From positions 16,858,516 through 16,922,515 of the forward strand of contig OX442317.1 of assembly GCA_949358305.1 (NCBI GenBank): 64,000 nucleotides of DNA. The letters run 5' to 3'. The notes beneath the pieces were generated by a model. It worked only from the letters and a program-made list of their open reading frames with translations, did not search any database and had not been told where the DNA came from. A program made the position numbers and the translations under genes. This document shows, piece by piece, positions 1 through 64,000 of the stretch (position 1 is its first letter; every line of letters starts with the position of its first letter). The stretch comes from Strigamia acuminata (Eukaryota; Arthropoda; Chilopoda; Geophilomorpha; Linotaeniidae).

Positions 1-275
1 CGGATACCGCGCCGCTCGGCGGGTACTGGCGCCGCTCGACCGAGCGGCGGGCCCGAGTTCCGCGTCCGATCTGAAAGCATTCGCGAAGCCCGTCGAACGT
101 GTTCGGGAAGACTCCCGTCCACAACGACGACGCGAGACCCTCGGAAGATGAAAATAAAATACGATACGGCCGATTTTCTATAAAATTTTTATCCCGATAA
201 GTCACGACGAAGATAATCCAATTAACCGTTAAAGCACGGGTCGCGGAGTCGATTCCACGACCGGGGAATCAAATT
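1..275 (-). repeat. Dispersed repeat, copy 1 (partial)
   Basis: The reverse complement resembles 26035-26300 and, more weakly, 25425-25650. Shared blocks include the sequence around AACCGTTAATTAGATTATC, a stretch ending in TTTCGTATTTTATTTTC, and the GC-rich segment GCCGCTCGGTCGAGCGGC. The copy is cut by the window edge. It is dispersed, at least three copies in this window, and no protein is evident. Confidence 0.6.
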
Positions 276-634
276 TCGACTGTCTGTCTTCCCCCGTTAC
301 CCGTTTTTTAATTCCGAGCGATGTCCGGCGCGCGCCCGTTCGCTCCCTCCCTCTACCCGGAATAGACAGACGTGAGAACGGAGCAAAATCTCTGACCTCG
401 GCCCGTCCCGCCGCTAGTTTATTTATTTTCGACTTATTTATTTATTTATTTATTTATTTATCTATTTATTATTTTGTTTGTTTATTTAATTATTCTATTT
501 CATTTTATTTTTTTAATGAATTATTATTATTATTGTTGTTTAGCTAGAAGTATGCTACGTCGCGTGTCATTATCGCCATTGTTATCACCGGGCGTCGCGT
601 CGGTTCATTCGCCAAAATCAGACAGACAGACACA
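276..634. other. Non-coding stretch with ATTT microsatellite
   Basis: No gene is recognised. There is an (ATTT)n tract at about 424-476 and T-rich sequence up to about 540. If the gene at 635 is real, the last part is probably its promoter and 5' UTR. Confidence 0.5.
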
Positions 635-1867
635 ATGGACGCGACACGCGCTTCGCACACGGAGGTAAATTATTAAACCATTACTTGTAAAATGTTATTT
701 TGTCAATTGGCCGCGTTCGCGTTTTGCGTGCGCAGAATGCACGAACTCACCGAGTTACTCGCGTAAACGTTAGCGTCGCCGTTGTTCTCGTCGCTAGACG
801 AAACGACCAATTTGACGAATGGACGAACGAGTTTAACGAATTTGATAAAACTTAACGAGTGGACGAGATTAACGAATGAATGAATAAATAAAAAAAAATA
901 AAGAAATAAATAGGCGTTTGTTTCGGGGCAATTCGTATAGTGCAACGAGTCGTGCGGTGAAACTATAGCGCCCCCCTCTCGCTCGTCCTTCGGTCTCTTT
1001 TCCTCACCTCCACCCCTTCTTCTTTCGGTTTTACCGCGCTCGCGCTTCGATTTAATTCAATTTAATTTAATTTATTCCTTCTCTACAGATGCCGATCGAA
1101 AACGAGAGCGAGAGTGGGAGCGAGAACGAGGCGCTGACGCAGCTGCAGCCGCCGCAGTCGCAGCTACCGTCGCAACCACCGTCACCGGGGACGTCGGAGA
1201 CGCCGACGCAGCCACAGTCGCCGGAGACGCAGCGAACGGTAAAGCGTCCCGGGGAAGCGGGCGATCCGGCGCCAACCAAAAAGGTATCCCGTCAAGATTG
1301 TCGTCGTTCATTCGTCTATTCATTCGCCTATTCCCCCTCCATTTTCCAGCCGCGTCAAGACGGAGAATCGTCGCCAGCGCGCGTCGTCGCCTCGTCGTCG
1401 AGCGACGCCGTCCCATCTACGTCGTCCGCCGCTCCCTTGTCGGGCGGGCTGGAGGCTCCGGCAAAGACAGTGGCGGAGGAGGGAGAGGGCGAAGAAGGAG
1501 GAGAGGGAGGAGAAGGAGAAGAAGAGGAAGAAGAAGAAGATGAAGAGGAAGAGGAGGAAGAGAGCGACGACCGAGACGTCGCCGATGGAGTCGAGTTGCT
1601 CCCGGCTGGAGGCCCCGTGTTCTCGCGTTTGGCGTTGGACGCGCACCGCGCTATAGTTAGAATGCTGATGCGCATGGTGAGTGAGTCAGTCGGTGGAAAA
1701 CGTTCACCGTGCATGTACGCACCTTTTTTTCCCCGTATTTCGACAAACATTCGTTTTTTTTTTTTTTTTTTTTTTTTTAGCCGCCACCCAACACTGGTGG
1801 CTCCTCCGACGCACCGGCGGTTACCCGCGAGTCGAAGAAACGGGACAGTGAGCGAATTCTCCACTAA
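635..1867 (+). CDS. Spliced gene for an acidic, low-complexity protein of unknown function
   Basis: Inferred exons are 635-664, 1089-1283, 1350-1676 and 1781-1867, giving about 212 residues. The first ATG lies in CACAATGG. Exon 1 ends GAG|GTAAAT and exon 2 follows CTCTACAG. Later junctions are AAG|GTATCC to TTTTCCAG, and ATG|GTGAGTGAG to a run of about 24 T followed by AG. All introns are phase 0. The product has a Q/P/S-rich N-terminal third, then a Glu/Asp run at about 1470-1570, then a short segment with the pattern GG-x3-S-x-A-x-D at the end of exon 3 of 4. No domain is recognised. The 66-nt second intron has no stop and keeps frame, so it could be retained. An alternative last splice, donor GTGAGC near 1849 to acceptor near 1907, would shorten the C-terminus. 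A minus-strand gene at 10894-12301 may be a paralogue. The gene structure is an inference and there is no transcript evidence. Confidence 0.5.
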
Positions 1868-2439
1868 GCGCCTCTTCGAATACTCATCTTTTCTTCTCTC
1901 ATTTCAGAATAGATGGATAGGCAGATAAAGGCGACATCGAGGATCGAAACGGCCAATATTTCATTTTATTTCATTTCATTTCATCTTTATTTTATTTTAT
2001 TTTATTTTATTTTATTTTATTTTTTTATGTATTCGATTTGTTTATTAATTTGTTTGTTTGTTTTCATTTGTTTTCATCGATTCGTTTAAAATGCTAGACG
2101 AATAAAAAATAAATAAATAGATAAACGAACTCGGTCGTTGTTGCGTGGCTTCTTTAAGCGAGCTCGGGGTTGCCTCGCACGCACGAGGGGCGCACCGGTA
2201 GTTACTTCCGTGGTGTTGCGCCGTGCACACCGTGCGCCGACGGTAGTTTGCGCGCATTGTCTGTCGCGCGACCCACTCGGTCTATCGGTACGGAGGCATC
2301 GTCGTGGTTCGTATTTTGGAGCGGCCGTGTCTGGCCTCGAGAGGGAGAGGAGGGGGAGGAGGAGGAGGGAGGGGAGACGGTGACAAATATTTATTTTGAA
2401 ACAAATTACCGGGACTACCGGCGCTCGTTGGCGCCCGTT
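1868..2439. other. AT-rich then GC-rich non-coding stretch
   Basis: Tandem ATTTT/ATTTC pentamers cover about 1950-2030, followed by T-rich sequence. From about 2150 to 2390 the sequence is GC-rich and ends in a purine run (GGGAGGAGGAGGAGG). Open frames here look incidental. No gene is recognised. Confidence 0.5.
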
Positions 2440-5400
2440 GTCCCGTGCGGGCCGTTAACGGGCCGCCGACGATCCCGCAACGGCCCCGTAACGGCCCGTA
2501 CGGGCCGTTAACGGGCCGCACGAGGTTGGCGAGGCCGCCGCACGGGCCGCCGACGGTCCCGTAACGACCCCGTTAACGGCCCGTGCGAGCCGTTAACGGG
2601 CCGCCGACGGTCCCGTCACGATCCCGTAACGGCCCGTACAAGCCGTTAACGGGCCGCCGACGGTCCCGTCACGATCCCGTCACGGCTCGTGCGGGCCGTT
2701 AACGGGCCGCCGACGGTCCCGTCACGATCCCGTCACGGCCCGTGCGGGCCGTTAACGGGCTGCCGACGGTCCCGTCACGATCCCGTCACGGCTCGTGCGG
2801 GCCGTTAACGGGCCGCCGACGGTCCCGTCACGATCCCGTCACGGCCCGTGCGGGCCGTTAACGGGCTGCCGACGGTCCCGTCACGATCCCGTCAACGGCC
2901 CGCATGGAGTCGTACGGGCCGTTAACGGGCTGCCGACGGTCCCGTCACGATCCCGTCACGGCTCGTGCGGGCCGTTAACGGGCCGCCGACAGTCCCGTCA
3001 CGATCCCGTCACGGCCTGTGCGGGCCGTTAACGGGCCGTTAACGGGCCGTTAACGGCCCGTTAACGGCGTAAAACCAAAAACAGGATTCGAGATTAATGT
3101 CTATGAATGTTGTACGCGTTTTCACGTACGTGTTGTCGGTTGTTGATTTTTTCGATTTACGCCGTAACGGCCCGTTAACGGCCCGTTAACGGCCCGTCAA
3201 CGGCCCGTCAACGGCCCGCAACGGCCCGCACGGGCCGTTAACGGGCCGTCGACGATCCCGTCACGATCCCGCAACGGCCCGCACGGGCCGTTAACGGGCC
3301 GCTGACGGTCCCGTCACGATCCCGTCACGGCCTTCGTTCCCGGACTTCGGCTCGCCGACGGCCCGTACGACCTCACGCGGGCCGTTAACGGGCCGTTAAC
3401 GGCCCGTTAACGGCCCGTTAACGGCGTAAAACCAAAAACAGGATTCGAGATTAATGTCTATGAATGTTGTACGCGTTTTCATGTACGTGTTGTCGGTTGT
3501 TGATTTTTTCGATTCACGCCGTAACGGCCCGTTAACGGCCCGTTAACGGCCCGTCAACGGCCCGTCAACGGCCCGCAACGGCCCGCACGGGCCGTTAACG
3601 GGCCGTCGACGATCCCGTCACGATCCCGCAACGGCCCGCACGGGCCGTTAACGGGCCGCTGACGGTCCCGTCACGATCCCGCAACGGCCCGCACGGGCCG
3701 TTAACGGGCCGTCGACGATCCCGTCACGATCCCGCAACGGCCCGCACGGGCCGTTAACGGGCCGCTGACGGTCCCGTCACGATCCCGCAACGGCCCGCAC
3801 GGGCCGTTAACGGGCCGTCGACGGTCCCGTCACGATCCCGCAACGGCCCGCACGGGCCGTTAACGGCCCGTTAACGGCCCGTTAACGGCCCGTTAACGGG
3901 GCAAAACCGAAAACAGGATTCGAGATTAATGTCTATGAATGTTGTACGCGTTTTCACGTACGTGTTGTCGGTTGTTGATTTTTTCGATTCACGCCGTAAC
4001 GGCCCGTTAACGGCCCGTTAACGGCCCGTCAACGGCCCGTCAACGGCCCGCAACGGCCCGCACGGGCCGTTAACGGGCCGTCGACGATCCCGTCACGATC
4101 CCGCAACGGCCCGCACGGGCCGTTAACGGGCCGCTGACGGTCCCGTCACGATCCCGTCACGGCCTTCGTTCCCGGACTTCGGCTCGCCGACGGCCCGTAC
4201 GACCTCACGCGGGCCGTTAACGGGCCGTTAACGGCCCGTTAACGGCCCGTTAACGGCGTAAAACCAAAAACAGGATTCGAGATTAATGTCTATGAATGTT
4301 GTACGCGTTTTCATGTACGTGTTGTCGGTTGTTGATTTTTTCGATTCACGCCGTAACGGCCCGTTAACGGCCCGTTAACGGCCCGTCAACGGCCCGTCAA
4401 CGGCCCGCAACGGCCCGCACGGGCCGTTAACGGGCCGTCGACGATCCCGTCACGATCCCGCAACGGCCCGCACGGGCCGTTAACGGGCCGCTGACGGTCC
4501 CGTCACGATCCCGCAACGGCCCGCACGGGCCGTTAACGGGCCGCTGACGGTCCCGTCACGATCCCGCAACGGCCCGCACGGGCCGTTAACGGGCCGTCGA
4601 CGGTCCCGTCACGATCCCGCAACGGCCCGCACGGGCCGTTAACGGCCCGTTAACGGCCCGTTAACGGCCCGTTAACGGGGCAAAACCGAAAACAGGATTC
4701 GAGATTAATGTCTATGAATGTTGTACGCGTTTTCACGTACGTGTTGTCGGTTGTTGATTTTTTCGATTTACGCCGTAACGGCCCGTTAACGGCCCGTTAA
4801 CGGCCCGTCAACGGCCCGTCAACGGCCCGCAACGGCCCGCACGGGCCGTTAACGGGCCGTCGACGATCCCGTCACGATCCCGCAACGGCCCGCACGGGCC
4901 GTTAACGGGCCGCTGACGGTCCCGTCACGATCCCGTCACGGCCTTCGTTCCCGGACTTCGGCTCGCCGACGGCCCGTACGACCTCACGCGGGCCGTTAAC
5001 GGGCCGTTAACGGCCCGTTAACGGCCCGTTAACGGCGTAAAACCAAAAACAGGATTCGAGATTAATGTCTATGAATGTTGTACGCGTTTTCATGTACGTG
5101 TTGTCGGTTGTTGATTTTTTCGATTCACGCCGTAACGGCCCGTTAACGGCCCGTTAACGGCCCGTCAACGGCCCGTCAACGGCCCGCAACGGCCCGCACG
5201 GGCCGTTAACGGGCCGTCGACGATCCCGTCACGATCCCGCAACGGCCCGCACGGGCCGTTAACGGGCCGCTGACGGTCCCGTCACGATCCCGCAACGGCC
5301 CGCACGGGCCGTTAACGGGCCGTCGACGATCCCGTCACGATCCCGCAACGGCCCGCACGGGCCGTTAACGGGCCGCTGACGGTCCCGTCACGATCCCGCA

Positions 5401-6720
5401 ACGGCCCGCACGGGCCGTTAACGGGCCGTCGACGGTCCCGTCACGATCCCGCAACGGCCCGCACGGGCCGTTAACGGCCCGTTAACGGCCCGTTAACGGC
5501 CCGTTAACGGGGCAAAACCGAAAACAGGATTCGAGATTAATGTCTATGAATGTTGTACGCGTTTTCACGTACGTGTTGTCGGTTGTTGATTTTTTCGATT
5601 CACGCCGTAACGGCCCGTTAACGGCCCGTTAACGGCCCGTCAACGGCCCGTCAACGGCCCGCAACGGCCCGCACGGGCCGTTAACGGGCCGTCGACGATC
5701 CCGTCACGATCCCGCAACGGCCCGCACGGGCCGTTAACGGGCCGCTGACGGTCCCGTCACGATCCCGTCACGGCCTTCGTTCCCGGACTTCGGCTCGCCG
5801 ACGGCCCGTACGACCTCACGCGGGCCGTTAACGGGCCGTTAACGGCCCGTTAACGGCCCGTTAACGGCGTAAAACCAAAAACAGGATTCGAGATTAATGT
5901 CTATGAATGTTGTACGCGTTTTCATGTACGTGTTGTCGGTTGTTGATTTTTTCGATTCACGCCGTAACGGCCCGTTAACGGCCCGTTAACGGCCCGTCAA
6001 CGGCCCGTCAACGGCCCGCAACGGCCCGCACGGGCCGTTAACGGGCCGTCGACGATCCCGTCACGATCCCGCAACGGCCCGCACGGGCCGTTAACGGGCC
6101 GCTGACGGTCCCGTCACGATCCCGCAACGGCCCGCACGGGCCGTTAACGGGCCGTCGACGATCCCGTCACGATCCCGCAACGGCCCGCACGGGCCGTTAA
6201 CGGGCCGCTGACGGTCCCGTCACGGTCCCGTCACGGCGCGTGCGGGCCGTTAACGGGCCGCCGACAGTCCCGTCACGATCCCGTCACGGCCTTCGTTCCC
6301 GGACTTCGGCTCGCCGACGGCCCGTACGACCTCACGCGGGCCGTTAACGGGCCGTTAACGGGCCGTTAACGGCCCGTTAACGGCCCGTTAACGGCGTAAA
6401 ACCAAAAACAGGATTCGAGATTAATGTCTATGAATGTTGTACGCGTTTTCACGTACGTGTTGTCGGTTGTTGATTTTTTCGATTTACGCCGTTAACGGCC
6501 CGTTAACGGCCCGTTAACGGCCCGTCAACGGCCCGCATGGAGTCGTACGGGCCGTTAACGGGCCGCCGACGGTCCCGTCACGGTCCCGTCACGGCGCGTG
6601 CGGGCCGTTAACGGGCCGCCAACGGTCCCGTCACGATCCCGTCACGGCCCGTGCGGGCCGTTAACGGGCCGCCGACGGTCCCGTCACGATCCCGTAACGG
6701 CCCGTTACGGCCAAGGGCCG
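2440..6720. repeat. GC-rich palindromic satellite with higher-order repeat structure
   Basis: The array is built from CCGTTAACGG and GGGCCGTTAACGGGCC palindromes alternating with CCGTCACGATCCCG-type blocks. A spacer of about 100 bp (AAAACAGGATTCGAGATTAA ... CGGTTGTTGATTTTTTCGAT) recurs nine times, starting near 3067, 3427, 3903, 4257, 4681, 5037, 5515, 5871 and 6397. Spacer intervals alternate short (about 355) and long (about 425-525). A second marker block containing CGTTCCCGGACTTCGGCTCG recurs near 3331, 4162, 4940, 5775 and 6291. Together they give a higher-order unit of about 780-835 bp. Spacers alternate between a GTAAAACCAAAAACAGG type and a GCAAAACCGAAAACAGG type, which supports a dimeric unit. 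Open frames in the array are artefacts of its codon periodicity. Function is unknown; a centromeric, subtelomeric or heterochromatic satellite is possible. Confidence 0.9.
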
Positions 6721-7599
6721 TAACGGGATAACTGAGAGAGTCGGGTGCGAGACCACGTGACCCGGAGTGTGGTTTTTGGGGGCGAGGGCCGTCCTCCGAC
6801 CGCGCCGTGACGCGCCCCGGGTCGGATCAAGAGGCGACCCGGTCGGAAACCGAACCTCGGGGTTCCTCGGGGCGTGGTTTTTTGGGGACGGGGGGAGGGG
6901 GGGATTGGGTCGCGTGCTCCGACCGCGCCGCAACGCGCCGTGGGTCGGTCACCAACCTTTGTCAATATTTTATAAATTTCCACGGAATTTCAACAATGTT
7001 TTACATAAGTCCGTCAAATCGGGCAGAAATATCCCGTACAATGTCGCTGCAATTCTGTGGAAATTTATCAGATATTGACAAAATTCGGTGACGGGCGGAA
7101 GGGCGATTCCCGGGCGGAAGAGAGAGAGAGAGAGAGAAAGGGGGGACGGCCGGCGCCTACGACGACGGGGCGCGGAGGGCGAGTGCACTGTTCACGCATG
7201 TGGGCGCGTGTGGACGCTCGATTTACTGGCGCGTTGGACAAGTCAAAAAAAATTTCCCAATGTCTGACAAAAATTCCATCGAATCACGGCAATATTTGAC
7301 AACACTTGCACAGATTTTTAGCAACATTCACCGGCGAGGTCGTTGATGAACTCGCTTTACCCCGATGAATCTCGCGCGACAACAACCCTGCGAAAATACC
7401 AAATCTCGTACGAATAATAAACACGGCGCAAACCGCACAAAAATCCACGACATAAAATCGAATGTCGTCTATCGGCACTCTCAGCATTCCCCCGGACATT
7501 TTCCGGAAGAGTTTGGTCCGGCCGGAATCCGAGGAATAGTCACTCCCAAAGTGCGGATTTTGCGGGTGCACTCGCTTCCGAAGGTTAAAACTAGGGTAT
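6721..7599. other. Decayed fragments of the foldback-element arm
   Basis: Two diverged copies of a block with CTCCGACCGCGCCG lie at about 6795 and 6918. From 6960 to 7085 and 7255 to 7340 there are minisatellite-like copies of the TTTGACAAATTTCC...GATTTTTG motif. At 7200-7250 the sequence CGATTTACTGGCGCGTTGGA matches the foldback arm at 49266 and following. At 7485-7590 the block ATTTTCCGGAAGAGTTTGGT matches the foldback end at 24780 and, inverted, 54060. This looks like an old, broken foldback copy into which el1 inserted or was joined. No gene is recognised. Confidence 0.6.
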
Positions 7600-9029
7600 G
7601 TTAGTATCGAATTTACAACTTCATCGCCTTTTATAAGCGGACTAGAAGACACTGTCGCAGCCTGTTGCGCAGGTAATGCGGCAGTGTTCACAGGGGAAAT
7701 ACGACAATTGACCTTATACATCCGATCACTCGTGCGTTCCGCAGTGATGGAAGGGTCATCAATTTTGTCGTTATAAATAACCATTTTGCCATTTTTAATC
7801 ATGGTCGTTGCCCCAGCTTCATCCGTGCGACCCAACGAAATCAAATTCTTCCTAAAGTTGGGTGCATAAAATACATTATGCAATGTAATTGCACGGGTGC
7901 GGGTTCCATAAATCGATGTCAACGTCACATTTCCTATTCCTTCGATTCTCGACTTTCCTTCTCCCTGTTGCACGTGGCCAGTTAATGGCTTGAAGTCGGA
8001 GAACCAGTCTTTGTTGAAGGAGAAATGGTCCGTCGCCCCTGTGTCGACGTACCATTGCGAATCATAATTCGCGTGAGACACGTGGGAAGCCGGCACAGGG
8101 GGTTGTTGTTGAAGCCAAATCGCCGCGGAGTAATAAGAGACTGGAGAGTCACTGAATATGTCAGCCTGTGTGACAGTGGCCTTTTGCTGGCCTCTTCCAC
8201 GTCCCTTGCCCCGTGGATTGCCTCTAAATTGTCCAGTTTGGTTTCCTTTTGCTTGGAATTGCTGTTTCGGTGGAGTAGGGCATTCACGGGCGAAGTGGCC
8301 CGTCCCACCGCAAGTAAAACAGATGCGTGGGCCGCCGGGTGCATTTCCACCACGTCCGCGTTGTCTTCCGCCTTGGTTAAAGAAGGCACCAGTGTTCTCC
8401 AATGGCGCCTTGGAAGGCACGCCAAACTCGTCGGTTGTTACATGTAGGCGGTTGTATTCGCCTACCAGGCGTTCCTTGACCACTGCTGCCGTAAACTCTG
8501 TGTCACCCCAGTGATAAACCGTCTGCTTGACCGGTTCGTATTGGGGTGGCAGCAGGTCAAGATATTGAAAGGCGTGAAACTCATCAGAAATTTGAATCTT
8601 GACATCTGCAAGCTGTACTACTTTCCGATCAACACGTGCGGTGAAAACAAACATCTCTTCGTTTTCATGCAACCGCATGTCTAAAAATTCCCTGCGAAGA
8701 CGGGCTTTGCGTGCCCGGGTCGTGGGCTGGTAGGCAGCTTTCAGTGCCTCTCACACTTCTTTAGCAGTGGCCTGGGCAACCGCCACGACCTGTTGGGCCT
8801 CGCCGCAAGCCAAACAAATGGTGGAGCGGGCCCTTTCTTCGCCTTTCTCAAAATCCCTTGTCTCTCGAAACGGTGATCCGGCCGGCGGCTCTTTTGTCTT
8901 GCCGGTCACGTGGCCCCAAACACCGTACGATTGGAGGAGGAGCTGTACCTGTACGCTCCAGGTCGGATAGTTGGTTCCGTCCAACTTTTTCACGTCCTTG
9001 TAATCATCATGGCGGTCGTAGGACGCCAT
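7600..9029 (-). pseudogene. el1 gag-protease fragment with one internal stop
   Basis: The start is the ATG at 9029 (MASYDRHDDYKDVKKLDG), aligned with the starts of the other gags; the upstream open frame begins only with a GTG. One in-frame TGA at 8751-8753 replaces the Trp found at this place in the relatives (KEAW), and the frame then continues unchanged. Visible parts: Gag core, a CX2CX4HX4C zinc knuckle (C-F-T-C-G-G-T-G-H-F-A-R-E-C), and the aspartic protease active site D-T-G-A-T-D-H. Homology to the other elements fades after the protease, near 7610. The protein would be a nucleocapsid plus protease but lacks the rest of pol. Confidence 0.8.
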
Positions 9030-9179
9030 TTCGGGAAATTTGCGACGAAATTTAGTGAAGAACCGAAGCACAAGTCACACAAACCACGTAAATTCGTCGC
9101 ACGGATGCAGAATTCCCCCAAAAGTGAAGGCGAATAATGCACACTACCCGGGGAATCTCAATAAGTGAGATTGAAAAAC

Positions 9180-9310
9180 CTTGACTAGCAATCCCCCAAC
9201 TCTTCCGTTCGCGCCTCCTGGGGCCCGCGGGATGGTTGGGTGGCCGTGGATAAGCCTAGCCAAGAATACAGTGCTACGTGCCCGACTGGACGTAGGGTAG
9301 CACCGATTCT
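9180..9310 (-). promoter_or_regulatory. el1 leader: two adjacent conserved RNA hairpins
   Basis: Written on the plus strand, stem 1 pairs CTTGACTAG (9180-9188) with CTAGCCAAG (9256-9264) with one mismatch, and inside it CCCAAC (9195-9200) with GTTGGG (9235-9240). Stem 2 pairs AGAAT (9263-9267) with ATTCT (9306-9310), and inside it TGCTAC (9272-9277) with GTAGCA (9297-9302). The same positions are paired by different bases in el2-el5. The site is 150-280 nt upstream of the gag ATG. Confidence 0.65.
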
Positions 9311-10129
9311 AACAGGGGACCACAACAAAACCTTAAAACTATACAAAGTTTCACGACAAAATGATAAATACACTGTTTGATGTGAAGCTGATAAAGATGC
9401 GGCGAATTGCGGGTCCAAAGCGTCGCAATAACGTCCTTCAAGGACGAAACGTTGCTCCCACGTCGTCGTACGCACGGAAAATGGGCTGTCGTGCCGTCCG
9501 CGTGCACACTTCCGTGCGATCGCGGGAAAATCAACGTCGCGCTCGTCCGCGCCTTCGTGAGACGGACTCCGGGGTTCGAAACACGGAAAATAACGCCTGC
9601 ACACACGCTTAACGTGTGCAGGACTTCTCGGTGACCGCAGACTTCTCTGCGTGTTGCAAAAATCGTCGGTTGCGACGATTGATCCAAAAAGAAAATGGCC
9701 GCCGTCGCGAAAATCTTCGATGACGACGTCCAAACGTGCTTATTTCGCACGGAAATCGATAATAAATGTTCCTACCGTCGAAAAAGATCCTGTTGTGGGT
9801 GTAATTGACCACACAACACTGCTGAAAAATCCCACGAAGCGCTGGCACTTGCAGCCACTCGTAGAATACACAAAACACAAATTTCGACCGTCGTTTATTT
9901 CCACGACGTCGAAACGACGAAAAATACCGATTTTCGTAACGAAAACGTATCCAAATGTTCCGCTGATGGCGAGGAATCCTCCGCACACGTTGTGGCGACG
10001 ATTCCACGTAGAAATCCGCACCGAAAACTCGTTTTTACGACGAGCTGGGCGGGCGCACACTCGGCGACTTCTCGTAGTCGCAAAATGGCCGTTTCTTCTT
10101 CAAAAACGTCGTTGCCAGATCGTTTTTAC

Positions 10130-10141
10130 CCTCTGCTACCA
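10130..10141 (-). promoter_or_regulatory. el1 primer-binding site (initiator Met tRNA)
   Basis: The plus strand reads CCTCTGCTACCA, the 3' end of a metazoan-type initiator tRNA including CCA. The sense strand is therefore complementary to the primer. It lies three nt from the inferred LTR edge. Confidence 0.7.
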
Positions 10142-10144
10142 CTT

Positions 10145-10684
10145 TGAAGAGTTGCAATGGCCTGTGCGCTGTCGAAATAACTCGGAAACATCATTTTGGC
10201 TGGGCGGATAAATCGGACACGCGTCCGCCATCTTTTATTACAAAAGTAAGTGTGTTACATAAAAACCCGGTTCGAGGCTAATCGCCCTCGATCTCAAACA
10301 CAATGAAATCATAGAACAAATCATTGTTTCAATACACTGACTTGTTCTTTACAGAAAGACAAAACTAATGGATAAAACAAACAGAACAACATAAACAATA
10401 AGTGCTCATTTGAGCAGATGACAGGTTGTGTGTGTTGTCACGTAATAGGAGTCGGTTGCGGTACAAAACCAGCATTGGGATTAAAAAACAGAATCAACCG
10501 ACTGCAATACGGGACATCAACATGGCAACACACTGATTGCATTTATCCACAATATGCAATCCGATAATCTACGCGGATGCGAGGACAAACAGGAAAACGT
10601 CAACCTAACACACCAGACAACAGGTGATACACGAAATCAACGACAGGTGTCCCAAACTTTTCACACAATCATGATTGTTCCACA
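10145..10684 (-). repeat. el1 5' LTR (edges inferred)
   Basis: The inner edge follows from the PBS. The outer edge is set at TTCCACA, so the sense LTR starts TGTGG followed by the 14-bp palindrome ACAATCATGATTGT, mirroring the palindrome at the LTR start of el2, el4 and el5. The length, 540 bp, falls in the 487-577 bp range of the other LTRs. It contains CCGCCATCTTTT, a YY1-like motif. No second LTR exists to confirm the edges. Confidence 0.4.
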
Positions 10685-10893
10685 AAGCCGAACCGAACAC
10701 GACAAATAATTTAACAAACAAACAGTAATAACAACGATGTTAAACCACTTGTTTGATGATGAAATTGTACGACAACTACTATTTATTTATTTAATTAAAA
10801 CATAACAACACACGAAAGAAGAAATAAAGAAAAAGAAAAAAATAAAATAAAATAAAATAAAATAAAATAAAATAAAAAATTCGAATGATCTGT
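10685..10893. other. AT-rich spacer with AAATA pentamer repeat
   Basis: (AAAAT)n covers about 10837-10878. It probably includes the 3' UTR of the minus-strand gene whose stop is at 10894. Confidence 0.5.
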
Positions 10894-11823
10894 CTAGTCG
10901 ACATTGTCATCGTCATCATCTTCACCATCGTCACTATCACCATCGTCACTATCACCATCGTCACTATCACCATCGTCACTATCACCATCGTCACTATCAC
11001 CATCGTCACTATCAACATCGTCACCGTCGTCGTCATCATCAATTACCCTCTGAAAAGAAAGAAAAAATAAGAGAAACAATCAAAAAAGGTGGATGCGCAT
11101 CCACCTTTTGTTTCAATACACCCATGTTTACCGGTTGGCAGACCCGTTGCTGAAACTTGTACAGCGATTCGACAGACTTGATCGAAGTCAACGCCATCAA
11201 ATCGACACACTGAAAATTATCAAACAAAAATGAATGTACATGAAAGGTCGAAAAGTGGTCGCGCGCGTCATCGTGCGTTTTATTCTTACCTTGCCAGACA
11301 ATTTCTTTAACACGGATTCGACCGTGTCCGCCGCAATAGACGATAAAAGAATGCCACCATCGCGCGTTTTCTCGGCGACCGGTTCGACATCATCCCGCTC
11401 CCGCTGCTCCCGTTCCCCTGATCTCGCCTCCGCCACCTCCACTTCACCCATAGCCACTTCAACTTCCGCTTCCACTCCATCCACGTCCACCTCTCTATCC
11501 TCCTCGGTTATCTCCACCTCCACTTCCATATCATACACATCTGTATCGACCCAGTCCAGGTCGCTTTCCATCTGCTTCAACTTCTTCTCCATTGATCTCA
11601 ACCGACCTATCATCTCCTTCCTGCCACGCCACCTCCAACCCATGTACTCTTCGATCCTCTCAATTCGTTTGGTTGTCCCCGTGAATCTCTTTGCTAGAGT
11701 CCACGCGATCTGCCTGGCTTTTTTCACCGCCCCCGCCACCGTCTTTTTCTCGCGCTGCGGCGGTGGCAGCAGTGGCGACGCCTCTCCTCGACACGACTTG
11801 AAAGAGAGAAAAAAGACAAACGG

Positions 11824-11861
<38 letters not shown>

Positions 11862-12107
11862 GGATGAACAAATAAATAGATTGATGACAAATAAAGCAAA
11901 CGAACGAATCAGTACCTCGTTAACTTGCGCCGGGTCTTCCATCTCCCCATCACCCACTAAACAAGCGCGTTTAGATGGAATAGGATCCATTTTTGACGGC
12001 GTGTCGGTCAATGGCACAGCGGACGACAAATTCGATGTAGTCGTCGTTTCCTCTTCCCCATCCCCTCCAATCTCTCTGTTTTTCTCCGTAGCAACCTGTA
12101 AAAAAAG

Positions 12108-12152
<45 letters not shown>

Positions 12153-12301
12153 GTGAGGAAGATGGAGGTTATATAAATGAATAAAACCTGAACAAAGGAA
12201 AACGAATGGGACGTAAACTCAGTTTCGATCTCTGTTAACGACGGACGAAACGTCCAATGGACGTTAGTCACACGCATCACCTCGCTCACTCGCTCACTCA
12301 T
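10894..12301 (-). CDS. Five-exon gene: coiled-coil protein with acidic repeat tail, function unknown
   Basis: Inferred exons, 5' to 3' on the minus strand: 12301-12188, 12095-11916, 11796-11290, 11209-11132 and 11049-10894 (38+60+169+26+51 = 344 residues). Every junction is GT-AG and phase 0: CAG|GTTTTA, TTTTTACAG|GTT, GAG|GTACTG, CTTTCAAG|TCG, AAG|GTAAGA, TTTTCAG|TGT, CCG|GTAAAC, TTTTCAG|AGG. Exon 2 is S/T/E-rich. Exon 3 starts with a basic, probably coiled-coil stretch (K/R/E heptads, about residues 110-170), then an E/V-rich acidic stretch, and ends DGGILLSSIAADTVESVLKK. Exon 5 is almost entirely Asp/Ser/Gly with seven SDDGD-type repeats. Two introns contain uninterrupted sense-strand T runs of about 35-40 nt near the acceptor. 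The first exon may not be the true 5' end, because simple GAGTGAGC repeats precede it. It may be paralogous to the gene at 635-1867. Confidence 0.6.
10926..11016 (-). repeat. Coding minisatellite, 15-bp unit
   Basis: The unit CATCGTCACTATCAC repeats about six times with an imperfect seventh. On the minus strand it encodes the acidic Ser-Asp-Asp-Gly-Asp tail of the gene in this interval, so copy number changes alter the tail without shifting frame. Confidence 0.85.
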
Positions 12302-12694
12302 TCACTCATTCGCTCACTCACTCACTCGGGACTGTACGTTTGACAAAAATTCGTGATAAAAATTACCCCAATTACATTAAAATCTTCTATCAATTGTGGT
12401 ACTAAGGCGTCCATGATGTCGGGTGGTTAGTTCTGCATCCAGGAGGCATAGACAAGACCAATCACGACTCTGCTCATTGTTGGCCAATCAAATCGCTTCG
12501 TACGATGGCGCCAAATTCGATTGTTGGACTGCTTTCTATCGTGTTTTAGAGATTTTTGAGAGAAATCTTACGACGAGAAAACTCTTCTCTTTTTTTTCAT
12601 GGAAAGACACACGGGTTAACCACCAAAAATATTTATTTATTTACGTGTGTTTTGTAGACGACGCGTCTTCTATCGCGTGACACACGCGTGTAAA
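12302..12694. other. Region upstream of the minus-strand gene; no gene seen
   Basis: GAGT/CTCA simple repeats lie at 12280-12330, followed by ordinary AT-rich sequence. The only open frames begin with GTG or are short. The promoter and any further 5' exon of the 10894-12301 gene would lie here. Confidence 0.4.
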
Positions 12695-13359
12695 AGCTAA
12701 GTTCACGTGTGCGCGTTGACGCGCGCGTTTCGCGCGTTCGACATGTGAATGCAAAACGTTGACCATACGTCGCCGCGCGCGTCGCCGCGCCGCAAGTGGA
12801 CGAATTCCCCGAAATCGCGCGAACGCCGAAAGTTGAAAATATTCAACTTTGACGCGCGTGACCACTCGTTGCCACCTTTGTTTTCCAGTGAAATCATTGA
12901 TTTTTACATTGAAAACAGTCACATTCTATTGAAATGAATTGTTTTCACGTCAAAACAATACACGAAAAACAATACAAGAAAAAAAGAGTTCATAAACAAA
13001 TACAATCGTTTCGACGGTGCGCGTGGAAATTACATGCCGCTCAATGCTCGCCTGCTGCGGCCGGGGAGATTGCAATTTCCCGTCGAGCAAGCAAACACAA
13101 AAACCCACCAAATTTTCTACTTTTCCCATTTTAAAAAACAATTAAATATTCTTTAAATTAATAATCAACAATAAAATACCAAAAAAATCAATTCTTAAGC
13201 AACTTAACAATTTTTGTTTTTGTGCTGCATGGGAACCAAAAAATTGGTTGACGCGAGCTTGTGACATGCGCTGCACAGCCTCGCGAATCCTAAGTGCGTC
13301 CTCAGCCATACGCGTCGGCCTTGACGCGCGCGTTTAGACGCGCACATGTGAACTTAGCT
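12695..13359. mobile_element. MITE-like element with about 30-bp terminal inverted repeats
   Basis: The left end AGCTAAGTTCACGTGTGCGC (12695 onward) is matched by the inverted right end AGCTAAGTTCACATGTGCGC (13359 backward), and similarity continues through a CGCGCGCGT stretch. It is flanked on both sides by TAAA (12691-12694 and 13360-13363), a likely 4-bp target duplication. The 665-bp interior has no transposase frame. It is a non-autonomous DNA element; the superfamily cannot be told. Confidence 0.65.
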
Positions 13360-13384
13360 TAAATTTAGTTTCACTGAATCGCGT

Positions 13385-14288
13385 ACGAGTTTTTCCCTTT
13401 TTCAACGCGAAATCGTATTCGACTCGCTTTCTAGTCGAGTACGAATTTTGCCCTTCTTCAACGCGAAATCGTATTCGACTCGCTTTCGAGTCGAATGCGA
13501 ATTTTGCCCTTCTTCAACGCGAAATCGTATTCGACTCGTTTTCGAGTCGAGTACGAATTTTGCCCTTCTTCAACGCGAAATCGTATTCGACTCGTTTTCG
13601 AGTCGAGTACGAATTTTGCCCTTCTTCAACGCGAAATCGTATTCGACTCGTTTTCGAGTCGAATGCGAATTTTGCCCTTCTTCAACGCGAAATCGTATTC
13701 GACTCGTTTTCGAGTCGAGTACGAATTTTGCCCTTCTTCAACGCGAAATCGTATTCGACTCGTTTTCGAGTCGAATGCGAATTTTGCCCTTCTTCAACGC
13801 AAAATCGTATTCGACTCGTTTTCGAGTCGAGTACGAATTTTGCCCTTCTTCAACGCGAAATCGTATTCGACTCGTTTTCGAGTCGAATGCGAATTTTGCC
13901 CTTCTTTAACGCGAAATCGTATTCGACTCGTTTTCGAGTCGAATGCGAATTTTGCCCTTCTTCAACGCGAAATCGTATTCGACTCGTTTTCGAGTCGAGT
14001 ACGAATTTTGCCCTTCTTCAACGCGAAATCGTATTCGACTCGTTTTCGAGTCAAATGCGAATTTTGCCCTTCTTTAACGCGAAATCGTATTCGACTCGTT
14101 TTCGAGTCGAATGCGAATTTTGCCCTTCTTCAACGCGAAATCGTTTTCGACTCGTTTTCGAGTCGAATGCGAATTTTGCCCTTCTTCAACGCGAAATCGT
14201 ATTCGACTCGTTTTCGAGTCGAATGCGAATTTTGCCCTTCTTCAACGCGAAATCGTATTCGACTCGTTTTCGAGTCGAATGCGAATTT
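13385..14288 (+). repeat. 56-bp hairpin satellite, copy C left arm, part 1
   Basis: About 16 units of exactly 56 bp. Each unit holds the inverted repeat TTCGACTCG-TTTT-CGAGTCGAA and the block TTTTGCCCTTCTTCAACGCG. Units are either -GTACG or -ATGCG at one end. The long open frames are artefacts of the repeat. The array is cut at AATTT by el2. Confidence 0.95.
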
Positions 14289-14865
14289 TGTAGCAGAGGA
14301 GAGCGGCGCAAATTCGGCGTGAACCGAAACGTGGAAGCGAATTATAACGACGATGGCGTCGTGCTGCACGCACGAACGTGTCGACGACGTTTTGCAAGGA
14401 AACGAACGACGGCCGCGCAGAAAAGCGCTTATATGCCGGAAAGACAAGACTTAACACTTGTTAAAACTATAAAATAAGGTTTAATAATAACATACTTAAC
14501 AATTGAGTCCAGGATTAATGGAAAATGGCGGAGCAGCTCGCTCTCGAGGTGGGCGCCATGTTGACAAGTGGAAAAGTGTACATTGCGACACCTTGTGTCG
14601 GTAATTGTAAACACATGACATAAAATTAAAGGGAATTAAACATTGTGGCTAAATAAAGCATGATACTCCATGCTTAAAAAACAAATACAATTGTAAACAT
14701 TGGAAATAAGCTATTTGAGATGTAAATAAACATTAAATCATTATATCAAATTATATAAAGACAATTGGGATTTGATATAAAATAAATATCGGAATAAATG
14801 ATTAGAATGTAACATAATAAGATTCTATGTCTCATCGACATATAAAATGGTCTTTTAGACCAACA
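14289..14865 (-). repeat. el2 3' LTR
   Basis: On the plus strand it runs TGTAGCAGAGG...GACCAACA, identical by reading to 21176-21752. On the sense strand it starts TGTTGGTCT with the inverted repeat TGGTCT/AGACCA and ends CCTCTGCTACA. A TATA box (sense TATAAG) lies at 14428-14433, and a CGCCATGTT YY1-like motif near 14550. Confidence 0.95.
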
Positions 14866-14876
14866 ATTCCCCCTTT
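14866..14876 (-). promoter_or_regulatory. el2 polypurine tract
   Basis: Sense AAAGGGGGAAT abuts the 3' LTR start (TGTTGG); it primes plus-strand DNA synthesis in LTR elements. Confidence 0.85.
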
Positions 14877-15084
14877 CGATGGAAATAGGATCAGGGGAAA
14901 TAATAAACGGATACTGGAATTATAGTGTATATGAGATCGAAAAACAAAACAATAAAGTCGAATCATCGAGCCGGGTACTGTTATTGAAGAACGCTATGGA
15001 AGCCCGAATATTCCCACTGGAACTCGATGATCCTCATAATCAGGAATAATAAATAAAGAGTGTCACGATAAAGTCACGGTGAAA

Positions 15085-18000
15085 TCATAGTCGAAAAATC
15101 TTGGAGATTAACGACTTCAAGCGTTCGGAACTCAGCCATTTGGTAAATATGTCCGCAACGTTCTGTTCACCGGATACTTTGTGAAGATCGAAACATCCCG
15201 CCGTATACCACTCTCGTAGCCAATGATACTTGACGCGGATATGCTTGGTCTTTGAATTTTCCACGTCATTCGAAGTAAACTGGATAGCCGCGAGAGCGTC
15301 GGAATAGATGATCGGTCGGGATTGCCTGTCGAGAATCGGAAATTCGGTGTAAATGTTGTCGAGCCAGAAGGATTCCTTTACACATTCCACCAGGGCGATA
15401 AATTCTGCTTCCATGGTGGAACATGCAACCGTTGACTGTTTTCGGCACGACCAGCCAATTGGCACATTTCCGATAAAGTTGATATAGCCGCCGAAACTTA
15501 GAGACGTGGCTGCTTCGCTCGCCCATGACGCATCCGTAAAAGCCCATAGTTGGCTAGAATTACAGCCCGAAAGTTCGATACGATAGTCGATAGTGTTGGC
15601 CACATATTGAAGAACTTGGAGGAGGGCTCGGATATGCGTCTTGTCGTAACAGGTGTTAAATTGGCTTAGCGAAATAACCGAAAATAAGATGTCGGGACGT
15701 GTTCTCGACGCGAGGAACAAGAGTGAACCGATGAGAGACCGGTAAGGAAAGTCCGGTAGATTTTCGGTTGACCCCTTCACGAGCGTTGTCCCTGGTGTGA
15801 CGGGGACCTTCACGAGGCGATTGATAGAGACCTCGAACTTCTTAACGAGCTTTGCAATGTAGGCGCGTTGCGTGATGAAGGTTCGACCAGCATCTCGAAT
15901 GAACTCGACGCCCAATAGTCTCGTGATGGGACCAAGATTAACTATGTCGAATTTGGACGAAATAAGCTGAATGATTCGGGTTAACACGGTGTCGGAAGCG
16001 TAAAACAGTACGATGTCATCGACGTACACCAACATAACGGCACAATTGCCGTAAATGTACACACAATTGCACGCGGGCATCTTCCGAAAACCGAGAGCTC
16101 GAAGCGTTCCATCCAACTTTTCGTACCACTCCCTCCCTGATTGGTGAAGTCCGTAGAGGGATTTAACAAGCAGCCAGACATTTGCGGGGTTCGAACAAGT
16201 TGCACCTGCGGGGATGCGCATGTATACCTTGTGCTTCAGGTCCCCATACAGGTATGCACTTTTGACGTCGAGGTGAGCATCCTTCCATCCTCTGAGGACG
16301 ACTAGAAGACAGAAGAATAGCCGGATCAAAACGAAGTTCACGACCGGACTAAAAACCTCGTCGTAATCAACCCCGATGGTTTGGCGAAAGCCTTGCGCGA
16401 CGAGTCGAGCACGATAACGAGTTATTTCGCCACTTAGGTCCGTCTTCAATTTGAAGATCCATTTACAGCCTAATACTGTAGTCTCGGGTGGCCTCGGAAC
16501 TTCGACGTAGATCTGCCTTTCCTTGAATATTCCTAATTCTTCGTCAATGGCTTCACGCCATTTCGGAGCATCTTGAAATTTCGGAATTTCCGCGTACGAT
16601 GATGGTTCCGTACGGCAAAGATGAGCGGCATGTCGAGGACCGGGAATCGTGGGCAGTGTGTGCTCCATATTGCCGAAAAAGAAAAGTTCTGGATCGTAAG
16701 GGAGATTATTCATCGTGCAGAATTCTTCAACGTCCCGTCTCGAACGTAATCGGAGGTTAGGTTCCGGGAAATAATAGACATCGGTGTCTATACATCCGGG
16801 GCGTTGATCTTTTCGGAGATGTTCCTCTCGAACCCATCGTCTAAAGACTGTATCTCCGCCAACATAGCGCCAGTAGAAAGATGTTTTCCCGGCTGACGGT
16901 GCTGCAACATGAGTAGGGCCAGGAGGCAATGGTGATAAAGCTCCTTGATCGAATATTGGCATCATATGTTGCAAAACATTGCGGCCGTCTCTTCTGCGCG
17001 TTGTGACGAAACGAGTTGGTGAGCCAGGCGGTGAAAGCCCAGGAGAACTAGTTTGAGACGTTTCCGGTGAGATGTGTTGAGACTGAATCTGTTGCAACTC
17101 TGCCGCGTCCGGTTGAATTGCCTCATCAACAATCTGTCCAACATCTTCATCCGTATCCTGTCCTTCCTCTTGATAAAGGATTGGATATGATGCTGATCGT
17201 CCCAAACTCGCAGAATCCGGTAATGCCAGTGCACATGCTTCTATCAACTGACGTTCAGGTGTGTTAAGCGGGGAAATGTGCACCAGTGGGATGGATATCG
17301 ATTTCGAAACTGATCCATTTCCATCATCATCATCGTCATCGTCATCGGATGTACTCGATGAGTCCCCGTCAGTGTCGGCTTTTGGCCAATCCAAATAGTG
17401 GACGTTATCGTCGAATGACACGTGTTGTTGTTGGCTAACATTGGGTTCCTCGAAAATTTGATTGCGATGACCATTTTGACTTCTCAATGTCCTTTTATAA
17501 GATTGATGTTCATCAATGCGTACGTGAATTGATTCCGTTACGCTATTGTCCATAGGATTCCATATGCGGTAACCACGTGTACCTGTGGCGTAGCCTACGA
17601 GGAAACCCTCCCAAGCACGAGGATCAAGCTTTTTGCGTCCCGGTGCAGTAAAGTGCACCCAGCACTTGGATCCAATTTTCCTCAGGTGGCGCAAAGAAAG
17701 AGCACGCTGACGCCAAAGTATGTATGGCACTTGGTTATTCAAACGGGAATGTGGACTTCTATTTTTAATGTAGGCGAAATTGACCGCGAGTTCAGCCCAT
17801 AAACCTTCCGGAAGTTGTGTTTCTTGTATAACAGCTCTGATGTGGTCAACCATTGTCCGGTTAATTCTCTCGGCTGTTCCATTCATCTGGGGGCTTGACG
17901 GATTTGTACGCTGCCCCTGGATCCCCTTTTCCTTCAAGTATTGTTGAAATTCATTGGACATGAATTCGCCGCCCCTATCAGATCGAATGGCTTTAATGCG

Positions 18001-20100
18001 CGTATTTGCAACGCGCTAGACCCTGGCGACGATCTCCTTGAAGCACGAGAAAACTTGGGATTTTTGTGCCAAAGGGGTGATCCAAGTGTACCTCGTCGCG
18101 TCATCGATGACGGTGAAAACGAAGCGAGCGCCCCCAAACGAAGCTACCGGATACGGTCCCCACACGTCCATATGCAAAAGATCAAGGGGCTGAGATGTTG
18201 AGGGGTGCAGATCCGGCTTGTGAGAAGCCCTGACGGATTTCGCAAGGCGGCAATCGTTGCACGGCAATTCTTGCGACACTTCCGCTGGTTCGAGTCCGTA
18301 CACTTTGTCATTATTGGCTAACAACTTCAACGCGTTGGTGTGCAAATGTCCAAGGCGACTATGCCACAAGCCGGTTGCATCTTTCACAGAGGCAGGGTTG
18401 GCAAGAGCTTTCTTCGGGAGCTGGACAGGATTTGGAATAACCTTCTTTTGTGATTGAGAAGGATTACCAGCGGATTGGATGGGAGAAGGAGATGTGACGG
18501 GTGGAGGACTGCTGGGGATATGCTGGAGAGCATTAGCGTAGGAATGGATTGGAGGGTTTAGGTGGATAGGTAAAGATTGTGTTGTAGGTGTAGGATTGAT
18601 GGCGGCCGAAATTGACGTCGGGGCCTCTGTCGCAGATAACGGCGGCATTTGAATCCTAAAATCCGAAATATTCTTTTGCGATGACTTCTGCCTTCTTGGC
18701 TTCGGAATATTCACGAAGTCAACTTCCGTTGTGACAAATGTCTGTACGGGTGATTGCTGAATCATTGGTGAAGTCGTAGTGGCAACAGTTGGATTTGTAC
18801 ACAACCCATCCACGTAGTAAAGTCCTCCTTTCTCCTTTGCTTTCAGAACGGCACTCGTGATGTCCGTTTCATATATATGGACTTCTCCATTGAAAATATG
18901 AATATGGTGACGGGTCTTATCAATTTTGGACACTGAGATTAAATTCGCCTCAAAATTGGGCGCATAAAGAACGTTTGTCAGTGTCACATTGCAGTGAGAA
19001 TTGTCCACACGTGTTTGTAGTTGAACACTTCCTCGACCAGTCACTTGTGACTTCCCTTGGCCCAGTTCGATGTCAAAAGGGACAATATTCACAAAATCGG
19101 AAAACCACGATCGTATGTGGGAAACATGGTCTGTGGCACCACAATCAACTATCCATTCGTTGGATTGCATCAGATGGGCAACAGGACGTTCAACAATTTG
19201 CGGAGCATTCACGAAAAACACCGCGTTGCGAACCGGATGAGAGCTTCCTCTCGGGCGATTGTCCTCGGGTTTGGGAGCCGAGTTCTTGCCACGCTTCTTG
19301 CTTTTGCTGCGAGAACGTTGGAATGTTGCCGTTGGTTGTTGATTCCGGTCGTCACGCTTCGGGTATGGGCACTTGTTAGCGTAGTGACCCATCTCCTGAC
19401 AGTTGAAGCATCTGACTTGTGATAATGGACGACGTGGACGTGAACCTTGGCGAGATTGTTGTGGATTCTGGGCAGACGCGTGAGCTGATGATGAAACATT
19501 ATGTAAACCAACTGATTTGAGGCGAAGATATTCAGAGACCAATTGTTCGGACACTTTAGTCGGCGTAAAGTTAGCTTCAGGCCAGTTATAGATAGCAAAC
19601 GTGGCCTGAGCATATTCTGGAGGCAGTCGATGTAAGTACTGGTAAGCATGATGCTTGTCCGAAACTTCCTCCTTCATATCCCGCAGTTGGCGTACATGGA
19701 GATCGACACGACTGACGAAATCGACCATGTCTTCGTTTGGTTGAAGATGTAGGCCCAAAAATTGCCATCTCATGGCTGCTTGGCGAGCCAGAGAGCTGGG
19801 AGCAAAGATTTTTGACAAAATGTCCCAAGCTTCTTTCGGGGTATTGGCGCTGTCCAGTGTGGAGCGTTTCGCCTCGCTCACGTGGCAATAGATATGTCCC
19901 AACGCCTTGTCCTTTTTTAATTTGTATTTCTCAGTCTCCTTCGGGGTCAGTGTCAATAAATATTCGGCCTCTTTTTCCTCGGTGACGTGTCTCCAGAGGC
20001 CTTCCGACTTTACAATGCACATGGCACGACGCCATGACTCATAGTTGTTGATTCCTAACATCGGACACTTTCCAACCGTTGGCTCCACGTATTTGGACAT
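15085..20100 (-). pseudogene. el2 Copia gag-pol polyprotein, interrupted by one in-frame TAG
   Basis: The start is the ATG at 20100 (MSKYVEPTVGKCPMLGI), aligned with the starts of el3-el5; upstream in-frame codons read into the leader. Domains numbered from this ATG: Gag core; zinc knuckle C231-C234-H239-C244; protease active site D319-C-G, with Cys in place of Ser/Thr; integrase HHCC and first catalytic Asp. The frame then meets TAG at 18016-18018, where relatives have Glu in ARVER. After it, in the same frame, follow IRSDRGGEF (second Asp), NGTAERINRTM (catalytic Glu), an Asp-rich linker, an MBD-like segment (16672-16872), RT with YVDD, and RNase H. No other break is seen. The 1670 sense codons make it full length. 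With the stop it would give only Gag, protease and part of integrase. Confidence 0.93.
16672..16872 (-). other. el2 MBD-like segment between integrase and RT
   Basis: The pattern is W-V-R-E-E-H-L-R-K, then 9 residues, then D-V-Y-Y-F-P, then R-L-R-S, then V-E-E-F, ending L-F-F-F-G. Conserved methyl-CpG-reading positions of the MBD family (first Arg finger, Asp and Tyr of D-V-Y, second Arg finger of R-S) are all present. It lies downstream of the internal stop in this copy. Confidence 0.75.
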
Positions 20101-20293
20101 CTTGACGTGGAAGATTCGCAGATTTCGCTCATCGCGAAAAAATTCAAAGGCGTAGAGAGTGATATGGGCGTAATAGAAGACACTCGTAGCACTACACAAT
20201 CCGACGTCACGATCACAAACACTAACCGAAGCACAAGCACTTTCGAGGCGGAAAACCACAAATTGGAAGCCGATGCTACAATCAGCTGATAAC

Positions 20294-20427
20294 CTAGAGT
20301 GAGTGTCCCCCTAGTGTCCTTTGAGATCGCCTGGGATCGCGGGAATACTAGGTGGCGCAGGGCTCAGCCTCACTCTAGAATACAAATGCAGCTTGGACAG
20401 ACTTGTCCGAAGGGCTGCACCGATTCT
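20294..20427 (-). promoter_or_regulatory. el2 leader: two adjacent conserved RNA hairpins
   Basis: Stem 1: CTAGAGTGAG (20294-20303) with CTCACTCTAG (20369-20378), perfect over 10 bp, and inner CTAGT (20311-20315) with ACTAG (20347-20351). Stem 2: AGAAT with ATTCT (20423-20427), inner TGCAGC (20387-20392) with GCTGCA (20414-20419), and a GGACA/TGTCC tip. Stem sequences differ from el1, el3 and el4 yet remain complementary. Confidence 0.75.
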
Positions 20428-20581
20428 AATAGGGAACCAACCAAAAGCCTTAATATCTATCTTATAATAACAAAGTTTCACGACAGGGAAGGAGAAAAGG
20501 TGATGAATCTCTCGCGTAACGTCACGCGAGCTCGTGATAAAGGCACGAGCGGGTTTTCTCGAAAAACCCGTTAAAAGCGCT

Positions 20582-20605
20582 AATTTGGATTCGAAAATCC
20601 AAATT
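20582..20605 (-). promoter_or_regulatory. el2 leader hairpin 3
   Basis: A perfect 10-bp stem, AATTTGGATT with AATCCAAATT around CGAA. The equivalent place in el4 (42125-42148) has AATTCGGAC with GTCCGAATT around GTTAAT. A further stem, CGGGTTTT with AAAACCCG, lies just before it. Confidence 0.6.
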
Positions 20606-21155
20606 CTTCTCATTAAATGAGGCTCTTCACAAAAATGCGTCGTAAATAATACAAAATCGTCGGTACTGTGTACACTCCGGGGTGAAACACAGCGAGAATC
20701 GTCTCGTTTCTCGTTGAAAACGCTTTTCCGACGTTGTAGAGTCGAAAAATCGATGAAAACTGAAAATAAATAAAAATTCGACTCAAAATTCGCGAGACCG
20801 CGGAATTATGGTCGAAATTAAATGCAGGATCGCGTGGAAAACAGCACAGACTGCTCTGGAACGTCGGTAACGTAGCGGCGACGTTCTTCTCACGGAAATC
20901 GGGCCGGAAATCGACGTAAACCTAAAACGAAAAATTCGCCGCGAAATTCGCGAAAATTCGCTGAATTTTCGGCGAAAATTAGACTGTACGAATAGTGAAC
21001 GTCGTTCCGACGTCGTCAAATCGTTGAATCGTCGTCGTCGAATCGTCGGGAATCGGCGATAACTCTGAAAAACAAAATCGCCGCGAAATTCGCGAAATTC
21101 GCAGAATTCTCGGCGATAATTAAAGCAAACAGAGGCTGGGCAATGCAGGGAAACC

Positions 21156-21173
21156 AACCATCCTCTGCTACCA
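21156..21173 (-). promoter_or_regulatory. el2 primer-binding site, 18-nt match to initiator Met tRNA
   Basis: The plus strand reads AACCATCCTCTGCTACCA, the 3' end of vertebrate-type initiator tRNA with CCA. Two nt separate it from the LTR. The use of the full 3' end argues for standard tRNA priming. Confidence 0.9.
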
Positions 21174-21175
21174 AC

Positions 21176-21752
21176 TGTAGCAGAGGAGAGCGGCGCAAAT
21201 TCGGCGTGAACCGAAACGTGGAAGCGAATTATAACGACGATGGCGTCGTGCTGCACGCACGAACGTGTCGACGACGTTTTGCAAGGAAACGAACGACGGC
21301 CGCGCAGAAAAGCGCTTATATGCCGGAAAGACAAGACTTAACACTTGTTAAAACTATAAAATAAGGTTTAATAATAACATACTTAACAATTGAGTCCAGG
21401 ATTAATGGAAAATGGCGGAGCAGCTCGCTCTCGAGGTGGGCGCCATGTTGACAAGTGGAAAAGTGTACATTGCGACACCTTGTGTCGGTAATTGTAAACA
21501 CATGACATAAAATTAAAGGGAATTAAACATTGTGGCTAAATAAAGCATGATACTCCATGCTTAAAAAACAAATACAATTGTAAACATTGGAAATAAGCTA
21601 TTTGAGATGTAAATAAACATTAAATCATTATATCAAATTATATAAAGACAATTGGGATTTGATATAAAATAAATATCGGAATAAATGATTAGAATGTAAC
21701 ATAATAAGATTCTATGTCTCATCGACATATAAAATGGTCTTTTAGACCAACA
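21176..21752 (-). repeat. el2 5' LTR
   Basis: Same 577-bp sequence as 14289-14865. The TATA box is at 21315-21320 on the sense strand. The U5 end CCTCTGCTACA is complementary to the PBS next to it. Confidence 0.95.
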
Positions 21753-22310
21753 AATTTTGCCCTTCTTCAACGCGAAATCGTATTCGACTCGTTTTCGAGT
21801 CGAATGCGAATTTTGCCCTTCTTCAACGCGAAATCGTATTCGACTCGTTTTCGAGTCGAATGCGAATTTTGCCCTTCTTCAACGCGAAATCGTATTCGAC
21901 TCGTTTTCGAGTCGAGTACGAATTTTGCCCTTTTTCAACGCGAAATTGTATTCGACTCGTTTTCGAGTCGAATGCGAATTTTGCCCTTCTTTAACGCGAA
22001 ATCGTATTCGACTCGTTTTCGAGTCGAATGCGAATTTTGCCCTTCTTCAACGCGAAATCGTATTCGACTCGTTTTCGAGTCGAATGCGAATTTTGCCCTT
22101 CTTTAACGCGAAATCGTATTCGACTCGTTTTCGAGTCGAATGCGAATTTTGCCCTTCTTCAACGCGAAATCGTATTCGACTCGTTTTCGAGTCGAGTACG
22201 AATTTTGCCCTTCTTCAACGCGAAATCGTATTCGACTCGTTTTCGAGTCGAATGCGAATTTTGCCCTTCCTCAACGCGAAATCGTATTCGACTCGCTTTC
22301 GAATCGTATA
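21753..22310 (+). repeat. 56-bp hairpin satellite, copy C left arm, part 2
   Basis: Ten units continuing the 13385-14288 array after el2; AATTT at 21753-21757 is the target duplication. The last unit changes to CTTTCGAATCG and runs into the centre. Confidence 0.95.
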
Positions 22311-23410
22311 CGAGATGGTCGATTTTTGTTTCCCGGACTTTGATTCGTATTCGAGTTGTTACGAGTTCGTATTTTGATCGTATTCGTATTCGAATCGAAT
22401 TCGAATCGTATTCGAATCGAATTCGAATCGTATTCGAATCGAATACGAATCGAATTCGAGTCGTATTCGAGATGGTCGATGATTTCCACTCGCTCGTATA
22501 CGCGTTGTATACGAGCTCGTATTTTGATCGTAATTGTAAACGAATCGTTTACAAGTCGTATACAAGTTGTATACGACGTGTATACACCTCGTATACAAAC
22601 AAAGTTTGTGAAAACACAATTTCCAAATAAGACGTATGTGACTACTATGTGTTTTCATGTCGTAGTAAGTATCCGGTGGATTTTCCAAACTTCGTTCGTA
22701 TACGAGGTGTATACACGTCGTATACAACTTGTATACGACTTGTAAACGATTCGTTTACGATTACGATCAAAATACGAGCTCGTATACAACGCGTATACGA
22801 GCGAGTGGAAATCATCGACCATCTCGAATACGACTCGAATACGATTCGAATACATCTCGAATACATCTCGAATACGAGTCGTACGAGTCAAAGTCCGGGA
22901 ACGGGTCATCGACTATCTCGTATTCGATTCGGATGCGACTCGAATTCGAGTCGTATTCGAGATGGTCGATGATTTCCACTCGCTCGTATACGCGTTGTAT
23001 ACGAGCTCGTATTTTGATCGTAATCGTAAACGAATCGTTTACAAGTCGTATACAAGTTGTATACGACGTGTATACACCTCGTATACGAACAAAGTTTGTG
23101 AAAACACAATTTCCAAATAAGACGTATGTGACTACTATGTGTTTTCATGTCGTAGTAAGTATCCGGTGGATTTTCCAAACTTCGTTCGTATACGAGGTGT
23201 ATACACGTCGTATACAACTTGTATACGACTTGTAAACGATTCGTTTACGATTACGATCAAAATACGAGCTCGTATACAACGCGTATACGAGCGAGTGGAA
23301 ATCATCGACCATCTCGAATGCGACTCGAATACGATTCGAATACATCTCGAATACATCTCGAATACGAGTCGTACGAGTCAAAGTCCGGGAACGGGTCATC
23401 GACTATCTCG
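22311..23410. repeat. Copy C centre: nested GTATAC/ATTCGA inverted repeats, duplicated
   Basis: A centre unit of about 490 bp occurs twice (about 22470-22950 and 22960-23410). Each has an outer half rich in TATTCGAG/CTCGAATA, then TCGTATAC...GTATACGA inverted repeats, around a unique core of about 85 bp containing AATTTCCAAATAAGACGTAT. The same core occurs at 43725-43800 and 57525-57605. Confidence 0.85.
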
Positions 23411-24500
23411 TATTCGACTCGAAAACGAGTCGAATACGATTTCGCGTTGAGAAAGAAAGGGCAAAATTCGTACTCGACTCGAAAACGAGTCGAATACGAT
23501 TTCGCGTTGAAGAAGGGCAAAATTCGCATTCGACTCGAAAACGAGTCGAATACGATTTCGCGTTAAAGAAGGGCAAAATTCGCATTCGACTCGAAAACGA
23601 GTCGAATACGATTTCGCGTTGAAGAAGGGCAAAATTCGCATTCGACTCGAAAACGAGTCGAATACGATTTCGCGTTGAAGAAGGGCAAAATTCGCATTCG
23701 ACTCGAAAACGAGTCGAATACGATTTCGCGTTGAAGAAGGGCAAAATTCGCATTCGACTCGAAAACGAGTCGAATACGATTTCGCGTTAAAGAAGGGCAA
23801 AATTCGCATTCGACTCGAAAACGAGTCGAATACGATTTCGCGTTAAAGAAGGGCAAAATTCGCATTCGACTCGAAAACGAGTCGAATACGATTTCGCGTT
23901 GAAGAAGGGCAAAATTCGCATTCGACTCGAAAACGAGTCGAATACGATTTCGCGTTAAAGAAGGGCAAAATTCGCATTCGACTCGAAAACGAGTCGAATA
24001 CGATTTCGCGTTAAAGAAGGGCAAAATTCGCATTCGACTCGAAAACGAGTCGAATACGATTTCGCGTTGAAGAAGGGCAAAATTCGCACTCGACTCGAAA
24101 ACGAGTCGAATACGATTTCGCGTTGAAGAAGGGCAAAATTCGCACTCGACTCGAAAACGAGTCGAATACGATTTCGCGTTGAAGAAGGGCAAAATTCGCA
24201 TTCGACTCGAAAACGAGTCGAATACGATTTCGCGTTGAAGAAGGGCAAAATTCGCATTCGACTCGAAAACGAGTCGAATACGATTTCGCGTTGAAGAAGG
24301 GCAAAATTCGCATTCGACTCGAAAACGAGTCGAATACGATTTCGCGTTGAAGAAGGGCAAAATTCGCATTCGACTCGAAAACGAGTCGAATACGATTTCG
24401 CGTTGAAGAAGGGCAAAATTCGCATTCGACTCGAAAACGAGTCGAATACGATTTCGCGTTGAAGAAGGGCAAAATTCGTACTCGACTCGAAAGCGAGTCG
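23411..24500 (-). repeat. 56-bp hairpin satellite, copy C right arm
   Basis: About 19 units in the opposite orientation to the left arm, making the arms a long palindrome. The first unit next to the centre has an expanded GAGAAAGAAAGGGC variant, also present at the same place at 47995 and (inverted) 57240. Confidence 0.95.
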
Positions 24501-24624
24501 AATACGAGATCATTTTTTGATCTGGGTCTTGAATGCGTCCGTATGTCACGCGAACGCGTGTTGGAGTCGATTCCGAGTTCGTATTCCATCTTGAACGCGC
24601 ATTGGAGACGTAAACCAGTTTATT

Positions 24625-25038
24625 TTACCCACTCTCGCTCGATCCCGCTTCATTGCTCCTTGTCGCTCCTGTGAAAAAAAATACATGAGAATGTGCAGAA
24701 ATGAACCTTCCAATACTCACATGAAAATTGACAACCTTGACACAAAACAGTCTATTGACACTCCCAACACCACCCCGGATGTTTTCCGGAAGAGTTTGGT
24801 CCACCCGGAATCCCCAGAATAGTCGCCCCCGAAATGCGGATTTCGCGGAAGCCAATCCGCGAAAAGGATATGTTTTTAGCGGCGCGCCGACGCGTGCGAC
24901 ACACGCTTCTGGAGTGCTTAACCTTATGGCGCGCATGCGGATTTCTCGGAGTGCGAAAGGGACCCTATTTTTAACATTACGGCGGCCTATACCTTGACCC
25001 CCTGTTCGCAGTCTCGTGGCGGATTCTGCGGATTTCAC
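24625..25038 (-). CDS. Conserved open frame in the foldback end segment (137 codons)
   Basis: Starts with ATG at 25038 (MKSAESATRLRTGGQGIG). The frame crosses a segment with splice-like edges (sense GTGAGTATTGG ... TTTTTTTTCACAG, about 51 nt, length divisible by three). Copies A and B keep the second half in frame (33399-33653 and 54043-54297) with amino-acid changes, but copy B has a stop near 54024. No known domain. It could be a captured host gene fragment or chance; low confidence that it is translated. Confidence 0.25.
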   Translation of the reverse strand: MKSAESATRLRTGGQGIGRRNVKNRVPFALREIRMRAIRLSTPEACVARVGAPLKTYPFRGLASAKSAFRGRLFWGFRVDQTLPENIRGGVGSVNRLFCVKVVNFHVSIGRFISAHSHVFFFTGATRSNEAGSSESG

Positions 25039-25055
25039 CTATTCGTACAATCCGC
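24836..25055. repeat. Foldback end with AATCCGC/GCGGATT iterons (copy C)
   Basis: Six occurrences of AATCCGC or its complement: 24836-24842, 24854-24860, 24937-24943, 25019-25025, 25028-25034 and 25049-25055. The matching end of copy B also has six. Possible protein-binding sites at the element end. Confidence 0.6.
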
Positions 25056-25424
25056 ACGATCGCGCGTGTTTTATCATTCTTGGCAAACCGCTTTTTGAAA
25101 ACGCGTTGTAACGCATCCTCAACTTTACAAATCTCGCTTAGCGCGATCGCGCTATAACGCTTCTTCGTGTCCAACAAAAACAGCCGATTAAAAACGAAAC
25201 TTCGGGTTTCGCTAAAACGCGATTTTGATATCGGGAAGGGCACGTGACCACGTGGGTAAAAATAGAATCGAGTTTCGTGAAAACCTAATTTGGAGAAACG
25301 GCGTGGTGGTTTTGCGAAATATATCACATGTCACGTGATCGGACGTTGGATCTCGTACATAAACGTTTGTGCCTGATCAAACCAGAGTCTTTAAAAAATA
25401 TAAATGCATTTCCCGATCATAGGA
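25056..25424. other. Unassigned sequence
   Basis: No recognisable gene or repeat. It contains several GATCGCG/CGCGATC-type short palindromes and AACGCGT words. Confidence 0.4.
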
Positions 25425-25786
25425 TTAATTTCGCGCCGTGTGCTCCAGTCATTAATTAGGTTATCTTCGTTGCAACTCGTCATAATAAAATTTTTACAGA
25501 AAATCAATCGTTTCGTATTTTATTTTCACTTTCCGGGAGTCTCGCGTCGTCGCAGTCGACGCGAGTCTCACCCAACGCGTTCTGCGGGTTCGGCGAGCGT
25601 TTTCAGATCGGGGCGGACCGTCTCGTATAGTACCGGGCGCGCCTCCCCAACTGACCGGTCGATGGTTGTATAGTTTAAAATTTCCTCGACCGAGTAAACG
25701 GTCGATGCTTCAGCGTCCGGTCGATGATGTGGCATTTGTGCGCGTTCATCCCGTGTCTCTCAGACTGGCCTTCGGGCCGGTCAAAA

Positions 25787-25817
<31 letters not shown>

Positions 25818-25950
25818 ATTGGCCGTAAAATTGGGGCAACTGGGGTCGCTGAGCGGCGGCGGTGGCGGCAGCAACGACAGCCCCGACAACTCGCCCCGAA
25901 AATAAGTTTCCGCGTCGGCATCCGTTCGTTCGTTCGTTCGTTTAAACGTG
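25425..25950 (+). repeat. Dispersed repeat, copy 2
   Basis: Related over its length to 26035-26553 and to the inverted 1-275 copy. It contains the hairpin GACTGGCCTTCGGGCCGGTC at 25763-25782, an (AAAT)n tract at 25784-25819, then the block ending CCCCGAAAATAAG. No coding capacity is evident. Confidence 0.7.
25763..25782 (+). promoter_or_regulatory. UUCG-capped hairpin in dispersed repeat
   Basis: GACTGGCC and GGCCGGTC pair (one G-U) around a C-TTCG-G tetraloop, one of the most stable RNA caps. It is followed by AAAATAAAT repeats. The identical 20-mer is at 26374-26393. Confidence 0.6.
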
Positions 25951-26034
25951 CGCGCGGTCGCGTGCATCCTACTCGTGTCTGACGTGGCGATCGGTACGGA
26001 GTAAAAAATATCACCCGAAAAAGAAAGACGATTA

Positions 26035-26553
26035 AATTTTTAATTCTCCGGTCGTGGCACCGACTCTGCGGTTCGTACTTTAACCGTTAATTAGATTATC
26101 TTCGTCGTAATTTACCGGGAAAAAAAATTTGTAGGGAATCCGTTGTTTCGTATTTTATTTTCATCTTCCGGGGGTCTCGCGCCGTCCCAGTCGATGGGAG
26201 TCTTCCTCAACACGTTCGATGGGTTTTGCCAACACTTTCAGATCGCCAGCGGAACTCGGGCCCGCCGCTCGGTCGAGCGGCTCAGTACCCGCCGGGCGGC
26301 GTGGTAGCCGGGTTCTCGCTTCCAATGCCTGTAGGCGTCCTTTTTGAAGGCCTCCCTCGCTCTCTCGGTCTCAGACTGGCCTTCGGGCCGGTCAAAATAA
26401 TAAATAAATGAAGAAACAAATAAATCGGAAATAGAACGCGCCCGTCCCGACGAGAATAGGGGCAAATGGTGTCGTTGAGCGGCGACGGCAGCGGCAGCCC
26501 CGACGACTTGCCCCGAAAATAAGCTCCCGCACCGGCATCCCTTCGTCCGTCTA
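26035..26553 (+). repeat. Dispersed repeat, copy 3
   Basis: Same order of blocks as 25425-25950, including the UUCG hairpin (26374-26393), an A-rich tract, and the CCCCGAAAATAAG block. The two copies lie head to tail about 610 bp apart, so this may be an old tandem duplication. It ends where foldback copy A begins. Confidence 0.7.
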
Positions 26554-26602
26554 ACCTTTTCGCGGATTGGCTTCCGCGAAATCCGCATTTCGGGGGTGAC
26601 TA

Positions 26603-27156
26603 TGTAGCTCTGTGGCGCAATAAATGCACGATAAATCGTGCTGGAAGCGTGAAAATAACGTGCTCACGGCAATGCATGAGCTGGAAAAATTGCCGTGATG
26701 CGTAAACGCGAGTTCGGGTCTGTATTGGGCCAGAAAACGCGTGTGCCACACTTATAACGACGTGTGGCACATAAACTAATACTGATAATTAACAAAATAC
26801 ACTTTAATTCGAGAAAACTTACATAATTGATCCAAAAACCATTGGAAAACATAGAGAAACACACTGGCTGTGTGCGCGGCCATTTGCAAAGTGCCCAGAG
26901 ACATCTGGTGGCCGAAAATAGAAACAATAAGTAGAAATACACACAGAATAGAGGATGCATGATGCCAGATGGATAAGACACATCTAAAAGGCATCATGCA
27001 TTCCCTTTACATAGAAACTAAGGAAAAACATAAGAAACAATACTAAATTACCCCGAATAAGAAAAGATAACCGATGGATAATAAAATAAACATTTCAAAG
27101 TCATTTCACATCGAAAAACGATTTAATTAGGTGAAAAGCGGTTCCAAAGTCCAACA
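26603..27156 (-). repeat. el3 3' LTR
   Basis: TGTAGCTCTGTGG...TCCAACA on the plus strand. TATA box (sense TATAAG) at 26751-26756. Its U5 end, sense CAGAGCTACA, resembles the tRNA end less closely than in el2, el4 and el5. Confidence 0.95.
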
Positions 27157-27167
27157 ATTCCCTCCTT
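27157..27167 (-). promoter_or_regulatory. el3 polypurine tract
   Basis: Sense AAGGAGGGAAT directly precedes the LTR start TGTTGG. Confidence 0.85.
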
Positions 27168-27202
27168 CGATGTAAAATGTCGGTGTTGAGTGATCGAAAA
27201 AG

Positions 27203-30200
27203 TTACTTCGAGACGAAAATGCGTGATAATAAATTCCGGAGGCGCTCTGAACTGAGCCACTTGGTGAAAATGTCGGATACATTTATCTCACCCGGAATCT
27301 TGCGGAGTTCGAAACAACCGGCAATATGCCACTCACGAAGCCAGTGAAACTTCACTCGAATATGTTTCGTTTTCGAGTTCTCGATGTCGTTGTTCGTGAA
27401 CTGAATCGAGGCGAGGGCATCGGAAAATATGATCGGTTTCGATAATCGACGTAAAGGCGGAAATACTTGATAAATACTGTCCAACCAGTATAATTCTTTG
27501 ACGATTTCGACTAATGCCACAAATTCGGCTTCCATAGTGGAGCAGGCAACGCTGGTCTGTTTCTTGCAGCTCCAGCCAATGGGCACACTTCCGATGTAGA
27601 CAACGTATCCGCCGAATGATCTCGATGTAGCAATGTCGGAGGCCCAAGAGGCGTCTGTGCAACCCCACAGTTGACTCGAATCGCATTTCGAAAGTTCGAT
27701 GGAATAATCACTCGTATTGGCCACATATCGAAGAACTTGAAGCAAACACTTAATGTGGCTTTGGTCGTAGCAGTTGTTGTACTGCGAGAGAGCGATGACC
27801 GAGTATAAGATATCGGGACGAGTGCGAGAAGCGAGAAAAAGTAATGATCCGATGAGCGACCGATACGGGAAATCCGGAAGATTGTCCAACGAGCCTTTCA
27901 CGAGCGTGGTTCCCGGTGTAACAGGCACTTTAATGAGTGCATCGGACGAAACATTAAACTTTTTGAGGAGTTTATCGATGTAATTGCGTTCAGTCATGAA
28001 GACTTTCCCGTCACGACGCTCGAATTCCACTCCGAGCAACTTGGTTATCGGGCCGAGGTTGACGATTTTGAACTTGCTCGTGATCAATGCAAGAATACGG
28101 TCTCGGATGTTCTCCGACGCGTAAAATAAAACGATGTCGTCAACGTAAACTAACATGATGGCCGAATGTCCAAATGCGTAAACGCAATTACAAGCCGGAA
28201 ATTTCTGGAATCCGAGTCCGGTTAACGTTTCATCGAGCTTTTGGTACCACATGCGCCCCGACTGATGAAGACCGTAAAGCGATTTGGTCAACAACCAGAC
28301 GTTGTCGGGCGAGGAGCATGTGGCACCGGCGGGAATCCGCATGTAGATTTCGTGGTCGAGGTCGCCGTAGAGGTAGGCACATTTTACGTCGAGATGAGTA
28401 TCCCTCCATCCTAACAAGACGACTAGAAGACAGAAGAAAAATCGGATGAGCACGAAGTTAACTACCGGACTAAAAACTTCATCGAAATCAACGCCCATTG
28501 TTTGGCGGAAACCTTGTGCGACAAGTCGGGCACGGTATCGATGAATTGTCCCGGTGGCGTCAGATTTTAACTTGAAAATCCACTTGCAACCTAGGACTGT
28601 CTTATCCGGTGGACGCGGAACCTCTTTGTAAACCTCGCGCTTCTTGAAAGTAGAAAGCTCCTCGTCGATTGCTTCGGTCCATTTCGGTGCTTCGGGCAAT
28701 TTAACTGCTTCGGCATATGTGGCCGGTTCCCGAAAACACATGAAGACACGATGAGGCGATGGTGGAACATAGGGCATGTGGTGTTCCAAATTGCCAAAAA
28801 AGAAAATAGACTCGTCATACGGTAGCCGATGTGCGAAACAATAAGCGGCGATATCGTTCTGCGACCGCAAGCGGACACCGTGTTCCGGATAATAATAAAC
28901 GTCGACCTTGATCTTTCCCGGGATTTGATCTTTCCGGAGATGTTCCTCTCTCCTCCATCCGCTGAAGGGCGAAACGCCGCCAATAAAACTCCAAGGGCAA
29001 TGAAGAGCACGTAAAGGGGCCAAATTAGGCGTACCCGGAGCGGGAATAGGCAAGGCGGCCGCTTCGTCAAGAAGGTCGTCGTCAAAGTCAGAACCCTGTA
29101 CAGACATCGCCGTGGTATCGTCAAGACATGGAAGAGTTGGGTAAGAGATCGAACGTCGCAGCTGGGGTAAACGCGTGGAACGTATGGTTGGAGAAAATTG
29201 GCCATGTCCTGCAACGGTCGCTGCAGTAACGGAGTCATCGGCAGCGGTCACGGAGCCATCAGGAATAGCCTCACCATCCAGAGGCACGCTTGCAGCGGCG
29301 GACGGGGCAAATGAAGCGAAAGACGGAGCGGTCGAAGCGACAGACTGAGCACGACTGATAATTCCATCATCGTCACTACTGCCGGCGGAAGAATCGTTAT
29401 CCGAATCGCGACGTCGTCGAGGCCAAGGTTGAGTTGGGAAATTATCATGAAAAGTGACACGCGACGGGGTGTGGCCACGAGCAGGCTCCTCCATGGGTGG
29501 AGCATTGTCATCCGGATCCGGAACATAAAAGGGCGAGCGTTTAAAGTTCTGCCGTTCATCGATTTGGACGTGGACAGTTTCGGTGACAGTGTTCGTAGCC
29601 GGATTCAAAACTCGATAACCGCGAGTACCAGAAGCGTAGCCGACGAGAAATCCCTCCCACGCTCGAGGATCCAGTTTGTTGCGTCCAGGCGCGGTGAAGT
29701 GCACCCAGCACTTGGAACCGATTTTACGAAAATGTCTGACGGAGAGAGCTCGCTGGCGCCACAAAATGTACGGGATTTCGTCGTTGAGCTTCGAATGCGG
29801 ACTTCGGTTCTTGATGTACACGAAAGTCACAGCAAGTTCGGCCCAAAGCGTATGCGGAAATCCGGTTTCGGATCTAACGGAGCGGAGATAATCGCCCATC
29901 GTCCGGTTCAGGCGTTCGGCGACTCCGTTCATTTGTGGGCTCGCGGGATTGGTCCGTTGTGCAACAATGCCCTTGTCGGCGAGATAACGGTCAAAATCCC
30001 TTGAAATGAATTCTCCTCCACGGTCGGTACGAATCGTTTTGATCCGGCAATCGGCTATACGTTCAACACGGGAAACAAAGTCTTTGAAGGTAGCAAAAAC
30101 ATCGGATTTACGGGCGATCGGGAAAAGCCAGGCATATCTGGTGGCGTCGTCGATAATGGTGAAGGCGAAATTAGCGCCACCAATGGAAGGCAGTCTCGAC

Positions 30201-32110
30201 GGGCCCCAGACGTCCATGTGAAGCAATTCAAGCGGTTTCGTGGTCGAAGGCGCGGAAATCGACTTATGCGGAGCACGCGTAGACTTGGCGACACGGCACG
30301 TGTTGCATGAAAGTTCCTGTCGAACAGCAGCTGGATCAAGTCCGTAAACCTGGGAGTTAGCAGCCAAAGTCCGCATGGCTTTGGTGTGCAGGTGACCCAG
30401 TCTGCTGTGCCACAATCCCGTGGCATCCGCGACGTTGACCAACGTAGTAACCGGTTTAAGAGGTGATGTTGCATTTGACTTAGCAACAGGAGGAGGTGAT
30501 GTTGCGTTTGACTTGGCAACGGGAAGAGGAGATTTGAGGGCATTGGAATACATCCGGATCTGTTGAGGTTGGGATCCGGGAATAGGAGCAGGACTGGTAG
30601 GAAAAAATGAAGGGACCAGTAAGGTGTTCGAGGAGACGGGCAAGCGGAAATCGGTCATATTGTCAGCCGACTTCGTCTTAGCCTTGTTGGAAGACTTGGG
30701 CAATGCGGGAAAGTCCTCTTCCTTCGTCACTAGAGTGGTCGGTGTCGGAGTCGGAGGCAACGATGAAACGGGTGGAGAACTCGAAACATTAGTCGGAGCG
30801 GCGAATGACGAGATAAGCCCATCCACGAAATAAAGTCCAGACTTCTGTTTCGCCCGAAGAACACTTAGTTTGATGTCCGTTTCATACGTGTGCAATTCCG
30901 AGTTGTGAATGTGGATGTGATGTCCGCATTTATCAATCCGAGAAACCGAGATAAGATTGGCGCCGAAGTCCGGTGCGAATAAGACGTCGCGTAGCATTAC
31001 GGTGCATTCGCAGCCATCGATGAGCGACTTGACCGGAACATCACCTTTGCCTGTGACCTTCGAACTGCCTTGTCCCAGCTCGATGTTGAACGGGACAACG
31101 GAAACAAAGTTCGTGAACCACGCTTTAACGTGCGACACGTGGTCGGTTGCGCCGCAATCAACGATCCATTCGTGGGATTGGAGGAAATGCACAGTCGGTG
31201 CTGTAACAACTGGTGGCGCAGACAAGAGGTACGCAGCATCACGTCGCGGGCGGGAAATTTCACGGCTTTGACCACCGGGTTGCTGAGAATTGGTTCCCTT
31301 CCGTCGTCGGTTTTTGCTGCGAGATCGACCTTGTAGTGCAGCTGCCGGTTGCTGTTCCTTCGATTGTCGGCGCGGAAGAGGGCATTTGTTCGCGTAGTGG
31401 CCCATCTGATCGCAATTGAAACAACGAATTTGCGATAGTGGACGAGGATTGCGAGATTGACTGCGGTTGCGATTGTCCGCGGCGAATGCCGACGTCTTCT
31501 TCGTATTGTGATCGGATTTCGACTTCAAACGAAGGTATTCCGACAAGAGCTGTTCGGAGACTTTGGCCGGGGTAAAATTCGCCAACGGCCAATGGTAAAT
31601 GGAGAACGTTGCCTGGTCGTAATCCGCCGGAAGAAAATCGAGGTACTGGTAGGCCTGATGTCGAGGGAGAATGTCCTCTCCGATGTCCTTCAATTGACGA
31701 ACCATCAGGTCTACACGCCCCAGGAAATCGGGCATCTCCTCGTTCGGCTCCAGTTTCAATTGCAAGAACTGTCGGCGCATAGCTGCCTGACGGGCGAGTG
31801 AACTGGGGGCGTAGATCTTGGCGAGCATGTCCCATTGTTCCTTCGGTGTCTCGCAGCCATCGAGTGCCGACTGTTTGGCTTCGGATACCAAACAATAAAT
31901 GGTTCCTAGGGCTCGTTCCTTGCGACGTTGATATTTGCGTTTCTCCTTGTCATCCGCCGTCTTCAGAAAATCCTCCTCGCCGTCTTCTGTGACGTGATGC
32001 CACAGGCCTTCACTTTTGAGCAACATCTTAACTGTTCGTTGCCATTGTTCGTAGTTGCCGGTCGTCAGGACCGGTACACGTCCCGACGTTGCTTCGGAAG
32101 CCTTTTGCAT
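27203..32110 (-). CDS. el3 Copia gag-pol polyprotein with MBD-like domain, intact
   Basis: The ATG at 32110 (MQKASEATSGRVPVL) aligns with the el4/el5 start; the longer open frame begins with TTG only. 1635 residues. Domains: Gag core (about 1-210), zinc knuckle C230-C233-H238-C243, protease D318-C319-G320, a linker with the motif E-E-D-F-P-A-L-P-K, integrase HHCC and catalytic D633-D696-E732 (DD35E), a GKGY-like region (P-R-A-W-E-G-F-L-V-G-Y), an acidic linker, an MBD-like domain (about 1039-1108), RT with YVDD at 1322-1325, and RNase H starting at T-D-A-S-W-A (D1486). It packages RNA, matures the polyprotein, reverse-transcribes and integrates the element. No stop or frameshift was found. 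It has the closest MBD match of the family, with G-W-R-R and P-E-H-G conserved. Confidence 0.96.
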   Translation of the reverse strand: MQKASEATSGRVPVLTTGNYEQWQRTVKMLLKSEGLWHHVTEDGEEDFLKTADDKEKRKYQRRKERALGTIYCLVSEAKQSALDGCETPKEQWDMLAKIYAPSSLARQAAMRRQFLQLKLEPNEEMPDFLGRVDLMVRQLKDIGEDILPRHQAYQYLDFLPADYDQATFSIYHWPLANFTPAKVSEQLLSEYLRLKSKSDHNTKKTSAFAADNRNRSQSRNPRPLSQIRCFNCDQMGHYANKCPLPRRQSKEQQPAAALQGRSRSKNRRRKGTNSQQPGGQSREISRPRRDAAYLLSAPPVVTAPTVHFLQSHEWIVDCGATDHVSHVKAWFTNFVSVVPFNIELGQGSSKVTGKGDVPVKSLIDGCECTVMLRDVLFAPDFGANLISVSRIDKCGHHIHIHNSELHTYETDIKLSVLRAKQKSGLYFVDGLISSFAAPTNVSSSPPVSSLPPTPTPTTLVTKEEDFPALPKSSNKAKTKSADNMTDFRLPVSSNTLLVPSFFPTSPAPIPGSQPQQIRMYSNALKSPLPVAKSNATSPPPVAKSNATSPLKPVTTLVNVADATGLWHSRLGHLHTKAMRTLAANSQVYGLDPAAVRQELSCNTCRVAKSTRAPHKSISAPSTTKPLELLHMDVWGPSRLPSIGGANFAFTIIDDATRYAWLFPIARKSDVFATFKDFVSRVERIADCRIKTIRTDRGGEFISRDFDRYLADKGIVAQRTNPASPQMNGVAERLNRTMGDYLRSVRSETGFPHTLWAELAVTFVYIKNRSPHSKLNDEIPYILWRQRALSVRHFRKIGSKCWVHFTAPGRNKLDPRAWEGFLVGYASGTRGYRVLNPATNTVTETVHVQIDERQNFKRSPFYVPDPDDNAPPMEEPARGHTPSRVTFHDNFPTQPWPRRRRDSDNDSSAGSSDDDGIISRAQSVASTAPSFASFAPSAAASVPLDGEAIPDGSVTAADDSVTAATVAGHGQFSPTIRSTRLPQLRRSISYPTLPCLDDTTAMSVQGSDFDDDLLDEAAALPIPAPGTPNLAPLRALHCPWSFIGGVSPFSGWRREEHLRKDQIPGKIKVDVYYYPEHGVRLRSQNDIAAYCFAHRLPYDESIFFFGNLEHHMPYVPPSPHRVFMCFREPATYAEAVKLPEAPKWTEAIDEELSTFKKREVYKEVPRPPDKTVLGCKWIFKLKSDATGTIHRYRARLVAQGFRQTMGVDFDEVFSPVVNFVLIRFFFCLLVVLLGWRDTHLDVKCAYLYGDLDHEIYMRIPAGATCSSPDNVWLLTKSLYGLHQSGRMWYQKLDETLTGLGFQKFPACNCVYAFGHSAIMLVYVDDIVLFYASENIRDRILALITSKFKIVNLGPITKLLGVEFERRDGKVFMTERNYIDKLLKKFNVSSDALIKVPVTPGTTLVKGSLDNLPDFPYRSLIGSLLFLASRTRPDILYSVIALSQYNNCYDQSHIKCLLQVLRYVANTSDYSIELSKCDSSQLWGCTDASWASDIATSRSFGGYVVYIGSVPIGWSCKKQTSVACSTMEAEFVALVEIVKELYWLDSIYQVFPPLRRLSKPIIFSDALASIQFTNNDIENSKTKHIRVKFHWLREWHIAGCFELRKIPGEINVSDIFTKWLSSERLRNLLSRIFVSK
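28787..28996 (-). other. el3 MBD-like domain between integrase and RT
   Basis: Pattern: G-W-R-R-E-E-H-L-R-K, then GKIKVDVYYYPEHGV, then R-L-R-S-Q-N-D-I-A-A-Y, ending F-F-F-G-N. Against human MeCP2 the G-W, second Arg, finger Arg 111, D121-V122-Y123, G129, Arg 133 and S134 all align with one single-residue gap. Known MBDs read methylated CpG through these residues; that this one does so is inference. Confidence 0.8.
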
Positions 32111-32267
32111 GATTGCGGAGGAAAAATCGTCGAAAAATTTCCGAAAATCGAAGCACAATTCACCAAATCGAAGAACTTTTCACTCGAAGCACTTTCGATG
32201 CACGCACAAACGGTGTTCGAAGCGGAAAAACCTCGACGGGGAGCCAATGCTAAAATTGGCTGAGAAC

Positions 32268-32400
32268 CTTAGACAAGTGTCCCCCTAACGTCCTTTATGA
32301 CCACCTGGGGCCGCGGGAATGTTAGGTGGCGCAGGGCTCAGCCTTGTCTAAGAATACAGTGACGCTTGCCCAGATTTGGACGAAGGGCGCCAAGGATTCT
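32268..32400 (-). promoter_or_regulatory. el3 leader: two adjacent conserved RNA hairpins
   Basis: Stem 1: CTTAGACAAG (32268-32277) with CTTGTCTAAG (32343-32352), perfect; inner CTAAC (32285-32289) with GTTAG (32321-32325). Stem 2: AGAAT (32351-32355) with ATTCT (32396-32400), inner TGACGC with GCGCCA (one mismatch). It lies between the PBS and the gag start. Confidence 0.75.
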
Positions 32401-32810
32401 AATTGACCCACACCAAAAAAACTTAAAACTAACAAATAAATTCGAAATCTGAAATAAAAAGAAGGAGAAGTTGGTGAATCTGTATGCACAGACGTCCCTG
32501 TGCACACCGCGCATAAAAAAAATGCGGAATTCTTCAAAAGATCGCCGACCGATTTCGAAAATCGGGAAAAAAATCGCCGTCCGATTGTGAAAATCGGGAA
32601 AAACTTCTGAAAAAAATTCGCCGTACACCGGGGTACTAAGCGAGATGAAGTTCTATGTGGCCACACTGTACTCCGGGGTACAAAGTGTGTCGAGACATCG
32701 GAAATTCGGCGAAAAACTGGAAATAAACAAAAATTTCCGCACAAATCGCGAAAAAATCGCGAAATTTACGGAAAATTAGTGAAAAAACGAGGCACTGGTG
32801 TCTTTCCAGG

Positions 32811-32822
32811 CCTCTGCTACCA
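32811..32822 (-). promoter_or_regulatory. el3 primer-binding site
   Basis: The plus strand CCTCTGCTACCA equals the 3' end of initiator Met tRNA; two nt separate it from the LTR. Confidence 0.85.
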
Positions 32823-32824
32823 CT

Positions 32825-33378
32825 TGTAGCTCTGTGGCGCAATAAATGCACGATAAATCGTGCTGGAAGCGTGAAAATAACGTGCTCACGGCAATGCATG
32901 AGCTGGAAAAATTGCCGTGATGCGTAAACGCGAGTTCGGGTCTGTATTGGGCCAGAAAACGCGTGTGCCACACTTATAACGACGTGTGGCACATAAACTA
33001 ATACTGATAATTAACAAAATACACTTTAATTCGAGAAAACTTACATAATTGATCCAAAAACCATTGGAAAACATAGAGAAACACACTGGCTGTGTGCGCG
33101 GCCATTTGCAAAGTGCCCAGAGACATCTGGTGGCCGAAAATAGAAACAATAAGTAGAAATACACACAGAATAGAGGATGCATGATGCCAGATGGATAAGA
33201 CACATCTAAAAGGCATCATGCATTCCCTTTACATAGAAACTAAGGAAAAACATAAGAAACAATACTAAATTACCCCGAATAAGAAAAGATAACCGATGGA
33301 TAATAAAATAAACATTTCAAAGTCATTTCACATCGAAAAACGATTTAATTAGGTGAAAAGCGGTTCCAAAGTCCAACA
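32825..33378 (-). repeat. el3 5' LTR
   Basis: Identical by reading to 26603-27156 (554 bp). Transcription would start here and run leftward. Confidence 0.95.
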
Positions 33379-33383
33379 GACTA

Positions 33384-35939
33384 TTCTAGGAATTCCGGGT
33401 GGACCATACTCTTCCGAAAAATGTCCGGGGTGGTGTTGGGAGTGTCGATAGACTGTTTTGTGTCAAGGTTGCCAATTTTCATGTAAGTATTGGAAGGTTT
33501 ATTTCTGTGCATTCTCATATATTTTTTTCACAGGAGCAACGAGGCGCGATGAAGGGGGATCAAGCAAGAGTGAATAAAATAAACTCGTTTTTGTCTCAAA
33601 TGCGCGTTTGCGTTTGTAAATTTGGTTGTCTTGCAACGCGGTGGCGCGTTTGAGTTTCGTGTTGCGATACAAACACGCACGGGTGCGTATTGGAGTCGTA
33701 AACGACTTTCTGTCGCAATGCGATCGCGTATTTGACAAATTTCTGCAGATTTTTGCCAATATTTGACAATTTTCAGACAAATTTCAATTAATTTTAGAAA
33801 TTTTTGAGAGATTTCAATAAAAGTTTGAGGAATTTCTTATGCTGACGCTAAAATGCCAAAAGGAGTCTTAACTCAGAAGAGCACTTTTCCGACCACTTAG
33901 GTGTCGGAAAAGCACTTCCAAAGGTCGCAAAACGTGCTCTACGCGTTTTTTGACACTAGAACGGTCGAAAACGAGTCTAAAACTGCTAAGCTGGCGCCTG
34001 TAACTTGGCGCATTCGCTGGGTCGCTCGAAAATGAGATTCGAGCGAACCGAAACCTATGAGAGAAACGCGCCGGCGGAAATATTCGTTTTTACCAATGAA
34101 TACTTAATAAATCTTCATGGGAATTTAATCCCAATCTACTGTAGGCTTAGGAACCTTGAATACCAAATAAAAACAAAGGAGCAAAGGCGGGAAACAAAGA
34201 ACAAGGGCCCGACGCCCGTAAATCACCAAAATGGCTATCTGCCAGACACGCTAGTGGCCTTGAGCCACTTCTAACTTCGTTTTCGAGGTCGTGGGTCTCG
34301 AAAACGATTAAACCGAGTGGTGGGAACGATTCCCCGAGGTCTTTTTAGTCAATGTCGCCCAAAACCCGAATCAACAAGCTAACTTTCAACGAGAAACGAA
34401 GACTGGAGCCGAATGCGGTAATAAGCGCTCATTCCAGACTCGTGTAAGCGATCTCCGCTTAAAGCCAGTTGCTCTGAGCAGACGACGCAATCGCTTACCA
34501 AGGAAAAAGACGGGTTTATGGGCTCAAAACCCGACGAAACACTTAAACAGGATCCAGAAATTACCAAGCGAGTTGGTAAGCTAAACTAAAACTGTAAAAT
34601 AAGTTGGGGACTTGGTAAAATGCGAGTCTCTCAAACTTTTGTTGCGTCCTGCTCGCAACACGCGCGATGTACGCGCGTGGCCGCGTGTTGAACGTGCGCA
34701 CTACGCGCAAGAACCGTACAAACCGAGGTAAAACGAATTAAACACATATCTAATGCAAAAACAATTATTAAATACATCATTCTTGTTGCTGTTTGCAAAC
34801 TTGCAAAACTTGCACCGAATTTGGGCAATTTTTTACAAATTTCAGCAGATTTTTGTCTATATTTGACAAATTTCAGCAGATTTCCTCAATCCTCAAACAT
34901 TTGCTGATATTTCTCAAACATTTTCTAAAATTAATTGAAATCTGTCTGAAATTTGTCTTGAATGTGTCAAATATTGTCAAAAATCCGTGGAAATTTGTCA
35001 AATACTGGCAAAAATCCATGTAAATTTGTCAAAAATTGCCATAATTTGGTGCAAATTGTGTTAGATATTGGAAAAATTTATTTTAACGCTTCCAACGCGC
35101 CAGTAAATCGCGCGTGCACACGCGTGGATTTTTTGTCATAGTTGGATGCGCGCAAACCTCACGTAACTTGCGCCAAAATTTGGCAATTTTTGACAAATTT
35201 CAGCAGATTTTTGCCAGTATTTGACAAATTTCCACTGATTTTTGACAATATTTGACCCAACAACTGCGCCACGTTCCAGGCGCCGGTTTAGGCATTTTAG
35301 ACCCGTTTTAGACCGTTTTCGATGGCGAAAACGTTCTCTCCATCATTTTCTACCCCTGGGTGAGGTTTTCAGCGTTCATGATTGATGAAAAAGCTGTTTT
35401 CTAACTAGCTGTCCCATTGCTAGTTTTGGCGTCAGGTTTTAGCAACCTTCCGATCCGACTCTGTCGTCTGCACGACCTCCAAGACCGTTTTAGGGTTAAT
35501 TTGAGTCAAATAATTCATTCTGGGGGTTGTTTTGGGTTTTTTACAAGTGTGTTTTTGTAGTTTTTATTGGTTTCAAACATTGTCAATTCTTCATACAAGT
35601 GTAACTTTCATTTCTCTGTATTTTGAGAACTTTGCATTGCAGCAAAGTTCATTTCTTGCCCCTTAATTATTGTGTAATTGTTGGTTTTCAAGCCCGTTTT
35701 TTAACAATAACTTTATTTGAAGTGCCTATTGTTTCAGGCACGTGCTTCCACGTGCCTTTTATTGTTGAGCAATTTCTTGGGCAGTTGCGCTCCTGTTGCT
35801 AGCATTGCCGCGCGTTCTCCGCGCGCGTACTCGCGCGTTTCGCATCACACACATTCGGGTTCAATGGCCTATCGCGGCGGCACATTGTGTGGCATAGCGC
35901 GGCACGTTGCAATTACGTGACGTGGCACGTTGCTGTTAC
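33384..35939 (+). repeat. Foldback copy A left arm, non-satellite part
   Basis: Collinear with 54028-56583 at a constant offset of 20644. It contains an intron-like GTAAGTATTGG...TTTTTTTCACAG segment in a small open frame (33399-33653), minisatellite copies of TTTGACAAATTTC-x-GATTTTTG (33730-33830, 34830-35060, 35190-35260), and an internal inverted repeat: CTAAGCTGGCGCCTGTAACT near 33988 resembles the complement of 35275-35310. No convincing gene. Confidence 0.8.
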
Positions 35940-36426
35940 TGTAGCAGAGGAGTGCGCGAAATCAGTTGAATAACTGACGGGAAGCGTGTTTGCAAAGTGC
36001 GAAGCAACGCAAAATGGCGTCGTGCTTCGCGCACGAACGTTCGCGATTCGTTTCGTGAAAGCGCGCGGCCTAATGCCGCTTATATGCGCTGGAAAACTTG
36101 CACAGAAGGTGCTTAAACATAAACACAAAGCTTAAATAAAATATACACTTTAATAAAACGAAAATATACATTACACATTGGAGAAATAGCTAGAAGACAC
36201 ACACCTGTGTGTTCCGCCATGTTGGATTCAGATAACAGTGGTGGTGGCACTCTGGTGCCGGAAATTAGCATTAATTGAGAACAAATCACTTGGTGATAGA
36301 ATAAATCATATGAGAACAAGACAAGAGTATGGAATTACATATGAGACATCGCTAAATAAAAGGTAACATCGAAATCAATAGAGAATAAACATATTCATCG
36401 ATAAAAACACGGTCTTTAGACCAACA
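35940..36426 (-). repeat. el4 3' LTR
   Basis: TGTAGCAGAGG...GACCAACA on the plus strand. Sense start TGTTGGTCTAAAGACC carries a short palindrome; TATA box (sense TATAAG) at 36079-36084; CCGCCATGTTGG (YY1-like) near 36215. Confidence 0.95.
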
Positions 36427-36437
36427 AATCCCCTCTT
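36427..36437 (-). promoter_or_regulatory. el4 polypurine tract
   Basis: Sense AAGAGGGGATT abuts the LTR start. Confidence 0.85.
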
Positions 36438-36635
36438 CGATGAAAATATTTATCAGGGGACAAGACAAACGTATACTGGAATTACAGATGATCATTGGCG
36501 AGAAAAGAAAATAATAAATTCGGATCATCGAGCCGGGTACTGTCGTGGTTATCACTTAACTAAGCTCGGAATTCCCACAGAAACTTGATGATCCTCGAAA
36601 TCGGGTAAAACTAAATCAGGAATGTCACGATAAAG

Positions 36636-39600
36636 TTATGCTCGGAAGATCTTCGAAATGAGTGACCGCAAACGTTCGGATGAGAGCCATTTCGTAAAAA
36701 TGTCTGCGATATTCACTTCGGATGCAACTTTTCGAAGATCGAAGACTCCTGTCGTATACCACTCCCTGAGCCAATGATACCTCACGCGAATGTGTCGAGT
36801 CTTCGCGTTCTCAATGTCGTTAGACGTGAATTGGATAGCGGCCAGGGCATCGGAGTAAACAACAGGTCGAGCCAATCGATTGAGAATCGGGAAATCGGTG
36901 TACACGGAGTCCAACCAGAAAAGCTCCTTTACACACTCTACCAGGGCGATAAATTCCGCTTCCATAGTAGAGCATGCAACGGTCGACTGTTTTCGACAGG
37001 ACCAGCCGATAGGGACGTTGCCGATGTACACGATGTATCCTCCGAAACTCAAGGAGGTTTCCGGGTCGCTCGCCCACGATGCGTCGGTGAAAGCCGATAA
37101 CTGGCTCGATGTGCAGCCAGATAACTCGATGCAAAGGTCTGCAGTATTTGCCACGTACTGCAGAACCTGTAGAAGGGCGCGGATGTGGGTTCGGTTGTAG
37201 CACGTGTTGTATTGTGCTAAGGCGATCACGGAGTATAAGATGTCGGGACGAGTTCTCGATGCCAAAAACAGTAGTGACCCGATTAATGATCGATAGGGGA
37301 AATCTTCAAGATTTTCGGTGGACCCTCTGACGAGTGTCGTTCCTGGGGTCACTGGCACCTTGACTAGGTTATTCGTTGACGTCCCGAACTTCTTAACCAT
37401 TTTGGCGATGTATGCACGTTGGGTTATGAACGTGCGCCCGGCATCACGGATGAATTCGACGCCTAGGAGTTTGGTGATCGGGCCGAGGTTCACGATGTCG
37501 AATTTCGAGCTGATTAGTCGAATCAGTTGAGTGAAGACATTGTCGGATGCGTAAAATATAACAATATCGTCCACGTAGACCAGCATAACAGCTGTGCTTC
37601 CGAAAACGTATACACAGTTGCATGCCGGCATTCTTCGAAATCCGAGGGCCCGTAATGTTTCGTCGAGTTTCTCGAACCATTGTCTCCCCGACTGGTGGAG
37701 GCCGTAAAGTGACTTGAGGAGCAGCCACACGTTGTTTGGATCGGAGCATGTGGCACCCGCGGGGATTCGCATGTAGACTTTGTGTTTTAACTCCCCGTAC
37801 AGGTACGCACCTTTCACGTCGAGGTGGGCGTCCTTCCAACCACGTAATACGACGAGAAGACAGAAAAACAGACGAATCAATATGAAGTTCACGACTGGGC
37901 TAAACACCTCATCAAAATCGACTCCGAGGGTTTGATAAAAACCTTGCGCTACTAAGCGTGCTCGGTATCGAGTGACGGTTCCGGCTGCATCGGTTTTAAG
38001 TTTAAAAATCCACTTGCAGCCAAGAATAGTGGTGTCGGGTGGTCGGGGAACTTCTTCATAGATCTCTCGCTCTTTGAACATATCGAGCTCCTCTCCAATT
38101 GCTTCACGCCATTTCGGAGCGTCGTTGAACTTGGGAATTTCGGCGAATGAAGCCGGCTCGGTTCGGCATAGATGAGCCGCATGACGAACACCCGGAAGAG
38201 TTGGTAACTTATGTTCGAGATTACCGAAGAAAAACAGTCCGGGGTCGTAATCGATGTTGTTCAACATGCAATACTCCTCGATGTCGTGATAAGATCTTAG
38301 GCGGATCTTCGGAGTTGGAAAATAATAAACGTCGATTAAGATTTTTCCGGGCTTCTGATCCTTTCTTAGATGTTCCTCGCGTACCCATTCACGACACTCT
38401 CCATCTCCACCGACAAATCGCCACATGTGAGTTGTGTGGCGAGCGGTTGCCGCAGCGACTTCGGTTCCCAATACCGGAGCTGGTGACATGGGATCGGGGT
38501 CGAATATCTGCAACGTATGCGTTGCAGGATCACCAGCACGTTGTTGACGACGTGTTGTGATAAATCTCGGTGTCGGTATCGGCGTCTCACGTGGGAGAGG
38601 AGGCGCGGTCGAACGTTGAGGTGAGGGTGGTGCTGATGGGCGAGGCGATGGTGGGGCAGATTGACGAGGTGTCGATGGAGGTAATTGATGCGACGATGGT
38701 TCCGCTGACGCGTCTATGAGTTCGGACGTCTCGGGATAAACCGATAATTCATCCATTTCTCGTATGTCGTGATCAGTATCACGTTCCTCTTCATATGAAA
38801 TGTGATGAGACTGTCGAAGGGATGCGGAACCCGGAGGTAATGTCGCACATAAATCCAGCAAGACTCGTTCTGGAGTCGTCGGAGGTGGAATCTGGATATG
38901 CGGAAACGCAGGAGGTGTGTGCATCGATGCAGATGCCGTTGACACACATTCGGAATCGTTCGCAGAATGTTCCGACGCCTCGGAGTCGGATCCCCTCGGC
39001 CATTGATGGTATTGGAGATTATCATCGAATGTGACGGATTGCTGTCCAGGGCCGGTGAACGATTCTTGAGGTCGTTGAGACGAAATTTTAATCGATTTCC
39101 GATAGGATTGGCGTTCATCGACTTTGACATGAATCGACTCGTAGACTTTGTTGTCAGTTGGGTTCCAAATTCTGAATCCACGGGTCCCTGTGGCGTAGCC
39201 GACTAAATACCCCTCCCAGGCCCGGGGATCCAGCTTCTTCCGGCCTGGTGCGGTGTAGTGCACCCAGCACTTTGAGCCGACTTTGCGGAGGTGTCGTAAC
39301 GATAGGGCTCTCTGTCGCCAAAGGATGTATGGGACCTGATTATTAAGTCGAGAATGAGGGCACCGGTTCTTGATGTATCCGAACGTAACTGCGAGCTCGG
39401 CCCAGAGCGCATCTGGAAGTTTGGTTTCCGAAATGATCGCGCGGACGTTGTCGAGCATTGTCCTGTTTATGCGCTCGGCCGTGCCATTCATCTGTGGCGA
39501 TGACGGGTTCGTCCGTTGCCCTTGAATGCCTTTATCCTGAAGATATCGGAGAAATTCGTTTGACATGAACTCTCCGCCTCGATCCGTCCGAATCGCTTTT

Positions 39601-41693
39601 ACTCGAGAGTCTTGAATTCTTTCCACTCGAGCAACAAAGTCCTTGAAGGTTGCGAAAACTTGTGATTTCTGCGCTAGCGGTATAATCCAGCAATAGCGTG
39701 TCGCGTCGTCGATGACAGTAAGGACGAAACGCGCTCCTCCAAACGATGGGATAGGGGCGGGCCCCCAAATATCCATGTGGAGGAGGTCCAAAGGCTTCGT
39801 TGTCGAGGGGTTCGGATCGGGCTTGTGAGAGGCTCTAATCGATTTGGCGATCCGACAATCGTTGCAGGCCAATTCCCTGTTGACTTCCCCTGGTTGCATT
39901 CCGTAGACTTGGTCGTTTGCGGCCAACAACTTCATTCCCTTGGTGTGAAGGTGGCCGAGTCGGCTGTGCCATAAGCCGGTGGCGTCCTTGACGGAAGCTG
40001 GATTGGCAATGACCTTCTTTTTCAATTGAGACGGATTGCCGAGGGGAGGAAAGGAATTTGCGTTCTGAATCGCGGTTGGATTTGCCGTTGGGATTGACTG
40101 CAAGGCACCCGCATAGGATGGAGGAGTGGTCAGGTTATTATGGATTTGCGTGGGAATGGGAGGAGGAATCGGATTGGTTTGAGGAGCTTGTTGTACAGAA
40201 ATTTGCTTTACATGTTCAATAGCTGGCATCTCAATCCGGAAATCCGTTATTTCTCGCTGTTTCGACCCTTTTCCCTGTCTATGCTTCGGAATGTTCGGGA
40301 AATCTTCTTCGGTTGTCACGTACATTTGCGCTGGCGACGCGGGAATCGTCGGTTGTGTCGTAGGAGAGACCGTCGTCGCAAATGTCGGATTCGAACATAA
40401 ACCGTCCACATAGTAAAGACCACCTCTCTCCTTTGCACGGATGAGAGGGCTGCGAATGTCCGATTGGTAAACATGAATCTCACTATTGAAAATGTGGATA
40501 TGATGTCGAGCTTTATCAATCTTGGACACGGAGATCAAGTTTGCCTCGAAATTCGGCGCATATAAGACATTGGTCAAATTAACGGTGCATCGCGTCTTGT
40601 CAATCGCTAGGAGAAGTCGAACCGTTCCTTTGCCCGTTACTTGGGACTTGCCCTGTCCTAACTCAATGTCAAATGGGATCACATCGGTGAATTCGGTGAA
40701 TCCTGCACGCACGTGAGACACATGGTCTGTGGCGCCGCAATCCAGTATCCATTCATTGGATTGCATGAAATGGGCTACTGGACGTTGGACAACTTGCGGC
40801 GCATTGACAAAGAATGTCCCCTCTCGATGTGGAAGAGAGTTTTCACGGGGTCTGGTATTATTGACCTTCGCGGCAGCGTTTTTGTTACGCCTGCGACTCT
40901 TGCTGCGAGAATTACGTTGCAGCGTGACCGTGGGTTGATTCTGATTTTGTCGAGGTGGACGTGGACATCGGTTCGCATAATGTCCGAATTGATCACAATT
41001 AAAACATTTCACGGTTGATAAATCACGTGGACCAGATTTATTACGCGGCCGAAATTGTCCTTTAGAAGCATGAGCTGACGATTGAGATGATCCGAGCAGC
41101 CCAGTTGATTTAAGGCGCATATGTTCGGAAATTAACTGTTCGGCGACATCCTTCGGTGTAAACTGGGGATCTGGCCAATGGTAGATCGCGAAGGTAGCCT
41201 GCGCGTATTCAGGCGGCAAACACTTTAAGTATTGATACGCGTGATGAATTGGGCTAATAATTTCATTAACATCCCTTAATTGTCGCACGTAATTGTCCAC
41301 GCGGGCAATAAAATCTGGCATGTCCTCATTGGGTTGAAGCTGCAGATTTAAGAAGTCCCAGCGCATGGCCGCTTGACGGGCCCTGGAACTTGGCGCGTAG
41401 ATCTTAGCGAGTGTCTCCCACGCCTCCTTTGGCGTGTTGCAAGTCTCAAGAACTGTGCGCTTGCTGGGGCTCACGTGGATGTAAATGTGCCCTAATGCTT
41501 TGTCCTTTTTTATCATGTAACGATCGAGTTCCTTGGGCGTCAAGGTTGCAATGTGTTCCGCCTCCTTGGCCTCTGTCACGTGTCTCCAGAGCCCCTCGGA
41601 TTTTAACAAGAACTGCATCGCCATCCGCCAGTCCTCGTAATTTCCGACACCGAGGACCGGAACTAGAGCACTCGAAGCTGCTGCTTTTTGCAT
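36636..41693 (-). CDS. el4 Copia gag-pol polyprotein with MBD-like domain, intact
   Basis: 1685 residues from the ATG at 41693. Gag core 1-210; zinc knuckle C230-C233-H238-C243; basic patch about 262-275; protease D318-C319-G320; linker with E-E-D-F-P-N-I-P-K (462-470) and S-Y-A-G-A-L (526-531); integrase H576/H581/C610/C613 and D641, D704, E740 (35 residues between the last two); P-R-A-W-E-G-Y-L-V-G-Y (823-833); Ser/Pro-rich linker to about 1080; MBD-like domain 1089-1158 with R1110, D1121, Y1123 and R1133; RT with Y-V-D-D 1373-1376; RNase H D1537, E1578, D1615. No break found. The length is above the common 1300-1450 of Copia because of the two linkers and the extra domain. Confidence 0.96.
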   Translation of the reverse strand: MQKAAASSALVPVLGVGNYEDWRMAMQFLLKSEGLWRHVTEAKEAEHIATLTPKELDRYMIKKDKALGHIYIHVSPSKRTVLETCNTPKEAWETLAKIYAPSSRARQAAMRWDFLNLQLQPNEDMPDFIARVDNYVRQLRDVNEIISPIHHAYQYLKCLPPEYAQATFAIYHWPDPQFTPKDVAEQLISEHMRLKSTGLLGSSQSSAHASKGQFRPRNKSGPRDLSTVKCFNCDQFGHYANRCPRPPRQNQNQPTVTLQRNSRSKSRRRNKNAAAKVNNTRPRENSLPHREGTFFVNAPQVVQRPVAHFMQSNEWILDCGATDHVSHVRAGFTEFTDVIPFDIELGQGKSQVTGKGTVRLLLAIDKTRCTVNLTNVLYAPNFEANLISVSKIDKARHHIHIFNSEIHVYQSDIRSPLIRAKERGGLYYVDGLCSNPTFATTVSPTTQPTIPASPAQMYVTTEEDFPNIPKHRQGKGSKQREITDFRIEMPAIEHVKQISVQQAPQTNPIPPPIPTQIHNNLTTPPSYAGALQSIPTANPTAIQNANSFPPLGNPSQLKKKVIANPASVKDATGLWHSRLGHLHTKGMKLLAANDQVYGMQPGEVNRELACNDCRIAKSIRASHKPDPNPSTTKPLDLLHMDIWGPAPIPSFGGARFVLTVIDDATRYCWIIPLAQKSQVFATFKDFVARVERIQDSRVKAIRTDRGGEFMSNEFLRYLQDKGIQGQRTNPSSPQMNGTAERINRTMLDNVRAIISETKLPDALWAELAVTFGYIKNRCPHSRLNNQVPYILWRQRALSLRHLRKVGSKCWVHYTAPGRKKLDPRAWEGYLVGYATGTRGFRIWNPTDNKVYESIHVKVDERQSYRKSIKISSQRPQESFTGPGQQSVTFDDNLQYHQWPRGSDSEASEHSANDSECVSTASASMHTPPAFPHIQIPPPTTPERVLLDLCATLPPGSASLRQSHHISYEEERDTDHDIREMDELSVYPETSELIDASAEPSSHQLPPSTPRQSAPPSPRPSAPPSPQRSTAPPLPRETPIPTPRFITTRRQQRAGDPATHTLQIFDPDPMSPAPVLGTEVAAATARHTTHMWRFVGGDGECREWVREEHLRKDQKPGKILIDVYYFPTPKIRLRSYHDIEEYCMLNNIDYDPGLFFFGNLEHKLPTLPGVRHAAHLCRTEPASFAEIPKFNDAPKWREAIGEELDMFKEREIYEEVPRPPDTTILGCKWIFKLKTDAAGTVTRYRARLVAQGFYQTLGVDFDEVFSPVVNFILIRLFFCLLVVLRGWKDAHLDVKGAYLYGELKHKVYMRIPAGATCSDPNNVWLLLKSLYGLHQSGRQWFEKLDETLRALGFRRMPACNCVYVFGSTAVMLVYVDDIVIFYASDNVFTQLIRLISSKFDIVNLGPITKLLGVEFIRDAGRTFITQRAYIAKMVKKFGTSTNNLVKVPVTPGTTLVRGSTENLEDFPYRSLIGSLLFLASRTRPDILYSVIALAQYNTCYNRTHIRALLQVLQYVANTADLCIELSGCTSSQLSAFTDASWASDPETSLSFGGYIVYIGNVPIGWSCRKQSTVACSTMEAEFIALVECVKELFWLDSVYTDFPILNRLARPVVYSDALAAIQFTSNDIENAKTRHIRVRYHWLREWYTTGVFDLRKVASEVNIADIFTKWLSSERLRSLISKIFRA
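38220..38429 (-). other. el4 MBD-like domain between integrase and RT
   Basis: W-V-R-E-E-H-L-R-K, then G-K, D-V-Y-Y-F-P, R-L-R-S, D-I-E-E-Y and L-F-F-F-G-N in MBD order and spacing. The loop Gly before R-L-R-S seen in el3 is not kept (T-P-K-I). Confidence 0.75.
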
Positions 41694-41852
41694 CGTGAAT
41701 CGCTAGACAAAACACAACGCGGAGAACACAAAGGCTCAGAGAATGGCACTGATGTGGTACACTTGATCGGAGCACTGCACTGAAGCACGTCACTAGCACT
41801 TTCAAGGCGGAAAACCACGAATTGGGAGGCAATGCTACAATTGCCTGATAAC

Positions 41853-41986
41853 CTGTGGTGAGTGTCCCCCTGACGTCCTTTACGACCACCTGGGGTCACG
41901 GGAATGTCAGGTGGCGCAGGGCTCAGCCTCACCACAGAATACAATGACGCGGTGCTCGGAATCGAGCGTAGGGCGCCAAGGATTCT
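41853..41986 (-). promoter_or_regulatory. el4 leader: two adjacent conserved RNA hairpins
   Basis: Stem 1: CTGTGGTGAG (41853-41862) with CTCACCACAG (41928-41937), perfect; inner CCTGAC (41869-41874) with GTCAGG (41906-41911). Stem 2: AGAAT (41936-41940) with ATTCT (41982-41986), inner TGACGC with GCGCCA and a GCTC/GAGC tip. An alternative CCACCT/AGGTGG pairing overlaps the inner stem. Confidence 0.75.
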
Positions 41987-42553
41987 AATAAACCCACCAA
42001 AATCCCCTCTTAAAATTAACAAAGGTAATTGCGAAAATAGGAGAAATAGGTGAATCAACTGCGGTTGCAGTCCTCGTGCAAATGAAGGCACGGCACGGTT
42101 TTCTCGAAAAACCGGAAAAAGCGCAATTCGGACGTTAATGTCCGAATTCTTCTCGAAAATTCGAGGCTCTTCTTCCTCTTGATCAGATCGGCGTATAACG
42201 ACCGTTCTCCGGGGAACTAAGCCGCGAATAATGTCTATTCGTTTCTCGTTGCAACTGCCGCTCTTCGCTAAGCAGTGTCGAACGACGAAACCGGTGTGAA
42301 AAACTGTAAATAAATGAAAATTTGCCTCGAAAATCGCGAAAGACGCGGAAAATCGGGCAAAATTAAACAAATCAACGATGCAGATCGCTTGAAACGTCGA
42401 TGGAACGTCTCGGGCGTCGTGGCGAACGTGCACAGGACGAAAATCGGCCGGAAATCGTCGAAAATCTGCAAAAATAAAATTTCGGCGCGGAAATCGCGAA
42501 ATTTCGCGAATTTCACGTCGAAAATTAGCGGAAATAATTCGAAAATAGCAAGC

Positions 42554-42571
42554 AACCACCCTCTGCTACCA
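42554..42571 (-). promoter_or_regulatory. el4 primer-binding site
   Basis: The plus strand AACCACCCTCTGCTACCA matches 17 of 18 nt of the initiator tRNA 3' end. One nt separates it from the LTR. Confidence 0.88.
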
Positions 42572-42572
42572 A

Positions 42573-43059
42573 TGTAGCAGAGGAGTGCGCGAAATCAGTT
42601 GAATAACTGACGGGAAGCGTGTTTGCAAAGTGCGAAGCAACGCAAAATGGCGTCGTGCTTCGCGCACGAACGTTCGCGATTCGTTTCGTGAAAGCGCGCG
42701 GCCTAATGCCGCTTATATGCGCTGGAAAACTTGCACAGAAGGTGCTTAAACATAAACACAAAGCTTAAATAAAATATACACTTTAATAAAACGAAAATAT
42801 ACATTACACATTGGAGAAATAGCTAGAAGACACACACCTGTGTGTTCCGCCATGTTGGATTCAGATAACAGTGGTGGTGGCACTCTGGTGCCGGAAATTA
42901 GCATTAATTGAGAACAAATCACTTGGTGATAGAATAAATCATATGAGAACAAGACAAGAGTATGGAATTACATATGAGACATCGCTAAATAAAAGGTAAC
43001 ATCGAAATCAATAGAGAATAAACATATTCATCGATAAAAACACGGTCTTTAGACCAACA
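42573..43059 (-). repeat. el4 5' LTR
   Basis: 487 bp, same as 35940-36426 by reading. The U5 end CCTCTGCTACA is complementary to the PBS. Confidence 0.95.
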
Positions 43060-43064
43060 GTTAC

Positions 43065-43823
43065 GTGACGCGATAGCCAGTATTTAAGCAGGGGATTCCA
43101 TCATCGTTTACACAAATGCGCATTGCAACGTGGAGGCGCATTCGAGTCCTTTTCCCAAGCGTTGAAAAAGGACAAAACTCGTATTCGATTCGAAAGCGAA
43201 TCGAATACGAGTTTTGTCCTTTTTCAACGCGAAATCGTATTCGATTCGCTTTTGAATCGAATACGAGTTTTGTCCTTTTTCAACGCGAAATCGTATTCGA
43301 CTCGCTTTCGAGTCGAGTACGAATTTTGCCCTTCTTCAACGCGAAATCGTATTCGACTCGTTTTCGAGTCGAGTACGAGTTTTGCCCTTCTTCAACGCGA
43401 AATCGTATTCGACTCGTTTTCGAGTCGAGTACGAGTTTTGCCCTTCTTCAACGCGAAATCGTATTCGACTCGTTTTCGAGTCGAATACGAGATAGTCGAT
43501 GACCCGTTCCCGGACTTTGACTCGTACGACTCGTATTCGAGATGTATTCGAGATGTATTCGAATCGTATTCGAGTCGTATTCGAGATGGTCGATGATTTC
43601 CACTCGCTCGTATACGCGTTGTATACGAGCTCGTATTTTGATCGTAATCGTAAACGAATCGTTTACAAGTCGTATACAAGTTGTATACGACGTGTATACA
43701 CCTCGTATACGAACGAAGTTTGTGAAAACACAATTTCCAAATAAGACGTATGTGACTACTATGTGTTTTCATGTCGTAGTAAGTATCCGGTGGATTTTCC
43801 AAACTTCGTTCGTATACGAGGTG
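43065..43823 (+). repeat. Foldback copy A: inner left arm and centre
   Basis: Starts GTGACGCGATAGCC with TATTTAAGCAGG, then a flank and about five 56-bp units (43190-43490), then the CCCGTTCCCGGACTTTGACT block and the GTATAC-rich centre with its unique core. The outermost satellite units carry GATTCG/CGAATC instead of GACTCG/CGAGTC. The LINE splits it after GAGGTG. Confidence 0.85.
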
Positions 43824-43835
43824 ATATAAACCAAG

Positions 43836-44228
43836 ATGGCCGCCGCGACATGTCGCATCTCATTCGCTCTGCAAGACCGTGATTCTTTACGCAATTATTT
43901 AAACGATATTGTTGGAATCTTCAACGACATTACCTCCGGGAAAGTAGCTACTAAATCCAAGATAGGTAAATTTGACTCTGGCATCAAGAATATTCGCTCC
44001 ATCCTCGATAACGCGCTGCTGACCGACGATGCTGACCACGTGGCGCCGACGCCGACGCCAACGCCCAATTCCTACCCCATTTCGCCTGCAACCAGCCCTA
44101 ATGATGCCAACCTACATCTGACTGCTACCGACGATCACTCTTCCGTTGTCGATGACGTCCCTGCCGCTCTCTCGACGGTCAGTACCACCGCTTCTTCTGT
44201 CCCGATCTCGGCGACTTTCGATCCACTT

Positions 44229-44266
<38 letters not shown>

Positions 44267-44960
44267 TGCCGCCAGCAAAACTGCCGCCCCCAACGATCTA
44301 GACCCGATCCACCATTCTCTTCAACAGATACACACGCTCATTTCAACCATGTGCGCGAGAATCGCAAGTCAAGACGACATTATCGCATCTCTTCACAAGT
44401 CGCCTACCGTCCCGCCTCCGCTCATGTCAGTCGAAATTCCTGGCTTATCGGACCTGCCTATTCGTACATATGCCAACGCTACCTCTCTCCTGACCCGTAA
44501 ACACACCGCGCCCGGTACCAACACCACGAGACGGCCCAAATCGTCAGCCTCTACGACAACGCCTTCGATTGATCCTCCATCTCGTCAACCACGGACTCCT
44601 CGTCCTCGCTCCATTGGTAATCTTGTCGACACTTCTTTACTCTCTGTCACCCCACTTGACCGCCAAGCTACACAGCGCATCCTCCTCTGTAATCTTATCC
44701 CCACCACTACTAGTGCTCAAGTTCGCTCTTTTGCCGAATCTAAAGGCCTTTCCGTCCGCCAATGTTCCCGTTGGCTTACAACCAAGAACACTGTAAGCAA
44801 ATCTTTCTTCCTGCGTATTGTCTGTAATGACATCACTCAGCTTCTTTCTCCCGACTTGTGGCCCATTAGTGTGGGCATTCATCAATTCTGGGGCAAAAAC
44901 CCTACTCTTGTCGCTTCTAATAACCCCGGTGCGCCCTTTCCGACTGAGCATGACCAATAG
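43836..44960 (+). CDS. LINE ORF1 protein
   Basis: 374 residues. The ATG sits in CCAAGATGGCCGCC, only 12 nt from the element start. The N-terminal region (about 1-60) could be helical. It is followed by Thr/Pro/Ser-rich sequence, 16-18 Ala encoded by a GCC microsatellite at about 44231-44272, then a region with basic and Ser/Thr/Pro stretches. The C-terminal 90 residues (R-I-L-L-C-N-L-I-P ... D-L-W-P) resemble the RRM-like half of CR1/L2-type ORF1 proteins, which bind the element RNA. No zinc knuckle is seen. It ends with TAG at 44958-44960, overlapping the start of ORF2. Confidence 0.8.
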
Positions 44961-46962
44961 GTCATGCAAAAATCATAACTTCAATATTATCTACCTAAAC
45001 GCCCGTTCCTTGCTGCCTAAAATTAATGACATCTTGGGCCTAACTCACATAAACTCTCCAGATCTAGTCACCATTACGGAGACATGGCTAACCCCGGACT
45101 GCCCTGATAGTATTTTAGCCATACCCGGTTACAATATCGCCCGCTCTGATCGCCTCTCACATGGGGGAGGAGTTGCACTTTTTTACAAAGACTCCTTCCA
45201 TCTTGATTCCCTTATTGCTAGCCAATCGGATGGCCTGGAGTTCCTCTCTTGCCATCTTTCCTCCCCTGCTCTCACACTCCAAATTATCGTCCTGTATCGC
45301 CCAATCTCCAGACCCATATCACATATTTTTGATCTCATCTCGGACCACATTACCCCAAATGTTAACACCTTAATAGCTGGTGATTTCAATCACAATTTTT
45401 TGCCTGCTAACCCGCATGACATTATCACCAACTACATGTCTTGTATTAACCTAAATCCCTCCATTTCCACCCCTTCGCGCGTGACTCTAAACTCGTCCAC
45501 TTTAATTGACCAAATTTTTGTTTCAAAAAATATCACTCAAAACTCCTGTATTCTCTCGGACCTGGATAGACTAGACCACAAAGTTGCTTCTCTATCCCTC
45601 ACCCTCCCAAAACCCCCCAACTCCCCCGCCCCTCGCCGCATCCCTAAATTTTCTTTTAAAAACTGTAATTGGGACAACATAATCCGGGACACTCTTAACA
45701 TTGACTGGCAACCTCTCATTGATTTCCCTGACCCCGACAATAAAATTCAGTACCTAACTACCGCCATCACCACCATTTTAACTAAACATGCCCCTCCCGC
45801 CTCGTCCACCTGTAGAAAACCTAAACCTTGGTGGTCTGCGGAACTGACTAAACTCCTCAAGAAGAAAACTGGACTTTTTCCCCATCGCCACACGGACCCC
45901 TTGAGCTACAAGATTGCGTGTCGCCACTATAAGGCCCTAGTTAGGCGCAACAAACGCCGGTCGGTCCTAGCCTCGAAAAACTTCTGGCGCCTTGTTAAAC
46001 CCCCCTCTACAAAAACTAGTTTGCCCACCTCCCTGCCGGTTCTCGAATCTTATGCTCAGTTTTGTGACAATCCCCTCAAGATAGTGGGCACAAACTACAA
46101 TAACCACAACAATGTGCCTGACCCCAACCCAACTTTCGTTAATTTTAATTATATCTCTCCCGCTGATATCATCCTTGCCTCGCTCAGAACTAACCTCTCT
46201 TCTGTTCACTCCCACGATAACATACCTGGGCTTGCTATAAAAAAGATACTTCCGGCTATCCTTCTCCCTTTGACTAATATCTTCAACACTATTATCGACA
46301 CCTCCACTTATCCCACGGCATGGAAACATGCGACCATCACCCCCCTATTTAAAGGGGGGGATAAACACTCGGTGACAAACTATCGCCCCATCTCATCCCT
46401 TCCCCCCCTTTGTAAAATCGCTGATCACAGCATACTCATGCAGATTCGCCGCACTATTACTAAACACTCTCCCCCTAACCAGTACGGCACTAGGCCAGGC
46501 TCTAATGCCCTCCACCTGATCTGTGCTTTATATTTGGACATCATCAAATGCTGTGACCGCAATAACCAGTTACACCTGGCAAAAACTGATGTTTCCAAGG
46601 CATTCGACACCCCACCACACCAGTATGTTATAAATTGCCTCAGCAATCTGTCTATTGGTCCCATGCCCCTTCAACTCTTCACATCTTACCTCTCTGATCG
46701 TAAATTCCATATTGCATCTGACCCCCAGTCTTCAGAATTTCCCATCTCCCGTGGCGTTGTACAGGGCACTGTTCTAGGTCCCTTGCTGTACAATTCTATC
46801 ACTGGGCCCATTCTGACACTCCCTCTCACTTCCAAGATTCGTTCATATGTGGACGATAATTTCCTCACTCAAATCACTGGGAATGACCTCCTTGTCCCCA
46901 TTCGGACTCTCTTCACTGCCGACCTTCGACCTTATCCAACTGGTACACAGCTCATGATATGA
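44950..46962 (+). pseudogene. LINE ORF2, endonuclease and RT part (frame 1)
   Basis: The ATG at 44950 overlaps the ORF1 stop (ATGACCAATAG). Numbered from it: endonuclease residues N17, E44, D145 and N147 (G-D-F-N), D187 (I-D-Q-I-F) and H210. RT blocks: I-T-P-L-F-K-G-G, N-Y-R-P-I-S, D547 in D-V-S-K-A-F-D, G-V-V-Q-G-T-V-L-G-P-L-L, and Y-V-D-D 633-636. The frame reaches a stop at 46960-46962 after a one-base slip somewhere in about 46920-46935, because the next frame carries the expected continuation (...SNWYTAHDMSLNQEKTGF). The enzyme is therefore cut just after the catalytic palm. Confidence 0.88.
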
Positions 46963-47681
46963 GTTTGAACCAGGAAAAGACTGGTTTCATGACTTTCAGC
47001 AAACCGTCGCGGGGTGTGACCCCGTACCCAGTTGACAGCATGGTCGTCCTTGGTCTTACCCTCGACCCTCACCTGACTTTTGCCCCCCACATCCGGAATA
47101 TAACCCGATTTCTAACCCGCTCAGCCTTTATAGTGAAGCATTTGAGGAGTGTCCTATCCCGCTCTGAAATGCTCTCCTACATTCGGTCTAAGATCTACCC
47201 TTCTGTCATCTATGCATCTCAGTTCTGGAATTCTACTCCCAACCGTTTTAAATTCCAAGTTACCACTGCTTATAACTTAGTACTTCGCACTGCCTTCAAA
47301 TTGCCTGGCATGACTCATATCACCCCTTATTACAATAAGCTAAACATTATGACGCTGGCTAACCTCCTTCTCCTAAATGACCTCACTTCTCTGGCTGACG
47401 TCATTCGGAACCCAGATCATCCCGCTCGGGCCATCGTCAAATTCTATCACTCTGACACTGAGACTCGCTCTACTCGTCGACACAAGTTTGAAGTGAATAC
47501 CAACCTTTCATCATATCTCGCAAATTCGTATCCCTACCGATGCCTCTCGGATTGGAATGATCTCCCCACGGACATCCGTTCATCAGTGCTCGAATGCTCA
47601 GCCTCGCGCTGCCAACACCATTGTAAACATATGCATAAACGTTTGCGTACGCACCTTCTTAAAGTTCAGAAGAATATATAA
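46959..47681 (+). pseudogene. LINE ORF2, thumb and C-terminal part (shifted frame)
   Basis: Continues ORF2 after the frameshift: S-L-N-Q-E-K-T-G-F-M, V-L-G-L-T-L-D-P-H-L-T-F, I-Y-P-S-V-I-Y-A-S-Q-F-W, and the usual C-terminal W-N-D-L-P. Stop TAA at 47679-47681. A 69-nt 3' end with the TAA tail follows. Confidence 0.88.
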
Positions 47682-47750
47682 TCGTATTGTCTTTAACTTG
47701 TATTTTACTCCATGGGAGTGTTGAAATAAATAATAATAATAATAATAATA

Positions 47751-49612
47751 CACGTCGTATACAACTTGTATACGACTTGTAAACGATTCGTTTACGATTA
47801 CGATCAAAATACGAGCTCGTATACAACGCGTATACGAGCGAGTGGAAATCATCGACCATCTCGAATACGACTCGAATACGATTCGAATACATCTCGAATA
47901 CATCTCGAATACGAGTCGTACGAGTCAAAGTCCGGGAACGGGTCATCGACTATCTCGTATTCGACTCGAAAACGAGTCGAATACGATTTCGCGTTGAGAA
48001 AGAAAGGGCAAAATTCGTACTCGACTCGAAAACGAGTCGAATACGATTTCGCGTTGAAGAAGGGCAAAACTCGTACTCGACTCGAAAACGAGTCGAATAC
48101 GATTTCGCGTTGAAGAAGGGCAAAACTCGTACTCGACTCGAAAACGAGTCGAATACGATTTCGCGTTGAAGAAGGGCAAAACTCGTACTCGACTCGAAAA
48201 CGAGTCGAATACGATTTCGCGTTGAAGAAGGGCAAAACTCGTACTCGACTCGAAAACGAGTCGAATACGATTTCGCGTTGAAAAAGGACAAAACTCGTAT
48301 TCGATTCGCTTTCGAATCGAATACGAGTTTTGTCCTTTTTCAACGCTTGTGAAAAGGACTCGAATGCGCCTCCACGTTGCAATGCGCATTTGTGTAAACA
48401 ATGATGGAATCCCCTGCTTAAATACTGGCTATCGCGTCACGTAACAGCAACGTGCCACGTCACGTAATTGCAACGTGCCGCGCTATGCCACACAATGTGC
48501 CGCCGCGATAGGCCATTGAACCCGAATGTGTGTGATGCGAAACGCGAGTACGCGCGCGGAGAACGCGCGGCAATGCTAGCAACAGGAGCGCAACTGCCCA
48601 AGAAATTGCTCAACAATAAAAGGCACGTGGAAGCACGTGCCTGAAACAATAGGCACTTCAAATAAAGTTATTGTTAAAAAACGGGCTTGAAAACCAACAA
48701 TTACACAATAATTAAGGGGCAAGAAATGAACTTTGCTGCAATGCAAAGTTCTCAAAATACAGAGAAATGAAAGTTACACTTGTATAAAGAATTGACAATG
48801 TTTGAAACCAATAAAAACTACAAAAACACACTTGTAAAAAACCCAAAAAAAAACCCCAGAATGAATTATTTGACTCAAATTAACCCTAAAACAGTCTTGG
48901 AGGTCGTGCAGACGACAGAGTCGGATCGGAAGGTTGCTAAAACCTGACGCCAAAACTAGCAATGGGACAGCTAGTTAGAAAACAGCTTTTTCATCAATCA
49001 TGAACGCTGAAAACCTCACCCAGGGGTAGAAAATGATGGAGAGAACGTTTTCGCCATCTAAAACGGTCTAAAACGGGTCTAAAATGCCTAAACCGGCGCC
49101 TGGAACGTGGCGCAGTTGTTGGGTCAAATATTGTCAAAAATCAGTGGAAATTTGTCAAATACTGGCAAAAATCTGCTGAAATTTGTCAAAAATTGCCAAA
49201 TTTTGGCGCAAGTTACGTGAGGTTTGCGCGCATCCAACTATGACGAAAAATCCATGCGTGTGCACGCGCGATTTACTGGCGCGTTGGAAGCGTTAAAATA
49301 AATTTTTCCAATATCTAACACAATTTGCACCGAATTATGGCAATTTTTGACAAATTTACATGGATTTTTGCCAGTATTTGACAAATTTCCACGGATTTTT
49401 GACAATATTTGACAAATTCCAGACAAATTTCAGACAAATTTCAATTAATTTTAGAAATTTTATGAGAAATTTCAGCAAATGTTTGAGGATTGAGGAAATC
49501 TTCTGAAATTTGTCAAATATAGGCAAAAATCTTCTGAAATTTGTCAAATACAGGCAAAAATCTGCTGAAATTTGTCAAAAATTGCCCAAATTCCGTGCAA
49601 GTTTTGCAAGTT
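47751..49612 (-). repeat. Foldback copy A right arm
   Basis: Inverse of the left arm: centre half, about seven 56-bp units (47955-48330), the TAAATACTGGCTATCGCGTC flank, then the reverse of 34790-35930. The match to the left arm stops near 49612 (TTGCAAGTTTTGCGCGCATC). Confidence 0.85.
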
Positions 49613-50152
49613 TTGCGCGCATCAAATCGTATGCGCGCCTATACTATTGCACGAGCGCATTGACGCATGATGAACACCGACCACGTTTACGAAGTGAATT
49701 CGAGCTACAAAAGTATCGAGTCGCCATTCTATGATGGAAAAAAAAAATTAAGTGTAAACAAACAAAATAAAAACTTTAATATACAAGAAACGTACAATTC
49801 CACTCAACTTTGTTTCAAATTTTATTTATTGGATCATTGAAAATAAACAGTAGTGTTGTGCACTGTACGCTTAAGTGTATACCGGCGATGCGTTGTTTTG
49901 TGGTGGGGATTTGCCTCGATAATTGATCTTTTCTCTTTGTTTGCAATATTTTTTTGGCCTTTTTTGTTGATTTTTCGGTTTGAAATTGTTTTTTTCCGGT
50001 GTAATTTAAGTGGTGGAAGGTTGTTGGCGTGTGTTGAGGGTAATTTTGGCGGTTTTTGGGTCGGGATTAGTGTTTTCTGCGATTTTTTATCGGTATTTGG
50101 GGTTTGATGCAGCGGATAGCGCATGCGAATCGCCGTCGACCGTAGCATTAGC
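48466..50152. repeat. 1.69-kb tandem duplication, unit 1
   Basis: AATTGCAACGTGCCGCGC ... GACCGTAGCATTAGC. It is repeated directly at 50153-51840 with very few differences (CGTG/CCTG, an extra A in an A run near 51428). It covers most of the foldback right arm plus 540 bp of other sequence, including an AATAAA-rich stretch. Confidence 0.9.
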
Positions 50153-51840
50153 AATTGCAACCTGCCGCGCTATGCCACACAATGTGCCGCCGCGATAAGC
50201 CATCGAATCCGAATGTGTGTGATGCGAAACGCGAGTACGCGCGCGGAGAACGCGCGGCAATGCTAGCAACAGGAGCGCAACTGCCCAAGAAATTGCTCAA
50301 CAATAAAAGGCACGTGGAAGCACGTGCCTGAAACAATAGGCACTTCAAATAAAGTTATTGTTAAAAAACGGGCTTGAAAACCAACAATTACACAATAATT
50401 AAGGGGCAAGAAATGAACTTTGCTGCAATGCAAAGTTCTCAAAATACAGAGAAATGAAAGTTACACTTGTATAAAGAATTGACAATGTTTGAAACCAATA
50501 AAAACTACAAAAACACACTTGTAAAAAACCCAAAAAAAAACCCCAGAATGAATTATTTGACTCAAATTAACCCTAAAACAGTCTTGGAGGTCGTGCAGAC
50601 GACAGAGTCGGATCGGAAGGTTGCTAAAACCTGACGCCAAAACTAGCAATGGGACAGCTAGTTAGAAAACAGCTTTTTCATCAATCATGAACGCTGAAAA
50701 CCTCACCCAGGGGTAGAAAATGATGGAGAGAACGTTTTCGCCATCTAAAACGGTCTAAAACGGGTCTAAAATGCCTAAACCGGCGCCTGGAACGTGGCGC
50801 AGTTGTTGGGTCAAATATTGTCAAAAATCAGTGGAAATTTGTCAAATACTGGCAAAAATCTGCTGAAATTTGTCAAAAATTGCCAAATTTTGGCGCAAGT
50901 TACGTGAGGTTTGCGCGCATCCAACTATGACGAAAAATCCATGCGTGTGCACGCGCGATTTACTGGCGCGTTGGAAGCGTTAAAATAAATTTTTCCAATA
51001 TCTAACACAATTTGCACCGAATTATGGCAATTTTTGACAAATTTACATGGATTTTTGCCAGTATTTGACAAATTTCCACGGATTTTTGACAATATTTGAC
51101 AAATTCCAGACAAATTTCAGACAAATTTCAATTAATTTTAGAAATTTTATGAGAAATTTCAGCAAATGTTTGAGGATTGAGGAAATCTTCTGAAATTTGT
51201 CAAATATAGGCAAAAATCTTCTGAAATTTGTCAAATACAGGCAAAAATCTGCTGAAATTTGTCAAAAATTGCCCAAATTCCGTGCAAGTTTTGCAAGTTT
51301 TGCGCGCATCAAATCGTATGCGCGCCTATACTATTGCACGAGCGCATTGACGCGTGATGAACACCGACCACGTTTACGAAGTGAATTCGAGCTACAAAAG
51401 TATCGAGTCGCCATTCTATGATGGAAAAAAAAAAATTAAGTGTAAACAAACAAAATAAAAACTTTAATATACAAGAAACGTACAATTCCACTCAACTTTG
51501 TTTCAAATTTTATTTATTGGATCATTGAAAATAAACAGTAGTGTTGTGCACTGTACGCTTAAGTGTATACCGGCGATGCGTTGTTTTGTGGTGGGGATTT
51601 GCCTCGATAATTGATCTTTTCTCTTTGTTTGCAATATTTTTTTGGCCTTTTTTGTTGATTTTTCGGTTTGAAATTGTTTTTTTCCGGTGTAATTTAAGTG
51701 GTGGAAGGTTGTTGGCGTGTGTTGAGGGTAATTTTGGCGGTTTTTGGGTCGGGATTAGTGTTTTCTGCGATTTTTTATCGGTATTTGGGGTTTGATGCAG
51801 CGGATAGCGCATGCGAATCGCCGTCGACCGTAGCATTAGC
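50153..51840. repeat. 1.69-kb tandem duplication, unit 2
   Basis: Second unit, offset 1687-1688. The near identity implies a recent event, probably unequal exchange or replication slippage around GCAATTGCAA/GTAATTGCAA. Open frames inside are repeated by copying and show no known protein. Confidence 0.9.
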
Positions 51841-52297
51841 AAGTGTGCGCGCAAGTTAAATGTGTACAGGACTGTGAGAAAATAAAACGTGTGTGGAAGA
51901 GTAAATGTTCTTTGGTGATCGCCATGAGTTCGTACTTTGTCGTGGGCGCGAAATGTGTGTGATATATATGCTACTATGCGTGATGTAGCGCCGTCAGCGC
52001 GTTTCAGCACGCGATGTAGCGCCCTGAGCGCGTCCAAATGCGTACAGGTGTTCGACAGATGTGCCAGGGCTTCACGTGCATACACGAAACATAAACATGA
52101 AGAAAACAGAAAAAACCGTTGTGTGTGATGTTTATAAAGACACATTACACAAAGAATACTACTCTTCATACAAAAAGCAATAAACTTTATACATATTGCA
52201 ATAAACTTACAAAATGGTAAAAATAAAATACTGGAAAACATGGCCTTGAATAATAGTGGAAAACATGGCGTACTGCCTTGAATACCCCCTTGAATAC
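51841..52297. other. Unassigned AT-rich stretch
   Basis: Two imperfect copies of GATGTAGCGCC-x-TCAGCGCGT at 51981-52042. No gene is seen. Confidence 0.4.
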
Positions 52298-53330
52298 GTC
52301 GCACCGCATCATCTCGCCTCACTTCCCGTCTTGGAAATAAATAAACGCCCCGGCGTTTATTCGAGACAATGTCCAACTTGGGCTTTCATTCGCGCCTCAC
52401 ATCCCGCCTTGGTAATAAATAAACGCCCCGGCGTTTATTCGAGGCACATCACCCACACCTCCCCGGCGTTCAAACGAGTAGCTGCGCGTATTTGACCCCG
52501 GTTTTTATTCTTTCAAATTGTCGTGTGTTTTCAAAGTTCTTAATTTGTTCAAAAACAAACAAAATGGCTATTTGTTGATTTTTAATTGATTTTATCGATT
52601 TCTGTTCGTTTTTTGCTGGTTTTTAATCGATTTTTCTGTATTTTTGATCAATTTTTGCCAATTGTAATCGTTATTTGTCATTCTGAATTGATTATTGTCA
52701 GGTTTCAGTCGATTTTTGTCGATTTCTGATCAATGTTTATACATTTTTTATCATTTTGTGTAGATTTCTGTTGAATTTTAATCATATTTCTTCGTTTTTA
52801 TTCAATTTTTGTCCCATGCTCCGCGATCAGTTCGAATAATTGACACCATACTGTGCTTTTACTCATATTCAAGATGGCGTCGCAAACTCAAGGTCGAATT
52901 CCGCTGAATTCATTTATTGCGACTGTTTGCGCTCCATACATGCGAAAAGGATTATGGGAAAAATCCTCAATGCAGGTCATTTTGGTGTCAAATGAGCGAG
53001 GAAGGCTGGAGATAAGGAAAATTGGTGAAATTTCAAAAAAAAGCTAAACAATCAAAATTTACATGAAGCTCAATTTTTCTAACTGGAAATGCATGTATCG
53101 TCAATTTCGGGATATTTTAGGGGTGAAATTGACTGGGAAGGGACCCCCACATTCCCCATGCGTCAACGCGCGCGTTGACGAAATTCAAATCCAGGTTTTC
53201 ACACAGCCCCACGTTATTTTCGGGTTCCAATTGCCGTATTGCCGTATTGCCTCAAATAAACGCCGGGGCGTTTATTAATTTTCATTAATTTTCCAGACCG
53301 GAAATGAGGCGAGGTGATGCGGTACGATGC
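52298..53330. mobile_element. Element with about 60-bp terminal inverted repeats and AATAAACGCC hairpins
   Basis: The left end CGTCGCACCGCATCATCTCG (52298 onward) is mirrored by the right end CATCGTACCGCATCACCTCG (53330 backward). Both lead into CGCCTCA-C/T-TTCC...GGAAA and the AATAAACGCC/GGCGTTTATT inverted repeat. A second left-type block lies at 52394-52445. The interior (52500-53250) is AT-rich with loose TTTTTGATCGATTTTTG-type repeats and includes TTCAAGATGGCGTCGC. No transposase; probably a MITE or small foldback. Confidence 0.55.
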
Positions 53331-53439
53331 AAAATTGCGAGATGTAGTTTGCTTTATTTGTTAAAACAAATTAGGCGTCACTAATTCACCTGTATTAGGG
53401 TTTCAATGTGTGAAATTTCAAAATTTATCGGTTCCGTCA

Positions 53440-53620
53440 AAACGCCATTGAAAAGTTACATTTTTATAACGTTTCAATGATGAAAACGGCCATTTTTGAT
53501 GAAAAACAGCCATTTTTTATAGAAAAAACGACGAAGAAAGCCATTTTCACTATGAAAAATGGCTGAAAATGACCATTTTGACGAAAAACGGCCATTTTTA
53601 CTACGAAAAATGGCTAAAAA
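53440..53620. repeat. Minisatellite of GGCCATTTTTGATGAAAAAC-like units
   Basis: Direct and inverted copies of GCCATTTTTN...GAAAAAYGGCC follow one another between the TIR element and foldback copy B. No gene is seen in 53331-53799. Confidence 0.6.
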
Positions 53621-53799
53621 TGCCACTTGAGTGAGTGCAAGTACATTTGGTGATGTACTATCGCGAGCGCGCGCGTTTTTGTGCAGTACAATGTGCTGAT
53701 TAAACCAACAGCATTATAGAGTGATTACATTGTTCATTTGTGTTTTTAAGTTACAAAATGGTACAAAATCATAAAATAAACTTGTAAAGTGCAATTTCT

Positions 53800-56700
53800 G
53801 CGGATTGATCAAAATCCGCAAAATCCGCCGCAAAATTGCGAACAGGGGATCAGCATATAGGCAGCCGTAATGTTAAAAATGGGGTCCCTTTCGCACTCCG
53901 CAAAATCCGCATGCGCGCCATAAGGTTAAGCACTCCAGAAGCGTGTGTCGCACGCGTCGGCGCGCCGCTAAAAACATATCCTTTTCGCGGATTGGCTTCC
54001 GCGAAATCCGCATTTCGGGGGTGACTATTCTAGGAATTCCGGGTGGACCATACTCTTCCGAAAAATGTCCGGGGTGGTGTTGGGAGTGTCGATAGACTGT
54101 TTTGTGTCAAGGTTGCCAATTTTCATGTAAGTATTGGAAGGTTTATTTCTGTGCATTCTCATATATTTTTTTCACAGGAGCAACGAGGCGCGATGAAGGG
54201 GGATCAAGCGAGAGTGAATAAAATAAACTCGTTTTTGTCTCAAATGCGCGTTTGCGTTTGTAAATTTGGTTGTCTTGCAACGCGGTGGCGCGTTTGAGTT
54301 TCGTGTTGCGATACAAACACGCACGGGTGCGTATTGGAGTCGTAAACGACTTTCTGTCGCAATGCGATCGCGTATTTGACAAATTTCTGCAGATTTTTGC
54401 CAATATTTGACAATTTTCAGACAAATTTCAATTAATTTTAGAAATTTTTGAGAGATTTCAATAAAAGTTTGAGGAATTTCTTATGCTGACGCTAAAATGC
54501 CAAAAGGAGTCTTAACTCAGAAGAGCACTTTTCCGACCACTTAGGTGTCGGAAAAGCACTTCCAAAGGTCGCAAAACGTGCTCTACGCGTTTTTTGACAC
54601 TAGAACGGTCGAAAACGAGTCTAAAACAGCTAAGCTGGCGCCTGTAACTTGGCGCATTCGCTGGGTCGCTCGAAAATGAGATTCGAGCGAACCGAAACCT
54701 ATGAGAGAAACGCGCCGGCGGAAATATTCGTTTTTACCAATGAATACTTAATAAATCTTCATGGGAATTTAATCCCAATCTACTGTAGGCTTAGGAACCT
54801 TGAATACCAAATAAAAACAAAGGAGCAAAGGCGGGAAACAAAGAACAAGGGCCCGACGCCCGTAAATCATCAAAATGGCTATCTGCCAGACACGCTAGTG
54901 GCCTTGAGCCACTTCTAACTTCGTTTTCGAGGTCGTGGGTCTCGAAAACGACTAAACCGAGTGGTGGGAACGATTCCCCGAGGTCTTTTTAGTCAATGTC
55001 GCCCAAAACCCGAATCAACAAGCTAACTTTCAACGAGAAACGAAGACTGGAGCCGAATGCGGTAATAAGCGCTCATTCCAGACTCGTGTAAGCGATCTCC
55101 GCTTAAAGCCAGTTGCTCTGAGCAGACGACGCAATCGCTTACCAAGGAAAAAGACGGGTTTATGGGCTCAAAACCCGACGAAACACTTAAACAGGATCCA
55201 GAAATTACCAAGCGAGTTGGTAAGCTAAACTAAAACTGTAAAATAAGTTGGGGACTTGGTAAAATGCGAGTCTCTCAAACTTTTGTTGCGTCCTGCTCGC
55301 AACACGCGCGATGTACGCGCGTGGCCGCGTGTTGAACGTGCGCACTACGCGCAAGAACCGTACAAACCGAGGTAAAACGAATTAAACACATATCTAATGC
55401 AAAAACAATTATTAAATACATCATTCTTGTTGCTGTTTGCAAACTTGCAAAACTTGCACCGAATTTGGGCAATTTTTTACAAATTTCAGCAGATTTTTGT
55501 CTATATTTGACAAATTTCAGCAGATTTCCTCAATCCTCAAACATTTGCTGATATTTCTCAAACATTTTCTAAAATTAATTGAAATCTGTCTGAAATTTGT
55601 CTTGAATGTGTCAAATATTGTCAAAAATCCGTGGAAATTTGTCAAATACTGGCAAAAATCCATGTAAATTTGTCAAAAATTGCCATAATTTGGTGCAAAT
55701 TGTGTTAGATATTGGAAAAATTTATTTTAACGCTTCCAACGCGCCAGTAAATCGCGCGTGCACACGCGTGGATTTTTCGTCATAGTTGGATGCGCGCAAA
55801 CCTCACGTAACTTGCGCCAAAATTTGGCAATTTTTGACAAATTTCAGCAGATTTTTGCCAGTATTTGACAAATTTCCACTGATTTTTGACAATATTTGAC
55901 CCAACAACTGCGCCACGTTCCAGGCGCCGGTTTAGGCATTTTAGACCCGTTTTAGACCGTTTTAGATGGCGAAAACGTTCTCTCCATCATTTTCTACCCC
56001 TGGGTGAGGTTTTCAGCGTTCATGATTGATGAAAAAGCTGTTTTCTAACTAGCTGTCCCATTGCTAGTTTTGGCGTCAGGTTTTAGCAACCTTCCGATCC
56101 GACTCTGTCGTCTGCACGACCTCCAAGACCGTTTTAGGGTTAATTTGAGTCAAATAATTCATTCTGGGGGTTGTTTTGGGTTTTTTACAAGTGTGTTTTT
56201 GTAGTTTTTATTGGTTTCAAACATTGTCAATTCTTCATACAAGTGTAACTTTCATTTCTCTGTATTTTGAGAACTTTGCATTGCAGCAAAGTTCATTTCT
56301 TGCCCCTTAATTATTGTGTAATTGTTGGTTTTCAAGCCCGTTTTTTAACAATAACTTTATTTGAAGTGCCTATTGTTTCAGGCACGTGCTTCCACGTGCC
56401 TTTTATTGTTGAGCAATTTCTTGGGCAGTTGCGCTCCTGTTGCTAGCATTGCCGCGCGTTCTCCGCGCGCGTACTCGCGCGTTTCGCATCACACACATTC
56501 GGGTTCAATGGCCTATCGCGGCGGCACATTGTGTGGCATAGCGCGGCACGTTGCAATTACGTGACGTGGCACGTTGCTGTTACGTGACGCGATAGCCAGT
56601 ATTTAAGCAGGGGATTCCATCATCGTTTACACAAATGCGCATTGCAACGTGGAGGCGCATTCGAGTCCTTTTCCCAAGCGTTGAAAAAGGACAAAACTCG

Positions 56701-57737
56701 TATTCGATTCGAAAGCGAATCGAATACGAGTTTTGTCCTTTTTCAACGCGAAATCGTATTCGATTCGCTTTTGAATCGAATACGAGTTTTGTCCTTTTTC
56801 AACGCGAAATCGTATTCGACTCGCTTTCGAGTCGAGTACGAATTTTGCCCTTCTTCAACGCGAAATCGTATTCGACTCGTTTTCGAGTCGAGTACGAGTT
56901 TTGCCCTTCTTCAACGCGAAATCGTATTCGACTCGTTTTCGAGTCGAGTACGAGTTTTGCCCTTCTTCAACGCGAAATCGTATTCGACTCGTTTTCGAGT
57001 CGAATGCGAATTTTGCTTTTCTTCAACGCGAAATCGTATTCGACTCGTTTTCGAGTCGAGTACGAATTTTGCCCTTCTTCAACGCGAAATCGTATTCGAC
57101 TCGTTTTCGAGTCGAGTACGAGTTTTGCCCTTCTTCAACGCGAAATCGTATTCGACTCGTTTTCGAGTCGAGTACGAGTTTTGCCCTTCTTCAACGCGAA
57201 ATCGTATTCGACTCGTTTTCGAGTCGAGTACGAATTTTGCCCTTTCTTTCTCAACGCGAAATCGTATTCGACTCGTTTTCGAGTCGAATACGAGATAGTC
57301 GATGACCCGTTCCCGGACTTTGACTCGTACGACTCGTATTCGAGATGTATTCGAGATGTATTCGAATCGTATTCGAGTCGTATTCGAGATGGTCGATGAT
57401 TTCCACTCGCTCGTATACGCGTTGTATACGAGCTCGTATTTTGATCGTAATCGTAAACGAATCGTTTACAAGTCGTATACAAGTTGTATACGACGTGTAT
57501 ACACCTCGTATACGAACGAAGTTTGTGAAAACACAATTTCCAAATAAGACGTATGTGACTACTATGTGTTTTCATGTCGTAGTAAGTATCCGGTGGATTT
57601 TCCAAACTTCGTTCGTATACGAGGTGTATACACGTCGTATACAACTTGTATACGACTTGTAAACGATTCGTTTACGATTACGATCAAAATACGAGCTCGT
57701 ATACAACGCGTATACGAGCGAGTGGAAATCATCGACC
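53800..57737 (+). mobile_element. Foldback element copy B, left arm and centre (right arm not in window)
   Basis: Starts with six AATCCGC/GCGGATT iterons (53800-53806, 53813-53819, 53822-53828, 53904-53910, 53987-53993, 54005-54011), then the arm collinear with copy A, about ten 56-bp units (56700-57295) and the centre. It is cut by el5 at 57738. It preserves uninterrupted sites corresponding to el3 (54023-54027), el4 (56579-56583) and the LINE (57625-57632). Confidence 0.85.
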
Positions 57738-58250
57738 TGTAGCAGAGGAGTGCGCGAAACCGGTATTTAACCGGTGGGAAGCGTGCGTATGGTGTCGTGC
57801 TTCACGCACGAACGTCTGCAAAACGTATCGATTCGATACGTACGAGGCGCGCGGAAAATACCGCTTATATTCGCCTAAAAGCACTGAATGTGCTTGCCAA
57901 TAATGAACGAGGTTTAAACTAAATATACTCTTTAATAAAAACATAATACATTACGAATTAATGTCCTAAAACAGTTGAAAAGGAGGTGAGCTACACACGC
58001 CCGTGTGTAGCGCCATGTTGGATACAAGAATAATACAGTGTGGCACCTGGTGCCGGTAAATGACATCAACATAGGATAAATCATTAACAGAAAGAACAAA
58101 TCATTTGATAATACGATGGCCATACGGAATTACGAATGGCACAGCATAGAATAAACACAATTATACTAAATAATCAAATAATACGGAATACTGTGTGAAA
58201 CACGGAACAATGAATATATACATTGATAAAATATGGTCTTTAGACCTACA
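57738..58250 (-). repeat. el5 3' LTR
   Basis: 513 bp, TGTAGCAGAGG...GACCTACA on the plus strand. TATA box (sense TATAAG) 57864-57869; GCGCCATGTTGG near 58010. Related to, but clearly different from, the el4 LTR. Confidence 0.92.
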
Positions 58251-58261
58251 AATCCCCTCTT
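58251..58261 (-). promoter_or_regulatory. el5 polypurine tract
   Basis: Sense AAGAGGGGATT, identical to el4, abutting the LTR start TGTAGG. Confidence 0.85.
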
Positions 58262-58460
58262 CGATGTATATATATAGCAGGGGATGAGACAAACGGGTAC
58301 TGGTATTACAGCACATAATCATTTGGGAAAAAAAGAAAACAATAAAGTTTCGAATCACCGAGTCGGGTACTATTATTGAAGAACTCTTCTCTAAGGAAGC
58401 CCGAAAATTCCCTCTAATACTCGATGATCCTCGAAGTCGGGTGAAAACAAATCAGGAATG

Positions 58461-61400
58461 TCACGGTAAAGTGTATACTCGGAAGATCTTCGAAGTTAAT
58501 GATCGCAGACGTTCAGATGAAAGCCATTTTGTAAAAATGTCTGCGATATTCACTTCGCTGGCGACTTTTCGAAGATCGAAGACACCTGTCGTATACCACT
58601 CTCTGAGCCAATGGTACTTCACGCGAATGTGCTTTGTTTTCGCGTTTTCGATATCGTTAGACGTAAATTGTATGGAGGCCAGAGCGTCGGAATATACGAT
58701 AGGTCGAGATAAACGGTTAAGAGTCGGGAATTCGGTGTAAACGCTGTCCAACCAAAAGAGCTCTTTCACGCACTCAACCAGGGCGATAAATTCCGCTTCC
58801 ATGGTTGAGCCCGCGACGGTCGACTGTTTACGACAGGACCAGCCGATAGGGACGTTGCCGATATACACGATGTATCCTCCGAAACTCAAAGATGTTTCCG
58901 GGTCGCTTGCCCACGATGCGTCGGTGAAAGCCGATAACTGGCTCGATGTGCAGCCAGATAACTCGATGCAAAGGTCTGCAGTATTTGCCACGTACTGCAG
59001 AACCTGGAGAAGGGCGCGGATGTGGGTTCGGTTGTAGCACGTGTTGTATTGTGCTAAGGCGATCACGGAGTATAAGATGTCGGGACGAGTTCTCGATGCC
59101 AAAAACAGTAGTGACCCGATTAATGATCGATAGGGAAAATCTTCAAGATTTTCGGTGGACCCTCTGACGAGTGTCGTTCCTGGGGTCACTGGCACCTTGA
59201 CTAGGTTATTCGTTGATGTCCCGAACTTCTTAACCATTTTGGCGATGTATGCACGTTGGGTTATGAACGTGCGCCCGGCATCACGGATGAATTCGACGCC
59301 CAGGAGTTTGGTGATCGGGCCGAGGTTCACGATGTCGAATTTCGAGCTGATTAGTCGAATCAGTTGAGTGAAGACATTGTCGGATGCGTAAAATATAACA
59401 ATATCGTCCACGTAGACCAGCATAACGGCTGTGTTTCCGAAAACGTATACACAGTTGCATGCCGGCATTCTTCGAAATCCGAGGGCCCGTAATGTTTCGT
59501 CGAGTTTCTCGAACCATTGTCTTCCCGACTGGTGGAGGCCGTAAAGTGACTTGAGGAGCAGCCACACGTTGTTTGGATCGGAGCATGTGGCACCCGCGGG
59601 GATTCGCATGTAGACTTTGTGCTTTAATTCCCCGTATAGGTACGCACCTTTCACGTCGAGATGAGCGTCTTTCCAGCCTCGCAACACAACCAGAAGACAG
59701 AAGAATAGACGAATCAATATGAAGTTCACGACCGGGCTGAACACCTCATCGAAGTCCACACCGAGGGTTTGATAAAAGCCTTGCGCTACTAAGCGCGCTC
59801 GGTATCGGGTGACGGTTCCGGCTGCATCGGTCTTGAGTTTAAAAATCCACTTGCAGCCAAGAATAGTGGTGTCGGGTGGTCGGGGAACTTCTTCATAGAT
59901 CTCTCGCTCTTTGAACATATCGAGCTCCTCCCCAATTGCTTCACGCCATTTCGGAGCATCAGTGAATTTCGGTATTTCGGCGAATGAAGCCGGTTCGGTT
60001 CGGCACAGATGAGCCGCATGACGAACGCCCGGAAGTGTTGGCAATTTGTGTTCGAGATTACCGAAGAAAAACAGTCCGGGGTCGTAATCAATGTTATTCA
60101 ATAAGCAATAGTCCTCGACGTCCTTATAAGATCGGAGCCGGATCTTCGGAGTTGGAAAATAATAAACGTCGATTGCGATTGATCCGGGTTTTTGATCCTT
60201 CCGGAGATGCTCTTCGCGTACCCATTCACGACACTCTCCATCTCCACCGACAAATCGCCACATGTGAGTCGTGTGGCGAGCGGTCGCCGCAGCGACTTCG
60301 GTTCCCAATACCGGAGCTGGTGACATGGGATCGGGGTCGAATATCTGCAACGTATGCGTTGCAGGATCACCAGCACGTTGTTGACGACGTGTTGTGATAA
60401 ACCTCGGTGTCGGTATCGGCGTCTCACGTGGGAGAGGAGGCGCGGTCGAACGTTGAGGTGAGGGTGGTGCTGATGGGCGAGGCGATGGTGGGGCAGATTG
60501 ACGAGGTGTCGACGGAGGTAATTGATGCGACGATGGTTCCGCTGACGCGTCTATGAGTTCGGACGTCTCGGGATAAACCGATAGCTCATCCATGTCTCGG
60601 ATATCGTGGTCGGTGTCGCGTTCCTCTTCGTATGAAATGTGATGAGATTGTCGAAGGGATGCGGAACCTGGAGGTAATGTTGCACATAAATCCAGCAAGA
60701 CTCGTTCTGGAGTCGTCGGAGGTGGAATCTGGATATGCGGAAACGCAGGAGGTGTGTGCATCGATGCAGATGCCGTTGACACACATTCGGAATCGTTCGC
60801 AGAATGTTCCGACGCCTCGGAGTCGGATCCCCTCGGCCATTGATGGTATTGGAGATTATCATCGAATGTGACGGATTGCTGTCCAGGGCCGGTGAACGAT
60901 TCTTGAGGTCGTTGAGATGAAATTTTAATCGATTTCCGGTAGGATTGGCGCTCATCGACTTTGACATGAATCGACTCGTAGACTTTGTTGTCAGTTGGGT
61001 TCCAAATTCTGAATCCACGGGTCCCTGTGGCGTAGCCGACTAAATACCCCTCCCAGGCCCGCGGATCCAGCTTCTTCCGGCCTGGTGCGGTGTAGTGCAC
61101 CCAGCACTTTGAGCCGACTTTGCGGAGGTGTCGTAACGATAGGGCTCTCTGTCGCCAAAGGATGTATGGGACCTGATTATTAAGTCGAGAATGAGGGCAC
61201 CGGTTCTTGATGTATCCGAACGTAACTGCGAGCTCGGCCCAGAGCGCATCCGGAAGTTTGGTTTCCGAAATGATCGCGCGGACGTTGTCGAGCATTGTCC
61301 TGTTTATACGCTCGGCCGTGCCATTCATCTGTGGCGATGACGGGTTCGTCCGTTGCCCTTGAATGCCTTTATCCTGAAGATATCGGAGAAATTCGTTTGA

Positions 61401-63530
61401 CATGAACTCTCCGCCTCGATCCGTCCGAATCGCTTTTACCCGAGAGTCTTGAATTCTTTCCACTCGCGCAACAAAGTCCTTGAAGGTTGCGAAAACTTGT
61501 GATTTCTGCGCTAGCGGTATAATCCAGCAATAGCGTGTCGCGTCGTCGATGACAGTAAGGACGAAACGCGCTCCTCCAAACGATGGGATAGGGGCGGGCC
61601 CCCAAATATCCATGTGGAGGAGGTCCAAAGGCTTCGTTGTCGAGGGGTTCGGATCGGGCTTGTGAGAGGCTTTAATCGATTTGGCGATCCGACAGTCGTT
61701 GCAGGCCAATTCCCTGTTGACTTCCCCTGGTTGCATTCCGTAGACTTGGTCGTTTGCGGCCAACAACTTCATTCCCTTGGTGTGAAGGTGGCCGAGTCGG
61801 CTGTGCCATAAGCCAGTGGCGTCCTTGACGGAAGCTGGATTGGCAATGACCTTCTTTTTCAGTTGAGACGGATTGCCGAGGGGAGGAAAGGAATTTGCGT
61901 TCTGAATTGCGGTTGGATTTGCCATTGGGATTGACTGCAAGGCACCCGCATAGGATGGAGGAGTGGTCAGGTTATTATGGATTTGCGTGGGAATGGGAGG
62001 AGGAATCGGATTGGTTTGAGGAGCTTGTTGTACAGAAATTTGCTTTACATGTTCAATAGCTGGCATCTCAATCCGGAAATCCGTTATTTCTCGCTGTTTC
62101 GACCCTTTTCCCTGTCTATGCTTCGGAATGTTCGGGAAATCTTCTTCGGTTGTCACGTACATTTGCGCTGGCGACGCGGGAATCGTCGGTTGTGTCGTTG
62201 GAGAGACCGTCGTCGCAAATGTCGGATTCGAACATAAACCGTCCACATAGTAAAGACCACCTCTCTCCTTTGCACGGATGAGAGGGCTGCGAATATCCGA
62301 TTGGTAAACATGAATCTCACTATTGAAAATGTGGATATGATGTCGAGCTTTATCAATCTTGGACACGGAGATTAAGTTTGCCTCGAAATTCGGCGCATAT
62401 AAGACATTGGTCAAATTAACGGTGCATCGCGTCTTGTCAATCGCTAGGAGAAGTCGAACCGTTCCTTTGCCCGTTACTTGGGACTTGCCCTGTCCTAACT
62501 CAATGTCAAATGGGATCACATCGGTGAATTCGGTGAATCCCGCACGCACGTGAGACACATGGTCTGTGGCGCCGCAATCCAGTATCCATTCATTGGATTG
62601 CATGAAATGGGCTACTGGACGTTGAACAATCTGCGGCGCGTTGACAAAGAATGTCCCCTCTCGATGTGGAAGAGAATTTTCACGGGGTCTGGTATTATTG
62701 ACCTTCGCGGCAGCGTTTTTGTTACGCCTGCGACTCTTGCTGCGAGAATTACGTTGCAGCGTGACCGTGGGTTGATTCTGATTTTGTCGAGGTGGACGTG
62801 GACATCGGTTCGCATAATGTCCAAATTGATCACAATTAAAACACTTCACGGTTGATAAATCACGTGGACCAGATTTATTACGCGGCCGAAATTGTCCTTT
62901 GGAAGCATGAGCTGACGATTCAGATGATCCGAGCAGCCCAGTTGATTTGAGACGCATATGTTCGGATATCAGTTGCTCGGCAACATCCTTCGGCGTAAAC
63001 TTTGGGTCTGGCCAATGATAGATCGCGAAGGTAGCCTGCGCGTATTCAGGCGGCAAACACTTTAAGTATTGATACGCGTGATGAATTGGGCTAATAATTT
63101 CATTAACATCCCTTAATTGTCGCACGTAATTGTCCACGCGGGCAATAAAATCTGGCATGTCCTCATTGGGTTGAAGCTGCAGATTTAAGAAGTCCCAGCG
63201 CATGGCCGCTTGACGGGCCCTGGAACTTGGCGCGTAGATCTTAGCGAGCGTCTCCCACGCCTCCTTTGGCGTGTTGCAAGTCTCAAGAACTGTGCGCTTG
63301 CTGGGGCTCACGTGGATGTAAATGTGCCCTAATGCTTTGTCCTTTTTTATCATGTAACGATCGAGTTCCTTGGGCGTCAAGGTTGCAATGTGTTCCGCCT
63401 CCTTGGCCTCTGTCACGTGTCTCCAGAGCCCCTCGGATTTTAACAAGAACTGCATCGCCATCCGCCAGTCCTCGTAATTTCCGACACCGAGGACCGGAAT
63501 TAGAGCACTCGAAGCTGCTGCTTTTTGCAT
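58461..63530 (-). CDS. el5 Copia gag-pol polyprotein with MBD-like domain, intact
   Basis: 1689 residues from the ATG at 63530. Same domain order and numbering as el4: zinc knuckle 230-243, protease D318-C-G, integrase D641/D704/E740, MBD-like domain 1089-1158 (60057-60266), RT Y-V-D-D, RNase H. It differs from el4 mainly in two patches: inside the MBD-like region (K-P-G-S-I-A-I-D, Y-K-D-V-E-D-Y-C) and over the last about 110 residues, including four extra C-terminal residues. RNase H has A-G-S-T-M-E-A-E where all others have A-C-S-T-M-E-A-E. No stop or frameshift found. Confidence 0.95.
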   Translation of the reverse strand: MQKAAASSALIPVLGVGNYEDWRMAMQFLLKSEGLWRHVTEAKEAEHIATLTPKELDRYMIKKDKALGHIYIHVSPSKRTVLETCNTPKEAWETLAKIYAPSSRARQAAMRWDFLNLQLQPNEDMPDFIARVDNYVRQLRDVNEIISPIHHAYQYLKCLPPEYAQATFAIYHWPDPKFTPKDVAEQLISEHMRLKSTGLLGSSESSAHASKGQFRPRNKSGPRDLSTVKCFNCDQFGHYANRCPRPPRQNQNQPTVTLQRNSRSKSRRRNKNAAAKVNNTRPRENSLPHREGTFFVNAPQIVQRPVAHFMQSNEWILDCGATDHVSHVRAGFTEFTDVIPFDIELGQGKSQVTGKGTVRLLLAIDKTRCTVNLTNVLYAPNFEANLISVSKIDKARHHIHIFNSEIHVYQSDIRSPLIRAKERGGLYYVDGLCSNPTFATTVSPTTQPTIPASPAQMYVTTEEDFPNIPKHRQGKGSKQREITDFRIEMPAIEHVKQISVQQAPQTNPIPPPIPTQIHNNLTTPPSYAGALQSIPMANPTAIQNANSFPPLGNPSQLKKKVIANPASVKDATGLWHSRLGHLHTKGMKLLAANDQVYGMQPGEVNRELACNDCRIAKSIKASHKPDPNPSTTKPLDLLHMDIWGPAPIPSFGGARFVLTVIDDATRYCWIIPLAQKSQVFATFKDFVARVERIQDSRVKAIRTDRGGEFMSNEFLRYLQDKGIQGQRTNPSSPQMNGTAERINRTMLDNVRAIISETKLPDALWAELAVTFGYIKNRCPHSRLNNQVPYILWRQRALSLRHLRKVGSKCWVHYTAPGRKKLDPRAWEGYLVGYATGTRGFRIWNPTDNKVYESIHVKVDERQSYRKSIKISSQRPQESFTGPGQQSVTFDDNLQYHQWPRGSDSEASEHSANDSECVSTASASMHTPPAFPHIQIPPPTTPERVLLDLCATLPPGSASLRQSHHISYEEERDTDHDIRDMDELSVYPETSELIDASAEPSSHQLPPSTPRQSAPPSPRPSAPPSPQRSTAPPLPRETPIPTPRFITTRRQQRAGDPATHTLQIFDPDPMSPAPVLGTEVAAATARHTTHMWRFVGGDGECREWVREEHLRKDQKPGSIAIDVYYFPTPKIRLRSYKDVEDYCLLNNIDYDPGLFFFGNLEHKLPTLPGVRHAAHLCRTEPASFAEIPKFTDAPKWREAIGEELDMFKEREIYEEVPRPPDTTILGCKWIFKLKTDAAGTVTRYRARLVAQGFYQTLGVDFDEVFSPVVNFILIRLFFCLLVVLRGWKDAHLDVKGAYLYGELKHKVYMRIPAGATCSDPNNVWLLLKSLYGLHQSGRQWFEKLDETLRALGFRRMPACNCVYVFGNTAVMLVYVDDIVIFYASDNVFTQLIRLISSKFDIVNLGPITKLLGVEFIRDAGRTFITQRAYIAKMVKKFGTSTNNLVKVPVTPGTTLVRGSTENLEDFPYRSLIGSLLFLASRTRPDILYSVIALAQYNTCYNRTHIRALLQVLQYVANTADLCIELSGCTSSQLSAFTDASWASDPETSLSFGGYIVYIGNVPIGWSCRKQSTVAGSTMEAEFIALVECVKELFWLDSVYTEFPTLNRLSRPIVYSDALASIQFTSNDIENAKTKHIRVKYHWLREWYTTGVFDLRKVASEVNIADIFTKWLSSERLRSLTSKIFRVYTLP
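60057..60266 (-). other. el5 MBD-like domain between integrase and RT
   Basis: Same key residues as el4 (R1110, D1121-V-Y1123-Y, R1133-S) despite local amino-acid changes, so the putative methyl-CpG-contacting positions are kept while neighbours vary. Confidence 0.75.
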
Positions 63531-63689
63531 CGTGAATCGCTAGACAAAACACAACGCGGAGAACACAAAGGCTCAGAGAATGGCACTGATGTGGTACACT
63601 TGATCGGAGCACTGCACTGAAGCACTTCACTAGCACTTTCGAAGCGGAAAACCACGAATTGGGAGGCAATGCTACAATTGCCTGATAAC

Positions 63690-63823
63690 CTGTGGTGAGT
63701 GTCCCCCTGACGTCCTTTACGACCACCTGGGGTCACGGGAATGTCAGGTGGCGCAGGGCTCAGCCTCACCACAGAATACAATGACGCGGTGCTCGGAATC
63801 GAGCGTAGGGCGCCAAGGATTCT
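63690..63823 (-). promoter_or_regulatory. el5 leader: two adjacent conserved RNA hairpins
   Basis: Same stems as el4: CTGTGGTGAG (63690-63699) with CTCACCACAG (63765-63774), and the AGAAT/ATTCT stem after it. A third hairpin near the window edge (63967-63990) is of el2 type, AATTTGGATT with AATCCAAATT. Confidence 0.75.
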
Positions 63824-64000
63824 AATAAACCCACCAAAATCCCCTCTTAAAATTAACAAAGGTAATTGCGAAAATAGGAGAAATAGGTGAATCAACTGCG
63901 GTTGCAGTCCTCGTGCAAATGAAGGCACGGCGCGGTTTTTCTCGAAAAAAACCGGAGAAAAAGCGCAATTTGGATTCGAAAATCCAAATTCTTCTCATAA

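Follow-up and report, generated by a model that had tools for sequence, protein, structure and literature searches.

Copia Elements and Repeats in the Window

The window, meaning here the whole 64,000-nucleotide stretch of Strigamia acuminata DNA that was analyzed, covers positions 16858516-16922515 of contig C5 (16,989,096 bases; chromosome 4 by length) and starts 130,580 bases from the contig's end. It includes four minus-strand Copia polyproteins (el2, el3, el4, and el5; Table 1), which carry a methyl-CpG-binding domain (MBD) between integrase and reverse transcriptase. Pfam matches in the el3 ORF run in the order gag, zinc knuckle, Pol_BBD, gag_pre-integrs, rve, SH3-like, MBD, RVT_2. This gag-integrase-RT order, together with the LTRs and 5-bp target duplications found for el2, el3, and el4, is that of Ty1/copia elements. 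Within each of these three the two LTRs are identical (lengths in Table 1), indicating that the elements are young.

Table 1. Copia elements, their MBD segments, and satellites in the window (positions in window coordinates).
Feature	Position	Strand	Remarks
el2 whole element	14289..21752	-	577-bp LTRs identical; target duplication AATTT
el2 coding region (two ORFs)	15085-17961 and 18016-20259	-	Break in integrase core
el2 MBD-like segment	16672..16872	-	PF01429 14.9 bits, under cut-off; 45 % identity to el3 (110-column piece)
el3 target duplication, 5 bp	26598-26602 and 33379-33383		GACTA
el3 3' LTR, 554 bp	26603..27156	-	No mismatch to 5' LTR
el3 polyprotein ORF, 1651 aa	27203..32158	-
el3 MBD	28787..28996	-	Polyprotein residues 1055-1124, between integrase/SH3-like and RVT_2; Pfam MBD 30.6 bits (cut-off 21), PDB MBD2 E 6.6e-4, predicted fold
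el3 5' LTR, 554 bp	32825..33378	-
el4 whole element	35940..43059	-	487-bp LTRs (35940-36426, 42573-43059) identical; target duplication GTTAC
el4 polyprotein ORF, 1685 aa	36636..41693	-
el4 MBD-like segment	38220..38429	-	PF01429 14.6 bits, under cut-off; 48 % identity to el3 (110-column piece)
el5 polyprotein ORF, 1689 aa	58461..63530	-	LTRs undelimited; right one may pass window end
el5 MBD-like segment	60057..60266	-	PF01429 14.6 bits, under cut-off; 46 % identity to el3 (110-column piece)
53-bp satellite	2542..6291		GC 0.65, 17.2 CpG per 100 bp (on 2453-6900)
56-bp satellite array interrupted by el2	13386-14290 and 21753-22313		13.8-14.1 CpG per 100 bp (on 13273-14280, 21760-22440)

The 56-bp satellite occurs in both orientations in six stretches, the two beside el2 and four others (23408-24507, 43179-43491, 47954-48326, and 56698-57294), with a CpG observed/expected ratio (o/e) of 2.75-3.07 in the three stretches measured. 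The 53-bp satellite also has a higher-order periodicity, at 357 and 475 bp. Other features of the window include a further Copia gag/Pol_BBD fragment ORF (464 aa, 7284-8678, minus strand) and a LINE-like ORF with endonuclease and RVT_1 (44818-46962, plus strand), which overlaps an upstream 374-aa ORF without a Pfam match. Blocks 33728-35080 and 54372-55724 match at a fixed spacing of 20,644 bases (105 nt at 100 %, the other blocks related), with relatives at 49123-51313.

A Methyl-CpG-Binding Domain Between Integrase and Reverse Transcriptase

The original prediction described an ordered set of motifs ahead of the reverse transcriptase of el2, el3, el4, and el5; it is present in all four, in the segments listed in Table 1. 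In the four-row alignment of these pieces 45 of 110 columns are invariant, including W24, R26, R31, D42, Y44, R54, and S55 (numbering of the el3 piece). In MBD proteins, contacts with methylated CpG are made by two Arg fingers, an Asp, a Tyr, and a Ser, and this set is kept in all four copies.

Assignment to the MBD family was to be checked with PF01429, and here only part of the expectation held: the 70-aa el3 piece exceeds the curated cut-off of 21 bits (30.6 bits, E 2.6e-7; 24.5 bits with the whole protein), while the el2, el4, and el5 pieces stay below it at 14.6-14.9 bits, so that one of the four copies passes. The whole ORFs of el2, el4, and el5 have no MBD among their Pfam matches at E up to 1. 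For these three the assignment comes from their 45-48 % identity to el3 and from better-scoring relatives outside the window, five of whose peptides reach 42-52 bits against Pfam MBD.

A search of PDB sequences with the el3 piece gave MBD2 as the top match (E 6.6e-4, one single-residue gap), and 19 of the 20 rows with E no higher than 10 belonged to MBD or TAM proteins; the lowest-ranked was an antibody chain. With the four-row profile the matches were weaker (E 0.088 for MBD2 and up), which counts against el2, el4, and el5 standing alone as MBDs, and F-actin capping protein appeared alongside (E 0.11 and up). The alpha subunit of that protein (also E 0.019 with Pfam) was taken as a chance match, since it is absent from the fold-match rows listed. 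As the original prediction anticipated for a modeled structure, the el3 model matches MBD/TAM structures first: in Foldseek, ranks 1-26 were all MBD or TAM domains (among the best 50 of 137 matches), so that the predicted fold is that of an MBD. Chance resemblance to an MBD is ruled out by the Pfam match, the PDB sequence match, and the predicted fold; these, together with the contact residues, bear out the placing of an MBD-like domain between integrase and RT. A protein database search with el3 residues 1030-1200 returned one protein from 261 candidates, a Copia polyprotein with no MBD among its precomputed Pfam domains.

Estimates of dN/dS were 0.18-0.19 in the MBD (three of six pairs with finite dS) and 0.05-0.08 in the RT (its three finite-dS pairs), those for pairs other than el4-el5 being rough because dS is below 1 for el4-el5 only; across the six pairs, MBD dN was 1.8-7.7 times RT dN. 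Ratios well below 1, with MBD dN above RT dN, indicate that the MBD is under selection, yet freer than the RT. Codon differences between el4 and el5 comprise 149 synonymous and 26 other changes (the el4 stop codon among the 26), and are bunched in patches, one of which, codons 1100-1303, holds the MBD. With their near-identical stretches and synonymous-rich patches, el4 and el5 have a mosaic appearance, of the sort that template switches among subfamilies would give.

Relatives Elsewhere in the Genome and Variation at the Contact Tyrosine

The genome searched comprises 237,517,015 bases in 157 contigs, C12 being, by length, the X and C13 the Y chromosome. It holds at least 150 relatives of the el3 MBD (the best 150 of 1240 candidates), of which 43, counting el3 itself, are 100 % identical to it over 70 residues. 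A PF01429 profile search likewise gave at least 150 matches, all 150 of those listed being over the cut-off. Among them is a short host-like exon in a 110-aa frame, of BAZ2/TAM type by eye (L056:4053-4226, minus strand).

The lineages differ at the contact tyrosine: some keep it, in the motifs DVYYY (el3), DVYYF (el2, el4, el5), DIYYF, DIYYY, DIYFY, and DVYFF; others have lost it (DVVYF, DVIYI, DVWYI, DVMYF). The 18 distinct motif cores divide into 10 with Tyr, four with Val, two with Trp, and one each with Ile and Met, a tally drawn from a non-random sample of loci that misses the Tyr lineages L011/L012 and L014/L066. The search pattern itself demands the Asp, a basic residue, and the Ser, so that variation could show only at the first basic residue and at the tyrosine; two Lys readings at the first Arg were taken as register ambiguities. 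Three Tyr-less peptides score 45.9-47.2 bits against Pfam MBD, and the families matching them have ORFs of ~1560-1640 aa in dozens of the copies listed. The closest PDB match is MBD2 for both el3 and the Tyr-to-Val lineage, and MBD4, with MBD2 close behind, for the L009 lineage. In one copy of the Tyr-to-Val lineage (L196:902-7921, C11) the LTRs seem to be TA...TA-ended, with target duplication ATCTA; those of el2-el4 are of the form TG...CA.

Animal MBD2/3 and MBD4/MeCP2 domains (PF01429) resemble the Copia MBDs in fold, Arg fingers, Asp, and Tyr, and the FDF motif that MBD2 and MBD4 have beyond the helix is found in several Copia MBD lineages as well. The Copia domain differs in lying inside a retrotransposon polyprotein, and in the replacement of the Tyr in several lineages.

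Insertion Sites and CpG Density

Of the 43 copies identical to el3 over the MBD piece, 20 were taken, and the flanks on both sides were collected. Matching 5-bp target duplications were found for 18 of the 20, a share partly built into the method, since the flank search demands a matching 5-bp duplication; the other two copies were dropped. The control was a single Copia family lacking an MBD, of which 18 of 20 copies could be used; it is represented by a 1368-aa ORF that is MBD-less by Pfam (L155), with identical 215-bp LTRs in that copy. A different family, sharing 80 % identity with the el3 piece, gave no LTR ends in any of 10 pairs at the offsets derived from el4, and it is outside all counts.

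Mean GC in the el3-family flanks (n = 18; copies from ten chromosomes) was 0.510, with 9.20 CpG per 100 bp and an o/e of 1.33. The corresponding values were 0.356, 3.06, and 0.96 for the control flanks (from chromosomes 1, 2, 3, and 5 only), and 0.415, 4.60, and 0.98 for random 700-bp sites (n = 20, spread over ten of the eleven chromosomes; two or more of them lie inside transposable elements). CpG density was thus higher around the el3 family (Mann-Whitney, p 6.4e-6 vs. control and 0.001 vs. random), as was o/e (p 0.0028 vs. control).

Four of the 18 insertions are flanked by sequence that matches the 53-bp satellite of the window; one flank matches an el3 coding stretch and one that of el4 (75 % identity), and another is 90 % like window positions 9202-9792. 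With the four satellite cases removed, CpG density remained higher (p 5e-5 vs. control, 0.011 vs. random), and o/e gave p 0.024 and 0.056, respectively; with the two Copia-like cases removed as well, p was 1.8e-4 and 0.025 for CpG density, and o/e was no longer clearly raised (p 0.054 and 0.11). The el3 family therefore lies in CpG-denser surroundings than the one non-MBD Copia family compared with it, and the suggestion in the original prediction that the MBD could steer integration holds up in the light of these CpG-rich target sites.

At the chromosome scale, 20 of the 37 MBD matches that fall on chromosome 1 are past the 60-Mb mark, vs. five of 60 RVT_2 matches (from the best 150 of each, the RVT_2 set being taken as MBD-less, with L155 alone confirmed so). 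One of the 150 MBD matches, C3:20309085, was excluded from the position count as a BAZ2-like host exon by eye. RVT_1 matches (Gypsy- or LINE-type) behave like the MBD matches, with 14 of 25 beyond the same point, so the bias toward this chromosome end is one of heterochromatin-like accumulation and not a mark of the MBD.

Possible Roles of the Domain

The explanation that we consider probable is that an animal-type MBD in a young Copia Gag-Pol anchors integration to DNA that is dense in CpG and probably methylated. The domain would remain attached to, or near, integrase in the pre-integration complex, and would there bind CpG-dense, probably methylated chromatin, made up of satellites and other transposable elements; insertion might so be brought to places where it does little harm to the host. 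It is plausible that the element reads host DNA methylation, as originally proposed. Published work on S. maritima gives about 30 % of CGs as methylated, and places a fraction of 0.758 of 719 annotated transposable elements in the highly methylated group. The S. acuminata genome itself has 11 matches to PF00145 exons, a count that lumps DNMT1/3 with DNMT2.

It is also conceivable, although unlikely, that the MBD has become a module for CpG-dense DNA that is no longer methylation-selective, the target bias then being one of CpG or GC. In eight of the 18 distinct motif cores Val, Ile, Trp, or Met stands in place of the contact Tyr, which would fit this, as would the high GC, as well as CpG, of the el3-family flanks. 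Vertebrate MBD3, which has Phe at the tyrosine position, recognizes CpG-dense DNA as such; the host's own MBD2/3-like exons (motif DVFYY; E 1.5e-30 to MBD2 when joined) also have Phe there, which again would fit. (The gene appears to have an intron within the MBD; L055:4256-4619, minus strand.) All four window copies, however, keep the Tyr and the other contacts, and o/e is raised at the targets too, though less clearly once the satellites are set aside.

Very unlikely, in our estimation, is a role in some step other than targeting (e.g., in packaging, in keeping the element in the nucleus, or in protecting its own CpGs from silencing by the host), with the CpG-rich sites simply holding the survivors: the crowding of RVT_1-type elements at the same end of chromosome 1 would suit such survival bias, but the non-MBD Copia family in the same genome shows the opposite composition (GC below that of random sites, and no difference between the two LTRs of the copy read), and the identity of the el2-el4 LTRs leaves little time for purging.

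A more speculative idea, possible but rather unlikely, is that the Copia MBDs diversified after capture. The lineages with Val, Ile, Trp, or Met for Tyr, in which the two Arg fingers and the Asp are retained, might each steer to a CpG state or a class of repeats of its own, and CpG-dense satellites might be the preferred landing pad of the el3 family.

Relation to Known Systems

The original prediction knew of no described Copia family with an MBD. This was mistaken: an arthropod retrotransposon family that captured an MBD, the MBD being functional, is reported by de Mendoza, Pflueger, and Lister (2019, Genome Res 29:1277), which rules out a new, undescribed family here, and a citing paper (PMC7343188) places a transposable element family of that study in S. 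maritima. The window elements are likewise arthropod retrotransposon polyproteins with an MBD, and their architecture and host, a congener of S. maritima, make them members of this published kind. We take the published family to be the one named “CopiaMBD,” and to be of Copia type. It reportedly binds CpG-dense methylated regions, and these Copia elements are said to accumulate in CpG-dense regions of S. maritima; the el3 family agrees with this in its comparison with one Copia family lacking an MBD. The two cases have in common a captured MBD in a retrotransposon and the genus Strigamia; they differ in species, and the S. acuminata data comprise insertions into satellites, the Copia control family without an MBD, and the differences among lineages at the Tyr position. 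Ty3/gypsy chromoviruses offer a parallel in that they, too, have a chromatin reader at integrase: their chromodomain integrases (Gao 2008) are said to direct insertion to heterochromatin. In contrast to the Copia MBD elements, the chromovirus reader recognizes a histone mark, and it belongs to another superfamily with another gene order.

S. acuminata thus becomes another species in which MBD-bearing retrotransposons can be studied. Since its chromosome-level assembly is from HiFi reads, targeting can be tested directly from the methylation of every insertion site. The tyrosine replacements that occur in nature provide a ready-made series for the question of what matters in site choice: methyl selectivity, or mere CpG binding?
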